A DNA stretch of 64,000 nt from Collimonas sp. PA-H2 (GTDB lineage: Bacteria; Pseudomonadota; Gammaproteobacteria; Burkholderiales; Burkholderiaceae_D), in assembly GCF_002564105.1 (NCBI RefSeq), contig NZ_PDBX01000001.1:4154001-4218000 (forward strand), read 5' to 3'. Below, in pieces: positions 1 to 64,000 of this stretch (position 1 is its first letter; each line of letters opens with the position of its first letter). The notes beneath the pieces are model-generated. The model was not told the DNA's origin. It made no database searches and saw nothing but the letters and a program-made list of their open reading frames with translations. The position numbers and the translations under genes were made by a program.

Positions 1-2
1 TC

Positions 3-521
3 ACCGTCTCGAAAACCCCCGCCTTCGCCGCCGCTGCCCTGGTTTCGCTCAAGGCGCGCTGCGGCGAGAAGGCGGGCGCGCCGTTCACCGCGGCCACCGT
101 GTCGGGCGACAGCCGCCGCTCGTGGACCTGGCCGTGGCGCTGCGCCTTGTTCGCACGGCTGGGAGATGCCGAACGGGCGCAAACGATGCTGCGTGGCCTG
201 CTGACCTATAACACCATGAATAACCTGTTTTGCTCGCACCCTCCGTTCCAGATAGATGGCAACCTGGGCATTTCCGGTGCGGTTGCCGAGATGCTGTTGC
301 AAAGCCATGAGGGCGTCATCGTATTGCTGCCGGCATGTCCCGCCGCCTGGCAGGCCGCGGGCTCATTTACCGGCTTGCGCGCAAGGGGCGGCTACAAGGT
401 CAGCTGCGCCTGGAGCAACGGCGTGGTGACCTCGTACAGCATCATTGCCGACAAGGCGCCTGACAAATCGGCGGTGAAGGTCAGTGTGAATGGCATGGTG
501 AACAATGTTGTTCCTGCATAA
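3..521 (+). CDS. GH95 alpha-L-fucosidase, C-terminal part
   Basis: This is the 3' end of a reading frame that enters from the left edge, so the N-terminus is missing. The visible ~172 residues match the end of glycoside hydrolase family 95. The (alpha/alpha)6-barrel segment includes FQIDGNLG followed by [21 protein letters not shown], and the C-terminal beta domain has [10 protein letters not shown]. The family removes alpha-L-fucose from glycans and is usually exported or periplasmic. In place of the usual GxTGWSRAW segment this copy reads [13 protein letters not shown], a local divergence. No other carbohydrate gene is visible beside it. It ends convergent with yggX, with a perfect hairpin between them. 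Family assignment is fairly secure; activity cannot be judged from a fragment. Confidence 0.8.
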
Positions 522-603
522 GTCAGGCCGCAAACCCTGATCAAAGAGGGAGCTTGGATCGGAATGTGAGTTGCGGCAGGGCTGCCGGCGGGAGATGCTG
601 CTG

Positions 604-638
604 CTGCGCCAAAACAAGCAACATTTGTTTTGGCGCAG
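604..638. terminator. Perfect 14-bp stem-loop between convergent genes
   Basis: CTGCGCCAAAACAA (604-617) pairs perfectly with TTGTTTTGGCGCAG (625-638) around a 7-nt loop. It lies between the ends of the fucosidase gene and yggX, which converge. The A/T tract inside the stem gives U-rich 3' arms on both strands, so it may act as a bidirectional terminator. There is no separate T-run. Confidence 0.55.
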
Positions 639-674
639 AGGAGGGCGGGAAGGGAGTTCTTCTGTAAAGCCTGC

Positions 675-947
675 TTATTCCGTTGGCGGCACATAGCCGG
701 TAGCGGCGTCGGCGCCGTCGCCGAAGAAGTGCTTTTCCATCTGCACCGCCAGGTATTTGCGAGCCCGCACATCGGCCAGGTTCAGGCGGTTTTCGTTGAC
801 CAGCATGGTCTGGTGCTTGAGCCAGCCGGCCCAGGCTTCTTTCGAAACGCTCTCATAGATGCGCTTGCCCAGTTCGCCCGGGTAAGGAGGGAAGTCGAGG
901 CCCTCGGCTTCTTTGTCGAGCTTGATGCAATGAATGGTGCGTGCCAT
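675..947 (-). CDS. yggX: Probable Fe(2+)-trafficking protein YggX
   Basis: A 90-residue protein of full family length. It carries the YggX hallmarks: [20 protein letters not shown] at the N-terminus with the conserved Cys7, then [17 protein letters not shown] and [15 protein letters not shown], ending in the typical acidic tail. YggX is a small cytoplasmic protein linked to iron handling and protection of Fe-S clusters against oxidative damage. The start is supported by an AAGGA ribosome site. It lies downstream of argA on the same strand, 94 bp away, an order often seen in Burkholderiales. Confidence 0.95.
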
Positions 948-1041
948 GGTTTTTCCTTGTAGATGATGCGAGCCCGGGCAACAGGCTCACTAATAAGATC
1001 AATAGATTGGAGGATGGTTCGACTGGCGCCTGATCTTGATT

Positions 1042-2361
1042 TTAAAGAGTCTTGATCAATACCAGCGATTTTCGTTGCCAGTTATACATGTGCTGGCGGT
1101 CCTTGGGCAGGTCGTCGACCGTGGCGTGGACGAAGCCGCGCCGCAGGAACCAGTGCGAAGTACGGGTGGTCAGCACGAACAGCTTGCTGAAGCCCGCCGC
1201 GCGGGCGCGGCTTTCCATATGCTTGAGGATGCGCTCGCCGTCGCCTTGCGCCTGCACTTCCGGATTGACGGTGAGGCAAGCCATTTCCGCCATGCGTTCC
1301 GACGGGAAGGGATACAGCGCGGCACAGCCGAAGATCACGCCGTCATGCTCGATCACCGAGAAGTAATGAATTTCGCGCTCGATCAGTTCGCGGCCGCGCT
1401 TGACCAGCGTGCCGTCGGCTTCCAGCGGTTCGATCAGCTTCAGGATGCCGCCGACGTCTTCAATCGTGGCTTCGCGCAGGCTTTCCAGGTTTTCGTAGGA
1501 AATCATGGTGCCCACGCCATCGTGGGTAAACAGTTCCAGCAATACCGAGCCGTCGGTGGCGAAGGGCACCACGTGGGCGCGCGGCACGCCGGCATTACAG
1601 GCCTTGATGGCGTGCTGCAGGTAGAAGGCGGAATCGGCCGGCAGGCAGCCGCTGTCCAGCACGGCTTGCGCCTGGTGCGAAGACAGTTCACGGATTTCAG
1701 TCTCGCCGGCATCCTTCATCAGCGGCGTTTCGCTGATGAAGATCAATTTTTCGGCACGGAGGGAAATCGCCGCTGCGACAGCCACGTCTTCCATGGTCAG
1801 ATTGAATGCTTCGCCGGTCGGCGAGAAGCCCAGCGGCGACAGCAGCACCAGGCCGCCGGCGTTCAGGATCGGATGGATGGTGTCGTAGTCGATCTTACGC
1901 ACCACGCCGGTCAGCTGCAGGTCGGCGCCATCAATCACGCCGAGCGGACGGGCAGTGACAAAATTGCCGGAAATGATACGGATGGCCGCATGCGCCATCG
2001 GCGTGTTGGGCAAGCCCTGGCTAAATGCGGCTTCGATATCCAGGCGCAGTTCGCCGGCCGCTTCCTTGGCGCATTCGAGGGCGGCGATGTCGGTGATGCG
2101 CAAGCCGTTGTGAAAGCGCGCTTCGACATTGCGCAGCGCCAGCTGCTCTTCCACCTGCGGCCGCGAGCCGTGCACGATGACTACCTTGATGCCAAGCGCA
2201 TGCAGCAGCGACAGATCCTGTGCCAGCACCGGCAGCGCGCCGGCGGTCACCAGTTCGCCCGGAAAGGCGACCACAAAGGTCTTGCCGCGGAAGGCATGGA
2301 TATACGGCGCGACAGAGCGCAGCCATTCTACGAATTCATTGGGGTTTTCCATGCCGCACAT
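1042..2361 (-). CDS. argA: Amino-acid N-acetyltransferase (N-acetylglutamate synthase)
   Basis: A 439-residue protein with the classical two-domain ArgA architecture. The N-terminal amino-acid-kinase fold (about 25-270) has GKTFVVAFPGELV and VIVHGSRPQVEEQL. The C-terminal GNAT domain (about 290-439) has CLTVNPEVQAQGDGERIL and ends in WFLRRGFVHATVDDLP. It acetylates glutamate with acetyl-CoA, the first step of arginine biosynthesis in the cytoplasm, and the family is normally feedback-inhibited by arginine. Length and motif order are standard. argH lies elsewhere in the window (44.8 kb), so the arginine genes are scattered. The long frame on the opposite strand is a codon-bias shadow. Confidence 0.96.
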   Translation of the reverse strand: MCGMENPNEFVEWLRSVAPYIHAFRGKTFVVAFPGELVTAGALPVLAQDLSLLHALGIKVVIVHGSRPQVEEQLALRNVEARFHNGLRITDIAALECAKEAAGELRLDIEAAFSQGLPNTPMAHAAIRIISGNFVTARPLGVIDGADLQLTGVVRKIDYDTIHPILNAGGLVLLSPLGFSPTGEAFNLTMEDVAVAAAISLRAEKLIFISETPLMKDAGETEIRELSSHQAQAVLDSGCLPADSAFYLQHAIKACNAGVPRAHVVPFATDGSVLLELFTHDGVGTMISYENLESLREATIEDVGGILKLIEPLEADGTLVKRGRELIEREIHYFSVIEHDGVIFGCAALYPFPSERMAEMACLTVNPEVQAQGDGERILKHMESRARAAGFSKLFVLTTRTSHWFLRRGFVHATVDDLPKDRQHMYNWQRKSLVLIKTL

Positions 2362-2516
2362 TATATACAGGACGTGGTATTGACTGCAGGGATTCGATAG
2401 TTTGGCGCCAATTTTATCGCCGGCGGCCTGGACAGGCTGGATGGCGCTGCGTGAACAGGGGCAAGACTTGTCTGCGCACTGGCCCGGAATCCCGCCTGCA
2501 ATGCGATAATCCGGCC

Positions 2517-3020
2517 ATGATAAATACGATTACTGTGGAATTTGAGCCCGCCGATGTGCAACAGCTGTTGCAGCACGCAGAGGCGGCGACGGAACACCTG
2601 CCCTGCATGGGCGACCAGTTTGTCGCCAAATATTACGAGGGCGGCAAAGTGATCACCAAGAACGACTGGCCGGACGTCAGCCGGCTGGACCTGGCCAAGA
2701 TCCCGCCAGCCCTGTTCATGGTCAACGATTCATTTCTCATGAGCAATGGCATCGCCGCCGAGCAAGCCGTGGCCTGTATCTACAAGAACGGTCACATCCC
2801 TTCCGACCAGCAGAACGAAAGCGATGCCTTCGCCCTCGGTTCGGAGGAATTGCCGACGGTGACCAGGATACTGGCCAGGGATTTTGCCGGCATCGAGACT
2901 GCGCACAAGGTGAGGATCACCTTCCTGCATGACCCGCGCAAAGGGCCGGTGGTCACGCTGGAACTGGTGAATCCGGCGAATGAGGCGCCGGATATCCGGA
3001 TAGTCAACCGGCGTCCATAA
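2517..3020 (+). CDS. Conserved hypothetical protein
   Basis: A 167-residue soluble-looking protein that I do not recognise. It begins MINTITVEFEPADVQQLLQHAE and has no signal peptide or membrane segment. There is no cysteine pair or nucleotide-binding motif; the composition is that of an ordinary small alpha/beta protein. The ATG at 2517 was chosen because the upstream extension of the frame overlaps the argA promoter and start and reads like non-coding sequence. No clear Shine-Dalgarno sequence precedes this ATG. It is divergent from argA and convergent with the CusF-like gene. Confidence 0.7.
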   Translation: MINTITVEFEPADVQQLLQHAEAATEHLPCMGDQFVAKYYEGGKVITKNDWPDVSRLDLAKIPPALFMVNDSFLMSNGIAAEQAVACIYKNGHIPSDQQNESDAFALGSEELPTVTRILARDFAGIETAHKVRITFLHDPRKGPVVTLELVNPANEAPDIRIVNRRP

Positions 3021-3035
3021 GACCGCGATCCTGGC

Positions 3036-3383
3036 TTATTCCGCCGCCAGCTCCAGGCTGACGATGGTCAAGGCACCATCCACCTTGTCGACCGCAAACC
3101 TGATCTTGTCGCCCGTCTTGAACTGTTCCAGCATGGCCGGATCGCCGGCCTTGAACAGCATGGTCATGGCGGGCATGCCGAAGTTGGGGATTTCATCGTG
3201 CTTGATGGTGATCTTGCCGTTGCCGGTATCGACCTTGCGGATTTCTCCGGCGACCATGGGCAGCGCGGTTTCGTCGGCTGGCGTGGTTTGCACTTCCTTG
3301 GCGTCGCTGGCGCTTGCCATGCTGCTAAGAGGGATGCCGACGATCAGGGTGGTGAGAATGACGAATATTTGCAAGTATTGCAT
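3036..3383 (-). CDS. CusF-like periplasmic copper-binding protein
   Basis: A 115-residue protein with a signal peptide (about residues 1-26, ending SMASA). It has a CusF-type OB-fold domain: GEIRKVDTGNGKITIKHDEI, then the methionine motif MPAMTM, then TGDKIRFAVDKVDG. In CusF a His and two Met residues bind Cu(I) or Ag(I) and pass the ion to an efflux complex. The family's stacking Trp before the Met pair is absent here; the sequence is NFGMPAMTM. It is the most distal gene of the copper cluster on this strand, separated by 231 bp from the cupredoxin gene, so it may have its own promoter. No CusA or CusB gene is visible. Confidence 0.85.
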   Translation of the reverse strand: MQYLQIFVILTTLIVGIPLSSMASASDAKEVQTTPADETALPMVAGEIRKVDTGNGKITIKHDEIPNFGMPAMTMLFKAGDPAMLEQFKTGDKIRFAVDKVDGALTIVSLELAAE

Positions 3384-3614
3384 GATCTTGATCCTTTCAA
3401 ACTGAAGTGTTCGGTGTGTTCAATTTGGCATGTTGACATCGCTTATGCCGGGGGATGGCTGAGAATACTCTCGCTGTTTTACCCTATATGCGGCCGCCCG
3501 AGCGCTTATCAAGCGCCGCTTCAGAGGTCCATACTCGGCGACCGCAGGCAAAAAGTACCGGCTTTTTACAGCTCGTTACCAAATGTCAAAATGCTATTGC
3601 TTTGGAATTTTTGC

Positions 3615-4106
3615 TCAATTGGACGAGGCTTTGGCGGGCGCGGCGACGATTTTTCCAACCATGCTGGCTTCGTAGTGCCCCGGCTCCAGGCAGGCAAAAT
3701 CCACCGTGCCGGTACGGTCGAACTTCCACACCAGCTCGTCGTTTTTGCCTGGCTCGACCGTCACCTGGTTAGGGTCTTCATGCTCCATCTCCGGCATCTT
3801 GCGCATCAGCGCCGCGTGTTGCGCCAGCTGGGCCGCGCTGCCGATCACCATTTCATGCTTCAGCTTGCCGCTGTTGCTGACCAGGAAGCGTACGGTTTCG
3901 CCTTGCCTGACGCGGATGTCGGCGGGCGTGAAGCGCATGTTGTCGCCCATGTCGATCTTGACGGTGCGCGTGACGTCGACCATCAGGCCGGGCTGGCCGA
4001 TGGCGTCATCGCTGTCGGCGTGATGGTGGCCGGCGTCGGCATGCGCGGCGCCGGCGAAAACCAGTGAAGCGGACCAGAGCAGGGAGATAAAGAGGGAAGT
4101 TTTCAT
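3615..4106 (-). CDS. Cupredoxin-family copper protein
   Basis: A 163-residue exported protein: signal peptide to about residue 23, then a His-rich stretch (GHHHADSD), then one cupredoxin domain. The type-1 copper ligands are visible as His84 (KLKHEMV), Cys139, His144 and Met149 in FACLEPGHYEASM. The protein probably binds copper in the periplasm and may pass electrons or copper to the multicopper oxidase encoded just upstream, 34 bp away in the same orientation. It resembles cupredoxins found next to copA/copB-type resistance genes. Domain assignment is secure; the partner is inferred from position. Confidence 0.88.
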   Translation of the reverse strand: MKTSLFISLLWSASLVFAGAAHADAGHHHADSDDAIGQPGLMVDVTRTVKIDMGDNMRFTPADIRVRQGETVRFLVSNSGKLKHEMVIGSAAQLAQHAALMRKMPEMEHEDPNQVTVEPGKNDELVWKFDRTGTVDFACLEPGHYEASMVGKIVAAPAKASSN

Positions 4107-4140
4107 GGATGACTCCTTTGATTAATAAAAATATAATATT

Positions 4141-5532
4141 CTATTGATGGCGATGTGCGGCAGGCTTGACGACGTTGACGACCGTCTCCTTGTCTGCAGC
4201 GTCTGATGCCGCTGGACGGGGGCTGCCGGCGGCCGGCAAATCGGCAGCTGCGCCTTGCCATTCATAAGCGACGCTGCCGGCTGGCGCGCGATACCAGCCG
4301 GGATCGCGGTAATCGTTGCGCGCCAGTCCGGCCCGCACCTTGACTACGCTGAACATGCCACCCATCTCCAGCGAGCCGTAGGGCCCCTGGCCGCCCATCA
4401 TCGGCAGGGTGTTGTCCGGCAGCGGCATTTCCATTTCGCCCATGGATCCGCCCTTGTCGCCCATCACCATGTAGTCGGGGATCAGCTGGTTGATTTTCTT
4501 CAGCACCGATTTCTGGTCGACCCCGATCATGGTCGGCACCTCGTGGCCCATGGCGTTCATGGTGTGGTGCGATTTGTGGCAATGCAGGGCCCAGTCGCCC
4601 GGCTCGCTGGCGTCGAATTCGATGGCGCGCATCTGGCCGACGGCGATGTCGACGCTGACCTCTGGCCAGCGACTGGCGGGCGGGGTCCAGCCGCCGTCGG
4701 TGCCGCTCACCACGAATTCGTGGCCGTGCAGGTGGATGGGATGGTTGGTCATGGTCAGGTTGCCGACCCGGATGCGGACCCGGTCGTGCTGCCGCACCAC
4801 CAGCGGATCGATGCCGGGAAAGGCGCGGCTGTTCCAGGTCCACAGGTTGAAATCGGTCATTTGATTGACGCGCGGCGTGGCGGCGCCGGGTTCGATATCG
4901 TAGGCATTCAGCAGGAACACGAAATCGCGGTCGACCCGCATGAACGAGGGATCTTTCGGATGGGTGATCCAGAAGCCCATCATGCCCATCGCCATCTGCA
5001 CCATTTCATCGGCATGCGGGTGGTACATGAAAGTGCCGGCGCGCCGCGCCACAAACTCATAGACAAAGGTCTTGCCGGGCTTGATGCCGGGCTGGGTCAG
5101 GCCGGTGACGCCGTCCATGCCGTTGGGCAGGCGCTGGCCGTGCCAGTGCACCGAGGTATGCTCGGGCAGTTTGTTGGTGACGAAAATCCGCACGCGGTCG
5201 CCTTCCACTACTTCGATGGTCGGCCCGGGACTCTGGCCGTTGTAGCCCCACAGATTGGCCTTCATGCCGGGTGCGATCTCGCGCACTACAGGTTCCGCCA
5301 CCAGATGGAATTCCTTGATGCCGTTGTTCATGCGCCAGGGTAGCGTCCAGCCGTTCAGGGTGACCACCGGCTGATAGGGGCGGCCGCTGGCCGGGTTGAG
5401 CGGCGGCTGGGTGCCGGCCTGGGTTTGTATTACGGCTTCGGGCAGGCTGGCGGCGGCGATGCGGCTGACCGCGCCGGCACTGACCGCCAGCGCGGAGCCT
5501 TGCAAAAAGGCGCGTCTCGATAAATGGCTCAT
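4141..5532 (-). CDS. Multicopper oxidase, copper-resistance type
   Basis: A 463-residue protein with a twin-arginine-like leader (SRRAFLQGSALAVSAGA). All four copper-binding motifs of the family are present: HWH (129-131), HPH (171-173), HPIHLHGH (264-271) and HCHxxxHxxxxM (317-328). A methionine-rich segment follows at about 345-395 (MGDKGGSMGEMEMPLPD). Such enzymes oxidise Cu(I) to the less toxic Cu(II) in the periplasm. At 463 residues it is shorter than the ~600-residue PcoA/CopA type. It starts 2 bp after the TolC-like gene and lies 34 bp before the cupredoxin gene, so the three form one transcription unit. Confidence 0.92.
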   Translation of the reverse strand: MSHLSRRAFLQGSALAVSAGAVSRIAAASLPEAVIQTQAGTQPPLNPASGRPYQPVVTLNGWTLPWRMNNGIKEFHLVAEPVVREIAPGMKANLWGYNGQSPGPTIEVVEGDRVRIFVTNKLPEHTSVHWHGQRLPNGMDGVTGLTQPGIKPGKTFVYEFVARRAGTFMYHPHADEMVQMAMGMMGFWITHPKDPSFMRVDRDFVFLLNAYDIEPGAATPRVNQMTDFNLWTWNSRAFPGIDPLVVRQHDRVRIRVGNLTMTNHPIHLHGHEFVVSGTDGGWTPPASRWPEVSVDIAVGQMRAIEFDASEPGDWALHCHKSHHTMNAMGHEVPTMIGVDQKSVLKKINQLIPDYMVMGDKGGSMGEMEMPLPDNTLPMMGGQGPYGSLEMGGMFSVVKVRAGLARNDYRDPGWYRAPAGSVAYEWQGAAADLPAAGSPRPAASDAADKETVVNVVKPAAHRHQ

Positions 5533-5534
5533 GC

Positions 5535-6929
5535 TTATTTTCCTTGTGGATTGGCGCTTGCCGCGCTTTGCGGCGGCTGGTTGACGGGGCCGCCCAGCGC
5601 CAGCTGCATGGCGTTGTCCGCCATCCAGAAATCGCGGCTGGCGTCGATGGCGGCATTCACCGCATTGGCTTGTTCGCGGGCGTCCGCCAGCAGCTCGAAG
5701 ACGCTGGACAGCATGCCGTTGTAGCGCAGCAGATATTCGTCCGAGACGCGCTTGCGCAGCGGCAGCACCTGATCGCGGTAGTGGCGCGCCAGGTCGTAGG
5801 CGCTCTGGTAATCGGCATAGGAAACCCGCACCTGCGATTGCGCGTTCAAGGCGGTTTCCGCCAGCCGCTGCGCGGCTTGCATGTAGATCGCTTCCGATTT
5901 GGCGACGCGCGCGCCGCCCCAGTCGAACAGGGGAATCTCAAGGCTGACCCGGTAGCCGGTTTCGCGCGAGGCGCCCGGTTCGGAATTGTGCAGATAAGCC
6001 AGTTCCAGCACGTTGATGAAACGCGTGGCGCGGTTCAGTCCGAGGGTTTGCTGCAAGCCGTCCACTTCCAGTTTCGCTGCCGCGATATCGAGCCGCTGCG
6101 CCATTGCCAGCTGTTCGCTATCCTGCAAGGAAGGGCGCTGCTTGGGCAGCTCGGGCAGCTGCTGCGGCAGCGTGAATCCGCTTTGCTCGCCGCTCAGGCC
6201 TAGCAGGCGGATCAGTTGTTCCCGCGCCGCCACCGCCAGCTGCCGCGAGCGCGCCAGCTGGGTCACGGCGTCGGCATGAAACGCTTGTTCGCGCGCCAGT
6301 TCCAGCTGATTGAAATTGCCCGCCTTTGCCATTTTCTCAGCGAGTTCGCTGCCGGCAGCGGCGGCGCTTTCAACCTGTTCCTGGTAGCGTACGCTCTGGC
6401 TGGCGGCGACGCTCTGGTAGTAAGCGTTGCGGGTGTCCGCGGCAACTTGCAGGATGCGGTTGGCGGTGTTCAGCTTGCTGACCTGGAATTGCCGGGCTTC
6501 GATGCGGGCAGTCAGCGGCAAGGTCAGCAAGCCCATCACCGCCATGGAAAAACTGCGGTCTATCTTGATGTCGTCGCCGCTGCTAGTACGGCCGAAGCTG
6601 AAGCCGGGATTTGGCAGGCGGTTGGCCTGCACCCAGCTGGCTTCGGCGATGCCCAGCGCTTCATAGTCGGCTTGCAGGCCGCGGTTGTTGAGCAGGGCAA
6701 TCTGCACGACGGCGTCGACCGAGAGCGGTTTTTGCAGCAGTTGCTGCACCATTTGCCGGCTGGCGGCACGCTCTTCATCGGAGCGCGCCCGCGGCGGCGT
6801 CTGGCCCAGGCTGGGCTTGGCGAGCGCGGCGACCTCGCCGAAACCCTGGTCAGGACTCAGGCTGGCGCAACCGGCCAGGACGGCCAGCAGCGCGGCAGGC
6901 AGCACGCGCCTGCGTAAAAAAATGAACAT
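5535..6929 (-). CDS. TolC-family outer membrane lipoprotein
   Basis: A 464-residue outer membrane efflux protein. A lipoprotein signal ends at LAVLAGC (Cys21). The two repeats of the OEP fold are visible, with long coiled-coil helices (for example AIYMQAAQRLAETALNAQSQ). It would form the outer-membrane channel of a tripartite pump. It heads the operon with the multicopper oxidase (2-bp gap) and cupredoxin genes, yet no RND pump or membrane-fusion gene accompanies it here. It may serve a pump encoded elsewhere. Family assignment is secure; the link to copper rests on context. Confidence 0.88.
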   Translation of the reverse strand: MFIFLRRRVLPAALLAVLAGCASLSPDQGFGEVAALAKPSLGQTPPRARSDEERAASRQMVQQLLQKPLSVDAVVQIALLNNRGLQADYEALGIAEASWVQANRLPNPGFSFGRTSSGDDIKIDRSFSMAVMGLLTLPLTARIEARQFQVSKLNTANRILQVAADTRNAYYQSVAASQSVRYQEQVESAAAAGSELAEKMAKAGNFNQLELAREQAFHADAVTQLARSRQLAVAAREQLIRLLGLSGEQSGFTLPQQLPELPKQRPSLQDSEQLAMAQRLDIAAAKLEVDGLQQTLGLNRATRFINVLELAYLHNSEPGASRETGYRVSLEIPLFDWGGARVAKSEAIYMQAAQRLAETALNAQSQVRVSYADYQSAYDLARHYRDQVLPLRKRVSDEYLLRYNGMLSSVFELLADAREQANAVNAAIDASRDFWMADNAMQLALGGPVNQPPQSAASANPQGK

Positions 6930-7076
6930 GGCATCCTCGATAACGAATCAAATGCAGCGCGATGCACCAGCGTTGGCGAGCACGCTCACAGGCGTGTACG
7001 ACGGCTACGGTTGCTGTATCGGCTGTCTGGCAAGCTGCCGCTGCAGGGCATGCAGCAAGAACTTGGAATGACGGCG

Positions 7077-7472
7077 TCAGGCGAGGAGTGAAGGGGGGCG
7101 TTCAGGGTTTTCCGGCGTGTAGCCGACGAAACCCGACAGTGGGAAAACAACAGGATGAATCACAGGCAAAGGCAGCACGGCGGTGAGCGGCGCATTGACC
7201 GGCAGCACGCCAACGCAGCAGGCTGCGCAGGAACTGCATGAAGTGGAGGACTTGTCGTGCGAGGCCGCATGATCGGAATCGCCATGCTGCGCCTGGCCGG
7301 CGTTTTGCGCCTCGGCATGATGATGCGCCATGCCGGCATGGCCGGCGACACTCGCTACGACAGGTTTTTCCTGGCCACAGAAAACCATCGCCGCCGCCGC
7401 ATATCCTTGCAAGGGGATTGCCAGCGCCAACAGCAGTATCAACAGGTTCTTCAGGCGGTTCAGGGAAAACAT
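7077..7472 (-). CDS. DUF2946-like His/Cys-rich exported protein
   Basis: A 131-residue protein with a signal peptide (LLILLLALAIPLQGYAAA). A His/Met-rich stretch follows (GHAGMAHHHAEAQ), then a cysteine cluster CSSCAACC. The C-terminus (FVGYTPENPERPP) resembles the DxPxRPP ending of DUF2946 proteins, often found in copper and other metal resistance loci. The density of His, Met and Cys suggests metal binding in the periplasm. It lies between cueR and the TolC-MCO operon on the same strand, 21 bp downstream of cueR. Function is inferred. Confidence 0.72.
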   Translation of the reverse strand: MFSLNRLKNLLILLLALAIPLQGYAAAAMVFCGQEKPVVASVAGHAGMAHHHAEAQNAGQAQHGDSDHAASHDKSSTSCSSCAACCVGVLPVNAPLTAVLPLPVIHPVVFPLSGFVGYTPENPERPPSLLA

Positions 7473-7493
7473 GGTCTGGATTTTAGCATCGAA

Positions 7494-7898
7494 TTATAAT
7501 TTCGCAAGGCCATCGAGGATCGGGCAATCCGGCCGAGCATCGCCGTGGCAATGGCAGGCCAGCTGCTCCAGCGTGCCCTTCATCGCCTGCAGTTCCTTGA
7601 TCTTGTCGTCCAGTTCGGCGATGTGCGTCAGCGCCAGCTGCTTGACCTTGCTGCTGGGGCGCGACTGGTCCAGCCAGAGGCCGATCAGCTCGGCGATCTG
7701 CTTCATCGAGAAGCCCAGCAGGCGGCCCTGGCGGATAAAGCGCAGCAGGTGCACATCGCGCTCGGCATAGGTGCGATAGCCGGAATCGCTGCGACTGGCG
7801 GCCGGGATCAGGCCGATCTCTTCGTAGTGGCGGATCATCTTGGCCGAGACGCCGGAAGCGCTGGCGGCGTCGCCGATATTTATGGCTTTAGTTGTCAT
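7494..7898 (-). CDS. cueR: MerR-family copper-responsive regulator CueR
   Basis: A 134-residue MerR-family activator. An N-terminal winged helix (about 6-75, with [24 protein letters not shown]) is followed by a dimerisation helix. The C-terminal metal loop [11 protein letters not shown] has Cys117 and Cys125 eight residues apart, as in the Cu(I) site of E. coli CueR (Cys112/Cys120). It should sense cytoplasmic Cu(I) and activate promoters with a 19-bp spacer. Two such promoters are visible, upstream of copA and of copZ. The start overlaps the end of copA by 11 bp, so it is co-transcribed with copA. Confidence 0.93.
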
Positions 7899-10368
7899 GC
7901 GATGCCTCCTTGGCAGACAGATTGACAGGCAGATGCGCAGCAGGCCGCCAGCGGCGCAGCAGCAGGGCGTTGCTGACTACGCTGACGCTGCTGAAGGCCA
8001 TGGCGGCGCCGGCCAGCACCGGATTGAGGTAGCCCAGCGCCGCCAGCGGAATGCCGATCAGGTTGTAGATGAAAGCCCAGAACAGGTTCTGGCGGATCTT
8101 GCTGTAGGTGCGGCGCGAGATGTCGATGGCGTCCGCCACCAGGCCCGGATCGCCGCGCATCAGCGTGATGCCGGCGGCCTGCATGGCGACGTCGGTGCCG
8201 GTCGCCATGGCGATGCCGACATCGGCCGCCGCCAGCGCCGGCGCATCGTTGATGCCGTCGCCGACCATCGCCACCACGGCGCCGCCAGCTTTCAAGTCAA
8301 TCACAGCCTTGGCTTTGTCGGCAGGCAGGATCTCGGCATGGATCTCGCTGATGCCAAGCTGGCGTCCGACTGCATTGGCGCTGCCGCGGTTGTCGCCGCT
8401 CAGCATGGCGACCCGGATAGCCTGCTGCTGCAATTGCCTGATCGCGGCCTTGGCAGTGGGTTTGATTTCGTCGCCGAACGCCAGCAAGCCGTTCACCGTG
8501 CGCAGGCCATCCTGCTCGGTCGCCAGCCAGGAAATGGTGCGGCCTTCCGCTTCCAATCCGGCGGCCGCTGTGGCCAGCGTTGCGGTATCCATTCCCAGCT
8601 CATGCATCCAGCGGCTGCTGCCCAGGAAGCATTGGATGTCGCCGATACTGGCTTGCACGCCGCGTCCGGCGACGCTCTGCACTTTGCCGGTGGTCAGCGT
8701 CGGCGCGATGCCGGCCTGGCTGGCGGCGGCGATGACGGCGCGCGCCAGCGGATGTTCGCTGTTGCGCTGTACTGCCGCCGCCAGCGCCAGCAGATCGCTG
8801 GCGGCGTCTGCACCGGTCGCTGCAGGCAGGTAGTTGAGCAGCGTAGGATGGCCGACAGTCAGGGTGCCGGTCTTGTCGAAAGCGACGACGCTGATGCGGT
8901 GCGCGATTTCCAGCGCTTCCGCATCCTTGATCAGGATGCCAAAGCGCGCCGCGATGCCAGTGCCGGCCATGATCGCGGTCGGCGTCGCCAGTCCCAGTGC
9001 GCAAGGGCAGGCAATCACCAGCACCGCTACCGCATTCAGCAAGGCCTGCTGCCAGTCGCCGCTGCTGAAGCCCCAGCCTAGCAAGGTCAGCAAGGCAATC
9101 GCCAGCACCACCGGCACGAACACCGCGCTGACCTGGTCCACCAGGCGCTGGATCGGCGCCTTGGCGGCCTGCGCATGCTCGACCATGCGGATGATGCGCG
9201 CCAGCGTGGTTTCGGCGCCGATGGCGGTAGTCGTGACCAATAGCAGGCCGCTGCCGTTGATGGCGCCGGCGGTAACCCTGTCTCCGGCTTGTTTTTCCAC
9301 CGGCAGGCTTTCGCCGGTCAGCAGGGATTCGTCGACCTGGCTCTGGCCTTCCAGCACCAGGCCGTCCACCGCGATGCGTTCGCCGGCGCGCACCACCACC
9401 ACGTCCTTCAGCTGCAAGGCGGCGACGGCGATTTCATGGTCGACGCTGTTCGTGCCTTGAGTGCGCCGCACCGTCGCCCGTTCCGGACGCAGCGCATTCA
9501 AGGCTTGGATGGCGTCGGCGGTCTGGCGCTTGGCGCGGGTCTCCAGCCATTTTCCGAGCAGCACCAGGGTGATCACCGCGGCCGATGCTTCGAAATACAG
9601 ATGCGCCATGGCGCCATGTGCCTCCGTCAGCAGCAGATACAGCGACAAGCCCCAGGCGGCGCTGGTGCCGAGCGCGACCAGCAAATCCATATTGCCGCTG
9701 CCCGCCTTCAGCGCGCGCCAGCCGGCCCGGTAGAAGCGGGCGCCGAGCCAGAACTGCACCGGCGTCGCCAGCGCCAGCTGCCACCAGCCGGGCAGGGCGC
9801 CGTCGCCGCCGAACGGCATCAGCAGCATCAGCAGCATCGGCAGGATCAGGGGCAGCGTCAGCACGCCTGCGGCGGCCACCGGCCACCAGCTCGGCAATGC
9901 AGGTTTGCCGGCGCCGGGCACCGCGGCATCTGCCGCGGATGACGGCAGCGTGGCTTCGTAGCCCGCTGCCTGCACCGCTGCAATCAGACTTTCCAGCGGC
10001 ACTACGCCAGCGGTGCTCAGGGTGGCTTTTTCGCTGGCCAGATTGACCGCCACGCTTTGCACTCCCGGCACCTTGTACAAGGCTTTCTCGACCCGGCTGA
10101 CGCAGGATGCGCAGCTCATGCCTTCAATGGCGAGCGTGACTTCCTCTTGTTTGACCACATAGCCGGCTTTTTCCACCGCCGCCACCAGCGGGCCGATGGC
10201 GGTTGCGCTGTCGCCTTGCACGGTGGCCAGTTCGGTCGCCAGGTTGACGCTGACATCCTGCACGCCGGCGACCTTGCGCAAGGCCTTTTCGACATGGGAA
10301 ACGCAGGAGGCGCAGCTCATGCCTTCTATCGCTAACTGGAATTCGGTCAATGCTTGGGTGCTGCTCAT
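7888..10368 (-). CDS. copA: Copper-translocating P1B-type ATPase
   Basis: An 826-residue inner-membrane Cu(I) exporter. Two N-terminal HMA domains have GMSCASC at 16-22 and 83-89. Eight membrane segments carry the CPC copper motif (454-456). The actuator loop has TGES (351-354), the phosphorylated Asp498 lies in DKTGTLT, the HP motif is at 539-540 and GDGINDAP at 703-710. All catalytic elements are intact. It pumps cytoplasmic Cu(I) to the periplasm, where the multicopper oxidase and cupredoxin can handle it. It is transcribed with cueR, which it overlaps, from a CueR-type promoter at about 10404-10435. Confidence 0.97.
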
Positions 10369-10403
10369 GGTGGACTCGGTTCAGGGAGTGGGGATAGCTT
10401 GAT

Positions 10404-10435
10404 GATGGACCTTCCAACGATGGGAAGGTCAAGCA
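10404..10435 (-). promoter_or_regulatory. CueR-type promoter/operator of copA-cueR
   Basis: On the minus strand a -35 TTGACC is followed by 19 bp and then CATCAT as -10. The spacer contains the dyad ACCTTCC-N7-GGAAGGT (10409-10429). This is the overlong spacer and dyad expected for MerR/CueR activation. It lies about 40-70 bp upstream of copA. Confidence 0.85.
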
Positions 10436-10581
10436 CAATTTTAACCGCCCGCGCTTTTTGCCGTTTTTTGCGCTGGAAAGCTCTACCGGCTATACGCGTT
10501 GCGCTATATGGCGGAGGGTGCTGGCAAGTTAGGATTCCTGTCCAAAGCATCATCCACCAGTTAACTTGTCAGGAACGCATC

Positions 10582-11187
10582 ATGTCCAAGCCAGCCAATT
10601 TCGAGAATTATCATATCCGCAAGTGGTACACCCAGATCGACGACACGCTGGCCAATGAAAACGGCATGCTGGCCGACGGCAAGCCTTTGCGCAAGATCGT
10701 CATCGCCGCGGCCATCCACAATCCTTACGCAGGCCGTTTCAGCGACAACCTGGACCTGATCCTGGCGAACTCTCCCGCGCTGGGCCGCGAATTCGGCCGC
10801 CGCATCGTCGCTGCGCTGGCAGGGGAAGAGCTGGAAAGCTATGGCAAGGCTTGCATCGTCGGCATCGCCGGCGAATACGAACACGGCAACGCTTTCCTGA
10901 CGCCAGCCATGGTGATGCCTATCCGCGAAGCGATCGGCGGCGGCAAGGCCTGGATCCCGTCCGCCGGCAAGCGCGGCGTGCCAGGCGCAGAGCTGGATAT
11001 TCCGCTGGCGCACAAGAATGCCTTGTATGTGCCGTCGCACTACGACACCGTCACCAGCCAGTTCTTCGACGCGCCGAACGCCGATGAAGTGGTGGTGGCG
11101 TTTGCCGTGGCTACCCGCGGCCGCCTGCATGCGCGCCTGGGCGGTCTGAAAGCCAATGAAATCGAAGGCAAGAACGGCCTCAACTGA
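10582..11187 (+). CDS. Amino acid synthesis family protein (DUF1185-like)
   Basis: A 201-residue cytoplasmic protein resembling the AA_synth/DUF1185 family: KIVIAAAIHNPYAGRFSDNL, then GYxxACIVGIAGEYEHGNAFLT, then WIPSAGKRGVPGAELDIPLA. Members occur in amino-acid or amide metabolic loci but the reaction is not established to my knowledge. The ATG at 10582 follows an AGGAACG ribosome site; the longer upstream frame crosses the copA promoter. It sits between two CueR promoters, with copA leading left and copZ right, but carries no metal motif itself. Confidence 0.75.
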   Translation: MSKPANFENYHIRKWYTQIDDTLANENGMLADGKPLRKIVIAAAIHNPYAGRFSDNLDLILANSPALGREFGRRIVAALAGEELESYGKACIVGIAGEYEHGNAFLTPAMVMPIREAIGGGKAWIPSAGKRGVPGAELDIPLAHKNALYVPSHYDTVTSQFFDAPNADEVVVAFAVATRGRLHARLGGLKANEIEGKNGLN

Positions 11188-11209
11188 TCTTGGTGGCTCG
11201 AATCCGGGC

Positions 11210-11240
11210 TTGACCTTGCTACCGTGGGAAGGTTTATAGT
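11210..11240 (+). promoter_or_regulatory. CueR-type promoter of copZ
   Basis: TTGACC (11210-11215), a 19-bp spacer, then TATAGT (11235-11240). The spacer contains ACCTTGC-N7-GGAAGGT, closely matching the copA operator. copZ starts 35 bp downstream. The paired sites support a local CueR regulon. Confidence 0.87.
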
Positions 11241-11274
11241 GGGTGTAACGATAAACTCACCCACGGAGCAAAAC

Positions 11275-11475
11275 ATGATTCAATTCACTGTGCAGGACAT
11301 GACTTGCGGCCATTGCGCCGGCCGCATCACCAAGGCCATCAACGGTGTCGATGCCGGCGCCAAGGTGGATATCAAGATCGACAGCCACACGGTGGCTATC
11401 CAGAGCCAGGCCAGCGCTGCGGAACTGGCCGAAGCCATCAAGGACGCCGGCTACACGCCGCAACTGCAGGCCTGA
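11275..11475 (+). CDS. copZ: Copper chaperone CopZ (HMA domain)
   Basis: A 66-residue single heavy-metal-associated domain. The Cu(I)-binding motif MTCGHC is at residues 9-14 and the fold ends in AIKDAGYTPQL. It should carry Cu(I) in the cytoplasm to the HMA domains of CopA. The ATG is preceded by ACGGAGC as ribosome site. It is monocistronic, behind its own CueR-type promoter, and ends at a hairpin terminator. The family call is secure. Confidence 0.93.
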   Translation: MIQFTVQDMTCGHCAGRITKAINGVDAGAKVDIKIDSHTVAIQSQASAAELAEAIKDAGYTPQLQA

Positions 11476-11488
11476 GCCGATGCAGCGA

Positions 11489-11512
11489 CGACGGCAGGAT
11501 TGCCTGCCGTCG
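11489..11512. terminator. Bidirectional stem-loop after copZ
   Basis: CGACGGCAGG (11489-11498) pairs perfectly with CCTGCCGTCG (11503-11512) around ATTG. It lies between the convergent ends of copZ and the DUF885 gene and may terminate both. No long T-run follows. Confidence 0.55.
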
Positions 11513-11522
11513 CCGCTGATAC

Positions 11523-13400
11523 TCATGCGCTGACCTTGACGCCGGCAATGTAGCGATCGATCACCGTCGGCAATACCGTCAGCGGCACGCCGCCGCTTTT
11601 CACCAGCGCATCGTTGAAGCCGGCCAGGTCGAAATGGGCGCCCAGCACCTGTTTCGCGCGGTCGCGCTGGCGCAGGATCTCGTTGTGTCCCATCTTGTAG
11701 CCGCAAGCCTGTCCCGGCGACACGCAGTAGCGGTCGACTTCGCTGGTCATGGCGGCGACGCCGCGGCCGCAGTTTTCGACCATGAAGCGGATCGCTTGCT
11801 GGCGCGTCCAGTTCATCGCGTGCAGCCCGGTATCGACCACCAGGCGGCAGGCGCGGAACTGCTGCGCCTGCAGATAACCGATCTGGCTGAATGGATCGTG
11901 CGCATAGATGCCGAACTCGTCCACCAGCTGCTCGGCATACAGAGCCCAGCCCTCGATAAAGGCGTTGAAGCCCATCATAGAGGTGATCAGCGGCAGCTCC
12001 ACATGGCGTTCCGCCAGATACGCCCCCTGCCAGGTATGGCCAGGAATGCCTTCGTGAGCAGTGAGCGTGGCGATTTCCGATTTCGGCCAGAGCGTGGTCG
12101 ATTTCAGGTTGATGTAATAAATCGCCGGCCGCGAGCCGTCCAGCGCCGCGAAATTCATATAGCCCAGCGCGGCGCCCGCTTCGATATCGGCCGGCACGCG
12201 CTTGATGATCAGCGGCGCCTTCAGGTCCAGGTGCGAGATCTTCGGCATCAGCAGGCGCACTGCGGCAACCCGCTCGTTGCAATAGGCGATCAGTTGCTCG
12301 CGGCCCTGGTCGTCGTCGGCATAGAAGCGCTTGGGATCCTTGGACAGCGCCAGCAGGCGTTCGCCTACCGTACCCTGGCTGATGCCCTGCGCCTTGAGGA
12401 TGGTGTCGATGCGCGCCTGCAGCGCCTTGTTCTGCTCCAACCCGATGGCGTGGATTTCGGCGGCGCTGCGGGTAGTGGTGGTGCCCAGTTTCAGCGCCCA
12501 TTCGTAATACGCGGCGCCGTCCGGCAAGCGCTGCACGCCGGCGACGTCGCTGGCTTTGGCGGTGGCTTTCGAAAAACTGGCGATCTGCCGTTCCAGCGCC
12601 GGATATACCTTGCCGTTCACCAGCGCCGTCGCGCGCGCTTCCCAGTCACCCTCGATGCCGAGCTCGCGGGTGCGGCGGGTGATCGAAGTCACCAGCTTTT
12701 GCCTTGCTGCCGGCGTGTTGCGATAGTTCTGCAGCTGGGCCAGTGCGGTGCGGGCAATGAAATCGGGCGGCATGACGCCTTTGCCGGCCTGTTCCTCGAT
12801 GCGCGCGCTTTCCTGGTCGAGCAGGCGCGCCATCGCCGTTACTCGTTCGAGATAGGCTTCAGCGTCGGCGGCGTTGGCGATGTGGTGCTGCGAGTCGAGG
12901 AATTCGGGCACGGCGATCAGGGCGCCATCCTGCTGGGTCACCGGGAAAGGAGTGGTGCCGCCGTAGAAGCCGCTGGCCGCGCCGCCGTAGGAAAAGCGCA
13001 GACCGTCCACGCCTTCGTTGGCGGCATAGCGCACGCTGTCGTAGCGGATTTGCGCATCGGCGCTGAGCTTGGCGCGGTCTACCGCATGCATGCGCGCCAG
13101 CATCGATTTCACCTGGCTAGCCCATAGCGCATCGCCGGCCGGAGACGCATCCTGCAAGCGCGACTTGAGCGCGGCGCGGGCGCCGGAATCGAGCCCCAGC
13201 GAAGTCGCCGAGGTCGGCGACAGGTGCAGGATTTCCTCGGCAAAGTCAGCCAGCATGCCGTTGAATTTATGGTCGGCCGGGCTGGCGTCCTTGCCCTGGG
13301 CGCGGGCGATGCCGGGCAGGGCGGTGACTGCAGCCGCGGAAAGCGCGCTCAGCAGCACATCGCGGCGGCGGCGGGAAAAGGTCTGGAATGTCTTGTTCAT
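11523..13400 (-). CDS. DUF885-family exported metallopeptidase-like protein
   Basis: A 625-residue protein with a twin-arginine leader (SRRRRDVLLSALSAAAVTALPG). The DUF885 domain contains TLTAHEGIPGHTWQG, an HExxPGH motif that resembles a metallopeptidase zinc site. The start at 13400 gives the leader directly; the 33-residue upstream extension has no signal character and was rejected. The family is widespread and poorly characterised; some members are annotated as peptidases or lyases. The next gene upstream on this strand, the SRPBCC gene, ends 46 bp away. Confidence 0.85.
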   Translation of the reverse strand: MNKTFQTFSRRRRDVLLSALSAAAVTALPGIARAQGKDASPADHKFNGMLADFAEEILHLSPTSATSLGLDSGARAALKSRLQDASPAGDALWASQVKSMLARMHAVDRAKLSADAQIRYDSVRYAANEGVDGLRFSYGGAASGFYGGTTPFPVTQQDGALIAVPEFLDSQHHIANAADAEAYLERVTAMARLLDQESARIEEQAGKGVMPPDFIARTALAQLQNYRNTPAARQKLVTSITRRTRELGIEGDWEARATALVNGKVYPALERQIASFSKATAKASDVAGVQRLPDGAAYYEWALKLGTTTTRSAAEIHAIGLEQNKALQARIDTILKAQGISQGTVGERLLALSKDPKRFYADDDQGREQLIAYCNERVAAVRLLMPKISHLDLKAPLIIKRVPADIEAGAALGYMNFAALDGSRPAIYYINLKSTTLWPKSEIATLTAHEGIPGHTWQGAYLAERHVELPLITSMMGFNAFIEGWALYAEQLVDEFGIYAHDPFSQIGYLQAQQFRACRLVVDTGLHAMNWTRQQAIRFMVENCGRGVAAMTSEVDRYCVSPGQACGYKMGHNEILRQRDRAKQVLGAHFDLAGFNDALVKSGGVPLTVLPTVIDRYIAGVKVSA

Positions 13401-13446
13401 GGAATCCTTTGTATTCTGCGAAAAAGAATGGCTATGAGAGTCTATC

Positions 13447-13854
13447 TCAAGATTGCTCGGCCAGTTTCTTGAGGGCCGCCAGCACATCGGGGAAATCATT
13501 GGTCACCATAGGGCCGATTTCATCTGCGTCCGGTCCGCTGATCTCCGTGTTGTAAATTATCCTGGTGCGGCCGGACGGCAGCAGCACCAGTCTGTGGCTG
13601 ACCAGCACCCGAGTTTCATCCACCACGGTCTCGTCGATGAAGCTTTCGTTGGATTTGACTTCAATCAAGGTGCTGGTCAGGGCATCCTGTCCCGGCGGCC
13701 GCATCGTGAAACTGGCGCCTGTAACGAACGGCCCATGCAATTCGATGCTCTCGATACCTGCGTTCCAGTCCTTCCAGCGTGCGACGTCTGCGAACAGCGC
13801 CCAGACGCGGGATGGTGCAGCGCTGGTTTCGATGCTTTCTTCATGAGTCCACAT
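13447..13854 (-). CDS. SRPBCC-family (START-like) protein
   Basis: A 135-residue protein beginning MWTHEESIETSAAPSRVWAL and containing FADVARWKDWNAGIESIELHG, the usual start of polyketide-cyclase/START-like folds, which bind hydrophobic ligands in a deep cavity. The ATG at 13854 is preferred over the in-frame GTG at 13866 because GGAG lies six bases before it, inside the longer reading. The ligand is unknown. The neighbours (DUF885 gene downstream, unknown exported protein upstream) give no functional hint. Confidence 0.8.
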   Translation of the reverse strand: MWTHEESIETSAAPSRVWALFADVARWKDWNAGIESIELHGPFVTGASFTMRPPGQDALTSTLIEVKSNESFIDETVVDETRVLVSHRLVLLPSGRTRIIYNTEISGPDADEIGPMVTNDFPDVLAALKKLAEQS

Positions 13855-13885
13855 AGTTATCTCCACGTGATGTGAAGTTGAAAGT

Positions 13886-14536
13886 CTAATTGACGCAACT
13901 CGGATACGGCGCCGCCTCGCCAGCCACGACCGGGCAAAGCTTGATCGGGTTCAGCTGCCTGAATTTCTCTGTCCATTTGCCGACATCGATGGCAAGCGGC
14001 GTGGCGGACACCGCGCCGCGTTCGGCCCATTGAATCGTGTAATAGTCGCTGCTGCCCTTGATTACCGCGATCACTGCCGCTTCGCTGGTTTTACCGGCCG
14101 TGGTAGGAGAAGTGCCGCAGGAGGCGACCAGGACGAAGGCGTCGCGTTCGCTGATCTTGCCGATGCCGATTTCCTGGCCGCTGAATGAGGTCGGGCAGGC
14201 GTGCTGGAAGCCGGCCGCCATGTTGACTGCAAATGATTGCGGGCTGACTTGCGGATTCAACGCCAGGTCCTTGAAACCGGTGATGGTGACCATCTGGGTC
14301 CATTCATCGACATTTTCTTTTTCCGGCACCGCTTCCCGTATATAGCGCGGGCCCTGGGTGTTTTCAAATGCAGTTTTGAAGCCTGGCGGCGAGTTTACTA
14401 TCAGCAGCTGGCTGTAAATCGGCGTAATCGTTTTCAAGAGCATGCCTTGTTGGCGCTGCTGCTCGGCGGCCTTGCCGGTATCGGCGGCATGGGTAAAAGA
14501 TGCGCATAGAGCTAGCAGAAGTCCAGTCTTGTTCAT
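13886..14536 (-). CDS. Exported hypothetical protein
   Basis: A 216-residue protein with a cleavable signal peptide (MNKTGLLLALCASFTHAA). I do not recognise the family. The mature part has three cysteines (in HACPTSF, ASCGTSP and KLCPVV) plus a fourth near the C-terminus (SCVN), enough for two disulfides in the periplasm. No catalytic motif is evident. It lies 32 bp upstream of the SRPBCC gene on the same strand and may be co-transcribed with it. Confidence 0.7.
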   Translation of the reverse strand: MNKTGLLLALCASFTHAADTGKAAEQQRQQGMLLKTITPIYSQLLIVNSPPGFKTAFENTQGPRYIREAVPEKENVDEWTQMVTITGFKDLALNPQVSPQSFAVNMAAGFQHACPTSFSGQEIGIGKISERDAFVLVASCGTSPTTAGKTSEAAVIAVIKGSSDYYTIQWAERGAVSATPLAIDVGKWTEKFRQLNPIKLCPVVAGEAAPYPSCVN

Positions 14537-14636
14537 GTTTTCCTCGCAAGCGCCAAGGGCGGTTCGGGATATCCGCGTTCATCAGGCGTCCAGTGCTGGC
14601 GCCATGATAGGTCTGTCGTTTCCAAAATGCAACTTT

Positions 14637-14669
14637 CAAAAAAATACCCCGCCAATGGAGGGCGGGGTA
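14637..14669 (-). terminator. Rho-independent terminator
   Basis: On the minus strand TACCCCGCC (14669-14661) pairs with GGCGGGGTA (14653-14645) and is followed directly by seven T residues. It terminates the carboxylesterase gene, whose stop lies 57 bp upstream. Confidence 0.8.
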
Positions 14670-14726
14670 GTAGGCGGGGGCGTCAACACAAGGCGCCGTG
14701 ATGGCCGCTTCAGCCGGGGGTCTTGC

Positions 14727-15395
14727 TCAGGCCAGCACACGGCGCAGCCAGTTGCCGATATCGGCGACTTCTTCGGCGCAGACCGAGTGCTGCATCATGT
14801 ATTCATGCCATTCGACGCTGTAACCCAGTTGCTGCAGCAAGTCGCGCGACATTTCCGCGCGGTTGACCAGCACCACTGGATCGGCGCGGCCATGGGCCTG
14901 GAAAATCGGCGTGTGCTGGTTGGCGGCGTGGCGTTCGGCGGCGATCTTGTCGTTCAGCGGCAGGTAGCCGGACAGGCACATCAGGCCGGCCAGTTTTTGC
15001 GGGTAGCGCAAGCCGGTCTGCAGCGTCATCGCGCAGCCTTGCGAAAAACCGGCGAGGACGATCTTGTCGGCCGCGATGCCGAGTGCGATCTGTTGCGCGA
15101 TCAAGGCTTCGATGTCGGCTTGCGACTTGCGCAGGCCGCCTTCGTCTTCGCGCCGCACCAGGTCGCTGGAGAGGATGTCATACCAGGCCGGCATCACGTA
15201 ACCGTTGTTGATGGTCACCGGGATCGCCGGCGCACTGGGGAAGACGAAGCGGATGCCGGGGCAGCCGCTCAGGTCCAGTTCCTTGACGATGGGGACGAAA
15301 TCGGAGCCGTCGGCGCCGAGGCCGTGCATCCAGATGACGGCGGTAGTTGGTTTTTCAGAAGTGGAAATTTCCAGGGTTTCGAGTGTGCTTGACAT
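14727..15395 (-). CDS. Alpha/beta-hydrolase carboxylesterase
   Basis: A 222-residue protein of the phospholipase/carboxylesterase family (EstB/YpfH-like). It has the oxyanion segment WMHGLGADGSDFVPIV, the nucleophile elbow GFSQGCAM, and the Asp and His of the triad in HGRADPVV and VEWHEYMM. It should hydrolyse short-chain esters in the cytoplasm. No signal peptide is present and length is normal. It ends at a clear rho-independent terminator. Confidence 0.92.
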   Translation of the reverse strand: MSSTLETLEISTSEKPTTAVIWMHGLGADGSDFVPIVKELDLSGCPGIRFVFPSAPAIPVTINNGYVMPAWYDILSSDLVRREDEGGLRKSQADIEALIAQQIALGIAADKIVLAGFSQGCAMTLQTGLRYPQKLAGLMCLSGYLPLNDKIAAERHAANQHTPIFQAHGRADPVVLVNRAEMSRDLLQQLGYSVEWHEYMMQHSVCAEEVADIGNWLRRVLA

Positions 15396-15452
15396 GAGTT
15401 GGTCCGGATCCTGATTGAAAAATTAAGGGGTAATGAAAACGGTAGCAGCGGC

Positions 15453-16436
15453 TCAGATCACCATCAGATCTTTGCCGACGATGATTTCGCCGCTGAATTG
15501 CTTGCGCGCTTCAGCTGACCACATCTCATCGCTGATGCTTGGATCGCCGCCGGGCACGAAGTGGCTCAGCACCAGCGTCTTGACGCCGGCGCGCGCCGCC
15601 GCCAGGCCGACTTGCGCGGTGCTGGTGTGGCTCTTCACCAGGTGGTCGAGCAGGGTCGGCGCATTGTCGACGGTGCGCATCAGCTTTTCCAGTGCCGGCA
15701 GGTACATCACTTCATGCACCAGCACGTCGGCGCCCTTGGCTAGCTGGATCAGGTTTTCGTTGTAGGCGGTATCGCCGGAGAATACGACCGAGCGGTCCTT
15801 GCTGTCGAAGCGGTAGGCGAAGGCGGGTTTCAGCGTGTAATGGTCGACCAGGGCGGCGGTCACCTTGACCTGGTCGTTTTCCAGCACCACACGCGGGCCG
15901 CTGAATTCATGGGTCTTGATCAGCGGCCGCAGCAGCGGCCGGCCTTCTTCCTTGATGCGGACGGCGATGTCGATCGCGTTCATGCGGACGAAGTCGTCCA
16001 TCATGCGACGCATGCCGGGCGGTCCGTACATCTGCACCGGCGTCGCCAGACCAGTGGCCCAGGCCAGCAGCACCAGGTTGCCGAGGTCGGCATTGTGGTC
16101 GGAGTGCTGGTGGGTCAGGAAAATATCGCGGATCCGAGGCAGCTTGACGCCGGCCTTGACCAGCTGCAGGGCGACACCGTTGCCGCAATCCACCACATAC
16201 GGCTGGCCGTCGATCAGCAAGACATTGGCCGGCGCCGCGCGCAGGGCGGACGGTGTCGGGCCGCCCTTGGTGCCGAGCAGGATCAGGCGCGTGCCCTTGT
16301 CGCCGGCGGCCGCCAGCGGCGCGCTAGTCTGGGCCTGCGCTTGCGCTAGCCACGGCAGCGCGGCAGCGCTTCCTGCGGCCAACGCCAGTTGCATGAAATT
16401 CCTGCGCGTACCTTGCTGTTGCGGCTTGCTGATCAT
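15453..16436 (-). CDS. Exported MBL-fold metallohydrolase
   Basis: A 327-residue metallo-beta-lactamase-fold protein with a Tat-like leader (TRRNFMQLALAAGSAAAL). The metal motif is HQHSDHNADL, and FSGDTAYNENLI and LSHFVPGG supply later ligands, as in the tRNase Z/arylsulfatase branch. The start at 16436 is chosen because CTGGAGAAATCG supplies a ribosome site and the leader begins immediately; the 14-residue extension was rejected. The substrate is unknown. It follows the TRAP binding-protein gene by 31 bp in the same direction. Confidence 0.88.
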   Translation of the reverse strand: MISKPQQQGTRRNFMQLALAAGSAAALPWLAQAQAQTSAPLAAAGDKGTRLILLGTKGGPTPSALRAAPANVLLIDGQPYVVDCGNGVALQLVKAGVKLPRIRDIFLTHQHSDHNADLGNLVLLAWATGLATPVQMYGPPGMRRMMDDFVRMNAIDIAVRIKEEGRPLLRPLIKTHEFSGPRVVLENDQVKVTAALVDHYTLKPAFAYRFDSKDRSVVFSGDTAYNENLIQLAKGADVLVHEVMYLPALEKLMRTVDNAPTLLDHLVKSHTSTAQVGLAAARAGVKTLVLSHFVPGGDPSISDEMWSAEARKQFSGEIIVGKDLMVI

Positions 16437-16467
16437 CGATTTCTCCAGTGCCGGCCAGGCGGCGGTG

Positions 16468-17502
16468 TTATTGCGCAACGCCCTTCAGGCATTGTTCGAC
16501 GATCCCGGCGGCGCCGGCCTTTTGCTGCCAGGCCGCGACCTGGCTGGCGGCCGCCTTGCGCAAGCTGTCTTGCAGCTCTTGCGCCGGCGCCAGGTTGAGC
16601 GTCATCTTGTGTTCGCGCATGCGGCTGTAATTTGCTTCGATGCGATCCTTGACCTTGTTCCAGGACGCGTCCGCGGTGCGTTTGGCTGCCTCGCTCAGCA
16701 CGGCTTGCTGCTCCGGCTTCAGTTGCTGCCAGACATCCTGGTTGATCACGGTGTAGCTGAGCGGGATGGCGTAGCTGATGGCGCTGAAGTTGCCTAGCTG
16801 ATCCCACAGGCGGTTGCCGGCGCCGCCGTCGCCGGAGGACAGCACGGCGTTCAGTTCGCCGGCCGCCAGCTTGGCAGGGACCGCCGAAAAAGGCAGGTTC
16901 TCGCTATGGGCGCCGACGTGCTCGAACACGACGCGGCTGTTGTCGTCATAGGTGCGGATGCGCAGCGCCTGCAGCGCCGCCAGGTCGGTCACGGGCGTGG
17001 CAGACCAGATGCCGGACGGCGGCCATGGCGTGACATACAGCAGGTGGGCATTGAATTTTTGCAAATGCTGTTCGACCGCCGGCTGGGCGCAGTTGGCGAG
17101 CGCCCTGGCGTCGTCGAAGCCGCCGACCGTAAACGGCAGCGCAGACAGCAGGAAGAAAGGGTCGCTGGCGCCGGCGATGCCGGCAAACAGCGTCGCCATT
17201 TCAACCTTGCCGTCGCTCAAGGCACCGACCTGGGCGCTGCCTTTGAAGGGATTCTGCGCTTCCTGTTGGGTGATGATGGCCAGCGCGTCGGCCGGCAGCG
17301 CGGCAGCCAGCTGCCTGACGGTGTCGGCAAACTGCAGGTCGGCGGCGGCCGTGACCGAGGTCGCCGGATACTCGTTGATCAGATGCAGGGTTTGCGCCTG
17401 CAGCGGCGTGCTCAGGCTTATCGCCAGTAGCGGAAGGAGCAGGGTGTGGCTGAAACGAGGTTTGCTGTGCTTGTTGAATTTGCTGAAAACCGCTGGCGAC
17501 AT
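16468..17502 (-). CDS. TRAP transporter substrate-binding protein (DctP family), orphan
   Basis: A 344-residue periplasmic binding protein with a signal peptide ending around TPLQAQ. DctP features include the TPVTDLAALQALRIR segment, in which the arginine normally grips the carboxylate of the ligand, followed by GAHSENLPFSAVPAKLAAGE and LSYTVINQDVW. Such proteins feed organic acids to a DctQM membrane pair. No dctQ or dctM gene is present in the window, so the protein is an orphan. It lies 39 bp downstream of mogA and 31 bp upstream of the MBL gene, possibly one operon. Confidence 0.87.
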   Translation of the reverse strand: MSPAVFSKFNKHSKPRFSHTLLLPLLAISLSTPLQAQTLHLINEYPATSVTAAADLQFADTVRQLAAALPADALAIITQQEAQNPFKGSAQVGALSDGKVEMATLFAGIAGASDPFFLLSALPFTVGGFDDARALANCAQPAVEQHLQKFNAHLLYVTPWPPSGIWSATPVTDLAALQALRIRTYDDNSRVVFEHVGAHSENLPFSAVPAKLAAGELNAVLSSGDGGAGNRLWDQLGNFSAISYAIPLSYTVINQDVWQQLKPEQQAVLSEAAKRTADASWNKVKDRIEANYSRMREHKMTLNLAPAQELQDSLRKAAASQVAAWQQKAGAAGIVEQCLKGVAQ

Positions 17503-17541
17503 GGATGCTGTCCGCTGAAAAGAGTTGGGTAAAGAGGGCGC

Positions 17542-18159
17542 CTAGGCAGGCTTGAGCGCCGATTTCGGCCGGAACGCCTTGCACACCACTTCATTGGTTT
17601 CGATATACGGACCGCCGATCAGGTCGATGCAGTAAGGCACCGCGGCGAAGATGCCGGACACTTTCTGCTTGCCGTCGGCATCTTTTAGGCCTTCGAGGGT
17701 TTCCTTGATGGCTTTCGGCTGTCCTGGCAGGTTCAGGATCAGAGCGGCGTGGTCGGCGGTTTCGCGTATCACGGCGACTTGCCGCGACAAAATCGCGGTC
17801 GGCACGAATTGCAGGCTGATCTGGCGCATCTGTTCGCCGAAGCCTGGCATTTCCTTGGTCGCCACCGCCAGCGTCGCTTCCGGCGTGACGTCGCGCCGCG
17901 CCGGGCCGGTGCCGCCGGTGGTCAGCACCAGGTCGCAATGATGCTTATCTGTCAACTCGATCAGGGTTTGCTCGATCAGCGCGCGCTCGTCGGCAATCAG
18001 GCGGGTTTCCACCTGCCACGGGCTGAGCAGCGCAGCCGCCAGCCAATCCTGCAGGGCAGGGATGCCCTGGTCCTGGTAAACCCCGGTGCTGGCGCGGTCG
18101 GAAATCGATACCAGGCCGATTTTCAGGCTCAGGCTCGTTTCAGGATTAATTGTGCTCAT
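17542..18159 (-). CDS. mogA: Molybdopterin adenylyltransferase
   Basis: A 205-residue MoCF-domain protein. The key motifs are IGLVSISDRASTGVYQDQG near the N-terminus and TTGGTGPARRDVTPEAT in the middle. MogA adenylates molybdopterin with ATP before molybdenum insertion, a step of molybdenum cofactor synthesis. The start overlaps the end of darP by 14 bp, and the pmbA-darP-mogA neighbourhood is familiar from related betaproteobacteria. Length and motifs are normal. Confidence 0.94.
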   Translation of the reverse strand: MSTINPETSLSLKIGLVSISDRASTGVYQDQGIPALQDWLAAALLSPWQVETRLIADERALIEQTLIELTDKHHCDLVLTTGGTGPARRDVTPEATLAVATKEMPGFGEQMRQISLQFVPTAILSRQVAVIRETADHAALILNLPGQPKAIKETLEGLKDADGKQKVSGIFAAVPYCIDLIGGPYIETNEVVCKAFRPKSALKPA

Positions 18160-18745
18160 CTTGCTCGTCGTCGTCTTCGGCGTCGATATCGTCCTGGTTA
18201 CCTGACGATTTCTGCAATTCTTTCAGCAGCTGGAAAATCTCGCGGTACGCTTTCGGCGGCTTGTTCTCGGCCTGCTCCTTGCGGGCATTGCGGATCATGG
18301 TGCGCACGTGCTGCACGTCCAGTTCCGGATGGTGCGCCAGCAGCTCGGTGAGCGCGCCGTCGTCCTTCAGCAGGCGGTCGCGGTGGCGCTCCAGCGCATG
18401 CATGGCGGCGGTGTCGGCTTTCGACAGGCCGCGCCAGCTATCCAGGGTTTTCTGGATCTCGGCGATTTCGTGCGGCTCCAGGGTGCGCATTTTCTTGCCG
18501 ACGTACTGGGTCTGGCGGCGGCGGCCTTCGTGGTCCTTGATCTGCTGGCATTCGAGGATGGCGTCGCGCACATCTTCAGGCATCGGCACCCGCTTGACGC
18601 GGTCGCGCGATTCGGCGATCAGTTCTTCGCCGAGCTTCTGCAAGGCAGTCATCTCGCGCTTGAGCTGGGACTTGGAGGGACGGTCGTATTCTTGTTCGAA
18701 CTCGCTGGACTGAAAGCCGCAGGAGCCCCGATTGGGATTTGGCAT
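18146..18745 (-). CDS. darP: Ribosome biogenesis factor YjgA/DarP (DUF615)
   Basis: A 199-residue, highly charged helical protein of the YjgA family (PSKSQLKREMTALQKLGEEL, then RVKRVPMPEDVRDAI). It is associated with late assembly of the 50S ribosomal subunit. The C-terminus is an acidic tail (DDIDAEDDDEQDEHN). It is divergent from pmbA with 76 bp between the starts and is followed by the overlapping mogA gene. Confidence 0.92.
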   Translation of the reverse strand: MPNPNRGSCGFQSSEFEQEYDRPSKSQLKREMTALQKLGEELIAESRDRVKRVPMPEDVRDAILECQQIKDHEGRRRQTQYVGKKMRTLEPHEIAEIQKTLDSWRGLSKADTAAMHALERHRDRLLKDDGALTELLAHHPELDVQHVRTMIRNARKEQAENKPPKAYREIFQLLKELQKSSGNQDDIDAEDDDEQDEHN

Positions 18746-18821
18746 GATGTAAAGGGTGCTTCCATACTGTAAACGACTGCTATGATAACCGTTTTATACC
18801 TAATTCGAAGAAAACCGACCC

Positions 18822-20186
18822 ATGAGCGACTCCGTATTTATCCATAGTCAAGACCAATTACAACAGCTGGCGCAGGATGTTTTGCGTTATGCAAGGGAAA
18901 AAGGCGCTTCCGGCGCCGCCGTTGAAATCAGCGAAGGCAGTGGTTTGTCGGTGGGCGTACGCAAGGGCAGCGTCGAAACTATCGAGCAAAACAAAGACAA
19001 AGGCATGGGCGTCACCGTCTATCTGGGCGAGGAAGGCCATACCCGGCGCGGCAATGCCAGCACCTCGGATTTTTCAGCCAAAGCCTTGCAGGATACGGTC
19101 GAAGCGGCCTATAACATCGCCCGTTTCACCGCCGAAGACGACTGTGCCGGCTTGCCGGATGTTGATACTTTGGAAATGAATCCCCGGGATTTGCAACTTT
19201 GCTCGCCGTGGCTGATCTCGGCCGAAGAGGCGGTGGAACTGGCGAAACGTTGCGAAGCGGCAGCATTTGCCGTCGACAAGCGCATCACCAACAGCGAAGG
19301 CGCCGGCGTCTACGCCCAGCAATCGCACTTCGTCAGCGCCAATTCGCGCGGCTTCATGGGCGGCTACCCGTTCTCGCGCCACACCATTTCGGTGGCGCCC
19401 ATCGCCGGCAAGGGCGGCAACATGCAGCGCGACGACTGGTATTCCTCGATGCGCGACGCCAAACAGCTGGCCAAGCCGGAAGCCATCGGCCGCTACGCCG
19501 CCGAGCGTGCCCTGGCGCGCCTGAATGCGCGCCAGCTGGATACGCGCAAGTGCGCGGTGCTGTTCGAGGCTCCCTTGGCGGCCGGTTTGCTGGGTGCTTT
19601 CGTACAGGCGGTGTCGGGCGGCGCGCTGTACCGCAAGTCGTCGTTCCTGCTGGACAGCCTGGGCCAGCAGGCATTTGCGCCGCATATCCAGATCGTCGAA
19701 GATCCGCACGTGATCGGCGCGGTCGGTTCCGCGCCTTTCGACGAGGAGGGCGTCAAGACCCAGCGCCGCGACGTGGTCAAGGACGGCGTGGTGCAGGGCT
19801 ACTTCCTGTCGACCTATTCGGCGCGCAAGCTGGGCATGAAAACCACCGGCAATTCCGGCGGCTCGCATAACCTCAGCATGACCTCCTCGCTGACCAAGGC
19901 CACCGATAATTTCAAGGCGATGCTGAAGAAGCTCGATACCGGCTTGCTGGTCACCGAGCTGATGGGGCAGGGCACCAATTACGTCACCGGCGATTACTCG
20001 CGCGGCGCTTCCGGCTACTGGGTGGAGAAGGGCGTCATCCAGTATCCGGTCGAGGAAATCACGATCGCCGGCAACATGAAGGACATGCTGGCGCAGATCG
20101 TCGCCATCGGCGCCGATACCCTGATCCGCGGCACCAAGCAGACCGGTTCGGTGCTGATTGAAAGCATGACTGTCGCCGGCAATTAA
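18822..20186 (+). CDS. pmbA: Metalloprotease PmbA/TldE homologue
   Basis: A 454-residue protein of full family length. N-terminal KGASGAAVEISEGSGLSVGVR and C-terminal TGDYSRGASGYWVEKG and PVEEITIAGNMKDML are family signatures. It lacks an HExxxH zinc motif, as expected of the TldE/PmbA partner; TldD carries the active site. The TldD/TldE complex degrades unfolded peptides and in E. coli matures microcin B17. No tldD gene is in the window. The long minus-strand frame over the gene is a shadow. Confidence 0.95.
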   Translation: MSDSVFIHSQDQLQQLAQDVLRYAREKGASGAAVEISEGSGLSVGVRKGSVETIEQNKDKGMGVTVYLGEEGHTRRGNASTSDFSAKALQDTVEAAYNIARFTAEDDCAGLPDVDTLEMNPRDLQLCSPWLISAEEAVELAKRCEAAAFAVDKRITNSEGAGVYAQQSHFVSANSRGFMGGYPFSRHTISVAPIAGKGGNMQRDDWYSSMRDAKQLAKPEAIGRYAAERALARLNARQLDTRKCAVLFEAPLAAGLLGAFVQAVSGGALYRKSSFLLDSLGQQAFAPHIQIVEDPHVIGAVGSAPFDEEGVKTQRRDVVKDGVVQGYFLSTYSARKLGMKTTGNSGGSHNLSMTSSLTKATDNFKAMLKKLDTGLLVTELMGQGTNYVTGDYSRGASGYWVEKGVIQYPVEEITIAGNMKDMLAQIVAIGADTLIRGTKQTGSVLIESMTVAGN

Positions 20187-20189
20187 ACC

Positions 20190-20378
20190 GCGCTTAAAAA
20201 AGCGCCGTCTAGGCGCCCCCAGCTGCGCGCCCCGAGCTAGGCGCCCCAACTACGTGTCCCCGTCATTCCCGCGGACGCGGGAATCCATTTTCACTGCCAT
20301 ATTCTGCAACTTGGATTCCCGCGTTCGCGGGAATGACGGGGGCACCTAGCTCGGGACGCGTAGTTGGGGGGGGCGCCA
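20190..20378. repeat. Composite GC-rich inverted repeat (REP/dRS3-like)
   Basis: This ~190-bp intergenic element lies between the convergent pmbA and cfa genes. Two inward-facing copies of a hairpin, GTCATTCCCGCG-N3-CGCGGGAATCCA (20262-20287) and its reverse counterpart (20311-20337), flank a 23-bp centre. Outside them are modules AACTACGYGTCCC and CCGAGCTAGGYGCCCC, which occur on both sides in permuted order. The first bases form a small GCGCTT/AAGCGC hairpin. The core resembles the ATTCCC-N8-GGGAAT repeats common in beta-proteobacteria. It could also terminate both genes. Confidence 0.75.
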
Positions 20379-20405
20379 ATAACGCCGGATGAGTCATCCG
20401 CTGCG

Positions 20406-21569
20406 CTAGCGCACTGAGCGGTACTGCCCCTTGCGGCCGCGCTTGCTCAGCACCAGCTGCCACAGCTGTCCCTGGCCAGAGCGGAAAAAGCCGGCCGAGG
20501 ACAGGATGAAGTATTTCCACATGCGGTAGAAGCGCTCGCCGTACTTGTCTTGCAGCGTCGGCCAGGCTTTCTCGAAATTATCCCACCACGCCATCAGCGT
20601 GCGGTCGTAGTCCTGGCCGAAATTGTGCCAGTCCTGTATCAGGAATTTCCCTTCCAGCGCATATGTGATTTCCTTGGCCGAGGGCAGGTGGCCGTTCGGG
20701 AAAATGTACTTGTCGAGCCAGACGTCGCGCTTTTTTTCGGTCTCGTAATTGCCGATGGTATGCAGCAGGAACAGGCCGTCCGGCTTCAGCAGCCTGGCGG
20801 CGACGCCGAAGTATTCGTCGTAATTTTTTGCGCCCACAGCCTCGAACATGCCGACTGAAACGATTTTGTCGAATTGCCCTGTGAGCTCGCGGTAATCGAT
20901 CAGTTCGATGGCGACCGGCAGCCCGGCGCAGCGTTCTTGCGCCAGTTTCTGCTGCTCCTTTGAAACCGTGATGCCGACCACTTCCGCCTGATAGTGTTGC
21001 GCTGCATGGCGCGCCAGGCCGCCCCAGCCGCAGCCGATATCCAGCAGGCGCTCGCCCGGTTTCAGTTCCAGCTTGCGGAAGATCAAGTCGAGCTTGTGCA
21101 GCTGCGCCTGCTCCAGGTTCTCGGCCTTGGGCCAGTAGCCGCAGGTGTAGGTCATGCTGGAGTCCAGCATCTTTTCAAACAGATCGTTGCCGATGTCGTA
21201 GTGCTGTTCGCCGACCTGGAAGGCGCGCTTGCGGCTTTGCACGTTGAAGAATTTTTGCCGCAGGATTTCCAGGAAGAAGCCGATTTTTGCCGGGCCGACC
21301 ACCGTTTGTTCAAGGTCGTGGCTGGTGACCCTGAAGAAGAACTCGTCCAGCTGCTCGCAATCCCAGTCGCCATCCATATACGACTCGCCGATGCCAAGCT
21401 CCCAGGTCGCAAACATCTTTTGAAAGAACGCCGGATCGTGGATCTGCATGTCCCAGGGCTGGTCGCCGTTGAGATGGATGCCGGCGTGTTCAAACAATTG
21501 GCTGATGATTTTCGCGCTATTCGTATCTGGGATCAATGGCGTTTGCTGGCCGGCTTTCACATTATTCAT
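20406..21569 (-). CDS. cfa: Cyclopropane-fatty-acyl-phospholipid synthase
   Basis: A 387-residue SAM-dependent enzyme. The N-terminal lipid-binding part has GIGESYMDGDWDCEQLDEFF. The methyltransferase core has LDIGCGWGGLARHAA and GITVSKEQQKLAQERC, then SVGMFEAVGAKNYDEYF. It adds a methylene across double bonds of membrane phospholipid chains, a typical stationary-phase and acid-stress modification. The start at 21569 has an AAAGGGA ribosome site; the 28 residues upstream in frame do not look coding. Confidence 0.95.
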   Translation of the reverse strand: MNNVKAGQQTPLIPDTNSAKIISQLFEHAGIHLNGDQPWDMQIHDPAFFQKMFATWELGIGESYMDGDWDCEQLDEFFFRVTSHDLEQTVVGPAKIGFFLEILRQKFFNVQSRKRAFQVGEQHYDIGNDLFEKMLDSSMTYTCGYWPKAENLEQAQLHKLDLIFRKLELKPGERLLDIGCGWGGLARHAAQHYQAEVVGITVSKEQQKLAQERCAGLPVAIELIDYRELTGQFDKIVSVGMFEAVGAKNYDEYFGVAARLLKPDGLFLLHTIGNYETEKKRDVWLDKYIFPNGHLPSAKEITYALEGKFLIQDWHNFGQDYDRTLMAWWDNFEKAWPTLQDKYGERFYRMWKYFILSSAGFFRSGQGQLWQLVLSKRGRKGQYRSVR

Positions 21570-21740
21570 GCAGTGTCCCTTTTTAGATGGAGTTATTCGT
21601 ACACGGATGGAATCTTTGCGTTGAGCTGCTTTTATGAGCGGAATTCTTGTCATGGAAGCTTGGCAGTAAAGAGTAGCACCGCTTTGCCAGGTTTAGGTTA
21701 AGAAAGCGTTAAGTTCGATTTAGCTGACTTTGACGGCAAA

Positions 21741-21770
21741 AAAGCAAGCGCTTGCGCAAGCGCTTGCTTT
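21741..21770. promoter_or_regulatory. Tandem LacI-type operators within a 30-bp palindrome
   Basis: The 30 bases are a perfect palindrome made of two abutting copies of GCAAGCGCTTGC (21744-21755 and 21756-21767) flanked by AAA and TTT. The AAGCGCTT core is typical of LacI-family operators. The regulator is probably the LacI-family protein encoded at 25725-26723. Confidence 0.75.
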
Positions 21771-21857
21771 GCACTAATATTGGTCTCAAATCAGGCCGCC
21801 GGCTGCATTTTCCGGTTACGGCGGCCTAGGTAAAAAAGCATAAGCGCCAGGAGACAA

Positions 21858-21971
21858 ATGAAAATCCCGCACCGCTACGAGGTGATTCGACCTCGTCGTC
21901 CCTTGTCAAAAAATACCAATATTGAGCATTCGCTCGCGCCGGAGCTTTGCCGTTCATTGGTAATTGCTTGA
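21858..21971 (+). CDS. Possible 37-residue leader peptide
   Basis: An ATG preceded by CAGGAGACAA, a better ribosome site than that of many genes here, opens a 37-codon frame beginning MKIPHRYEVIRPRRPLSK. It ends 76 bp before the ABC ATPase gene. It overlaps a small hairpin. It could be a translated leader (uORF) or chance. I do not recognise the peptide. Confidence 0.35.
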   Translation: MKIPHRYEVIRPRRPLSKNTNIEHSLAPELCRSLVIA

Positions 21972-22047
21972 CAGCATGCCGATGCCGCATCCTGCTATCC
22001 GTGTTTTTATTTGAAACTGATCATTCAGTCAGATTGAGGGGCAGCCT

Positions 22048-23589
22048 ATGAAACCAGCAACCACACCCATCCTGGAGATGCGCGGCATCTCCAAGACCTT
22101 CAGCGGTTTGCGCGTATTGAAAGAAGTCGACCTGACGGTCTATGCCGGCGAGGTACATGCCCTGATGGGTGAAAACGGCGCCGGCAAGTCGACCTTGATG
22201 AAAGTCTTGTCCGGCGCCCATGCGGCGGATGCCGGCGGTGAAATCCGCATCGACGGCAAGGCGGTCGCCAATTACGGCCCGCGCGCGGCCAAGGAGCTGG
22301 GCGTGGCGGTGATCTACCAGGAGCTGAGCCTGTGTCCGAACCTGAGCGTGGCGGAAAACATCTACCTTGGTCGTGAGCTGAAGCGCGGCTGGACGGTCGA
22401 CCGCAAGGCGATGGAGGCCGGCTGCGTCGATGTGCTGACGCGCCTGGGCGCCGACTTCGGGCCGCAGACCAAGGTCAGCAGCCTGTCGATCGCCGAGCGC
22501 CAGCTGGTAGAGATTGCGCGCGCCATCCATGCTCATGCGCGCATCCTGGTGATGGATGAACCCACCACGCCCTTGTCTTCGCGCGAGACCGACCGCTTGT
22601 TCGCCTTGATCCGCCAGCTGCGCCAGGAGGGTTTGGCGATCGTGTACATCAGCCATCGCATGGCCGAGATCTATGAATTGTCCGACCGCGTCTCGGTGCT
22701 GCGCGACGGCAAGCATGTCGGCATGCTGGAGCGCGCTGATCTTTCGGCCGAGGCGCTGGTGAAGATGATGGTCGGTCGCGATCTTTCCGGTTTCTACAAG
22801 AAGGAACATGCACCCTACGATCCCGGTAATGTGGTGATGCGGGTGCGCGACATGGCCGACGGCCGCCGCGTGCGCGGCTGCAGCTTTGAGCTGCACGCAG
22901 GCGAGGTGCTGGGCATCGCCGGCCTGGTCGGCGCCGGCCGCACCGAGCTGGCGCGCCTGATCTTTGGCGCCAATCCGCGCATCTCCGGCACGCTGGAAGT
23001 GGCGGGCCAGGCGCTTGCCAGCCTGCGCAACCCGACCGACGCCATCCGCGCCGGCGTGGTCTACCTGACTGAAGACCGCAAGGCGCAAGGCTTGTTCCTC
23101 GACATGAGCGTGCGCGACAACATCAATGTCTGCGCCTGCGTGCCGGATTCCCGCTACGGCGGCGTGCTGGACCGCGGCCGCGGCGCCCGCCGTTCGGAGG
23201 AGGCGATCAAGTCGCTCTCGATCCGGGTCGCTTCCGGCAATGTCAACGTCGGCGCGCTATCCGGCGGCAACCAGCAAAAAGTGCTGCTGGCGCGCCTGCT
23301 GGAAATCAAGCCGCACGTGCTGATCCTGGATGAACCTACGCGCGGCGTCGACATCGGTTCCAAATCGGAGATCTACCGCATCATCAATGAACTGGCCAAG
23401 GCCGGTGTCGGCGTGGTGGTGATTTCCAGCGAACTGCCGGAAATCGTCGGCACCTCGGACCGCGTGCTGGTGATGCGCGAAGGGGAGCTGGTGGCGGAAC
23501 TTGGCGGTCATTCGGGACGCGAAATCAGCCAGGAAAACATTATCGAACTGGCCACCGGCGCGCAGCAGGTAGAGCCGCAGGCGGCTTGA
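22048..23589 (+). CDS. Sugar ABC transporter ATP-binding protein (RbsA/XylG type)
   Basis: A 513-residue protein with two fused ATPase domains, as in carbohydrate uptake transporter family 2. The first has GENGAGKST and a Walker B MDEPTT. The second has the family's degenerate Walker A ([10 protein letters not shown]) and signature [15 protein letters not shown] with [10 protein letters not shown]. It energises import through the permease encoded next. It is the first main gene of the operon and starts 277 bp after the 30-bp palindrome. Confidence 0.94.
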
Positions 23590-23621
23590 TCGGCAGGCCG
23601 CATAAGCGAAGGACGGCATTC

Positions 23622-24638
23622 ATGAACCAGAACAGCAAGGAGACAAATATGATGCAAGCAAGCAGCAATATCACGGCCGAGACCATCGGCAAACGCGAGC
23701 AATTGCGCGGTGTGCTGCGCACGGTCGGCATGCTGCCGGTGCTGCTGTTGCTGGTGCTCGGTTTCGCGCTGATGAGCGAAAACTTCTTTACCGTGCAGAA
23801 CTTGTCGATCATTACCCAGCAAGCCTCGGTGAATATCGTGCTGGCCGCCGGCATGACTTTCGTGATCCTGACTGCCGGCATCGATCTCTCGGTAGGCGCG
23901 ATCCTGGCGGCTTCGGCGGTAGTGGCGATGCTGGCTTCGCTGTCGCCGCAGTTCGGCATGCTGGGGATTGCCGCCGGCGTCGGCTTCGGCCTGCTGCTGG
24001 GCTTGACTAACGGCGTCCTGATCGCCTTCATGCGGCTGCCGCCGTTCATCGTCACGCTCGGCGCCCTGACCGCCATGCGCGGCCTGGCGCGCCTGCTGGC
24101 GGACGACAAGACGGTGTTCAACCCGGACCTGCCGTTCGCCTTCATCGGCAACGATTCGCTGCTGGGCGTGCCCTGGCTGGTGATCATCGCGCTGGTGGTG
24201 GTGGCGCTGTCCTGGTTCATCCTGCGCCGCACCGTGATTGGCGTGCAGATCTATGCGGTAGGCGGCAACCATGAAGCGGCGCGGCTGTCCGGCATCAAGG
24301 TATGGAAGGTGCTGCTGTTCGTGTATGCGGTGTCCGGCCTGCTGGCCGGCCTCGGCGCCGTCATGACGGCTTCGCGCCTGTCCGCCGCCAACGGCTTGCA
24401 GCTGGGGCAGTCTTATGAACTGGATGCGATTGCGGCGGTGATCCTCGGCGGCACCAGCTTTACCGGCGGCGTCGGCTCCATAGTCGGCACCCTGATCGGC
24501 GCCCTGATCATCGCCGTCCTGACCAACGGCCTGGTGCTGCTGGGCGTTTCCGATATCTGGCAATACATCATCAAGGGCATCGTGATCATCGGCGCGGTGG
24601 CGCTGGACCGCTACCGGCAGTCGGGCGCACGGACTTAA
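23622..24638 (+). CDS. Sugar ABC transporter permease (RbsC type)
   Basis: A ~338-residue polytopic membrane protein of the RbsC family. FVILTAGIDLSVGAILAASAVVAM and the C-terminal GGTSFTGGVGSIVGTLIGALIIAVLTNGL are characteristic. Two starts are possible: ATG 23622 (AAGGA upstream) and ATG 23649 (a stronger AAGGAG six to seven bases upstream); the latter would remove nine residues without touching the first membrane segment. It lies 32 bp after the ATPase gene in the same operon. Confidence 0.93.
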   Translation: MNQNSKETNMMQASSNITAETIGKREQLRGVLRTVGMLPVLLLLVLGFALMSENFFTVQNLSIITQQASVNIVLAAGMTFVILTAGIDLSVGAILAASAVVAMLASLSPQFGMLGIAAGVGFGLLLGLTNGVLIAFMRLPPFIVTLGALTAMRGLARLLADDKTVFNPDLPFAFIGNDSLLGVPWLVIIALVVVALSWFILRRTVIGVQIYAVGGNHEAARLSGIKVWKVLLFVYAVSGLLAGLGAVMTASRLSAANGLQLGQSYELDAIAAVILGGTSFTGGVGSIVGTLIGALIIAVLTNGLVLLGVSDIWQYIIKGIVIIGAVALDRYRQSGART

Positions 24639-24717
24639 TCAGATCGATACACCACCGGGGACGGCAAGCTGGTCGTTGTCCCCGGATTTCCATATGACCG
24701 GCAACAGGAGATCAAGC

Positions 24718-25659
24718 ATGATGAAAAAATTCGCTCTAGCCGCAATACTGCCGCTGACACTGGCTTTGACTGTCTCTGGCGTAGTGCAGGCGCGTGAACT
24801 GAAAGCAGTGGGCATCACCGTCGGTTCGCTCGGCAATCCGTATTTTGTGACGCTGGCCAATGGCGCCAAGGCCAAGGCACAGCAGATCAACCCGAACGTC
24901 AAGGTCACCGCGGTGTCGGCCGACTATGACCTGAGCAAGCAGTTTACCCAGATCGATAACTTCATTTCAGCCGGAGTCGACCTGATCCTGCTCAACGCTA
25001 CCGATCCGGTGGCCATCGAGCCAGCCATCAAGAAAGCACAGAAGGCCGGTATCGTGGTGGTGGCGGTGGATGTGGGCGCCAAAGGCGTCGATGCGACGGT
25101 GCAGACTGATAATGAGCAGGCTGGCCGGCTGGCTTGCAAGTACTTGGTCGACAAGCTGGGCGGCAAGGGCAATGTGATCATCCAGAACGGGCCGCAGGTG
25201 ACGGCCGTGACCGACCGCGTCAAAGGCTGCAAAGCCGTATTCGCCGCCGCTCCCGGCATCAAGATATTGTCCGATGACCAGGATGGCAAGGGTTCGCGCG
25301 AAGGCGGCCTGAACGCCATGCAAGGCTACCTGACGCGCTTCCCGAAAATCGACGGCCTGTTCACCATCAACGATCCGCAAGCGATCGGCAGCGATCTCGC
25401 CGCCAGGCAGCTCAAGCGCAGCGGCATCATCATCACCTCAGTCGACGGTGCGCCGGATATCGAAGCCGCGCTGAAGTCGGGCCCCTCGATCCAGGCCTCT
25501 GCCAGCCAGGACCCATGGGCCCAGGCGCAGGATGCAGTGGCCATCGGCTACGACATCCTGAACGGCAAGCGTCCCGCCAAGCCGGTGGTTTTGCTGGCGC
25601 CGGTGCTGATTACTCATGATAATGTCGCTAGCTACAAAGGCTGGTCCAGCCCGCGTTGA
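24718..25659 (+). CDS. Sugar ABC transporter substrate-binding protein
   Basis: A 313-residue periplasmic binding protein of the RbsB type. A signal peptide ends at GVVQA. The ligand fold is seen in KAVGITVGSLGNPYFVTLANG, LILLNATDPVAIEPAIKKAQKAGI and VVVAVDVGAKGVDATVQTDN. AGGAGATCAAGC provides the ribosome site for ATG 24718. The downstream genes suggest a pentose or pentitol as ligand, but I cannot name it. A strong stem-loop follows the gene. Confidence 0.92.
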   Translation: MMKKFALAAILPLTLALTVSGVVQARELKAVGITVGSLGNPYFVTLANGAKAKAQQINPNVKVTAVSADYDLSKQFTQIDNFISAGVDLILLNATDPVAIEPAIKKAQKAGIVVVAVDVGAKGVDATVQTDNEQAGRLACKYLVDKLGGKGNVIIQNGPQVTAVTDRVKGCKAVFAAAPGIKILSDDQDGKGSREGGLNAMQGYLTRFPKIDGLFTINDPQAIGSDLAARQLKRSGIIITSVDGAPDIEAALKSGPSIQASASQDPWAQAQDAVAIGYDILNGKRPAKPVVLLAPVLITHDNVASYKGWSSPR

Positions 25660-25668
25660 TGTAAAAAT

Positions 25669-25702
25669 GGCGGTTGCCGGAGCGGGATTGCCGGCAGCCG
25701 CC
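25669..25702 (+). other. Intercistronic stem-loop after the binding-protein gene
   Basis: GGCGGTTGCCGG (25669-25680) pairs with CCGGCAGCCGCC (25691-25702) with one G-U pair and a 10-nt loop. It begins 9 bp after the stop codon of the binding-protein gene and has no T-run. It may protect the upstream mRNA or cause partial termination before the regulator gene. Confidence 0.65.
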
Positions 25703-25724
25703 GGTCTAAAGAGGGGGAGAATAA

Positions 25725-26723
25725 TTGGCTACGATGGATGATGTCGCAAGAATCGCGAAGGTGTCGACTTCGACGGTTTCGCATGTCTTGAACGGCACCC
25801 GCAAGGTGCGGCCGGCGACGGTGCGCGCGGTGGAGGCGGCGATCCAGGCGCTGGGTTACATACCCAACACGCTGGCGCGCTCGCTGGCGCGCTCCACTTC
25901 GAACACCATCGGCGTCGCCATTTCGGCTCTCTCCAATCACTATTTCAGCGAAACCGTGCACGCCATCGAAACCGAATGCGCCAAGCACGGCATCATGATG
26001 CTGTATGTCGATACCCGCGACGATCCGGAACAGGAACTGCGCGCGGTCAAGGCGCTGCATCACCGCCGCGTGGACGGCATCCTGCTGGCGCCGTCCGCCG
26101 ATCCGCAGCACCTGGCGCTGGAATACCTGCGCGCCAACGATATTCCGGCGGTGCTGGTCGACCGCCTGATTGCGCAGGGTTTCGACCAGGTCGGCGTGGA
26201 AAACAAGAAATCCTCGCAGCAACTGGTCAGCCACCTGATCGAGCACGGCCATCGCCGCATCGCCCTGATCGCCGGCCGCGCCGGCCTCACCACCACCGAC
26301 GAACGGATCGATGGCTACCGCGCCGCGCTGGCTGCCGCCGGCCTGCCGTTTGACGCAGCGCTGCTGGTGAACGGCGAATCCAGCAGCGAACCGGCGCGCA
26401 GCGCCACCCGCCATTTGCTGACGCTGGCGGAACCGCCGACCGCCATCATGGCCGCCAACAACCTGATGACCATCGGCGCCATGCACGCGCTGCGCGACGC
26501 CAGGATCGATGTGCCGGAACAGATCGCGCTGGTCGGCTTCGACGATTTCGACTGGGCCGATTTCTTCGTGCCGCGCCTGACCGTGATGGCGCAGCCGGTC
26601 AAGGAGCTGGGCATGCGCGCCGTCAAACTGCTGATGAAGCGGATCGAAGAGCCGGACGGCAAGAAGCAGACAGTGCGGCTGGCACCGACGCTGCGGGTCC
26701 GCAATTCATGCGGCTGTCTTTGA
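25725..26723 (+). CDS. LacI-family transcriptional regulator
   Basis: A 332-residue repressor. The N-terminal helix-turn-helix and hinge read MDDVARIAKVSTSTVSHVLNG and VEAAIQALGYIPNTLARSLA. The rest is a periplasmic-binding-protein-like ligand domain ending in RLAPTLRVRNSCGC. Translation probably starts at TTG 25725, eight to nine bases after GGGGGAG; the in-frame ATG at 25734 is the alternative. It sits inside the operon it likely controls, through the tandem operators at 21741-21770, with the sugar or its phosphate as inducer. Confidence 0.93.
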   Translation: MATMDDVARIAKVSTSTVSHVLNGTRKVRPATVRAVEAAIQALGYIPNTLARSLARSTSNTIGVAISALSNHYFSETVHAIETECAKHGIMMLYVDTRDDPEQELRAVKALHHRRVDGILLAPSADPQHLALEYLRANDIPAVLVDRLIAQGFDQVGVENKKSSQQLVSHLIEHGHRRIALIAGRAGLTTTDERIDGYRAALAAAGLPFDAALLVNGESSSEPARSATRHLLTLAEPPTAIMAANNLMTIGAMHALRDARIDVPEQIALVGFDDFDWADFFVPRLTVMAQPVKELGMRAVKLLMKRIEEPDGKKQTVRLAPTLRVRNSCGCL

Positions 26724-26750
26724 ACACTATTTCACCGGAAAGCAACATCT

Positions 26751-28235
<1,485 letters not shown>

Positions 28236-28267
28236 TTTTTAAATATTTACAAGGAAAAGGCTTAGTC

Positions 28268-29233
28268 ATGAATCAGCTGGAGCAATTGAAGCAATACACG
28301 ACGGTAGTCGCCGACACAGGCAATTTCAAGCAGCTGGCGCAATTCAAGCCGCGCGACGCCACCACCAATCCTTCGCTGATCCTGAAGGCGGTCCAGCAAG
28401 CCGACTATGCACCCTTGCTGGCCGAGACCGTTACGGCCCACGCCGACAGTAAGCTGGATCAGATCGTCGACCAGGTGCTGGTGCGCTTCGGCCTGGAAAT
28501 CCTGAAAGTGGTGCCGGGCCGGGTCTCCACCGAAGTCGATGCCCGTCTCAGTTTCGATACTGCCGCCACGGTGGCCCGTGCGCGCCGCATCATGGCGCTG
28601 TATGAAGCGGCCGGCATCGGCCGCGAGCGGGTGCTGATCAAGATTGCCTCGACCTGGGAAGGAATCCAGGCGGCGCGCATCCTGGAGCTGGACGGCATCC
28701 GCTGCAACCTGACCCTGCTGTTTTCCTTCTGCCAGGCGGTGGCTTGCGGCGACGCCAAGGTGCGCCTGATTTCGCCATTCGTCGGCCGCATCTACGACTG
28801 GTACAAGAAATCGGCCGGCGCGGCCTGGGACGAGTCGGCCAACACGCTGGCAAACGATCCAGGCGTCAAGTCGGTAGCGCAGATCTACAGCTACTACAAG
28901 CGCTTCGGCATAGAGACCGAAGTGATGGGCGCGAGCTTCCGCAACGTCGGCCAGATTGCCGCGCTGGCCGGCTGCGACCTGCTGACCATCAGCCCGGAAC
29001 TGCTGGCGCAGCTGCAAGCCAGTGACGCCGCCTTGGCGCGCGCGCTGGACCAGGATGCCGCTGCCGGCGCCGATCTGCAGGCAGTCAGCTACAACGAAGC
29101 GGAATTCCGCTACGCCCTGAATGAGGATGCGATGGCGACGGAAAAACTGGCGGAGGGGATACGCGGCTTTGCCGCCGATGCGATCAAGCTCGACAAGATC
29201 ATCGAAGGCTTGATCGCATCAGCGCACAAGTAA
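28268..29233 (+). CDS. tal: Transaldolase
   Basis: A 321-residue class-I transaldolase of the TalB type. [12 protein letters not shown] (30-41) and the Schiff-base lysine Lys125 in [15 protein letters not shown] are present, as are Asp16 in VADTGNF and [17 protein letters not shown]. It links sedoheptulose-7-phosphate and glyceraldehyde-3-phosphate with erythrose-4-phosphate and fructose-6-phosphate. The ATG at 28268 follows AAGGAAAAGGCTTAGTC. Placement right after xylB indicates that the sugar taken up enters the pentose phosphate pathway. Confidence 0.95.
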
Positions 29234-29261
29234 TCGCACAAGTAAATGAGGCGACAGGCGC

Positions 29262-30572
29262 TCAGGCCGCCGTGTCGTCTTTCAATACCCGCTGGCGCCA
29301 GCGCCAGTTGAGCAGCCCGAGGGCCAGCACGGCGTGCAGCAGGGCGACGCCGAGCATGGTCCAGGCGCTGCCGAGATGCAGCGGCATGAAAAATATCGCC
29401 AGTCCCTTCAATCCCAGCACGCGCGCCAGGAACGGCAGCAAGCCGTTGATCACCGCCAGGTACAGGATGGTGGTGGCGCCGGCGCGTTTGCCTTTGCTGG
29501 AAAAGGCAAAGAACAGATAGACGCAGCTGTCGCGCAGCAGCATCAGGGCCAGCGTCACGGCCAGCAAGGGGCTGTAGGCGAAGCTCGGCGGCAGCTCGAA
29601 CGGCGGCGTCTGGCCGTTGCTGAGCAGGAGCAGCAGGGCAAAGCAACAGCTCAACAGCAGCGTGCTGGGCCAGATCGGCAGGCTGCGCAAGAAGCCTTGC
29701 CAGTTGCCGGCTTCAATGCGGGCAACGATCCTTTGCCAGAGCGCGATATCGTTTTCTTCCGTGAACAAGGCGGCATAAGTCATCGCCATGGCCAGCAGCA
29801 GGCCTATCCACAGCAGGCCGACGCCGTCGGCGAAGCCGGCCAGGTAAGCGGCTAGCAGGCAGCAGCCGAGCGGCCAGGCCCAGGGCATGGTGCTGATCTG
29901 CAGCGCGCTGTTCATGCTGCGCCAGGCGGCGAAGACGGCCAGGGCGGCCAGGAACACCATGCTGCCCAGCAGGAAAGGGCCGTAGGAAAAGGCCGTGCCC
30001 CACCACTGGATGGTGGTGTCGAGGCGGGAACGGAACGGCGGCGCGAACATGACCGCGATCACCACCACTGCCCAGGCGATGCCGCCGCGCTGCACGGCGC
30101 GTATGTCGCTGCGCATCAGGTGCAGGTTGAGGGCGATGGTGGCGGCATGCATCAGGATGCCAAGCGCCACCAGCGTCAGGCCGGCGCTCAAGGTCATGCT
30201 GCGTTCGCCGGCAATTGCCGTGACTGCAAACGCCGCCAGGCAGATGATTCCGCCATACCAGTTGAAGGCGGTGGCGCCAAACAATTTACCCCAGGTCATG
30301 GTCCATGGATCGAGCGCGCTCATGCGCTGCTGGTCCCAGGTCTTGTCGCGGATCTCATCGATCACGGCATTGCTGGCGCTGCGCGTGCCCCACAGGCAGA
30401 CTATGCCGGCGAACAGGATCAGCGCCACGCTGTCGAGCGCAACGCCACCGGGAAGATTGGCCGCGGCGATGCTGAGCGTGAAGAAAATCAGCCCGAGGAT
30501 GGCCGGCATGGCGATCAGCCGGTGCAGGGAAAACTGCAGCCACAGGTTACGCTTGAATTCAGGATTGATCAC
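29262..30572 (-). CDS. ABC-type transporter permease
   Basis: A 436-residue membrane protein with about a dozen hydrophobic segments (for example AIAGERSMTLSAGLTLVALG). The N-terminal part has VIDEIRDKTWDQQRMSALDP, resembling ABC-2-type export permeases. It overlaps the ATPase gene by 4 bp (ATGA), so the two are translationally coupled. Substrate and direction are unknown, although the ATPase partner is of exporter type. It ends 28 bp from tal, convergent with it. Confidence 0.8.
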   Translation of the reverse strand: MINPEFKRNLWLQFSLHRLIAMPAILGLIFFTLSIAAANLPGGVALDSVALILFAGIVCLWGTRSASNAVIDEIRDKTWDQQRMSALDPWTMTWGKLFGATAFNWYGGIICLAAFAVTAIAGERSMTLSAGLTLVALGILMHAATIALNLHLMRSDIRAVQRGGIAWAVVVIAVMFAPPFRSRLDTTIQWWGTAFSYGPFLLGSMVFLAALAVFAAWRSMNSALQISTMPWAWPLGCCLLAAYLAGFADGVGLLWIGLLLAMAMTYAALFTEENDIALWQRIVARIEAGNWQGFLRSLPIWPSTLLLSCCFALLLLLSNGQTPPFELPPSFAYSPLLAVTLALMLLRDSCVYLFFAFSSKGKRAGATTILYLAVINGLLPFLARVLGLKGLAIFFMPLHLGSAWTMLGVALLHAVLALGLLNWRWRQRVLKDDTAA

Positions 30573-31546
30573 GATGCGCTCCCGGCTTTGCTTGGATTGT
30601 TGGTTTGTCCATTTTCGTAAGTCGCTACTGAACGCAGATAGGATTGCTGCAGGTTTTCCTTTTGATCGGCCAGGCCGCAGACCGGCAGCCCGGCGCTGAC
30701 CAGGCGCGCCAACAGGGCCGCCTGGGCATGCTCGTCGCCGCTGAAATTGAAGTCGGCGCTGCGTTCATCGCTGGCGCTGACTTGCAGCGCCGGCTCGGCC
30801 GCCAGTTGCGCTTGCAAGCGGGGGTCCGGCTGCGCCAGCGTCAGCCGCAGCGAGCGTTGCGGAGATTGTCCCAACCCCGGCTGGCTGCCGTTATGGAGCA
30901 GGGCGCGGTATTCCAGCACCCGCCCTTCGCGCAGCGCCAGCATGTGGGTGGAGTATTCGTCCAGCTCGGCCAGGATATGCGAGGACACCAGCAGCGTCAT
31001 GCCCTTGGCTTGCAGCTGGCGGAACAGGCCGGCCAGGCTGGCGCGCGCTTCCGGATCGAGGCCGGAAGCGGGCTCGTCCAGCAGCAGGATCTTCGGCCCA
31101 TGGATGATGGCCTGACCGATGGCGACCCGCTGGCGCAGGCCGCGCGATAGTTTGTCGCAGGTCTGCTGCAGGCGGTCGCTCAGTCCCAGCTGGCGTGCGG
31201 TGGTCTGGATCGCCTGCGGGATGTCCGGCGCCGGCAAACCTTGCGCCGCCGCCGCATATTCAAAGCATTGGGCCACGGTCAGCGCCTGGTAAAGGCCGTA
31301 GAAATCGGACAGGTAGCCCATGATCCTATGCACTGCACGCGGCTGTTCCAGCACATCCATGCCGGCCACGCTGATGGAGCCGGCGAGCGGGGTTTCGAGG
31401 CCGGCGATGCAGCGCATCAGCGTGGTTTTGCCGGCGCCGTTGGAGCCGACCAGCGCGGTGACGCTGCCGGCTTCAACTTCCAGGCTGACCTGGTGCAGCG
31501 CGCGGTGGCCGGGATAGTCGAAGGTAAGACCAGAGATTTTTATCAT
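30569..31546 (-). CDS. ABC transporter ATP-binding protein (CcmA/NatA type)
   Basis: A 325-residue ATPase: Walker A GSNGAGKTT, signature LSRGLRQRVAIGQAII, Walker B ILLLDEPASGLD, H-loop region LLVSSHILAELDEY. A ~90-residue C-terminal extension follows the ATPase fold, common in export ATPases that pair with ABC-2 permeases. It is the first gene of a two-gene operon with the permease. The cargo is unknown; nothing nearby points to a specific substrate. Confidence 0.88.
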   Translation of the reverse strand: MIKISGLTFDYPGHRALHQVSLEVEAGSVTALVGSNGAGKTTLMRCIAGLETPLAGSISVAGMDVLEQPRAVHRIMGYLSDFYGLYQALTVAQCFEYAAAAQGLPAPDIPQAIQTTARQLGLSDRLQQTCDKLSRGLRQRVAIGQAIIHGPKILLLDEPASGLDPEARASLAGLFRQLQAKGMTLLVSSHILAELDEYSTHMLALREGRVLEYRALLHNGSQPGLGQSPQRSLRLTLAQPDPRLQAQLAAEPALQVSASDERSADFNFSGDEHAQAALLARLVSAGLPVCGLADQKENLQQSYLRSVATYENGQTNNPSKAGSAS

Positions 31547-31745
31547 GAGAATCGATCTTCAAGAGACAGTGTGGACATGATAGCAATGTAAGTTGGCAAT
31601 AATAAAGCAATCCGCGCTTAAAGCTGCAAATTGCGCCCGGCAACATGCTGTATCAATAGGCTGCCAGCTGTTACCAAATGATTCACCTGCCGCATTGGCA
31701 TGGCAACTCCGGTTAAATACGCGTTTTGATCTCTAGGAGACTGCA

Positions 31746-32333
31746 ATGCACGGAAAGCCGCTGGTATCAACCTTGAAGCTTGTTTCAATGGCCGTCATGG
31801 CGAGCCTGAGCCTGGGGCTGACGGCCCCTGCGCTGGCGTCGCCGGTGATGGATTTTCGCACTGAAGATCTATTGTCGGTAGCCGACGGCCTGAAGGACGA
31901 TCTGCACCTGAACCCGAATCAGCAAACCTTGTGGCGCCAGCTGGAGGGAAAATCGCGCGGGATCATCAACGAGCGCGAAAAACGGCAGCACCTGATCCAG
32001 GCGAACATGGCGAACGGCTTGAATAATCCGGCGCTCGACCTGCGCCAGCTGTCGGCCGCGATCGATGCGGAATCGGCCTTGTCAGACCAGGACGGGCGCC
32101 AGTTGCGCGAGCTGTGGCTGACCATGAACGATGCGCTCGACGACCAGCAGCGGCAGACGACGAGGGCTTTCCTGGCGGACCGGCTGCAACGTGTCGACGT
32201 AGCGTCCTGCGACCGCAGTTCGGCGGCGCCCAAGGATAAATCGTCCGGCAAGGGACGCGGCAAGGGCATGGGCGGAGGAGGCATGGGCGGCGGCATGGGT
32301 GGCGGCGGTTCGGCTATGGGCGGCGGTTTGTAA
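31746..32333 (+). CDS. Exported Spy/CpxP-like protein with Gly/Met-rich tail
   Basis: A 195-residue protein with a signal peptide ending at LTAPALA. The middle is helical, with LHLNPNQQTLWRQLEGKSR, reminiscent of the LTxxQ-type periplasmic chaperone/metal-sensor family. The tail from about 160 is low complexity: GKGRGKGMGGGGMGGGMGGG. A Cys (about 157) lies just before it. The glycine-methionine tail could bind metal or be flexible. An AGGAGACTGC ribosome site precedes the ATG. It is monocistronic as far as I can see. Confidence 0.7.
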   Translation: MHGKPLVSTLKLVSMAVMASLSLGLTAPALASPVMDFRTEDLLSVADGLKDDLHLNPNQQTLWRQLEGKSRGIINEREKRQHLIQANMANGLNNPALDLRQLSAAIDAESALSDQDGRQLRELWLTMNDALDDQQRQTTRAFLADRLQRVDVASCDRSSAAPKDKSSGKGRGKGMGGGGMGGGMGGGGSAMGGGL

Positions 32334-32530
32334 TGTCATGTGAAATTATTGAACGTCATTTTTTGTAAGGATGTTTTTTCAGTCGGCGGCATTTAACAAA
32401 AATTTGCAAATTGCCATGCTTTGACCGCCTCGCATCCGTATTTTCTCCTCTAGAATGTTTGCAGCCGCTCTGGCTGATGTCTATCAATGCATCGTCGATC
32501 TGATCGATGGCTTATCTAGTGGATGGTGGA

Positions 32531-33055
32531 ATGCGGTTAAAACGGATTAGTGGTTTGCTGGTGCTGTGCGCGGTAATGGGATTGAGTGCTTGCAGTTCGG
32601 TACTGACAGAAGGCAGTTCCGCCGCGGCCGGCGTCGCCGGCACCGCGCTGGCTGGCAAGGTGACCAACAATGCTGCGATGGCGACCGGCATCGGTCTCGG
32701 TGTGCAGGCGGCGGCACGCGCAGGCTTGCAATATGAGCAGCGCAAGATACACGGCGAAGAGCAGGACAGCATCGCCAAGGCCGCCGGCGAACTGGCGGTT
32801 GGCGCAGTCGGCAAATGGCAGATCAAGCATTCCTTGCCAATTGAAGACAATGAACGCGGCAGGGTCACGGTGAGCCGTGTCATCAGCAGTGAAGGCATGA
32901 GCTGCAAGGAAATCGTGTTTTCGGTCGATGGCCTGGTGGGTCAGATCAACACGCCGGACAGCGAATTTTATGTAGCGACCATCTGTCGCGCCGGCCAGGG
33001 CTGGAAATGGGCCTCGGCCGAACCCGCAACCGAGCGTTGGGGAGCTTTGCAGTGA
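32531..33055 (+). CDS. Putative lipoprotein, first of a tandem pair
   Basis: A 174-residue protein with a lipoprotein signal ending in GLSAC (Cys21). ATG 32531 was preferred to ATG 32507 because it gives a compact signal peptide. A glycine-zipper-like stretch (AAGVAGTALAGKVTNNAAMA) is followed by a C-terminal domain ending in WKWASAEPATERWGALQ. It is clearly paralogous to the next gene (shared GIGxGVQAA, CKEIVFSVDG and ATERWGALQ elements). The stop codon overlaps the next start by one base (TGATG), so translation is coupled. Function unknown. Confidence 0.75.
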   Translation: MRLKRISGLLVLCAVMGLSACSSVLTEGSSAAAGVAGTALAGKVTNNAAMATGIGLGVQAAARAGLQYEQRKIHGEEQDSIAKAAGELAVGAVGKWQIKHSLPIEDNERGRVTVSRVISSEGMSCKEIVFSVDGLVGQINTPDSEFYVATICRAGQGWKWASAEPATERWGALQ

Positions 33056-33570
33056 TGCCGCTGTCGCGTTCACCGCGTAGCGCTATGGTCGGCGCGGTCG
33101 TGCTGCTGACAGCGCTGGCGCTCAGCGGCTGCAACAGCATCGGCGGCTTTGCCGGCGCTGCCGCCGGCGTCGCCAGCGGCGCCGTCACTTCCAATCCGGC
33201 GGTCGGCTACGCCGTCGGCATCGGCGTCCAGGCGGCCACCGACGCCACTACCAAATACATTTTCCGCAATTGGCAAAAGGGAGAACAGGACGAGATCGCC
33301 GCCGTCGTCGGCAACCTCGATGTCGGCCACGCCAGCCGCTGGGCGATCGTGCACCAGATCCCCTACGCCAACGAACATGGCGAAGTGCGAGTGGTGCGCC
33401 TGATCGATACGCCGCTGGCCTTGTGCAAGGAAGTCATCATGTCGGTCGACAGCGGCGAGGGCGATCAGCTCAAGCGCGGCTGGTACACCGGCAGCGCCTG
33501 CCGCAGCAACGATATCTGGCGCTGGGCGGTGGCTGAACCGGCGGTTGAGCGCTGGGGCAGCTTGCAATAA
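33055..33570 (+). CDS. Putative lipoprotein, second of a tandem pair
   Basis: A 171-residue lipoprotein with signal ending LALSGC (Cys26). A glycine-rich segment (GGFAGAAAGVASGAVTSNPA) precedes a domain homologous to its upstream neighbour and ending in WRWAVAEPAVERWGSLQ. Both copies keep one cysteine in a CKE motif and a second near the C-terminus, probably a disulfide. The start overlaps the upstream stop by one base. The pair looks like an old tandem duplication. Confidence 0.77.
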   Translation: MPLSRSPRSAMVGAVVLLTALALSGCNSIGGFAGAAAGVASGAVTSNPAVGYAVGIGVQAATDATTKYIFRNWQKGEQDEIAAVVGNLDVGHASRWAIVHQIPYANEHGEVRVVRLIDTPLALCKEVIMSVDSGEGDQLKRGWYTGSACRSNDIWRWAVAEPAVERWGSLQ

Positions 33571-33774
33571 CTCGGCGCGGCAACAGCGCCTGAAAAATTT
33601 GATTGTCACCTGTGTGACAGTGATTAAATTGGAATGTATAGTGTGATACCCGGCGCATGCGATCCTGCTAGTCTCATGGAGATTTTTTTCTGGATGGCCG
33701 ATACGAAACTGCTTCTTATCGCTGATATGGACCAGGGCAGCGGGATTTTCCTCTCATTCTTTTCCGGATCAAAA

Positions 33775-34152
33775 ATGACCAAACCTTCGAAGACCCCGCT
33801 GCAGGTCGTCCAGGCGCAGCTCGACGCCTACAACGCTAAAGACATCGACGCCTTGTTGCTGGCCTACGCGCCGGACGCCGAGCAGTACACGCTGCATGGC
33901 GAACTGCTGGCGCGAGGGCAGGAGCAGATGCGCCAGCGTTTCCTCGCCAGGTTCGCTGAGCCGGATCTGCAAGCCCGTCTCATCAATCGCACCAGCATGG
34001 CAAACGTCGTGGTCGACTACGAGCTGGTCACGCGCAATTTTCCTGAAGGCGTCGGCACGGTCGAGATGATCTGCGTGTACGAAGTGGCCAACGAGCGGAT
34101 CCAGAAGGCTTCCTTCGCCGTTGGCGAAACCAGGTTGAACGCCCGTCCTTGA
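33775..34152 (+). CDS. NTF2-like / SnoaL-type protein
   Basis: A 125-residue protein with the fold pattern of the nuclear-transport-factor-2/SnoaL superfamily: VVQAQLDAYNAKDIDALLLAYAPD followed by IRxR-like strands and EMICVYEVANERIQKASF. Members act as small hydrolases, isomerases or ligand-binding proteins; no specific catalytic set can be read. ATG 33775 is used; the 47-residue upstream extension is not protein-like. It lies 53 bp before fosA in the same direction. Confidence 0.78.
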   Translation: MTKPSKTPLQVVQAQLDAYNAKDIDALLLAYAPDAEQYTLHGELLARGQEQMRQRFLARFAEPDLQARLINRTSMANVVVDYELVTRNFPEGVGTVEMICVYEVANERIQKASFAVGETRLNARP

Positions 34153-34205
34153 ACCCGGGTTAGCGCTGCATCCATCTGGATGCTGGCGGCAAGTGCGGAG
34201 CACAA

Positions 34206-34616
34206 ATGCTGAACGGATTAAACCATCTGACGCTGGCGGTAAGCGATCTTGCCCGCGGTGTGCATTTTTACCAGTCAACGCTGGGCATGCGCCTGCATGC
34301 CCACTGGGACCACGGCGCCTATCTGTCGGCGGGCGAGCTCTGGCTATGCTTGTCGTTCGATCCGAATCGGGCTAGTATCTCCGGCGCCGACTATACCCAC
34401 TATGCATTTACGGTGGAGCAGGGCGCCTTTGCGGATTTTGTCACGGCCATGCGCGCAGCCGGCGTAGTCGAGTGGAAGGACAATCGCAGCGAGGGCGCGT
34501 CCTTTTACTTTCTCGATCCCGACGGCCATCAGCTGGAAGCGCATGTCGGCGACCTGGCCAGCCGCTTGCGCGCCTGCCGCGACCGGCCCTATGCAGGCAT
34601 GCAGTTCTTCGATTGA
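34206..34616 (+). CDS. fosA: FosA-type fosfomycin resistance glutathione transferase
   Basis: A 136-residue vicinal-oxygen-chelate protein. The start [37 protein letters not shown] and the long segment from [18 protein letters not shown] to YAGMQF match FosA closely. The Mn(II) ligands are His7, His65 and Glu111. Lys91, Ser95, Ser99 and Arg120 correspond to the K+ and fosfomycin-binding residues. The family opens the epoxide of fosfomycin with glutathione in the cytoplasm. No mobile element is adjacent, so it looks intrinsic to the chromosome. Confidence 0.88.
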
Positions 34617-34925
34617 CGCTGTTGCCAGTACCCGGCGTTTGAGCGCAAGCGCCACCCGCCATTCTAGTTTCCCCGCCTGTTTTCCAATTCCCTAGCCACT
34701 CCGCATTCCGCCTGCGCATTGCAGTCAGTTAGCGCTACTCCGAATCCTGACCGCGCCGCCCGCCAGCCTCTCGCGACAGATCCGCAGAGACAATTGGTTA
34801 CAAATTATTACTGATCAGCATGACCCTTTTTCCTGTCTCGGCGGGCATCCCAGATAAGAGCCTCGCAAATCACGCGCCAGCTTGAGTATTTTTCGTCGTC
34901 ATTCGAAACACACACCGGAGTTGAT
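34617..34925 (+). other. Intergenic region, nothing recognisable
   Basis: 309 bp between fosA and the DUF2844 gene. I see no reading frame, hairpin terminator or clear promoter. The AT-rich part at 34795-34815 (before ACTGATCAGCATGACCC) is the most likely place for the promoter of the DUF2844-DUF3443 pair. Confidence 0.3.
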
Positions 34926-35456
34926 ATGAAAATATTCATCAATATTCTATGCCTGGCGGTTTGCGCTCCGCTTTCCGCCTATGCCTCGCTGGGCGGAGAC
35001 ACCGCTTCGATCGCCGCCGATCAAAGCAAGCTGAAAGGAAGCACCACCAACAGCCAGCAAAGGAAGTCCGCAGCCGCGGCCAGTAGCGAACAGGGCGCGC
35101 AGGCGGATGTCTCGGGCGTCGCCAAAGCGCCATTTTCGGTGGATGAATTCACCACCGGCGGCGGTGTGGTGGTGCGCGAATACTCGGCCGGCGGCCAGGT
35201 GTTCGGCATCGCCTGGAGGGGGCCCCACATGCCCGACCTGCATCAACTGCTCGGCAATGACAACTATCAAATGGCGAAAAAATCCGAAGCCGCGCGCCAG
35301 CAAGGAACCGCGCGCAACGCCGGCCGCCGCGGCAATTCGCACATAGAGACTGCCGGCCTGGTGATCCACTCCAGCCGCCGCCCCGGGCTGCTGGGAGGGC
35401 AAGCCTACCTGTCGGCAAAGCTGCCGCAGGGCGTATCCGCCAGCGATATCCAATAA
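34926..35456 (+). CDS. DUF2844 exported protein
   Basis: A 176-residue protein with a signal peptide (to about residue 19, ending AYA), then SLGGDTASIAADQ, a recurrent start of DUF2844 proteins. The central EYSAGGQVFGIAWRGPHMPDLHQLLG is the family core. Function is unknown. It lies 12 bp before the DUF3443 gene; the two families commonly occur as neighbours in Burkholderiales. Confidence 0.85.
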   Translation: MKIFINILCLAVCAPLSAYASLGGDTASIAADQSKLKGSTTNSQQRKSAAAASSEQGAQADVSGVAKAPFSVDEFTTGGGVVVREYSAGGQVFGIAWRGPHMPDLHQLLGNDNYQMAKKSEAARQQGTARNAGRRGNSHIETAGLVIHSSRRPGLLGGQAYLSAKLPQGVSASDIQ

Positions 35457-35468
35457 GAGGAGAATCCT

Positions 35469-36695
35469 ATGAAAAAATTACTGATCCCCGTCTTGTTAAG
35501 CATCAGCGCCATGGCGCCGGCATTGTCCCAGGCAAAATCCAGCGTCAAACCGCCTGCCGCCGCGGTCGCCGGCAACTCGGTGCCTATGACGATTGATGCC
35601 GGTCCGCCCATCCTGGCGTCGAGCCAGGGCGGCAGCATGAACATTCCTTCGATTTCAGTGAAGATCTGCGCGCCGGGCAGCACCACCAACTGCCAGACCG
35701 TCGACCACATCACGGTTGATACCGGCTCCTCCGGCCTGCACATCGTCTCGTCCGTGCTCAACAGCCGTCTGGCGAGCGCGCTGGCGACCAAGACCACCGC
35801 TTCAGGCAAGCTGATTGCCGAGTGTGAAGGCTATGTCAGCAGCTTTGTATGGGGTTCAGTGAAAACCGCGGACATCACCATCGGCAGCGAAACGGCAAAG
35901 AAGGTGCCGCTGCAGCTGATCGGCGACAGCGATTCCAAATTCCAGACCATTCCTGACGACTGCACCAATTCATCGCTGGGCGGCCAGAACGACACGGTGG
36001 CGCTGTACGGCTCCAACGGCCTGATCGGCGTCAGCGCCATCCCGGCGGACAGCGGCTTGTACTTCGCTTGCGATGCCAGCGGCTGCGCAGCGAACACGGT
36101 GCATGACAGCAGCCTGCGCAATGTCCTGCCCAACGTCGTGACGCTGTTCGCCAAGGATAACAATGGCGTTGTGCTGGAGTTGCCGTCGGTTCCCGCGGGC
36201 GGTGCGCCGTCTGTCACAGGCAGCCTGACTTTTGGCATCGGCACCCAGACCAATAACGGCCTGGGCAGCGCCACCGTGTTTCCGCTGGACCCGTCCGGCG
36301 ATTTGCTCAACACAGTGTACAAGAACAGCAAACGCACCTTCTCTTACATCGACAGCGGCACCAACGCCTGGAATTTCTATGACAAATCGCTGAAGGTTTG
36401 CCAGAGCGGCTATTGCCCTGATCCGGCCGTATCTGAAACCGCCACCATGAATGCCTACGGCGGCAAGGTCACGACCAAGGTCAGTTTCAGCATCGCAGAC
36501 AGTTCAGCGTTTGCCGCAGCGAACTATGTGTACAACAATTACGGCTTTGGCGATAACAGCAGTGCTGATGACCTGGCGACCTTCGGTTATGGCTTGCCGT
36601 TCTTCCTGGGCCGCAAAATCTTTGTCGGCATCGCCGGCGCCAAGGCAACCGATGCCAAGGGCAAGGTGATCAGCGGGCCGTTCAATGCCTTTTGA
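35469..36695 (+). CDS. DUF3443 exported protein with pepsin-like motifs
   Basis: A 408-residue protein with a signal peptide ending near LSQAKS. DUF3443 features include NIPSISVKICAPGSTTNCQTV and GSLTFGIGTQTNN. Two motifs resemble the paired catalytic loops of pepsin-fold aspartic proteases: ITVDTGSSGL (Asp84) and SYIDSGTNAW (Asp295), with GLIG at about 184 as in the retropepsin/pepsin GILG element. Cys67/75, 119/164 and 201/206 could form disulfides. Function is not established. It follows the DUF2844 gene by 12 bp and AGAGGAG supplies the ribosome site. Confidence 0.85.
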   Translation: MKKLLIPVLLSISAMAPALSQAKSSVKPPAAAVAGNSVPMTIDAGPPILASSQGGSMNIPSISVKICAPGSTTNCQTVDHITVDTGSSGLHIVSSVLNSRLASALATKTTASGKLIAECEGYVSSFVWGSVKTADITIGSETAKKVPLQLIGDSDSKFQTIPDDCTNSSLGGQNDTVALYGSNGLIGVSAIPADSGLYFACDASGCAANTVHDSSLRNVLPNVVTLFAKDNNGVVLELPSVPAGGAPSVTGSLTFGIGTQTNNGLGSATVFPLDPSGDLLNTVYKNSKRTFSYIDSGTNAWNFYDKSLKVCQSGYCPDPAVSETATMNAYGGKVTTKVSFSIADSSAFAAANYVYNNYGFGDNSSADDLATFGYGLPFFLGRKIFVGIAGAKATDAKGKVISGPFNAF

Positions 36696-36715
36696 AGAAA
36701 ACTGAGCCGATCATG

Positions 36716-36752
36716 AGGTCTCCGGCGGATCATTTGCATCCGCCGGAGACCT
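36716..36752 (+). terminator. 15-bp perfect stem-loop after the DUF3443 gene
   Basis: AGGTCTCCGGCGGAT (36716-36730) pairs perfectly with ATCCGCCGGAGACCT (36738-36752) around CATTTGC. It lies 20 bp after the stop. There is no strong T-run, so it may act as a terminator with Rho or as a 3' stabiliser. Confidence 0.6.
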
Positions 36753-36812
36753 TGCGATTTGCACCCATCTTTCGACAGTACGGAAGGCGTTTGGCCGTGT
36801 GGCATAGGCGTG

Positions 36813-36840
36813 TTGTATTTGCAACAGCTGATTGTATTTA
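36813..36840 (+). promoter_or_regulatory. Possible sigma-70 promoter
   Basis: TTGTAT (36813-36818), 16 bp, then TATTTA (36835-36840), in an AT-rich stretch 79 bp before the lipoprotein gene. The match is modest. Confidence 0.3.
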
Positions 36841-36918
36841 ATTATTCTCTCGCAAGTTTTTTTCTGCCATTTTCAGTTATATTTGCGTGGCAAAAAAATA
36901 ATTAACCAGGGGGAATAC

Positions 36919-37776
36919 ATGTTTAGAAGCATCATGACCATGATGGCGCTTGCCATTGGTCTGGCCGGTTGCGCCGGTCCGCAATACATTCCATTAAGCC
37001 AGGAAAACGCCAAGAAGATCCAAAGCGTCAACGCCCGTAGCCTGGTGGTTCAGGACGAAGTGATCGCTAGGGCCGACCCTTCGACCGTTTCCGCCGCTCT
37101 CGGCGGAGGATTGATTCCAGCGCTGATCGATGCATCCGTGACAAATGCAAGGCAAACGCGTTTGCAGGCGGCGATGGACGCAATGTACGAATCTCTGGAG
37201 GATTACGATTTTCGTACGATTTATTGGCCGGAGCTGACACGGCAACTGCATGAACAGTATCCGTTCAAAGTGATCAATGTCGTGACGACGGCGCGCGCGA
37301 TGCCAGCCAAAGATGTTCTGCAGCAGGTCCAGAATCTGAAGGATGGCGAAGCCGAACTGTTCATTTCGACCGATTATTATCTGTCGACGGACCTGCGTTC
37401 ATTGAACATCATTACGGCTTCCAGTTTGTGGACCAAGGGTGCGCAGCAGCCGGTCTATAAAAATTTCCTGAAGTATCAGTCGGCCGCGTTGGGAGGCGGC
37501 GGAGAGCAATCCGCGAAAGCCTGGGCTGCCGACGGCGGCAAGCCTTTTTTTGACAAATTGAAAGAGGGCATCGACGAGACGCTGGCCATGCTGTCGATCG
37601 ACGTCAAGGAAAATGCTCCAGCTTCGGCCAAGGCTGACAAGATGGATGTCAAATTCAATTTCGGCGAGAATGCATCGGCCAATCAGAAAACCGTCAAGGG
37701 CACGCTCGTGGACAAGCGAGGCGAACGCGTCATCATTCGCGACGCCGCCGGCAGCCTGTATTCACTTTTGCCTTGA
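36919..37776 (+). CDS. Putative lipoprotein of unknown function
   Basis: A 285-residue lipoprotein: signal ending in IGLAGC (Cys18). I do not recognise the family. The middle has an IYWPELTRQLHEQYPFKVIN segment. The C-terminal part (KGTLVDKRGERVIIRDAAGSLYSL) looks like a small beta-domain. ATG 36919 is supported by AGGGGGAATAC; the upstream frame is AT-rich leader. It is 15 bp before the next gene, so the two are probably one operon ending at the terminator at 38400. Confidence 0.75.
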   Translation: MFRSIMTMMALAIGLAGCAGPQYIPLSQENAKKIQSVNARSLVVQDEVIARADPSTVSAALGGGLIPALIDASVTNARQTRLQAAMDAMYESLEDYDFRTIYWPELTRQLHEQYPFKVINVVTTARAMPAKDVLQQVQNLKDGEAELFISTDYYLSTDLRSLNIITASSLWTKGAQQPVYKNFLKYQSAALGGGGEQSAKAWAADGGKPFFDKLKEGIDETLAMLSIDVKENAPASAKADKMDVKFNFGENASANQKTVKGTLVDKRGERVIIRDAAGSLYSLLP

Positions 37777-37791
37777 TTAGGAGACCACCCG

Positions 37792-38370
37792 ATGAAAAAG
37801 ATCACTTGCATCGCGCTCATGTTCGCCGCCTTGGCGACCCAATCCGCCCTGGCTGCCGAAGGCGAACGGCAGCCTTTGAGCATGAACTATGACTCTGTCG
37901 CTGCCGATGTACGCCCTGTTCCGGTAGCGCATGCCTGCATGCTCAAGGTGCTTCCTGTTGTCGATGAACGTTTGAACAAGGACACCCTGGGAGTCAATCT
38001 CACCAATCCCCTGATCAGCGGCGATGCTGCCGGCTGGGCCACTGCAGGCCTGCAGAATCTGAGCGACTTCGGCTTTCTGATCGAGAAAACCGGCGTCACG
38101 GACGGGCAAGCCCGCATCACGCTGTCGCCGAAGATTATCCGTGCGTATACCTGGCAAGTCGGCTTGAAGCTGTTCGGTACGGTCGTGATTAAAATGGATT
38201 ACACGCGGCCCGACGGCAAGGTTGAAAGCAAGACATACCGTGCATCCGGCGACAAGACCAATATGTGGGGAGCGGATGCCGAATACGTTACTACCCTCAA
38301 CTACGCACTGAACAATTTGTTGAGGAAGGTTGCCGTCGATCTGGATAAGCAATGCGGCCTGACTACTTGA
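37792..38370 (+). CDS. Exported hypothetical protein (weak YajG-like resemblance)
   Basis: A 192-residue protein with a signal peptide ending at QSALA. The sequence KVLPVVDERLNKDTLGVNL followed by LQNLSDFGFLIEKTG and a beta-rich C-terminal half (KIIRAYTWQVGLKLFGTVVIKMDYTR) recalls YajG-type envelope proteins, but the match is weak and there is no lipobox. Two cysteines (Cys49 and Cys187) could pair. It is the second gene of an operon with the lipoprotein gene and ends at a strong terminator now interrupted by an insertion sequence. Confidence 0.7.
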   Translation: MKKITCIALMFAALATQSALAAEGERQPLSMNYDSVAADVRPVPVAHACMLKVLPVVDERLNKDTLGVNLTNPLISGDAAGWATAGLQNLSDFGFLIEKTGVTDGQARITLSPKIIRAYTWQVGLKLFGTVVIKMDYTRPDGKVESKTYRASGDKTNMWGADAEYVTTLNYALNNLLRKVAVDLDKQCGLTT

Positions 38371-38399
38371 TTTGACAGATTTTCATCCGCGTCAAAAAA

Positions 38400-38429
38400 C
38401 CCGTTAACCTGTGTTGACGGGTTTTTTTA
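38400..38429 (+). terminator. Rho-independent terminator, target of the insertion sequence
   Basis: CCCGTTAAC (38400-38408) pairs with GTTGACGGG (38413-38421, one G-U) around CTGT, then seven T residues. The insertion sequence begins right after TTTTTTTA, so the terminator survives and its T-tract is the target duplication. Confidence 0.88.
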
Positions 38430-39741
38430 GGTTCTTCACGGATTATCGGGAAGTAATCTAGAAATGGGAAAGCGGTGAAGTAAGTTTAAACTTGTTGTGC
38501 GACCAACAGTTTCTACCCAACCCCACCGCTTTCAATGACGGATAATAATCTTGACCTCCCATTCTGGGAAGGCTTTCGCGTCTGGAATTTTGACCGACGC
38601 GACGACGGCACTTGGATCAGCCTTGTGCCCACTGACGGCGCGCCAATGATTTGCTCCGGCTGTGAGCAATCTTGTTCCCAAGTTCACGAGACCTCATACG
38701 TGACATGCCGATGCTCGGCGATTCTGTGTGGCTGCAGGTGAATCTTCGGCGGCTGCGCTGCGATTCCTGTGGCACACGCACCGAGCGTGTGAAGTGGCTG
38801 GATCGGCACGCACGCATTACTCAGCGTCTGGCCCAATTCGTTGGTCTATGGTGCGAGAAGCTACCTGCGGCTCACGTCTGCAAGCTGTCCGGGCTGCACT
38901 GGGAAACGGTGCGCAAGATCGACCGACAACGCCTGGAGGGTAAATTGGCTGAGCTGCCTGACGCCCAGCCAACCAGGCTAGTGATGGATGAATTCGCGCT
39001 GTTCAAAGGACATCGCTATGCCACGGTTGTCCTCGATGCCGACACGCGCCGCGTTCTCTGGGTTGGCGAGGGTCGTAGCAGAGAGGCAATTCGCGTGTTC
39101 TGTGAATGGCTAGGGCCGGCGCGTTGCGCCGATATAAAGGCAGTGGCCATGGACATGAATACGGCTTTCGACCTCGAAGTCCAGCTGCATTGCCCGCAAG
39201 CCAGAGTGGTCTACGACCTGTTTCATGTGATTGCCAAATACGGTCGGGAGGTGATCGACAGGGTGCGCGTGGACGAGGCCAATCGCCTTAAAGGCGATCT
39301 CCCTATGAGGCGTGTCGTCAAGCGCGCCCGATGGCTGTTGTTGCGCAATCGCAGCAACGTGCCGTCCGAGCAGCAGCCGAAATTGGACGAACTGCTAGCT
39401 GCAAACAAAGCATTGATGACGGTCTACATTATGAAGGCCAGTCTGAAGGAACTATGGCAGGCCACTAGCGCTTGGCATTGGCGCAACGCCTGGCGCGCCT
39501 GGCTAAAGATGGCCCATGACAGTAGCATCGAGCCGCTACAGAAATTTGCCAAAAAGCTCAAAATCTACTGGCGTGGAATCCTAGCCAGGGTACGCTGGCC
39601 GATGCACACAGGGCAGCTCGAAGGAATTAACAATCGCATCAAAGTGATGAAGCGCATGGCATACGGATACCGGGATAGCGCCTTCTTCTTCCTGAAGATT
39701 AAAGCCGCCTATCCCGGTAATCCGTGAAGAACCTTTTTTTA
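38422..39741 (+). mobile_element. ISL3-family insertion sequence with 8-bp target duplication
   Basis: The element proper spans 38430-39733 (1304 bp). Its ends are GGTTCTTCACGGATTATCGG (38430 onward) and the inverted counterpart GGTTCTTCACGGATTACCGG (39733 backward), one mismatch in 22 bp. TTTTTTTA flanks both sides (38422-38429 and 39734-39741), an 8-bp duplication as expected for ISL3. The single transposase is ISL3-type but is split by a frameshift. The intact ends and duplication point to a fairly recent insertion. Confidence 0.93.
38535..39727 (+). pseudogene. ISL3-family transposase, frameshifted
   Basis: The N-terminal part (38535 to about 38700) reads MTDNNLDLPFWEGFRVWNFD with the start of the zf-ISL3 zinc finger (CSGCEQSCSQVHETS). 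The rest continues in another frame from about 38695 to 39727: RCDSCGTRTERVKW (second zinc pair), then the DDE domain with VMDEFALFKGHRYATVVLD, AVAMDMNTAFDLEV and a C-terminal HTGQLEGINNRIKVMKR carrying the catalytic Glu. The two halves overlap at HETS/IRDMP, consistent with a loss of one base. I see no A-rich slippery heptamer there, so programmed frameshifting seems unlikely. Confidence 0.85.
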
Positions 39742-39793
39742 TGCATGGGATCTCAGGGAAGTCCGGGCTGGACCTGTCTTTGCTGCAATGTCG

Positions 39794-41288
<1,495 letters not shown>

Positions 41289-41289
<1 letters not shown>

Positions 41290-42197
41290 TAGATGCGTCC
41301 TCCAGCTTGCGGCTTGCGCTGGGAAAAAGCACGGATCCGGCGCGGATTCCAGATGCCTTTCGGCAGATACAGGATCACCAGCACCAGGATCAGGCCGTTG
41401 ACCACCGAACGATAGCTGTTGAAGTCGCGCAGCGCTTCCGGCAGCAGGGTCAGCAGCATGCCGCCCAGGGTCGGGCCGACCAGGCTGCCGGTGCCGCCGA
41501 ACACCGCCATCGTCAGGATCTCGACGGCGTTTTCGAAAGCGTAGTTGCCGGGCCCGATGGTGAAGGTGTAGTGGGCATTGAGACCGCCGGCGACACCGGC
41601 GATGGCGGCGCCGACGACGAACGCCAGCAGCTTGTAACCGGCGACATTGACGCCCATCAGGCGCGCCGCCACTTCGTCTTCCTTGATGGCTTCGAAGGCG
41701 CGGCCGATTTTGGAGCGGCGCATGCGCGCCAGGATGTAGAGCGTCAACGCCAGCAGCAGCACGATATGCCACCACTCGGTCTTCAAAGGGATGCCGTTGA
41801 GGCCGAGCGGGCCGCCGGTGATGTCCATGTTGAGCACCACTACCCGCACCACCTCGCCAAAGCCGAGGGTGGCCATCGCCAGGTAGACGCCGGACAGGCG
41901 CAGGGTGGGGATGCCGATGATCAGCGCCACCAGCGCCGGCAGTGCGCCGCCGGCCGCCAGCGCCACCGGGAACGGCAAGCCGGTCTGCATGCTGATCAGC
42001 GCTGCGGCATAGGCGCCGATGCCCATGAAGGCGGCATTCGCCAGCGACAGCAAGCCGCACGAGAGGGTGACGTAGATCGACAGCGCCAGCATGGCGTTGA
42101 CGCCGAGGCTGAAAATCACGGTGTTATAGGTCGACCAGAAACCGTCCCACCAGTCCATGAAGCCGGCCGCGCCGATGGTTGTAAGCAGTTCGGTCAT
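41289..42197 (-). CDS. livM: Branched-chain amino acid ABC transporter permease LivM
   Basis: A 302-residue permease. The first membrane segments read NAMLALSIYVTLSCGLLSLANAAFMGIGAY and the family loop is GRAFEAIKEDEVAARLMGVNVAGYKLLAF. Shorter than E. coli LivM (about 425) but normal for this family. It starts one base after the livH stop region and overlaps livG by one base. It forms the channel with LivH. Confidence 0.93.
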
Positions 42198-42198
42198 G

Positions 42199-43080
42199 TC
42201 AGGCCTTCCTTTCCAGCACTTTGCCGAACATCCCGGAAGGCTTGACCAGCAAGATCAGGAACAGCAGGCCGAAGCCGACGGCGTCGCGGAAATCGCTGGA
42301 GATATAGGCTACGGTCAGCACTTCGGCAAAACCGAGGAACAGGCCGGCGATCATGGCGCCGCGGATGTCGCCCATGCCGCCCAGGATGATCACGGCGATA
42401 CCCTTGTGCAGCATCGGCTGGCCCATGAATGGCGTGATGGCGTTGAAGGAAAGGCCGACCAGCACGCCGGCCGCGCCGCCGAGGGCGGCAGCTGCGAACG
42501 AGGTCAGGTAGAACAGGCCTTCGACATTGATGCCGAGCAGGTAGGCCGCTTTCGGCGATTCGGCGATGGCGCGCAGGGCGCGGCCCAGCTGGGTGCGGCG
42601 CATGACCGCCAGCAGCACCAGCATCAGGAGGAAGGAAATCACGACGATGCCGATCTGCACCGCAGTGACATGCAGATTGCCCCAGTTGTAGCTTTCTTCT
42701 GGAATGGTGCCGACCGGGAAACGCTTGTTTTCAGCGCCGAACAAACCTTGCGCCAGACTGGTCAGGATGGTGGCGACACCGATAGTCGCGATCATCGGCG
42801 CCAGGTGCGGCGCGTTGCGCGCGCGCAGCGGCCGCAGCACCAGATAGTCGACTGCCAGGCCGAGCAGTCCGGAGGCCAGCATCGCGGCCAGCATCGCCAG
42901 CCATAGCGGCAATGCGAAATGTTCAATCAGCAGCAGGGCGGCGTAGCTGCCCAGCATGAAGATGGCGCCGTGCGAAAGATTGATCACGCCCAGCACGCCG
43001 AAAACCAGCGTGAAGCCCAGCGCAAACAGCGCATAGACGCTGCCCAGCGAGAGGGCGTTGATGAGTTGTTGTTCAAGCAT
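42199..43080 (-). CDS. livH: Branched-chain amino acid ABC transporter permease LivH
   Basis: A 293-residue permease: LFALGFTLVFGVLGVINLSHGAIFMLGSY is the family start, and the loop GRALRAIAESPKAAYLLGINVEGLF is the coupling helix region. ATG 43080 is preferred because MLEQQLINALSLGSVYAL is the standard LivH beginning. It is the first permease gene after the REP-like palindromes that separate it from the binding-protein gene. Confidence 0.94.
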   Translation of the reverse strand: MLEQQLINALSLGSVYALFALGFTLVFGVLGVINLSHGAIFMLGSYAALLLIEHFALPLWLAMLAAMLASGLLGLAVDYLVLRPLRARNAPHLAPMIATIGVATILTSLAQGLFGAENKRFPVGTIPEESYNWGNLHVTAVQIGIVVISFLLMLVLLAVMRRTQLGRALRAIAESPKAAYLLGINVEGLFYLTSFAAAALGGAAGVLVGLSFNAITPFMGQPMLHKGIAVIILGGMGDIRGAMIAGLFLGFAEVLTVAYISSDFRDAVGFGLLFLILLVKPSGMFGKVLERKA

Positions 43081-43112
43081 GAGGGTTTTTCTAAAAATCA
43101 GCCACAAAATCA

Positions 43113-43178
43113 GTTAAGTGGGGTCAGAGTTTTTTTACGACAGTTTTATCGTCGTAAATTACTCTGACCCCACTTAAC
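43113..43178. repeat. REP-like palindrome, GGGGTCAGAGT type
   Basis: GTTAAGTGGGGTCAGAGT (43113-43130) is perfectly inverted at 43161-43178, and inside it TTTACGAC pairs with GTCGTAAA. The arrangement and the GGGGTCAGAGT core resemble repetitive extragenic palindromes associated with REP-associated tyrosine transposases. It lies 33 bp upstream of the livH start. Confidence 0.8.
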
Positions 43179-43232
43179 GGGCTACGGAGTACAGTTCTCC
43201 GTGGTTGGTGCAGTATTCTTTCTCCGGGCGCC

Positions 43233-43295
43233 GTCAATAGGGGACAGAGTAGTTCGTCGCGCTGCGGCGACTCACAAACTCTGTCCCCTATTGAC
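43233..43295. repeat. REP-like palindrome, GGGGACAGAGT type
   Basis: GTCAATAGGGGACAGAGT (43233-43250) is perfectly inverted at 43278-43295. An inner stem TCGTCGC/GCGGCGA adds pairing. It begins 4 bp after the stop codon of the livJ-type gene. It differs from the neighbouring palindrome at the outer arms but shares the GGGGWCAGAGT core. Confidence 0.8.
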
Positions 43296-43299
43296 TACG

Positions 43300-44457
43300 T
43301 TATTTCAACAAGATGAACTTACCACCCTTGGCAATATTCACAATCGCTTCCTGCTGCGCATCGTAGCCGACTTCCTTGCCGGTGACGGCCGGGGCTTTGC
43401 GGAAGGCGAACTTGCCGGTGGCGCCTTCAATCGTCACCGCAGGCAAGGCTTGCTGCAGGGCGATGCGGTCCTTGTCGATGGCGCCGCTCAGCTTGATCTT
43501 CTTCAGCGCATCGGCCACCACGTGCAGAGCATCGTAAGCTTGCGCCGCGAACTGGTCCGGATCGCTGCCGAACTTGGCCTTGTAGGCGGCCATGAATGCC
43601 TTGTTGGCCGGCGTCAGGTTTTCCGAAGACCATGGGCTGCCCATGATGGTGTCGTCGCCGGCTCCCTTGGCGATGTCGAACAGCTTCGGCGAGTTGAGGC
43701 CGTTGCCGCCGATGAAGGGCTGCTTCATGCCCAGCGCGCGGGTTTGCAGGATGATGTTGGCGGCTTCTTCGGTCAGGCAGGAGCAGACGATGGCGTCCGG
43801 ATTGGAAGCTTTGATCTTGGTCAGCTGCGCCTTGAAGTCGACGTCGCCCTTGGCATAGGCTTCGGTGGTGGTGACCGGAATCTTCTGGTCGGCCAGGGTG
43901 CCCTTGAAGACGTCGTAGCCGCTCTTGGTGAAAGCATCGTCGTTGCCATAGATGATGGCGACTTTCTTGATGCCGAAATGCTTGACTGCGGCACGGGTGG
44001 TGACCGGCAGGACGTCGGCTTCCATGACTGAATTACGGAAGGTGAACGGACCCATGGCGGTGATGCCGTCGGCGGTGTTGCTGGTGCCGAAGGCGACGAC
44101 CTTGGCGGCATTGGCGATCGGGTCGGCGGCGAAAGCCGAGTTGGACAGGGTCGGGCCGAACACCAGCAGCGCCTTGTCCTTGAAAATCAGTTTCTTGAAG
44201 ACGTTGATGGCTTCTTCTTTCTTGCCCTGTTCGTCTTCGATGATCAGTTGCAGCTTGTTGCCGTTGACGCCGCCGGCAGCGTTGACTTCGTCGGCGGCCA
44301 GCGTAAAGCCGTTCTTGATGGCGACGCCGTATTTGGCGGCGGGGCCGGTCAGGGCAGCGGCCAGGCCAAGCTTGACGTCGGCGGCGTGGGCGGCGCTGCT
44401 CAGGCCGGCGGCCAGCATCAGCAATGGCAGCGATTTCAATATGGTTTTGAATTGCAT
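43300..44457 (-). CDS. livJ: Branched-chain amino acid ABC transporter substrate-binding protein
   Basis: A 385-residue periplasmic binding protein (Leu/Ile/Val family). Signal peptide ends at SSAAHA. DVKLGLAAALTGPAAKYGVAIKNG is the family start, and AFAADPIANAAKVVAFGTSNTADGI covers the ligand region. GGAGGACATCTA precedes the ATG. It is the first gene of the liv cluster, 220 bp upstream of livH, with two palindromes between. The ligand could be a branched-chain amino acid or another amino acid. Confidence 0.92.
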   Translation of the reverse strand: MQFKTILKSLPLLMLAAGLSSAAHAADVKLGLAAALTGPAAKYGVAIKNGFTLAADEVNAAGGVNGNKLQLIIEDEQGKKEEAINVFKKLIFKDKALLVFGPTLSNSAFAADPIANAAKVVAFGTSNTADGITAMGPFTFRNSVMEADVLPVTTRAAVKHFGIKKVAIIYGNDDAFTKSGYDVFKGTLADQKIPVTTTEAYAKGDVDFKAQLTKIKASNPDAIVCSCLTEEAANIILQTRALGMKQPFIGGNGLNSPKLFDIAKGAGDDTIMGSPWSSENLTPANKAFMAAYKAKFGSDPDQFAAQAYDALHVVADALKKIKLSGAIDKDRIALQQALPAVTIEGATGKFAFRKAPAVTGKEVGYDAQQEAIVNIAKGGKFILLK

Positions 44458-44815
44458 TAGATGTCCTCCAATAGACCGTTTTTCTTAGCGATACGAGCGC
44501 ACGGCGCAATGGCGCTGTGCAGCACGAAATCGGCAGCGTTTTTATTTCGGCGCGCGCAAAGGCACACCGAAGGTGAGCAAAGTATAAGGGATTTTCGGTC
44601 AGAAATTCCTGGCACACAAACTACTCACGAGCCAGGTAAAAAACGGGTGTTTTACGCGGGGGATGCGGCGACTTTTGGTCGGCTTTGGAGAGGTATTGCG
44701 TGTTTTTCGGCAATTATACCCGGCGTTTCTCAATTCTGCTGACGCCGCTCATGCCAAATCGGCATGGCGGGAAGCATTGCGCTTCCCGCCATATTCATCG
44801 GTCCTGCCGCTTGAA
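44458..44815 (-). other. Intergenic region between argH and livJ
   Basis: 358 bp. It should hold the promoter of the liv operon, but I cannot fix a -35/-10 pair; TATACT on the minus strand near 44600 is a candidate -10. Near the argH end is a strong hairpin (44764-44792). No reading frame here looks coding. Confidence 0.35.
44764..44792 (-). terminator. 12-bp perfect stem-loop after argH
   Basis: ATGGCGGGAAGC (44764-44775) pairs perfectly with GCTTCCCGCCAT (44781-44792) around ATTGC. It starts 24 bp past the argH stop. There is no long T-run on the minus strand, so it is a terminator with modest support. Confidence 0.6.
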
Positions 44816-46210
44816 TCAGCCTAACTGCTGGCGCAAATGCTGGATCGCCAGGCGCACCTGGCGCGGCGCGGTGCCGCCTATATGGTCGCGCGCGGCGACC
44901 GAACCTTCCAGCGTCAGCACCTGGAAAATGTCGTCTTCGATCAAAGGCGAGAAAGCGCGCAGCTGTTCCAGCGACAGATCGCTCAGGTCGCAGCCCTGGT
45001 CGACGCAGCTGCGCACGGCATGCGCCACGGCTTCGTGGGCGTCGCGGAAAGGCAGGCCCTTCTTGACCAGGTAGTCGGCCAGGTCGGTGGCGGTGGCGTA
45101 GCCTTGCAGGGCGGCGGCGCGCATCGCTTCCGGCTTGACCGTGATGCCGCGCGCCATGTCGGCGAAGATGCGCAGCGTATCGGTGATCGTGTCGACGGTG
45201 TCGAACAGCGGTTCCTTGTCTTCCTGGTTATCCTTGTTGTAGGCCAGCGGCTGGCCCTTCATCAGGGTCAGCAAGGCAATCAGATGGCCGTTGACTCTGC
45301 CGGTCTTGCCGCGCGCCAGTTCCGGCACGTCGGGATTTTTCTTTTGCGGCATGATCGAGGAGCCGGTGCAGAAGCGGTCAGCGATATCGATGAAGCCGAT
45401 GCGCGGGCTCATCCAGATCACCAGTTCTTCCGACATGCGCGAGACGTGGGTCATCACCAGCGCCGCTGCGGCGCAGAATTCGATGGCGAAGTCGCGGTCC
45501 GAGACGGCATCCAGCGAATTGCGGCAGACGTCGTCGAAACCCAGTGTTTTCGCTACGCGTTCACGATCGATAGGGAAAGTGGTGCCGGCCAGGGCGGCGG
45601 CGCCCAGCGGCAGGCGGTTGACGCGCTTGCGGCAATCCTGCATGCGCTCGGCGTCGCGGCCGAACATTTCGACGTAGGCCAGCACGTGATGGCCGAAAGT
45701 GATCGGTTGCGCCACCTGCATATGGGTGAAGCCGGGCAGGATGGTGTCGGCGTGCTGTTCCGCCAAGTCCAGCAGCGCCAGGCGCAGTTCGCGCAGCAGG
45801 CCGCTGATGTCGTCGATGGCGCCGCGCAGGTAGAGGCGGATGTCGGTGGCGACCTGGTCGTTGCGCGAACGGCCGGTATGCAAGCGTTTGCCGGCATCGC
45901 CGACCAGTTCGGTCAGGCGCTTCTCGATGTTGAGATGGACGTCTTCCAGGTCCAGCAGCCATTCGAACTTGCCGCTCGCGATTTCGCCCTGGATCTGGGT
46001 CATGCCTTTCTGGATCGAGGCGTAATCGTCGGCGCTGATGATCTTTTGATATGCCAGCATCTCGGCATGTGCCAGCGAGCCCTGGATATCGACCTCGGCC
46101 AGGCGCTTGTCGAAAAATACCGACGCCGTGTAACGTTTGACCAGATCAGAGACCGGTTCGGAGAAACGAGCCGACCAAGCTTCGCCTTTTTTGGAGAGTT
46201 GTGCTGTCAT
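44816..46210 (-). CDS. argH: Argininosuccinate lyase
   Basis: A 464-residue fumarase/aspartase-superfamily enzyme. The signature [20 protein letters not shown] is intact, as are [16 protein letters not shown] and [18 protein letters not shown]. It cleaves argininosuccinate to arginine and fumarate, the last step of arginine synthesis. ATG 46210 is the standard family start ([19 protein letters not shown]); 19 upstream residues were rejected. It is divergent from the algZ-like gene. Confidence 0.96.
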
Positions 46211-46407
46211 AATTGAGGTTTGAATCGCGCGTGAGAGTAAGAAGTGAAGTAAGCAGTGAGCAGGCAAGGAATTATGCGATTATAAATCACTACCCTCGCA
46301 CTGCCCCCGAAAACCGGCTGCGCCTGCTTGATACAGGCATTTTACCCTGCGATATAGGCCTCATAACCAAGCTATGATTGTTTTTATGTTAACCGATACC
46401 AGCGCCT

Positions 46408-47511
46408 ATGCTTTCTGATCAGACCGTCGATAGTTCGCTGGCGCAGCAACCCGGCGCACTGGTGATTCCCGACGGCTGCAACCTGGGCGTGGTGTTTCGC
46501 GCGCTGATCGCGGTGAACCTGGCCGTCATGGCGGCGGTCCTGCTGCGCAGCGACGGACTGATTGCGGCGATCAACAGTTTTGTCGAATCGGCAATGCTGG
46601 TCGAGCCGGCCTGTTTCCTGTCGCTGTCGGTATTGTGTGGTTTGCATCGGATTGCCCACCATTTTTCTTTTGTAGTGCAGCGGATCTTGTGCGCGCTGGC
46701 GCCGGCGCTGGTGACGATGGCGGTGATCTGGCTGCTGTCGGGCTTCGACTGGTTCCTGAACGGTTTTTCCCATCTCAACGCCGCCGGCGGCGTCTTGCGC
46801 GCGGCGCTGGTGGCGGCCTTGTTCGGCATCGGCCTGCAGCATTATTTCGAATTGCGTGCGCGCGCCTTTTCACCGGTGCTGGTGGAGGCACGCCTGCAAG
46901 CCTTGCAGGCGCGGATCCGGCCGCATTTCCTGTTCAACAGCCTCAACGCGGTGTTGTCGCTGATCCGCAGCGAGCCGCGCCGGGCCGAGGCGGCGCTGGA
47001 AGACCTGGCCGACCTGATCCGCGTGCTGATGCGCGACGGCCGCGCCATGACCACGCTGGAAAAGGAAATCCGCCTGTGCCGCCAATATCTGTCGATAGAA
47101 AAAATACGCCTGGGCGATCGCCTGCGGGTGCAATGGGAACGCGAAGGCATCAGCGACGAGGTGGTGTACCGGGCGCAGATCCCGACTCTGCTGTTGCAGC
47201 CGCTGATAGAAAATGCGGTCCATTACGGCGTCGAGCCGAGCACCGAACCGGCCCTGATCCACATCAAGCTCAGCCATTCGCTGGAGCGGATCGAGATCGT
47301 CATCACCAATCCCTACAATCCGTATAGCGGCAAGGGCGTCGCCGCGCTGCCGGAGGGTAACCAGATGGCGCTGGAAAATATCCGCGAGCGGCTGGCGCTG
47401 CTGTACGACGTCGAGGCGCAGCTGACCACCAGCACCACGCTGGGGCAGTTTCAGGTGCGCGCCAGCTTCCCGTATGTGAAAGCGGCTCTGGCCAAAGCGC
47501 CCACGGGCTGA
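46408..47511 (+). CDS. Sensor histidine kinase, AlgZ/LytS type
   Basis: A 367-residue membrane histidine kinase. Four hydrophobic segments lie in residues 25-145. The His_kinase domain has His173 in RIRPHFLFNSLNAVLSLI, followed by QYLSIEKIRLGDRL and the ATP-binding PTLLLQPLIENAVHYGV. It would phosphorylate the LytTR regulator encoded 118 bp downstream. The argH-algZ-algR order is usual in betaproteobacteria. The signal is unknown. Confidence 0.9.
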   Translation: MLSDQTVDSSLAQQPGALVIPDGCNLGVVFRALIAVNLAVMAAVLLRSDGLIAAINSFVESAMLVEPACFLSLSVLCGLHRIAHHFSFVVQRILCALAPALVTMAVIWLLSGFDWFLNGFSHLNAAGGVLRAALVAALFGIGLQHYFELRARAFSPVLVEARLQALQARIRPHFLFNSLNAVLSLIRSEPRRAEAALEDLADLIRVLMRDGRAMTTLEKEIRLCRQYLSIEKIRLGDRLRVQWEREGISDEVVYRAQIPTLLLQPLIENAVHYGVEPSTEPALIHIKLSHSLERIEIVITNPYNPYSGKGVAALPEGNQMALENIRERLALLYDVEAQLTTSTTLGQFQVRASFPYVKAALAKAPTG

Positions 47512-47523
47512 GAAAAATCCACA

Positions 47524-47576
47524 TCCACGAAAGACACGGACAAAAATTTTTTCGTGGCTTTCGTGTTTTTCGTGGA
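47524..47576. repeat. Imperfect palindrome with CACGAAA repeats
   Basis: TCCACGAAAGACACGGAC (from 47524) is imperfectly inverted as CGTGTTTTTCGTGGA (ending 47576), with an A/T-rich centre. It sits between the kinase and regulator genes. The motif resembles a TCCACGAAAnACACGAA repeat found dispersed in many proteobacterial genomes. Confidence 0.6.
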
Positions 47577-47629
47577 CAATGTTTTCTTGTGAAAACATCT
47601 GCCCCATCCGTTAATCATAATAATCCGTC

Positions 47630-48430
47630 ATGATCCCTCGTATTTTCATTGTCGACGACGAAGCGCCCGCGCGCGCCAGGTTGAGCACGCTGCTGTCCGA
47701 TATCGTCGCCGATTGTCCGCATTACCTGGTCGGCGAAGCCGCCCATGCGCAAGCTGCATTGGAAGGGATTGCCGCCACCGCGCCGGATCTGGTGCTGCTG
47801 GATGTGCAGATGCCCGGCATGAGCGGCCTGCAGCTGGCCGAGCAGTTGGCGAGCAAGGCGGATGCAGCCAAGGCCGAGGCGCCCCTGATCATCTTCGTGA
47901 CCGCCTATGATGACTACGCCTTGAATGCATTCGAGGTGCAAGCCTTCGACTATCTGGTCAAGCCGGTGCGCGCTGCACGGCTGGCGCAGGCCATCGCGCG
48001 CGCCAGCCGCCTGCGCCAGCCGCCGCAGCCGGCCGCAGCGAGCGGCGCAGAAGCAACAGCGGCATTGCCGCGCCAGCATTTCGCGGTGCAGGAGCGCGGC
48101 CGCATGTCGCTGGTACCGATGGGCGAGGTGCTGTATCTGAAGGCGGAGCTGAAGTACGTCACGCTGCGCACCAAGAGCAAGGAATACCTGATCGAAGATT
48201 CACTGGTGTCCATCGAAGAAGAACTGGCGGCGCACTTTGTGCGGGTGCATCGCAACGCGCTGGTGGCGCGCAACGCCATCATCGGCGTCGAACGCGGCAT
48301 CCACATGCCGGACGGCGAGGGCGATGCCGACAAACCGCAGGAAGTCTGGCAAGTCATTTTGCGCGATATCGATCACCGCTTGCCGATTTCAAGACGGCAA
48401 TGGGCGGTGATAAAGGCGCTTGTCCGCTAG
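47630..48430 (+). CDS. LytTR-family response regulator (AlgR type)
   Basis: A 266-residue regulator. The receiver has IFIVDDEAPARARL, phosphoacceptor Asp58 in VLLDVQMPGMSG, and Lys111 in FDYLVKPV. The LytTR DNA-binding domain (about 150-266) has VLYLKAELKYVTLRT and HFVRVHRNALVARNAI. It should act with the AlgZ-like kinase encoded upstream. In related genomes hemC often follows; here the next gene is the unrelated LuxR regulator on the other strand. Confidence 0.91.
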   Translation: MIPRIFIVDDEAPARARLSTLLSDIVADCPHYLVGEAAHAQAALEGIAATAPDLVLLDVQMPGMSGLQLAEQLASKADAAKAEAPLIIFVTAYDDYALNAFEVQAFDYLVKPVRAARLAQAIARASRLRQPPQPAAASGAEATAALPRQHFAVQERGRMSLVPMGEVLYLKAELKYVTLRTKSKEYLIEDSLVSIEEELAAHFVRVHRNALVARNAIIGVERGIHMPDGEGDADKPQEVWQVILRDIDHRLPISRRQWAVIKALVR

Positions 48431-48437
48431 CTTGCCG

Positions 48438-49418
48438 CTACTGCAGGGTGTGGCCGGTGTCGTATTGCCTGTTGATAGCCAGTGCCGCAGCGGCGGCCCG
48501 CGTTTCTACTCCCAGTTTCACGTAGATGTGTTCCAGATGTTTATTCACGGTGCGCGGACTCATGCCCAGAATTTCGGCAATGTCGCGATTGGTCTTGCCT
48601 TTGGAGACCCAGGCCAGGACGTCGGTTTCACGCGGCGTCAGGCGATAAGCCTCTAACTGCAATGCAGTCGGCAGGCTGAACGATTTTTCCTCCATCAGCA
48701 ACGTCAATTCGGAACTCTGGGTATTCTGGGACAGATTGATGATGAGCTCGCCATCGTCGCCGGCAATCACCAAGGCCTGCGGTATCTGCTTTGTCTGGCG
48801 TAGCAACACCAGGTTCTGATTCAGCCAGAAATGCAATTGCTGCGGCAATTTAAGACTTTGAGGGGCGCTTCGCGGAAAATATTTTTCCAGCCAGAACGAC
48901 GCTTTGCCGGTCTGCCACAATGGCTTGCCATCGGTCCCGAGCACGATAACGGCGTGTGCTGCGGCGTCGATCACGTCCCTGGCCTGCGACATCATGCGCG
49001 CTGTCCTGATATGTGCGGCGACGCGCGCCACTATTTCTTGCGGGCGGATCGGCTTGGTCACATAGTCTATGCCGCCGACCTGAAAGCCTTTTACCACGTG
49101 CTCGGTTTCGCTCAGGCCGGTCATGAACACCACCGGCACCTGGCTGGCGCTATCCAGCAATTTGATACGGCGGCAAGTTTCAAAGCCATCGAGGCCTGGC
49201 ATCACCGCATCCAGCAGGATCAGATCGGGCGTAATGAAGGCCAGTCTTTCCAGCGCGCTGGCGCCGTCGGTCGCTACCAGCACGATATGGCCGCTCTCGT
49301 CCAGCGCGTCCGACAGCAGCGCCAGATTATCCGGGATGTCATCCACAATCAGCACCACCGGACGTGCCGTAAGCGGCCGTTGATGCTGGTTGGATGCGTG
49401 ATTGAGATTGTCGTCCAA
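48438..49418 (-). CDS. LuxR/NarL-family response regulator of the amide island
   Basis: A 326-residue regulator with an N-terminal receiver (VVLIVDDIPDNLALL, phosphoacceptor Asp70 in LILLDAVMPGLDG, Lys122 in YVTKPIRPQ) and a C-terminal LuxR helix-turn-helix (260-315, LTPRETDVLAWVSKGKTNRDIAEILGMSP). Between them (145-245) is a domain that looks PAS-like: DVIDAAAHAVIVLGTDGKPLW. It lies 26 bp after the transporter-kinase fusion on the same strand and is its likely partner. Candidate targets are the two TACGTC-N4-GACGTA dyads at 52.9-53.1 kb. Confidence 0.9.
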   Translation of the reverse strand: MDDNLNHASNQHQRPLTARPVVLIVDDIPDNLALLSDALDESGHIVLVATDGASALERLAFITPDLILLDAVMPGLDGFETCRRIKLLDSASQVPVVFMTGLSETEHVVKGFQVGGIDYVTKPIRPQEIVARVAAHIRTARMMSQARDVIDAAAHAVIVLGTDGKPLWQTGKASFWLEKYFPRSAPQSLKLPQQLHFWLNQNLVLLRQTKQIPQALVIAGDDGELIINLSQNTQSSELTLLMEEKSFSLPTALQLEAYRLTPRETDVLAWVSKGKTNRDIAEILGMSPRTVNKHLEHIYVKLGVETRAAAAALAINRQYDTGHTLQ

Positions 49419-49444
49419 GATCTTCCTTTATGCATGGCTTGTCA

Positions 49445-52400
49445 TTAAAGACTGCCGGCTTTTTGTTTGAGAGGCGCTTGCTCGAGGTCATCGCGGATCA
49501 AGCCATGAATGCGTGCGGTGAAATCGTTCAGGCGGAAGCGCTTTACCAGTTCACGCATTTCGCTGGTGAACGGCTGGTAGACCTGATCTTGCTGCTCGAT
49601 TTCATCCAGTTTGCCGAGAATGCCCTTGACGTAACCGATAGCAGCCAGTTCGACCAGCGCCTGCAGTTTTTCTCTGGAAGGAATGACCAGCATGGTGCTG
49701 GAGACGGGGGCTGGAGCGGCGGGCTTGAGCGCAGGATCGGAAATCCAGTCTACTTTCAGATGCAGCTTGATTTTCGATAGCAAGTCGTTGAACGATACCG
49801 GCTTGACCACAAAATCGTTATAGCTGAGCGGATCGATCTGTTCCGGCGTGCTCTCGAACGCATTGGCGGAAACGATGATGATCGGCAGCGTCGCATGTCC
49901 TTGGGCGCGTATTGCACGGCAGACAGCGCCGCCGTCCATGGCCGGCATGGCGATATCCAGCAGTACCAGATCGGGTACGGAGCGGGCGATTTCTGCCAGG
50001 CAGGCGGCGCCGCTGGCGACCTCGGTCATCGCGAATCCTAGCGGCGCCAGCATGGCGCTCAGTACGGCACGCTGGGACGGCTGGTCGTCCACTACCAGCA
50101 CCCGCTTGCGCGGCCCGAGATAGCCGGACATCTGGTCCTCCAGCTTGATGCGACGGCGTGGCGAGCGCACCTCGGAAAGATAGATCTTCAATTGAAATGT
50201 ACTACCGCGGCCGATGCTGCTTTGGACTGACAGTTCACCGCCCATAATGTGCGTCAGCATGCTGCTGATAGCCAGCCCGAGCCCGGTGCCGATGTCTTCG
50301 CGCAGATTGGCGGCGCTGCTGCGCTCGAACGGCAAGAATACGCGGGCGATGTCTTCTTCAGCAATGCCGATGCCGCTATCCTCGATCTCGAAATAAGTGA
50401 TCTCGCGCGCGTGGCGCACGCGAAAAATCACGTTGCCGGCATCGGTGAATTTGACCGCATTGCCGAGCAGGTTGATCAATATCTGGCGCAGCCGCTTCTG
50501 GTCGACCTGGACCACCTCAGGAATCCGGCCGATTTTCTCAAAGCGGAATGCCAGGCCCTTCTGCTCTGCCTGGGGGCTGAACATCTGCACGATCTGCTCG
50601 AGAAATTCGTTGAGCGCTAGCTCGTCTGATGCCAGCCGCATCTTGCCGGCCTCGATCTTGGCGATATCCAGCAAACCGTCGATCAGGCTCAGCAAATGCT
50701 CGCCGCTGCGGCGGATGACGCCGATTGCATCCCGCCGTCCTTCCGGAATCGCGTGGTCTACCTGCAGGATCTGGGCGTAGCCGAGAATGCTGTTAAGCGG
50801 CGTGCGCAACTCGTGGCTCATGCCTGTGACGAAGCGACTCTTGGCAAGATTGGCGGCCTCCGCGGCTTCCTTGGCGCGCTGCAGGGCGGCATCGGTCTGG
50901 TTATGGGCGTCGATTTCCTGCAATAGCAGGTTGGTTTGCCGTTCCGATTCCTCGTGGGCGACGCTGCGGCTTTCATTGGTCAATACCAGCCACCATGAAC
51001 CGACCCCGATCAATACTAGCAAGGAGGCAAACAATTTGACGAAGACCGTCAGCATCGAATCCGGCGAGCCGGGCACGCTGACTGCCTGTTGGTAATACAG
51101 CAGCCACAAGACCACTGCCAGTCCGCCCGACAAGAGACTGAAGACGATCAGGTAGTGGCCGATGCGGGTATTCAGTTTGAGCGTGAAACGCTCGGGCAGG
51201 AAGCCGCGCAAGGTCTGGAAGATCTGGTCGGGCATGCGCGACGATTCCTTGCAGCGGTCGTTGCAGCGCGCATCCAGCGAGCAGCATAGCGAACAGATAG
51301 CGCCTTGATATGCCGGGCAGTGCGCCATGTCCGGCGTCTCGAAAGTGTTTTCACAGATGACGCATTCCAGTTGGCCGCGGTGGGTGTCGGCCAACTGGTC
51401 GTGGCGGGCGATGTAGTATTTTCCTTTAGTCAGATAGGCGATCAAGGGGGCAATCAGCATCGCGCTGCCCAGCGCGATGAATGGCGCCATTGCATGCGCT
51501 AGCTGGCCGAATGCGCCGAACAAAGCAATTGCGGAAAAGATCGAAGCGATCGCCATGGCGCCGACGCCGACCGGATTGATGTCATACAGGTGCGCGCGCT
51601 TGAATTCGATATGTGGAGGGCTAAGGCCCAGCGGCTTGTTGATCACCAGGTCGGAAACTACCGCGCCGATCCAGGAAATGGCGACCAGCGCATATAAGGC
51701 CAGCACATGTTCGAGAGCCTTGAAGACACCGATTTCCATCAGCAGCAAAGCGATCAGCACGTTGAAGACCAGCCATACCACGCGCCCCGGATGGCTGTGC
51801 GTGAGGCGGGCGAAAAAATTGGACCAGGCCAGTGAACCGGCATAGGCGTTGGTGACATTGATCTTGATCTGCGACACCACCACCAGCAGCGTAGCTGCTG
51901 CCAGCACCCAGGCCGGATCGGAGAATACATAGCGATAGGCGATCAGGAACATTTGCGTTGGCTCGACCGCCTTTTCCATCGGCACTTCGTGCTGGATCGC
52001 CAAAAAAGCCAGCAAGGCGCCGCCTATCATTTTTGCGGCGCCAATCAGAATCCAGCCGGGTCCGGCCAGCAGCAAAGCGCTCCACCAGCGGATACGGTTG
52101 GCCGCTGTCTTTTCCGGCAAGAAGCGTAAGAAGTCGACTTGTTCGCCGATCTGGGCAATCAATGAAAAAGCCACCGTCGCCGCCGAACCGAACAGCAGCA
52201 GGCTGAAGGTATTGCCGTTCTCGGCTTTGCCGGCGAAGGTCATCAGGTTGGCGAGTGCATCCGGCTCCTTGTGCAACACACAGATATAGGGCAGCGCCAG
52301 CAATATCAGCCACAGCGGCTGGGTCCACATCTGCAGGCGGTTGATCAGGGTAATGCCATAGGTCACCAGCGGGATGATCACCAGCGCGCAGATGATATAG

Positions 52401-52861
52401 CCCAGTTCCAGCCGCAGGCCGAAATACAGCTGGATGGCTTGCGCCATGATGGATGCTTCAAGCGCAAAAAAAATGAAAGTGAACGAGGCGTAGATAAGCG
52501 ATGTGATGGTCGACCCGATATAGCCGAACCCGGCGCCGCGTGTTAGCAAATCCATATCTACGCCATATTTCGCGGCGTAGTAACTGATCGGCAATCCTGT
52601 CAGGAAAAACAATATGCTGACGCAGACAATTGCCCAGAAGGCATTGGTGAAACCGTAGTTGAGCGTAATTGTGCCGCTGATGGCTTCCAGCGCGAGGAAC
52701 GAGACTGCGCCGAGAGCGGTGTTGGCCAGCCGGAATTCCGACCACTTGCGAAATGACAGCGGCGTAAATCGCAATGCGTAGTCTTCCAGCGTCTCGTTGC
52801 CGACCCAGGTGTTGTAGTCGCGGCGAACCTTGACGATACGTTGCGTGGCGGAAATTTTCAC
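49445..52861 (-). CDS. NCS1-type transporter fused to hybrid histidine kinase
   Basis: A 1138-residue multidomain protein. Residues 1-485 are an NCS1-family permease (purine/cytosine/allantoin type): NTWVGNETLEDYALRFTP, RGAGFGYIGSTITSLIYASF and NVTNAYAGSLAWSNFFARL, with about 12 membrane segments. Residues 500-537 hold eight cysteines (CVIC, then C515, CSLCC, C533, C537). Two more membrane segments (about 570-590 and 605-627) precede HisKA (His683 in MSHELRTP), the ATPase domain (Asn801, DSGIGI, GTGLGLA), a receiver (Asp969, Lys1020) and an 80-residue helical tail. It starts at GTG with a weak ribosome site. It probably senses a transported or bound small nitrogen compound and controls the divergent urt/amide operon with the neighbouring LuxR regulator. 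Confidence 0.9.
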   Translation of the reverse strand: MKISATQRIVKVRRDYNTWVGNETLEDYALRFTPLSFRKWSEFRLANTALGAVSFLALEAISGTITLNYGFTNAFWAIVCVSILFFLTGLPISYYAAKYGVDMDLLTRGAGFGYIGSTITSLIYASFTFIFFALEASIMAQAIQLYFGLRLELGYIICALVIIPLVTYGITLINRLQMWTQPLWLILLALPYICVLHKEPDALANLMTFAGKAENGNTFSLLLFGSAATVAFSLIAQIGEQVDFLRFLPEKTAANRIRWWSALLLAGPGWILIGAAKMIGGALLAFLAIQHEVPMEKAVEPTQMFLIAYRYVFSDPAWVLAAATLLVVVSQIKINVTNAYAGSLAWSNFFARLTHSHPGRVVWLVFNVLIALLLMEIGVFKALEHVLALYALVAISWIGAVVSDLVINKPLGLSPPHIEFKRAHLYDINPVGVGAMAIASIFSAIALFGAFGQLAHAMAPFIALGSAMLIAPLIAYLTKGKYYIARHDQLADTHRGQLECVICENTFETPDMAHCPAYQGAICSLCCSLDARCNDRCKESSRMPDQIFQTLRGFLPERFTLKLNTRIGHYLIVFSLLSGGLAVVLWLLYYQQAVSVPGSPDSMLTVFVKLFASLLVLIGVGSWWLVLTNESRSVAHEESERQTNLLLQEIDAHNQTDAALQRAKEAAEAANLAKSRFVTGMSHELRTPLNSILGYAQILQVDHAIPEGRRDAIGVIRRSGEHLLSLIDGLLDIAKIEAGKMRLASDELALNEFLEQIVQMFSPQAEQKGLAFRFEKIGRIPEVVQVDQKRLRQILINLLGNAVKFTDAGNVIFRVRHAREITYFEIEDSGIGIAEEDIARVFLPFERSSAANLREDIGTGLGLAISSMLTHIMGGELSVQSSIGRGSTFQLKIYLSEVRSPRRRIKLEDQMSGYLGPRKRVLVVDDQPSQRAVLSAMLAPLGFAMTEVASGAACLAEIARSVPDLVLLDIAMPAMDGGAVCRAIRAQGHATLPIIIVSANAFESTPEQIDPLSYNDFVVKPVSFNDLLSKIKLHLKVDWISDPALKPAAPAPVSSTMLVIPSREKLQALVELAAIGYVKGILGKLDEIEQQDQVYQPFTSEMRELVKRFRLNDFTARIHGLIRDDLEQAPLKQKAGSL
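51251..51364 (-). other. Eight-cysteine cluster linking permease and kinase
   Basis: Residues 500-537 of the fusion have cysteines at 500, 503, 515, 523, 526, 527, 533 and 537 (CxxC-x11-C-x7-CxxCC-x5-C-x3-C) with a His at 514. This looks like a double zinc-binding or redox/Fe-S module between transporter and kinase. Confidence 0.6.
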
Positions 52862-52935
52862 TTTTTCTCGGTCAGAACTGATTGAAACCCGGATTCAATG
52901 TAAGCAATTTTCGAACCAATTTGGCCGCTGGGGCA

Positions 52936-52951
52936 TACGTCATTTGACGTA
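52936..52951. promoter_or_regulatory. Dyad TACGTC-N4-GACGTA, copy 1
   Basis: TACGTCATTTGACGTA. It has the same half-sites as copy 2 at 53132. It lies 75 bp before the kinase start and 342 bp before urtA. Candidate binding site for the LuxR-type regulator. Confidence 0.65.
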
Positions 52952-53131
52952 GATGAAAGATGTTGCGGAGATAACGGCGAGACCATGCCGCGCCAAAACA
53001 GAGCGCCGTTGCTTGCCTGTCCAATATCAAAATCATCGGCCGGACAAATTGCCCATCCTTCGCTCGCACCAGCGTGATGCGCTGACGCTGCATGGCTGTG
53101 CATGCGTTTTTCCCGGCGGCTTTACGGCCGT

Positions 53132-53147
53132 TACGTCAAACGACGTA
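53132..53147. promoter_or_regulatory. Dyad TACGTC-N4-GACGTA, copy 2
   Basis: TACGTCAAACGACGTA. It has identical half-sites to copy 1 and a different 4-bp centre. It is 146 bp upstream of urtA and 196 bp (centre to centre) from copy 1. Confidence 0.65.
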
Positions 53148-53292
53148 TTGTTGCGCCGCAGTGCAAATCCTAATCTCCAGTCCAGAACGAACAGAACCAG
53201 ACGCAGCAGTCGCCTATCGGTGAATGCTGCCAGCGTCTCTGCCACCAGTTTGTTTTTGCCATATAACCGTAACCTCCCGAAAGGAGTACTGC

Positions 53293-54546
53293 ATGTCGCA
53301 TCGTTCTTCATCCGATATCTCGTCGTCCCAGCGCCGCAAAGTGTTGCTGGGCCTGGCAGTCAGCGCCGCGATGGCAATCCCGGCACTGGCTTTCGCGCAG
53401 TCGCCGGCCACGGCAAAAATCAATACCACCAAGCTGGCGATAACCGATACCGAAGTAACCGTCGGCCAGTTGCATTCGGCTACCGGCACCATGGCGATCA
53501 GCGAGACCGGCTCTATCCAGGCAGAACGGCTGGCGATCGACCAGATCAATGCGATGGGCGGCATCCTGGGGCGCAAGATCAAGATCATCCAGGAAGACGG
53601 CGCCAGCGACTGGCCGACATTTGCAGAAAAAGCCAAGAAGCTGCTGGAGAGCGATCATGTCGCCGCGGTGTTCGGCTGCTGGACTTCGGCTTCGCGCAAA
53701 GCGGTGCTGCCGGTATTCGAAAAAGACAACGGCTTGCTGTACTACCCGACTTTTTATGAAGGCCTGGAGCAATCCAAGAATGTTTTCTACACCGGCCAGG
53801 AAGCCACCCAGCAAGTACTGGCGGGGCTCAACTGGGTCGCCAAGGAAAAGAAAGCCAAGACATTCTTTCTGGTCGGATCGGATTACATCTGGCCGCGCAC
53901 CTCCAACAAGATCGCCCGCAAGCACATTGAAAATGTCCTGAAGGGCTCGGTGGTCGGCGAAGAATATTACCCGCTCGGGAATACCCAGTTCGGTTCGCTG
54001 ATCAACAAGATCAAACTGAAAAAGCCTGATGTGATTTTTGCCGACGTCGTCGGCGGCAGCAATGTCGCATTCTACAAGCAGCTCAAGGCTGCGGGGGTGA
54101 CGGCCAAGACCCAGAACCTGCTGACGATCTCGGTAACGGAAGACGAGATGCTCGGGATCGGCGGTGAAAACGTCGAAGGCTTCTACGCTTCGATGAAATA
54201 TTTCCAGAGCCTGGACAATCCGAACAACAAGAAATTCGTGGCCGAATTCAAAGCCAAGTTCGGCGCCAATTCGGTCATCGGCGATGTCACCCAGGCCGCT
54301 TACCTGGGGCCATGGCTGTGGAAGGCAGCGGTGGAAAAGGCCGGTAGTTTCGATGTCGACAAGGTGGTCGCGGCGTCGCCGGGACTGGAGCTGAAAACCG
54401 CGCCTGAAGGCTATGTGAAGGTACATGCCAATCATCATCTGTGGAGCAAGACCCGGATTGGCGAAGCGCAGAAGGATGGCCAGTTCAAGGTGATCTACGA
54501 ATCGGATCTGATCGAGCCGAATCCTTTCCCCAAAGGTTATCAATAA
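53293..54546 (+). CDS. urtA: Urea/short-chain amide ABC transporter substrate-binding protein
   Basis: A 417-residue periplasmic binding protein of the UrtA/FmdD family. A twin-arginine-like leader (SQRRKVLLGLAVSAAMAIPA) is followed by VTVGQLHSATGTMAISETGS and AVFGCWTSASRKAVLPVFE, then LLYYPTFYEGLEQSKNVFYTG, all typical. ATG 53293 follows AAGGAGTACTGC. It is the first gene of the amide operon. Family members bind urea, and in Methylophilus the FmdD homologue serves formamide and acetamide; the amidases downstream favour amides. Confidence 0.93.
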   Translation: MSHRSSSDISSSQRRKVLLGLAVSAAMAIPALAFAQSPATAKINTTKLAITDTEVTVGQLHSATGTMAISETGSIQAERLAIDQINAMGGILGRKIKIIQEDGASDWPTFAEKAKKLLESDHVAAVFGCWTSASRKAVLPVFEKDNGLLYYPTFYEGLEQSKNVFYTGQEATQQVLAGLNWVAKEKKAKTFFLVGSDYIWPRTSNKIARKHIENVLKGSVVGEEYYPLGNTQFGSLINKIKLKKPDVIFADVVGGSNVAFYKQLKAAGVTAKTQNLLTISVTEDEMLGIGGENVEGFYASMKYFQSLDNPNNKKFVAEFKAKFGANSVIGDVTQAAYLGPWLWKAAVEKAGSFDVDKVVAASPGLELKTAPEGYVKVHANHHLWSKTRIGEAQKDGQFKVIYESDLIEPNPFPKGYQ

Positions 54547-54565
54547 ATTTCTTTTCGTGTTTCAA

Positions 54566-54597
54566 CGATCCGGTATCGCAAGCGCGACACCGGATCG
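54566..54597 (+). other. Stem-loop between urtA and urtB
   Basis: CGATCCGGT (54566-54574) pairs with ACCGGATCG (54589-54597); inside it TCGC/GCGA continue the stem around AAGC with one A-C mismatch. It lies 19 bp after urtA with no T-run. It may stabilise urtA mRNA. Confidence 0.7.
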
Positions 54598-54626
54598 CGT
54601 CACCTGTAACCTGGTAAGGAGTCACC

Positions 54627-55544
54627 GTGGTTTCACTCTCCGAATTCGGCGCCATTTTCGCCATGCAGGGTTTCAACGGCCTGTCTGTATTTTGCGTCCT
54701 GCTGCTGATGGCGCTCGGACTTGCCATCATTTTTGGCCAGATGGGCGTGATCAATATGGCGCATGGCGAATTTCTCACCATCGGCGCCTACATTACCTAC
54801 CTGCTGTCCAAGCTGACCACCTTGTATGCGCCTAGCCTGCAGCCTTACTATTTCTTTGCCGCGATTGCGCTGTCTTTCATCACCGCCTACATCGTCGGCT
54901 ATATCACGGAGTGGCTGATGATCAGCCGCCTGTACAAGCGGCCGTTGGACACGCTGCTGGCGACCTGGGGTTTGAGTCTGGCAATGCAGCAGACCTTCCG
55001 CTCGATTTTCGGCGCCAAGGAGGTCAGCGCTACATTGCCGGACTGGCTGATGGGATCGTTCAAGCCGACCGAGAACATCGACATACCCATCAACGGCTTG
55101 TTCATGATGGGTTTGACTGCGGTGCTGACCGGGGTGATTTTCCTGTTGCTGTTTCGCTCGCGCTGGGGTCTGCAAGTGCGCGCCACCATGCAGAACCGTC
55201 TGATGAGCGGCGCAGTCGGCATCAATACCCGCAAGGTAGACCGCAGCACCTTCGCGCTCGGCTGCGGTGTCGCCGGGATTGCCGGCGCGGCGTTCACCAC
55301 CATCGGTTCCACCGGTCCGACCAGCGGTTCGCTGTACATCGTCGACACCTTCCTGGTAGTGGTGTTCGGCGGTGCGCAAAGTCTGCTGGGCACGATTGCC
55401 TCGGCCTTCTCGATCGCGCAGACACAGTCGACGGCGGAATTTTTCCTGACCGGGTCAATGGCCAAAGTACTGACACTGTCGGCCGTGATCCTGATTTTGC
55501 TGTTGCGGCCGCAAGGCTTGTTTGCCGCAAAAATCCGTAAATGA
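54627..55544 (+). CDS. urtB: Urea/amide ABC transporter permease UrtB
   Basis: A 305-residue LivH-type permease. LLLMALGLAIIFGQMGVINMAHGEFLTIGAY is the family start; RATMQNRLMSGAVGINTRKVDRSTFALG is the ATPase-coupling loop, and GAQSLLGTIASAFSIAQTQSTAEF is UrtB-like. Translation starts at GTG 54627 with AAGGAGTCACC upstream. The stop overlaps the urtC start by 4 bp (ATGA). Confidence 0.93.
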   Translation: MVSLSEFGAIFAMQGFNGLSVFCVLLLMALGLAIIFGQMGVINMAHGEFLTIGAYITYLLSKLTTLYAPSLQPYYFFAAIALSFITAYIVGYITEWLMISRLYKRPLDTLLATWGLSLAMQQTFRSIFGAKEVSATLPDWLMGSFKPTENIDIPINGLFMMGLTAVLTGVIFLLLFRSRWGLQVRATMQNRLMSGAVGINTRKVDRSTFALGCGVAGIAGAAFTTIGSTGPTSGSLYIVDTFLVVVFGGAQSLLGTIASAFSIAQTQSTAEFFLTGSMAKVLTLSAVILILLLRPQGLFAAKIRK

Positions 55545-56782
55545 ACCTAATCGATGCACTCGAAAGGCGCTCCATGATTGCTGCATACGAAAAAATATTA
55601 GGTGGAAAGTCCGGAATGCTCGGCTTGTTGATTCTGGCGAGCTTGTTGCTGGTGGTATTCCCGCTGGCGTTCGATATTTTTCGGCTGAACCTGGTCGGAA
55701 AATATCTCGCCTATGCTTTTGTCGCCGTCGGCCTGGTGCTGTGCTGGGGCTATGGCGGCATCCTCAGCCTCGGACAGGGCGTGTTTTTCGGGCTGGGCGG
55801 CTATTGCATGGCGATGTTTCTGAAACTGGAAGCCTCGGATCCGCTCAGCACCAAGATCCAGTCAACTCCTGGCATTCCGGATTTCATGGATTGGAACCAG
55901 ATCACGCAACTGCCATTGCTGTGGCAGCCGTTTCATTCGTTCGGCTTTACCCTGCTGGCGGTGCTGTTGTTGCCGGCTCTGCTGGCGCTGGTGATCGGCG
56001 CGGCAATGTTCAAGCGGCGCGTCGGCGATGTCTATTTCTCGATAGTCACCCAGGCCATCGCCGCCATCCTGTCGATCCTGATTATCGGCCAGCAGGGACT
56101 GACCGGCGGCGTCAACGGCATTACCGATCTGAAGACCTTGATGGGATGGGATATCCGCACCGACTCGGCCAAGCTGATTTTGTATTTCGTGAATGCCGGG
56201 CTGTTGATCTTGTGCATCCTGATCGGCCGCTTCATCCTCAGCTCCAAACTGGGGCGCTTGCTGGTCGCCATGCGCGACAAGGAAGAGCGGGTGCGCTTTT
56301 CCGGCTACGACGTCGCCAGCTTCAAGGTGTTCGTGTTTTGTGTCGCGGCGATGTTCTCGGCCATCGGCGGCGCCATGTTTACCTTGCAGGTCGGCTTCAT
56401 GTCGCCATCGTTCGTCGGCATCGTGCCTTCCATCGAAATGGTGATCTATGCAGCGGTCGGCGGCCGCATGTCATTGCTTGGTGCGGTGTACGGCACCTTG
56501 CTGGTGAACTTCGGCAAGACCTATTTTTCAGAAGCATTTCCTGAACTGTGGCTGTTCCTGATGGGCGGCTTGTTTATCGCCGTCGTCATGTATTTCCCTA
56601 ATGGCCTGGCGGGCCTTTATCAAAGCCATGGCAGGGCGTTGCTGGCAAGCCTGACCGGATGGCTGCGGCGGCCGGCGAAGAAAACAGCGCCTGCGGCGGT
56701 CGTGTCCAGACTGCCCTCGGAAAAACCTGAGAAGGACGCCAAGCTTGAGCATGGCCACGGCAATCTGGAGGCATCCCAATGA
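55541..56782 (+). CDS. urtC: Urea/amide ABC transporter permease UrtC
   Basis: A 413-residue LivM-type permease. GLVLCWGYGGILSLGQGVFFGLGGYCMAMFLKLE and LTGGVNGITDLKTLMGWDI are UrtC features, and AMRDKEERVRFSGYDVASFKVFVF is the coupling loop. A hydrophilic tail of about 45 residues ends the protein. It overlaps urtB and urtD by 4 bp each. Confidence 0.94.
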   Translation: MNLIDALERRSMIAAYEKILGGKSGMLGLLILASLLLVVFPLAFDIFRLNLVGKYLAYAFVAVGLVLCWGYGGILSLGQGVFFGLGGYCMAMFLKLEASDPLSTKIQSTPGIPDFMDWNQITQLPLLWQPFHSFGFTLLAVLLLPALLALVIGAAMFKRRVGDVYFSIVTQAIAAILSILIIGQQGLTGGVNGITDLKTLMGWDIRTDSAKLILYFVNAGLLILCILIGRFILSSKLGRLLVAMRDKEERVRFSGYDVASFKVFVFCVAAMFSAIGGAMFTLQVGFMSPSFVGIVPSIEMVIYAAVGGRMSLLGAVYGTLLVNFGKTYFSEAFPELWLFLMGGLFIAVVMYFPNGLAGLYQSHGRALLASLTGWLRRPAKKTAPAAVVSRLPSEKPEKDAKLEHGHGNLEASQ

Positions 56783-57546
56783 GCGGTAATCCTATCGGTT
56801 TCGCATCAAACGACCGTCCGGTGCTGGCGATTGAGGGCTTGACTGTTTCCTTCGACGGTTTCAAGGCGGTCGACGATTTGAATTTATATGTGGAACGAAA
56901 TGAAGTCCGGGTGGTGATCGGGCCTAATGGCGCCGGCAAGACTACCGTTTTGGACCTGATCTGCGGCAAGACGCAGGCGACCGCCGGCAGCATCCAGTTC
57001 AACAGTCGCGAACTGACCAAGATGCGCGAACACGAAATTGTCCAGGCCGGGGTGGGGCGTAAATTCCAGACGCCATCCATTTATGAAAACCTGAGCGTGT
57101 TCGAGAATCTGGAGATGTCGTTTCCGCGCGGCCGCAAAGTGTTCGGCGCCCTGATGTTCAAGCGCACCGCAGATGTGGTGGAGCGGGTCGAGGCGGTTGC
57201 CGGGGAAATTTTCCTGGAACAGCAACTTTACCAGCAAGCAGATCTGCTGTCGCACGGGCAAAAGCAATGGCTGGAGATAGGCATGTTGCTGATGCAGGAT
57301 CCGGAATTGCTGATGCTGGATGAACCGGTGGCGGGGATGAGTGTTTCCGAGCGCGAAAAGACCGCCGAACTGCTGGGGCGTATCAGCAAGGGCCGTTCGG
57401 TGGTAGTGATTGAGCATGACATGGAGTTCGTCAAAAGCATTGCGCACAAGGTGACCGTGCTGCATCAGGGAAAAATCCTGGCCGAGGGCAGCATGGAGTC
57501 AGTGCAGGCCAATCCTAAAGTGATTGAAGTGTATTTAGGCCATTAG
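56779..57546 (+). CDS. urtD: Urea/amide ABC transporter ATP-binding protein UrtD
   Basis: A 255-residue ATPase of the LivG/UrtD branch: GPNGAGKTT, VGRKFQTPSIYENLSVFENLEMS, the UrtD-type signature LLSHGQKQWLEIGMLLMQDP, and LLMLDEPVAGMS. The last codons (LGH, stop) are repeated downstream out of the gene in a 13-bp tandem repeat. Confidence 0.94.
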   Translation: MSGNPIGFASNDRPVLAIEGLTVSFDGFKAVDDLNLYVERNEVRVVIGPNGAGKTTVLDLICGKTQATAGSIQFNSRELTKMREHEIVQAGVGRKFQTPSIYENLSVFENLEMSFPRGRKVFGALMFKRTADVVERVEAVAGEIFLEQQLYQQADLLSHGQKQWLEIGMLLMQDPELLMLDEPVAGMSVSEREKTAELLGRISKGRSVVVIEHDMEFVKSIAHKVTVLHQGKILAEGSMESVQANPKVIEVYLGH

Positions 57547-57573
57547 TTTAGGTCATTAACTCAGGCCATTCAT
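57535..57573 (+). repeat. Three imperfect 13-bp direct repeats at the urtD 3' end
   Basis: TTAGGCCATTAGT, TTAGGTCATTAAC and TCAGGCCATTCAT follow one another with a 13-bp period. The first unit holds the urtD stop codon, and the second would encode the same Leu-Gly-His-stop. This looks like slippage duplication of the gene end. Confidence 0.65.
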
Positions 57574-57595
57574 TTACGCATTCCGTGGAGTCCTT

Positions 57596-58285
57596 ATGTT
57601 CAATGTTTCACATCTCGCCTCTGGCTATGGCCAGAGCCAAGTCATCCACGATATCAACCTCTCGGCGGCCAAGCAGGAGATCGTTGCCGTCATGGGCCGC
57701 AACGGCATGGGAAAGACCACCTTGTTTAAAACGCTGATGGGAATTCTGCCGATGCGCGAAGGCAGCATTCAGATCGAGGGCCAGGAGCTGGGCAATCTGG
57801 AAAGTTATCAGCGGGTGGAGCACGGGGTTGCCTATGTGCCGCAGGGCCGCATGATTTTTCCTGGCATGACCGTACTTGAAAACATCCAGACCGGTTTGCC
57901 GGCGAGTGCGCTTGGCAAGGTGTCGGATGAGCTGTATGCCTTGTTTCCGGTGCTGTATGACATGCGCAGCCGTAAAGGCGGCAACCTGTCGGGCGGCCAG
58001 CAACAGCAGCTAGCCATTGCGCGCGCGCTGGCGACCAATCCCAAGGTACTGCTGCTGGACGAACCGACCGAGGGCATCCAGCCCTCGATCATCAAGGATA
58101 TAGCGCGCAGCCTGAAAGAGATCCGCAAGATACGCGCGCTGACCATCATCGTCTCGGAGCAGGTGCTGAGCTTTACGCTGGAAATCGCCGACCGCTTTCT
58201 GGTGATCGACAAGGGCCGTTTTGTCTACGAAGACACGCGCGACAACGTCGATGCGGCAACCATCAGCCGCTATTTATCGGTATAG
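57596..58285 (+). CDS. urtE: Urea/amide ABC transporter ATP-binding protein UrtE
   Basis: A 229-residue ATPase of the LivF/UrtE branch: GRNGMGKTT, VAYVPQGRMIFPGMTVLENIQTG, signature NLSGGQQQQLAIARAL and VLLLDEPTEGIQPSI. GTGGAGTCCTT is the ribosome site. It completes the five-gene transporter and is followed, 55 bp on, by the amidase gene. Confidence 0.94.
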   Translation: MFNVSHLASGYGQSQVIHDINLSAAKQEIVAVMGRNGMGKTTLFKTLMGILPMREGSIQIEGQELGNLESYQRVEHGVAYVPQGRMIFPGMTVLENIQTGLPASALGKVSDELYALFPVLYDMRSRKGGNLSGGQQQQLAIARALATNPKVLLLDEPTEGIQPSIIKDIARSLKEIRKIRALTIIVSEQVLSFTLEIADRFLVIDKGRFVYEDTRDNVDAATISRYLSV

Positions 58286-58340
58286 CGGCCCGTTGTGTGT
58301 TGAGTTGTTGAGTGAAATGGAACATTGACAGGAGTGATAC

Positions 58341-59363
58341 ATGAGACATGGAGATATTTCCAGCAGCAAGGATGCGGTAGGGGTGGCGGTCGTCAACTAC
58401 AAGATGCCGCGCTTGCACACCAGGGCAGAGGTATTGGACAACGTCCGCAATATCGCCGCGATGGTGGTGGGCATGAAGCAGGGTCTGCCAGGATTGGACC
58501 TGGTCATTTTCCCGGAGTATTCAACGCATGGGATCATGTATGACTCTGCTGAAATGTTCGACACTGCCGCAGTGATCCCGGGCGAAGAAACTGCCCTGTT
58601 CGCCGCGGCCTGCCGTCAAGCCAATGTCTGGGGCGTATTCTCGCTGACCGGAGAACGGCATGAAGAGCATCCGCACAAGGTGCCTTACAACACGTTGATC
58701 CTGATGAACAATCATGGCGAAATTGTCCAGAAGTATCGCAAGATCATGCCGTGGACACCAATCGAAGGCTGGTACCCGGGCGACACAACGTATGTGTCGG
58801 AGGGGCCCAAGGGCATGAAGATCAGCCTGATCATCTGCGATGACGGCAACTACCCGGAGATCTGGCGCGACTGTGCGATGAAGGGGGCCGAACTGATCGT
58901 GCGCTGCCAGGGCTATATGTATCCCGCCAAGGATCAGCAAGTGCTGGTGTCGAAAGCGATGGCCTGGATGAATAACGTCTACGTGGCGGTGGCCAATGCG
59001 GCGGGCTTCGACGGTGTCTATTCGTACTTCGGCCACTCTGCCATCATCGGCTTCGACGGCCGCACCCTGGGCGAGTGTGAAACCGAAGAAATGGGTATCC
59101 AGTATGCCGAGTTGTCGGTCAATCTGATCCGTGACGCGCGCCGCAACTGGCAGTCGCAAAATCATCTCTACAAGCTCTTGCATCGCGGCTATACCGGCAA
59201 GATCAATTCCGGCGAGGCTGCCGCAGGAGTTGCGGAATGTCCCTTCGATTTTTACAAGACCTGGGTCAATGATCCGCAGCAGGCGCGGCGACAGGTCGAA
59301 GCCTTGACCCGTTCTGCACCCGGCACGCCGGAATGTCCAATGCCAGGCATTCCTTCTGAATGA
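58341..59363 (+). CDS. amiE: Aliphatic amidase
   Basis: A 340-residue nitrilase-superfamily enzyme. [20 protein letters not shown] and the whole core match AmiE of Pseudomonas. The triad is Glu59 (IFPEYS), Lys134 (KYRKIMPW) and Cys166 (LIICDDGN), at the same positions as in that enzyme. It hydrolyses short amides such as acetamide and propionamide to the acid plus ammonia in the cytoplasm. A formamide-specific AmiF variant is possible, but the MRHGDISSS start points to AmiE. AGGAGTGATAC precedes the ATG. Confidence 0.95.
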
Positions 59364-59416
59364 ACCGCCCTGATTGAGCCGATTGAACGAATTGTGTTAA
59401 CCGAGAGGAGAGTCGC

Positions 59417-60595
59417 ATGCAACATTTCAAGATCAAACCTGGCGTGCCCCTGGCGCTGCAAGCCGAACTGGGACATAACCGCTGGCATCCCGACCTGCCG
59501 TTCCTGTCATCGGTCAAGCCGGGGGAGTCGATTCTGATCGAATCGCTGGATTTCCTGGATGCCCAGATCCAGGATAACGATGATGTTTCCGATGTCAGGA
59601 ATGTCGACCTGACTCGTGCCCATCCACTGACCGGCCCCTTTCATGTAGAAGGAGCAGAACCCGGCGATCTGCTGGTGATCGACTTGCTCGACATTCAGCC
59701 GGTGACGCCGGTCGGATTTTCCGGCGTGTTTTCAAAAGAGAACGGCGGCGGCTTCCTGGCGGATACGTTTCCCGATGCCGACAAGGCGATCTGGGATCTG
59801 AAAGGTTTGTACGCCACGTCGCGCCATATTCCAGGCGTACGGATAGCCGGCCTGACCCATCCCGGCCTGATGGGCTGCCTGCCATCGCATGATCTGCTGG
59901 CCGAGTGGAACCGGCGCGAAGCGCCGCTGGCGGCCAAGGGATTGGCCAAGCCACCGGATCCGAGCACGGCGGTACTGCGTGGCTTGAGCGGCGCCAAGTT
60001 TGACAGCATGGCGAAGGAAGCCGCGCGTACCGTGCCGCCACGCGAACATGGCGGTAATACGGACATCAAGGATCTGTCGGCCGGCACGCGGATTTTCTTC
60101 CCGGTGTATGTCAAGGGCGCTGGCTTTTCCATGGGCGATTTGCACTTTTCGCAAGGCGATGGCGAAATCGGCTTTTGCGGTGCGATCGAAATGGATGGCG
60201 TCAGCCATGTCGGCTTCGACCTGATCAAGGGCGGCATGGCGAAATACAACATCACCTCGCCGATCTTCATGCCCAGCATCGTTAAACCGCACTATGAACA
60301 GTGGCTGACTTTCGAGGGGATCAGCGTCGAGAATGGCGTCAACTATTATCTCGACGCCACTGTCGCTTATCGCCAGGCTTGCCTCAAGGCTATCGATTAC
60401 CTGACGCACTTCGGCTATACCGGCAGCCAGGCCTACATGCTGCTGACCGCGGCGCCGGTAGAGGGCCGGATCGGTGGAATTGTCGATATTCCGAATTGCG
60501 CATGCACGGTGTCTTTGCCGACCTCGATCTTCGATCAGGATATTACGCCGAAAGGCATGTTGAACGATAACGCTTATTGGGGGCGCAAGCCCTGA
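59417..60595 (+). CDS. fmdA: Formamidase (FmdA/AmdA family)
   Basis: A 392-residue FmdA_AmdA-family enzyme: GHNRWHPDLPF, the HPLTGPFHVEGAEPGDLLVIDLLDI region, GGNTDIKDLSAGTRIFFPVYV and SMGDLHFSQGDGEI are hallmarks. It hydrolyses formamide, releasing ammonia; it is unrelated in fold to AmiE. A GAGAGGAG ribosome site is present. Together with the amidase, the operon covers C1 and C2-C3 amides. Confidence 0.93.
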   Translation: MQHFKIKPGVPLALQAELGHNRWHPDLPFLSSVKPGESILIESLDFLDAQIQDNDDVSDVRNVDLTRAHPLTGPFHVEGAEPGDLLVIDLLDIQPVTPVGFSGVFSKENGGGFLADTFPDADKAIWDLKGLYATSRHIPGVRIAGLTHPGLMGCLPSHDLLAEWNRREAPLAAKGLAKPPDPSTAVLRGLSGAKFDSMAKEAARTVPPREHGGNTDIKDLSAGTRIFFPVYVKGAGFSMGDLHFSQGDGEIGFCGAIEMDGVSHVGFDLIKGGMAKYNITSPIFMPSIVKPHYEQWLTFEGISVENGVNYYLDATVAYRQACLKAIDYLTHFGYTGSQAYMLLTAAPVEGRIGGIVDIPNCACTVSLPTSIFDQDITPKGMLNDNAYWGRKP

Positions 60596-60675
60596 AGCAG
60601 CCGCGGCAGCAACGGTGGGTGAGACCGATACTGCCCGGTTTTCCTGTGAATGCATTTAACTGAAGAGGCAATACG

Positions 60676-60972
60676 ATGCCACTGTATGACATACGCTGCA
60701 GCCATTGCGATGGCATCTTTGAAAGACTGTTGCCGCTGCAGGCGCTAGAGAGTCCGGTTGCTTGTCCGTATTGCGCCTGCGACACGCCTGCCTCACCGAT
60801 GTTTACGGGCGGCCATGTCAAGCTGCGTGTGACGGAAAGCTGGCGCGCGCGTAACGGCGCCGAGCAACTGGCCGGACGGGGAGCCGCCGGGCCGGGAACC
60901 CATACGGGCGCCGGCAGGAGCAGCGTGCTGCACAATTGCAAAGGCCACAGCTGCAGTATTTGCGATACCTGA
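60676..60972 (+). CDS. fmdB: FmdB-family zinc ribbon protein
   Basis: A 98-residue protein starting MPLYDIRCSHCDGIFE with two CxxC pairs (CSHC, CPYC) that form the FmdB zinc ribbon. The C-terminus has further cysteines and histidines (HNCKGHSCSICDT) not usual for the minimal family. FmdB was first noted as a putative regulator beside the Methylophilus formamidase gene. Here it is the last gene of the operon and ends 6 bp from the convergent DUF1501 gene. Confidence 0.88.
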   Translation: MPLYDIRCSHCDGIFERLLPLQALESPVACPYCACDTPASPMFTGGHVKLRVTESWRARNGAEQLAGRGAAGPGTHTGAGRSSVLHNCKGHSCSICDT

Positions 60973-60978
60973 ATCCGG

Positions 60979-62322
60979 CTACACCAGCAAATTCAAGGCA
61001 TGCGGATTGCCCGCGCCATATTGCGGAAACAGTTTCTGCATGGCCGGATCGCCGATGCGCATATGTTTTTCCGCCAGCGTCGCCAGCACGGCGCGGAAGT
61101 CGGTGGCGACGGCCAAGTCGCGTCCCTCATTCAAGGACTTATCATCGATGCCGGGCCAGTGGCCGTGGATGGTGCGGCCGCGCACATTGCCGCCCAGCAG
61201 CCACATAGCGTTGCCATGGCCGTGGTCGGTGCCGCCGTTGCCGTTCTCGCGGAAGGTGCGGCCGAATTCCGACATCACCACAATTACCGTATCGTTGAAA
61301 GCCGGTCCCAGCTCGTTCGCCAGCGTCGCCAGGCCGTCGGCCAGCGGTCGCAGTCGTCCGGCCAGCTGGCCGCTGCCGTTGCCCTGGTTGGTATGGGTAT
61401 CCCAGCCGCCGACGGCGACGAAGCCGAGGCGGATCTCGGGATTGCCGCGCATCAGGCGCCCCAGGCGCGCGGTGTCGATCGACAGGCCGTTCGGCAGCGG
61501 CGCGCCGTTGTTCGCCATCTTCTGTTCCGAGCTGCTGGCGTCGGCCAGCAATTCCTTGCGCGCCGAGATGCCGTCGCGGTAGGACTTGCCAAGCGCGGCA
61601 TCTTGCGCATACAGGGCGGCGTAAGCTTGGCTCACTTCCGGTTTGTCGATCAGAGTGGGGCGGGTGGCGTCGCGTCCGGTCGGCATGTTGGCCACCACGG
61701 CGCGCCCGGTCAGGATGCGCGGCACCGATTCGCCAAGGGTGAGCGCCTGCATTGGCGACTGTGACGGCGGCATTACGCCTAGCATCCGGTTCATCCAGCC
61801 GTCGCGGGTATTGTGTTCGCCCGGGGTGCCGGTTTCCATGTAGTCCTGCGCTTCGAAATGCGAGCGCGACATGTCGGGCGAGCCGGAAGCGTGGATGAAA
61901 GCCAGCCGGCCATCTTCCCAGTAGGGCAGCAGCGGCTGCAGCGCCGGATGCAGGCCGAAGTAGCCGGTCAGGTCGATGGCGCCGTTTTGCGTACCCGGGC
62001 GCGATACCGCGATGGTCGGCCGCGCCTTGTAGTAATTGTGATCGCCATGCGGCACCACCACGTTCAAGCCGTCCACGGCGCCGCGCAGGAACACCACCAC
62101 CATGCGCGGCGTGCCGTCGCCGGCGGCATGCGGCCGCAGCAGCGGATTGCCGTACGAGAGCGGACTGTCTGCGGTGCTTGCCACGCTGACCGGCGGCGCC
62201 GGCTTGGCCTTGGCCAGCGGTTTGCTCGGCGGCGCCACCACGCAGCCGGAGAGGCCGACCGGGATCAGGATGGCGCCGCTGCCGGCGAGGCCGAGTTGGC
62301 GTATGAAATCACGACGGTTCAT
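60979..62322 (-). CDS. DUF1501-family Tat-exported protein
   Basis: A 447-residue protein with a twin-arginine leader (MNRRDFIRQLGLAGSGAI) and a lipobox-like GLSGC. The DUF1501 core includes RMVVVFLRGAVDGLNVVVPHGDHNYYKARP, VGGWDTHTNQG and TVIVVMSEFGRTFRENGNGGTDHGHG, with an alkaline-phosphatase-like metal-site pattern (D, H, E, DHGHG). The family is sulfatase/phosphatase-like in fold; its substrate is unknown. It is 15 bp downstream of the DUF1800 gene, its usual partner. Confidence 0.92.
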   Translation of the reverse strand: MNRRDFIRQLGLAGSGAILIPVGLSGCVVAPPSKPLAKAKPAPPVSVASTADSPLSYGNPLLRPHAAGDGTPRMVVVFLRGAVDGLNVVVPHGDHNYYKARPTIAVSRPGTQNGAIDLTGYFGLHPALQPLLPYWEDGRLAFIHASGSPDMSRSHFEAQDYMETGTPGEHNTRDGWMNRMLGVMPPSQSPMQALTLGESVPRILTGRAVVANMPTGRDATRPTLIDKPEVSQAYAALYAQDAALGKSYRDGISARKELLADASSSEQKMANNGAPLPNGLSIDTARLGRLMRGNPEIRLGFVAVGGWDTHTNQGNGSGQLAGRLRPLADGLATLANELGPAFNDTVIVVMSEFGRTFRENGNGGTDHGHGNAMWLLGGNVRGRTIHGHWPGIDDKSLNEGRDLAVATDFRAVLATLAEKHMRIGDPAMQKLFPQYGAGNPHALNLLV

Positions 62323-62337
62323 GGCTTGCTCCTGGCT

Positions 62338-63888
62338 CTATCTTTTCATGAAATCCGGTCCGCCGAGTATCAGGCCGACCTGTAGATTGGGCGCTGCGGC
62401 AGTAATCGCGGCGAGGCTGTGCGGTTCCAGCGCCGGCGCCAGCGTCTGCATCAGCTGTTGCGGGTCAACCGGCATTGGGGCGTAGGTGATCGGCGCCGGT
62501 GTCGGCGTCGGCGCGGCTGCGCCAGGCACGGGCGGCGGCGTTTCAGCGCGGGCGATCGGCGATTTGCCGTTGCTCAGGCCGTTGACGAAATTGATACGAC
62601 GCAGCAGAGCATCCGGATTGAGCCAGGCTTCTTCCGAGAATTTATAGCCTTCCGGCGTCAGCCAGCCATACAGCGGCTGCCCGAGCTGGTTCAGCACGCC
62701 ATCGATCGGCTTGACGTTCAGCACCGGCGTCGCGGTCGCGCGTAGCGACGACACCACATATTGATAAGGCGTCTTGAACTGGGTCTGGTAATTGCCGCGG
62801 GCCCAGAATTCCTGACTGTCGAATAGCGTGCGCAGCACTGCCTTGATGTCGCCGTTGGTAGCCAGGAAGCGGCGCGCCAGCTTCTCGGTCAGGGCCGGTT
62901 CCGGCTTGTCGGAGACGAAATACTGCACCAGCTTGGCGGCGACGAAATGGGCGGTGGCGGGATGGCGCGCCAGGATATCGAGCGCTTGTTCGCCTTCCTG
63001 TTCGCCGCTGCCCTTGATGGTCTGGCCGAGAAACACCTTGTCGCCGAAATCGTGGCGCTTGGGATTGAAGGCAAATGCCGGCTGGCCGTCCTTCATGGCT
63101 TTTTCATCGATGGTCCAGCCGGTCAGGATGCGCGCCAGCGCGATCACGTCGGCCTGGGTGTAGCCGCTGTCGACGCCCATGGTGTGGAGCTCCAGCAACT
63201 CGCGGCCGTAGTTTTCATTGAGCCCCTTGAAGCGGCCCTTGGCTTCCGGCGTGTTGACGCCGCTGCTGAGCCAGTTGTCGAGGTAGTACAGCATCGCCGG
63301 ATGATGAGCCACGCTGCCCAGCAGCTGGCGGAAGTTGCCCAGCGCATTCGGCCGCAGCACGTCTTTCTCATACTCGCCGTTCCAGTAGCGCACCCAGTCT
63401 TTGCCTTCGAACACATTGAAATGGTTGAACCAGAATTCGGTCATCACTTCCTGCAGCTGGCGCGGGCTTTCAGTAGCTAGCCACAAGCGCGCAAAATGGG
63501 CTTGCGGCGTGATGTCCTTGTTGGCGCGCTGGCGCGCCATGTTCTTTTCTTCGGGAGTGGCGCTGTTGGGCGGGAAGGAGGGCGGGCCGTATTGCTGGTA
63601 GAGCTGGGTGGTGCTGAGTTGATAAGTCGATAAGCCTGCCAGTTTTCCCGATAATTCTTCTGGCAGCGGCAGGCTGTCGGGCCGCAGCTGCTGGTCGATG
63701 TAGCGCTTGATGCCCATGCGCCTGACGGCGTCGACGTCGCCCGGGCGTGGGCCGTAGGCCAGCCGGTTCAGCACATGCAGCGCTTTTTCCGAATCGTTCA
63801 GCGGCGCGGTTTGCGCGTGGGCAGTGCTGAGGCAGCCCAGCATCAGCGCCGTGGACAGCAATCCGGGGAGTTTTATGGTCGAGGTCAT
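62338..63888 (-). CDS. DUF1800-family exported protein
   Basis: A 516-residue protein with a Sec signal ending at STAHA. HVLNRLAYGPRPGDVDAVRRMG is the DUF1800 start, and ESPRQLQEVMTEFWFNHFNVFEGKDWVRYW and NYGRELLELHTMGVDSGYTQADVIALARILTGWTID are further signatures. Function unknown; always or nearly always next to DUF1501. A Pro/Ala-rich linker lies at about 460-480. It has no recognisable regulator nearby. Confidence 0.92.
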   Translation of the reverse strand: MTSTIKLPGLLSTALMLGCLSTAHAQTAPLNDSEKALHVLNRLAYGPRPGDVDAVRRMGIKRYIDQQLRPDSLPLPEELSGKLAGLSTYQLSTTQLYQQYGPPSFPPNSATPEEKNMARQRANKDITPQAHFARLWLATESPRQLQEVMTEFWFNHFNVFEGKDWVRYWNGEYEKDVLRPNALGNFRQLLGSVAHHPAMLYYLDNWLSSGVNTPEAKGRFKGLNENYGRELLELHTMGVDSGYTQADVIALARILTGWTIDEKAMKDGQPAFAFNPKRHDFGDKVFLGQTIKGSGEQEGEQALDILARHPATAHFVAAKLVQYFVSDKPEPALTEKLARRFLATNGDIKAVLRTLFDSQEFWARGNYQTQFKTPYQYVVSSLRATATPVLNVKPIDGVLNQLGQPLYGWLTPEGYKFSEEAWLNPDALLRRINFVNGLSNGKSPIARAETPPPVPGAAAPTPTPAPITYAPMPVDPQQLMQTLAPALEPHSLAAITAAAPNLQVGLILGGPDFMKR

Positions 63889-64000
63889 GTCCAGCCTTCT
63901 GCACGTTGCTTTATAGATGCTTACATCGGTGGTTAACGGCCGCTGGAGGGCATGCGACGACAGCGGCGGTGTAACAGATTGTAAGGCGGCAACTTTTTGC
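63889..64000 (-). other. Upstream region of the DUF1800-DUF1501 operon
   Basis: The last 112 bp hold the leader and probably the promoter of the DUF1800 gene. I see no reading frame and no clear -35/-10. Confidence 0.3.

Follow-up and report, generated by a model that had tools for sequence, protein, structure and literature searches.

A divergent NCS1-related permease fused to a hybrid histidine kinase beside a urea/amide operon in Collimonas: a candidate transceptor-type two-component system

What does a transporter-like protein joined to a sensor kinase do beside genes for urea and amide use? The question is raised by a 64,000-nucleotide stretch of the Collimonas sp. PA-H2 genome (here, the window). 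A first-pass annotation of it had described a 1138-residue frame that joins an apparently complete NCS1-type permease, a cysteine cluster and a hybrid histidine kinase, all with key residues intact, and had proposed that this protein controls the divergent amide/urea operon. The frame is real: a fusion of an NCS1-fold permease and a hybrid histidine kinase, 1138 amino acids long, is encoded on the minus strand at 49445..52861, with a GTG start at 52861. The three signalling domains do lie in one chain, and Pfam detects each far above its cut-off: HisKA (residues 673-739; 50645..50845, minus), HATPase_c (residues 787-894; 50180..50503, minus) and a receiver (Response_reg, residues 921-1032; 49766..50101, minus). 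With a HisKA domain that has its histidine, an HATPase and a receiver that has its aspartate, the protein is a hybrid histidine kinase. The phospho-accepting residues H683 and D969 are kept in 260/260 aligned near-full-length rows, the window protein included (translated loci of about 1080-1200 amino acids or database proteins of more than 1100). The key residues are thus intact in the kinase half but not in the permease, where the aromatic residues paired between TM3 and TM6 in CodB and Mhp1, and their Na2 Ser/Thr, are replaced. The same near-full-length alignment shows no conserved histidine in the C-terminal helical tail (residues 1040-1138; 49448..49744, minus), which is therefore no ordinary Hpt domain, and we rejected an Hpt role for it. 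Every one of the at least 8000 candidates scored against residues 1-640 of the fusion was a match. Among the best 120 listed relatives (window included), HisKA and HATPase were found in 120 and the receiver in 118, so that the same three kinase domains recur in 118 of them; this rules out a chance or frameshift artefact.

The permease domain spans residues about 20-486 (51404..52804, minus), as delimited by its predicted fold and by profile-profile comparison. When Pfam was searched with HMMER, no PF02133 match to the window protein was reported at a maximum E value of 10, a setting at which the HMMER filters discard most matches above E ~0.1. A profile-profile comparison with NCS1, by contrast, gave a probability of 99.5 (E = 1.4e-22) over 413 columns, indicating homology across most of the length. 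A kinase-less relative, L022 (46% identical), exceeds the PF02133 cut-off (31.8 versus 23.5 bits), and the predicted structure is a LeuT fold nearest CodB and Mhp1, with LeuT-type proteins as the top Foldseek matches (the VIA-align structure comparison covered the Foldseek top chains). NCS1 kinship follows from these three results together. The permease profile gave no match in a PDB sequence search, and two relatives searched against the PDB gave spurious matches only. SLC5 transporters also have the LeuT fold. Kinship with SLC5 and CbrA was rejected, as there was no SSF Pfam match and a single-sequence control comparison with the host's one SSF protein (hhalign) gave a probability of 0.1. 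The NCS1-type permease of the first-pass annotation therefore stands as NCS1-related by profile comparison and fold, but in divergent form, without a PF02133 match.

How divergent it is can be seen in the pocket, which we compared over 412 aligned rows skewed towards close relatives of two queries, mapping residues onto CodB and Mhp1 by remote profile alignment. The W108/F204 aromatic sandwich pair of CodB is absent: position 131 is F in 386/412 rows and L in 26/412, and TM6 position 235 is I, V, M, L or A in 411/412 (the last row is not shown). By the same remote alignment, the Na2 side chains (CodB T278/T279) are replaced by K333 (412/412) and I334 (410/412). CodB and Mhp1 thus differ from the family in having both the aromatic sandwich and the Na2 Ser/Thr, and they carry no kinase. 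The polar pocket residues E135, Q237, E240, Q241, K333, N335 and N338 are invariant in 412/412 rows. A classical nucleobase NCS1 permease was rejected on these pocket and Na2 differences, and the sequence comparisons assign the domain to a divergent NCS1-related family rather than to NCS1 proper. A pocket that lacks the aromatic sandwich and keeps its polar residues would fit a ligand that is small, acyclic and polar. Nor is the permease degenerate in homologues: among relatives found with the permease part as the query, it spans the full length and the pocket residues are invariant.

Between permease and kinase lies the reported cysteine cluster, which proved to be an eight-cysteine module (residues 500-537; 51251..51364, minus) with cysteines at positions 500, 503, 515, 523, 526, 527, 533 and 537. 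Its cysteines are nearly invariant, six being cysteine in 289/289 fused rows and two in 288/289. The alignment shows the module in most kinase-less relatives as well, and it therefore belongs to the permease and not to signalling only. It found no confident match outside the permease/kinase family in 397 genomes: all 71 confident matches fell within family frames, and the others had E values of 0.0038 or worse, so that a widely shared signalling domain was rejected. From the module, two predicted long helices lead to the kinase (residues about 566-640, 50942..51166, minus; predicted helices 566-595 and 600-659). As for a STAC-like four-helix domain, a Pfam scan of the whole chain had no match between permease and HisKA.

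The surrounding genes point to the pathway. Immediately downstream of the kinase gene, on the same strand, is a partner response regulator of 326 amino acids (48438..49418, minus) of the NarL/LuxR type, with a receiver and a GerE helix-turn-helix DNA-binding domain (Pfam). Divergently, on the plus strand, lie urtA (substrate-binding protein, 53293..54546; the longest frame opens at 53224, and 53293 was picked by its ribosome-binding site), the ABC permease genes urtB (54627..55544) and urtC (55541..56782), the ABC ATPase genes urtD (56779..57546) and urtE (57596..58285), and the genes for an aliphatic amidase (AmiE, 58341..59363) and a formamidase (FmdA, 59417..60595); all seven products exceed their NCBIfam cut-offs. 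They are followed by an FmdB-like zinc-ribbon protein of 98 amino acids (60676..60972, plus; PF09723 at 29.9 bits, under the curated cut-off of 34.4).

Of the 397 genomes sampled from the phylum, 65 carry the family, the host's own among them. It extends over proteobacteria and cyanobacteria and onto predicted conjugative plasmids; far from a rarity, the family is large and takes in permeases without a kinase. A neighbourhood survey, which had been suggested as a check, came out favourably. Among loci drawn evenly from the phylum sample, 65/69 lie within about 10 kb of urea-ABC-transporter, urease, formamidase or amidase genes (the 69 are the 71 strong places minus the window itself and G091, which is the same place as the already examined L027 and lies beside urease; 17 weak matches of at most 111.2 bits were excluded). 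The same holds for 68/80 best-match loci (UrtD/UrtE matches below 42% identity being ignored), and five of six annotated plasmid loci, hand-picked for variety, have urt, urease, fmdA or amiE genes nearby. In one branch of the family the neighbour is urease. The loci that lack such neighbours (4/69 and 12/80) are in some cases on cut contigs, and the 12 include four of the five cyanobacteria and Polyangium. Near the cyanobacterial copies we found no regulator match of at least 200 amino acids; shorter matches were ignored there and in the 69-locus survey, a filter that missed real Pseudomonas regulators. The recurrent linkage to urea and amide genes suggests common control.

A shared operator may provide that control. 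The region between the kinase gene and urtA holds two copies of a perfect palindrome, TACGTC-N4-GACGTA, which we predict to be operators: one on the kinase side (TACGTCATTTGACGTA, 52936..52951) and one on the urtA side (TACGTCAAACGACGTA, 53132..53147). They are the only perfect copies in the 5.9-Mb host genome. Over 163 loci from relatives, 87 of 89 near-perfect palindromes (at most one mismatch) stand upstream of kinase/permease genes, urt, fmdA or amiE: 65 occur in 115,547 bp upstream of kinase/permease genes versus 24 in 2,936,797 bp elsewhere, and 22 of these 24 sit 63-195 bp before fmdA, amiE, urtA or urtC matches. Only 61 of the 163 loci have such an upstream site. In 16 other genomes, picked for an already known site, 17 of 20 perfect palindromes are at the kinase locus. 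NarL-binding sites have a 7-2-7 geometry; a de novo search of the urease-linked branch for a shared 7-2-7 palindrome gave nothing clear. A promoter scan of the kinase-urtA intergenic region found no sigma-70-like site. Judged by these motifs, the kinase and regulator have what looks like a one-locus regulon, and the predicted operators, here and before urt, fmdA and amiE in relatives, join the neighbour survey in supporting the proposed control of the divergent operon.

From the fusion architecture, fold, gene linkage and operator distribution, all computed directly, we infer that the locus probably encodes a dedicated two-component system of the transceptor type: its NCS1-fold domain would bind urea or short aliphatic amides, and the system would control urtABCDE-amiE-fmdA through the regulator. 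The N-terminal LeuT/NCS1-fold permease domain would be the ligand-binding part, binding without necessarily transporting. Urea, formamide, acetamide or a close relative would shift its conformation, and the shift would pass through the cytoplasmic eight-cysteine module and the two helices to HisKA. The kinase would then phosphorylate the LuxR-type regulator encoded by the adjacent gene, either directly or through its own receiver. The regulator would bind the TACGTCA-nn-TGACGTA palindromes in the kinase-urtA intergenic region, as well as those before fmdA and amiE in relatives, and so activate uptake (urtABCDE) and hydrolysis (amiE, fmdA).

The permease could instead be a true transporter that imports its ligand, with turnover rather than binding alone driving the kinase, as proposed for CbrA. 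The complete permease fold, the conserved pocket residues and the transporter-like look of the kinase-less relatives that adjoin urease or amidase genes agree with this, but an ABC transporter is already encoded at the locus, and the differences between sensors and standalone permeases at positions 58-59 and 341/345 (below) could mean that coupling has been lost; we consider such a transporter-sensor unlikely. The same permease kinship raises the question of whether the signal is a nucleobase, allantoin or general nitrogen status, the urea/amide operon being controlled incidentally. Cytosine, hydantoins and similar compounds are substrates of NCS1 relatives, and nitrogen control of urt genes is usual, yet the ring-sandwiching aromatic pair, said to be conserved throughout NCS1, is replaced here, and urea and amide genes, which were those that the survey targeted, are the recurring neighbours, which makes this signal rather improbable. 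The near-invariance of the eight cysteines and their apparent restriction to the family in the 397 genomes could also suit a metal or redox sensor, with the permease serving as its scaffold in the membrane. Such a signal would leave the urea/amide linkage unexplained, and the module's presence in most kinase-less permeases also speaks against this highly improbable reading.

The preferred reading, a ligand-binding transceptor, has partial precedents, which we compare as described in the searched portions of the cited texts. CbrA of Pseudomonas joins an SLC5 transporter to a histidine kinase in one chain, acts with the partner CbrB in nutrient sensing (PMC13022988, PMC7096432) and has been called a rare case of a "transceptor" that combines transporter and kinase (PMC13022988). 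The fusion is like it in its single transporter-kinase chain, two-component partner and apparent nutrient sensing; CbrA, however, has SLC5, STAC and PAS domains, whereas the fusion has an NCS1-related permease, the eight-cysteine module with two helices, a receiver and a LuxR-type partner. CrbS and RpuS, likewise SLC5/STAC transporter-kinase fusions, control acetate use or a pyruvate symporter and differ in permease family, linker and substrates. In Ks-Amt5, an ammonium transporter turned receptor binds without transporting and is fused to a kinase (PMC5764959). It shares the nutrient-transporter-derived domain, but its Amt trimer is not a LeuT fold, its kinase has DHp and CA only, and its regulator was not identified. 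Pfam gave no Amt match in our fusion, whose best fold matches are LeuT-type. Our search of the open-access literature found no published description of an NCS1-kinase fusion or of a urea two-component sensor, and within that scope the NCS1-related counterpart to CbrA, Ks-Amt5 and other transporter-kinase fusions is new. If the reading is true, transceptors draw on NCS1-fold permeases as well as on SLC5 and Amt transporters.

The gene set itself has been described before. Pseudomonas veronii has a urtABCDE-fmdA-fmdB-amiE cluster that lacks amiC and amiR, and it grows on acetamide and formamide (PMC13209695); a similar cluster in Bradyrhizobium japonicum was described as an amide rather than a urea system (PMC3098086). 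The enzyme and transporter set is the same or similar, and the text searched names no transporter-kinase regulator for either, so that our system offers a candidate regulator for urt-fmd-ami clusters such as those without an identified one in PMC13209695. MetT, an NCS1 metformin transporter, indicates that transport by an NCS1 protein can extend to an acyclic molecule rich in nitrogen (PMC13390362); it is likened here by description alone and differs in its role as a transporter, and the text searched does not mention a histidine kinase. Also by description alone, PFLU4512 is listed as "purine-cytosine permease and related proteins", and a sensor kinase is listed as a separate gene (PMC8905175).

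The kinase-less permeases bear on how such a sensor arose. They adjoin urease or amidase genes in seven of the eight places examined: urease for L022 and two Acinetobacter plasmids, fmdA or amiE in three genomes and in Methylovirgula. Positions 58-59 in TM1 are L-E in the sensors versus mostly D-Q in the standalone permeases, and positions 341/345 are A/A versus S/S. In the tree the kinase-less branch forms one clade (100/98) inside the fused proteins, with the root unsure. Tentatively, and at somewhat less than even confidence, we propose an unrecognised family of Na+-independent NCS1-fold urea/short-amide permeases. In its main form, urea or amides would bind to a receptor kinase that governs a one-locus regulon of its own. 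The branch without a kinase, whose named members come mostly from acidophiles, with Acinetobacter plasmids in addition, would be a urea/amide importer and may derive from the sensor by loss of the kinase. The family points to a new urea/amide permease class and suggests a possible biosensor for urea or amides, and its sensors and kinase-less permeases, with near-identical pockets, offer a natural experiment on the passage from transporter to receptor or the reverse.

The first-pass annotation had proposed a single 1138-residue chain at 49445-52861 joining an NCS1-type permease to a hybrid histidine kinase. The existence of this frame was borne out, and we place it on the minus strand with a GTG start. 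The kinase and receiver domains read from the translation were all matched by Pfam (HisKA, HATPase_c, and Response_reg), and their key residues were indeed intact, with H683 and D969 kept in 260/260 aligned rows of about full length. The C-terminal tail has no conserved Hpt-like histidine in these rows. On the same strand, 26 bp after the kinase gene, lies a gene for a LuxR/GerE regulator with a receiver (48438-49418, minus strand). Divergent from the kinase gene are urtABCDE, amiE, and fmdA, each above its NCBIfam cut-off, followed by a small gene for an FmdB-like zinc ribbon. Elsewhere, the host genome carries a urease gene and one ordinary NCS1 permease; a search of this genome found no second copy of the fusion-type permease. 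Among the matches listed, the nearest named relatives of the fusion protein belong to Glaciimonas and Herbaspirillum, which suggests a betaproteobacterial host.

Similar neighbors recur in relatives, in the kind of homologue survey that the first-pass annotation had suggested. Urea transporter (urt), urease, or formamidase/amidase genes were present within ~10 kb at 65 of 69 evenly drawn loci (urt plus amide genes, 38; urt, 12; urt plus ure, 8; ure, 5; amide genes, 2; none, 4), and two of the four neighbor-less loci (L159 and L205) are situated at contig ends. The chance expectation for a random locus is <2%, a figure that is our own estimate and assumes roughly four operons of this kind per 5 Mb and a 20-kb span. 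Such neighbors were also found at 68 of the 80 best-match loci, 13 of which have urease genes without urt. Six annotated plasmid loci were selected by hand to be diverse, and five of them have such neighbors: those of Klebsiella, Chelatococcus, Rhizobium, and Sinorhizobium have urt genes nearby, and that of Methylovirgula has fmdA and amiE. The annotated record of the sixth, from Azospirillum lipoferum, shows no urt, urease, fmdA, or amiE nearby. Together, the neighborhoods point to urea or a near relative as their common denominator.

A predicted operator, the perfect palindrome TACGTC-N4-GACGTA, occurs at 52936-52951 and 53132-53147. No other perfect copy exists in the host genome (5.95 Mb), which has four sites in all when one mismatch is allowed. 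A palindromic site appears twice in the underlying table, once for each strand; the reversed pattern, used as a control, gave 20 per strand. Across 163 loci of relatives, sites with at most one mismatch numbered 65 in the 115,547 bp upstream of kinase/permease genes (present at 61 loci, absent at 102) and 24 in the remaining 2,936,797 bp. For 22 of these 24, a match to fmdA (14), urtA (6), amiE (1), or urtC (1) starts 63 to 195 bp downstream. Sixteen further genomes, picked for a known site, held 20 perfect sites genome-wide: 16 in the kinase intergenic region, one at fmdA, and three not placed. Related palindromes, built of TACGCAA-type half-sites, occur in other branches, and a palindrome search in the urease-linked branch gave no clear result. 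The palindrome's 7-2-7 arrangement of inverted heptamers is that of NarL-family regulators. The two sites in the window suggest control of the kinase gene as well as of the urt genes.

Residues 500 to 537 hold an eight-cysteine module (C-x2-C-x11-C-x7-C-x2-CC-x5-C-x3-C) that is near-invariant among fused proteins. Homologous permeases that lack the kinase (~540 to 570 aa) end at or near this module and have cysteine at each of its eight positions in 121 to 123 of 123 rows; it is partly lost in the Acinetobacter permease and in L022, a kinase-less relative. In a sample of 397 genomes, all 71 confident matches to the module fell within frames of the fusion/permease family, and other matches had E values of 0.0038 or worse. 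The module therefore belongs to the permease. By analogy with the STAC domain of CbrA, suggested as a coupling element in the part of that report available (PMC13022988), it may serve as a coupling element in the fusion.

Of 5927 hits, the best 120 include named kinase-less members that come mainly from acidophiles (Acidihalobacter, Acidithiobacillus, Acidiphilium, Acidocella, Leptospirillum, and others), along with Halothiobacillus, Rhodopila, Salinisphaera, and Methylovirgula. In three related genomes, a kinase-less permease gene occupies the position that urtABCDE has in the window, giving the order kinase gene, operator, kinase-less permease, fmdA, amiE; one of these permeases is identical to an Acidihalobacter prosperus record. 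Kinase-less permeases adjoin urease or amidase genes at seven of eight places examined, Methylovirgula included. Among them, L022 adjoins urease genes, and on Acinetobacter plasmids the permease gene precedes a complete urease operon, although the two Acinetobacter genes are near-identical and hardly independent cases. The eighth place, L212, shows no urease or amidase neighbors.

Sensors and kinase-less forms share their pocket residues but differ in TM1 at positions 58 and 59, which are L (282/289) and E (288/289) in sensors versus D (122/123) and Q (109/123) in kinase-less forms. Positions 341/345 are A/A and S/S, respectively. These sequence differences could mark lost or gained transport coupling. 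In a 74-row tree, kinase-less forms make up one clade (100/98) nested within the fused proteins, with a root that rests on long branches.

The most likely mechanism, in our view at moderate confidence, is that the permease domain senses urea or short amides in the manner of a receptor and that the kinase and the LuxR regulator relay the ligand signal to the urt-ami-fmd genes. As far as their accessible portions go, reports on CbrA (PMC13022988) and on Ks-Amt5, which binds ammonium and does not transport it (PMC5764959), provide precedents for the receptor-type transporter-kinase principle. Among the records listed from an open-access library, which mostly lacks subscription journals, there was no study of an NCS1-type transporter-kinase and none of a two-component kinase that senses urea. 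Neither "two-component" nor "response regulator" occurs in the available main text of a paper on a P. veronii amide cluster (PMC13209695) or of one on a Klebsiella urtABC/amiF cluster. Annotation already captures the fusion, since database names of relatives include "signal transduction histidine kinase/.../purine-cytosine permease-like"; as far as we found, it is unstudied.

In a sample of 397 genomes from the phylum, 65 (host included) have a strong match, at 71 places in all. A genome-collection scan confirmed at least 575 relatives, the best 80 of which include five cyanobacteria and one myxobacterium (Polyangium). The permease part was matched by 531 of 72,556 plasmid records, 342 of them from Klebsiella; the one Klebsiella plasmid examined carries the fused gene together with urtABCDE, formamidase, and amidase genes.

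Several fused copies vary. L183 and L190 (~870 to 876 aa, with a HisKA motif and fmdA in the neighborhood) are probably too short for a receiver and would represent a non-hybrid form. The two copies in one sampled genome (L029 and L030) differ in their kinase part: the scripted HisKA motif was not found there, and an insert precedes the kinase. Cyanobacterial copies are shorter (L055, L058, L062, L063, and L074; ~940 to 1011 aa), and no regulator match of ≥200 aa adjoins them; L058 retains urt and amiE neighbors. On Sinorhizobium meliloti pSymB (CP140959), the fused gene is split into two frames and missing from the gene table, and urtABCDE and a response regulator gene are still present.

A second signaling pair in the window, a LytS-type kinase (PF06580) with a LytTR regulator (46408-48430, plus strand), is convergent to the LuxR regulator, so that two unrelated two-component systems adjoin. 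Also recognized, from translations, were a putative Liv-type branched-chain amino acid ABC operon (39794-44457, minus strand) and, after it, a putative argininosuccinate lyase-like gene (44816-46267, minus strand).
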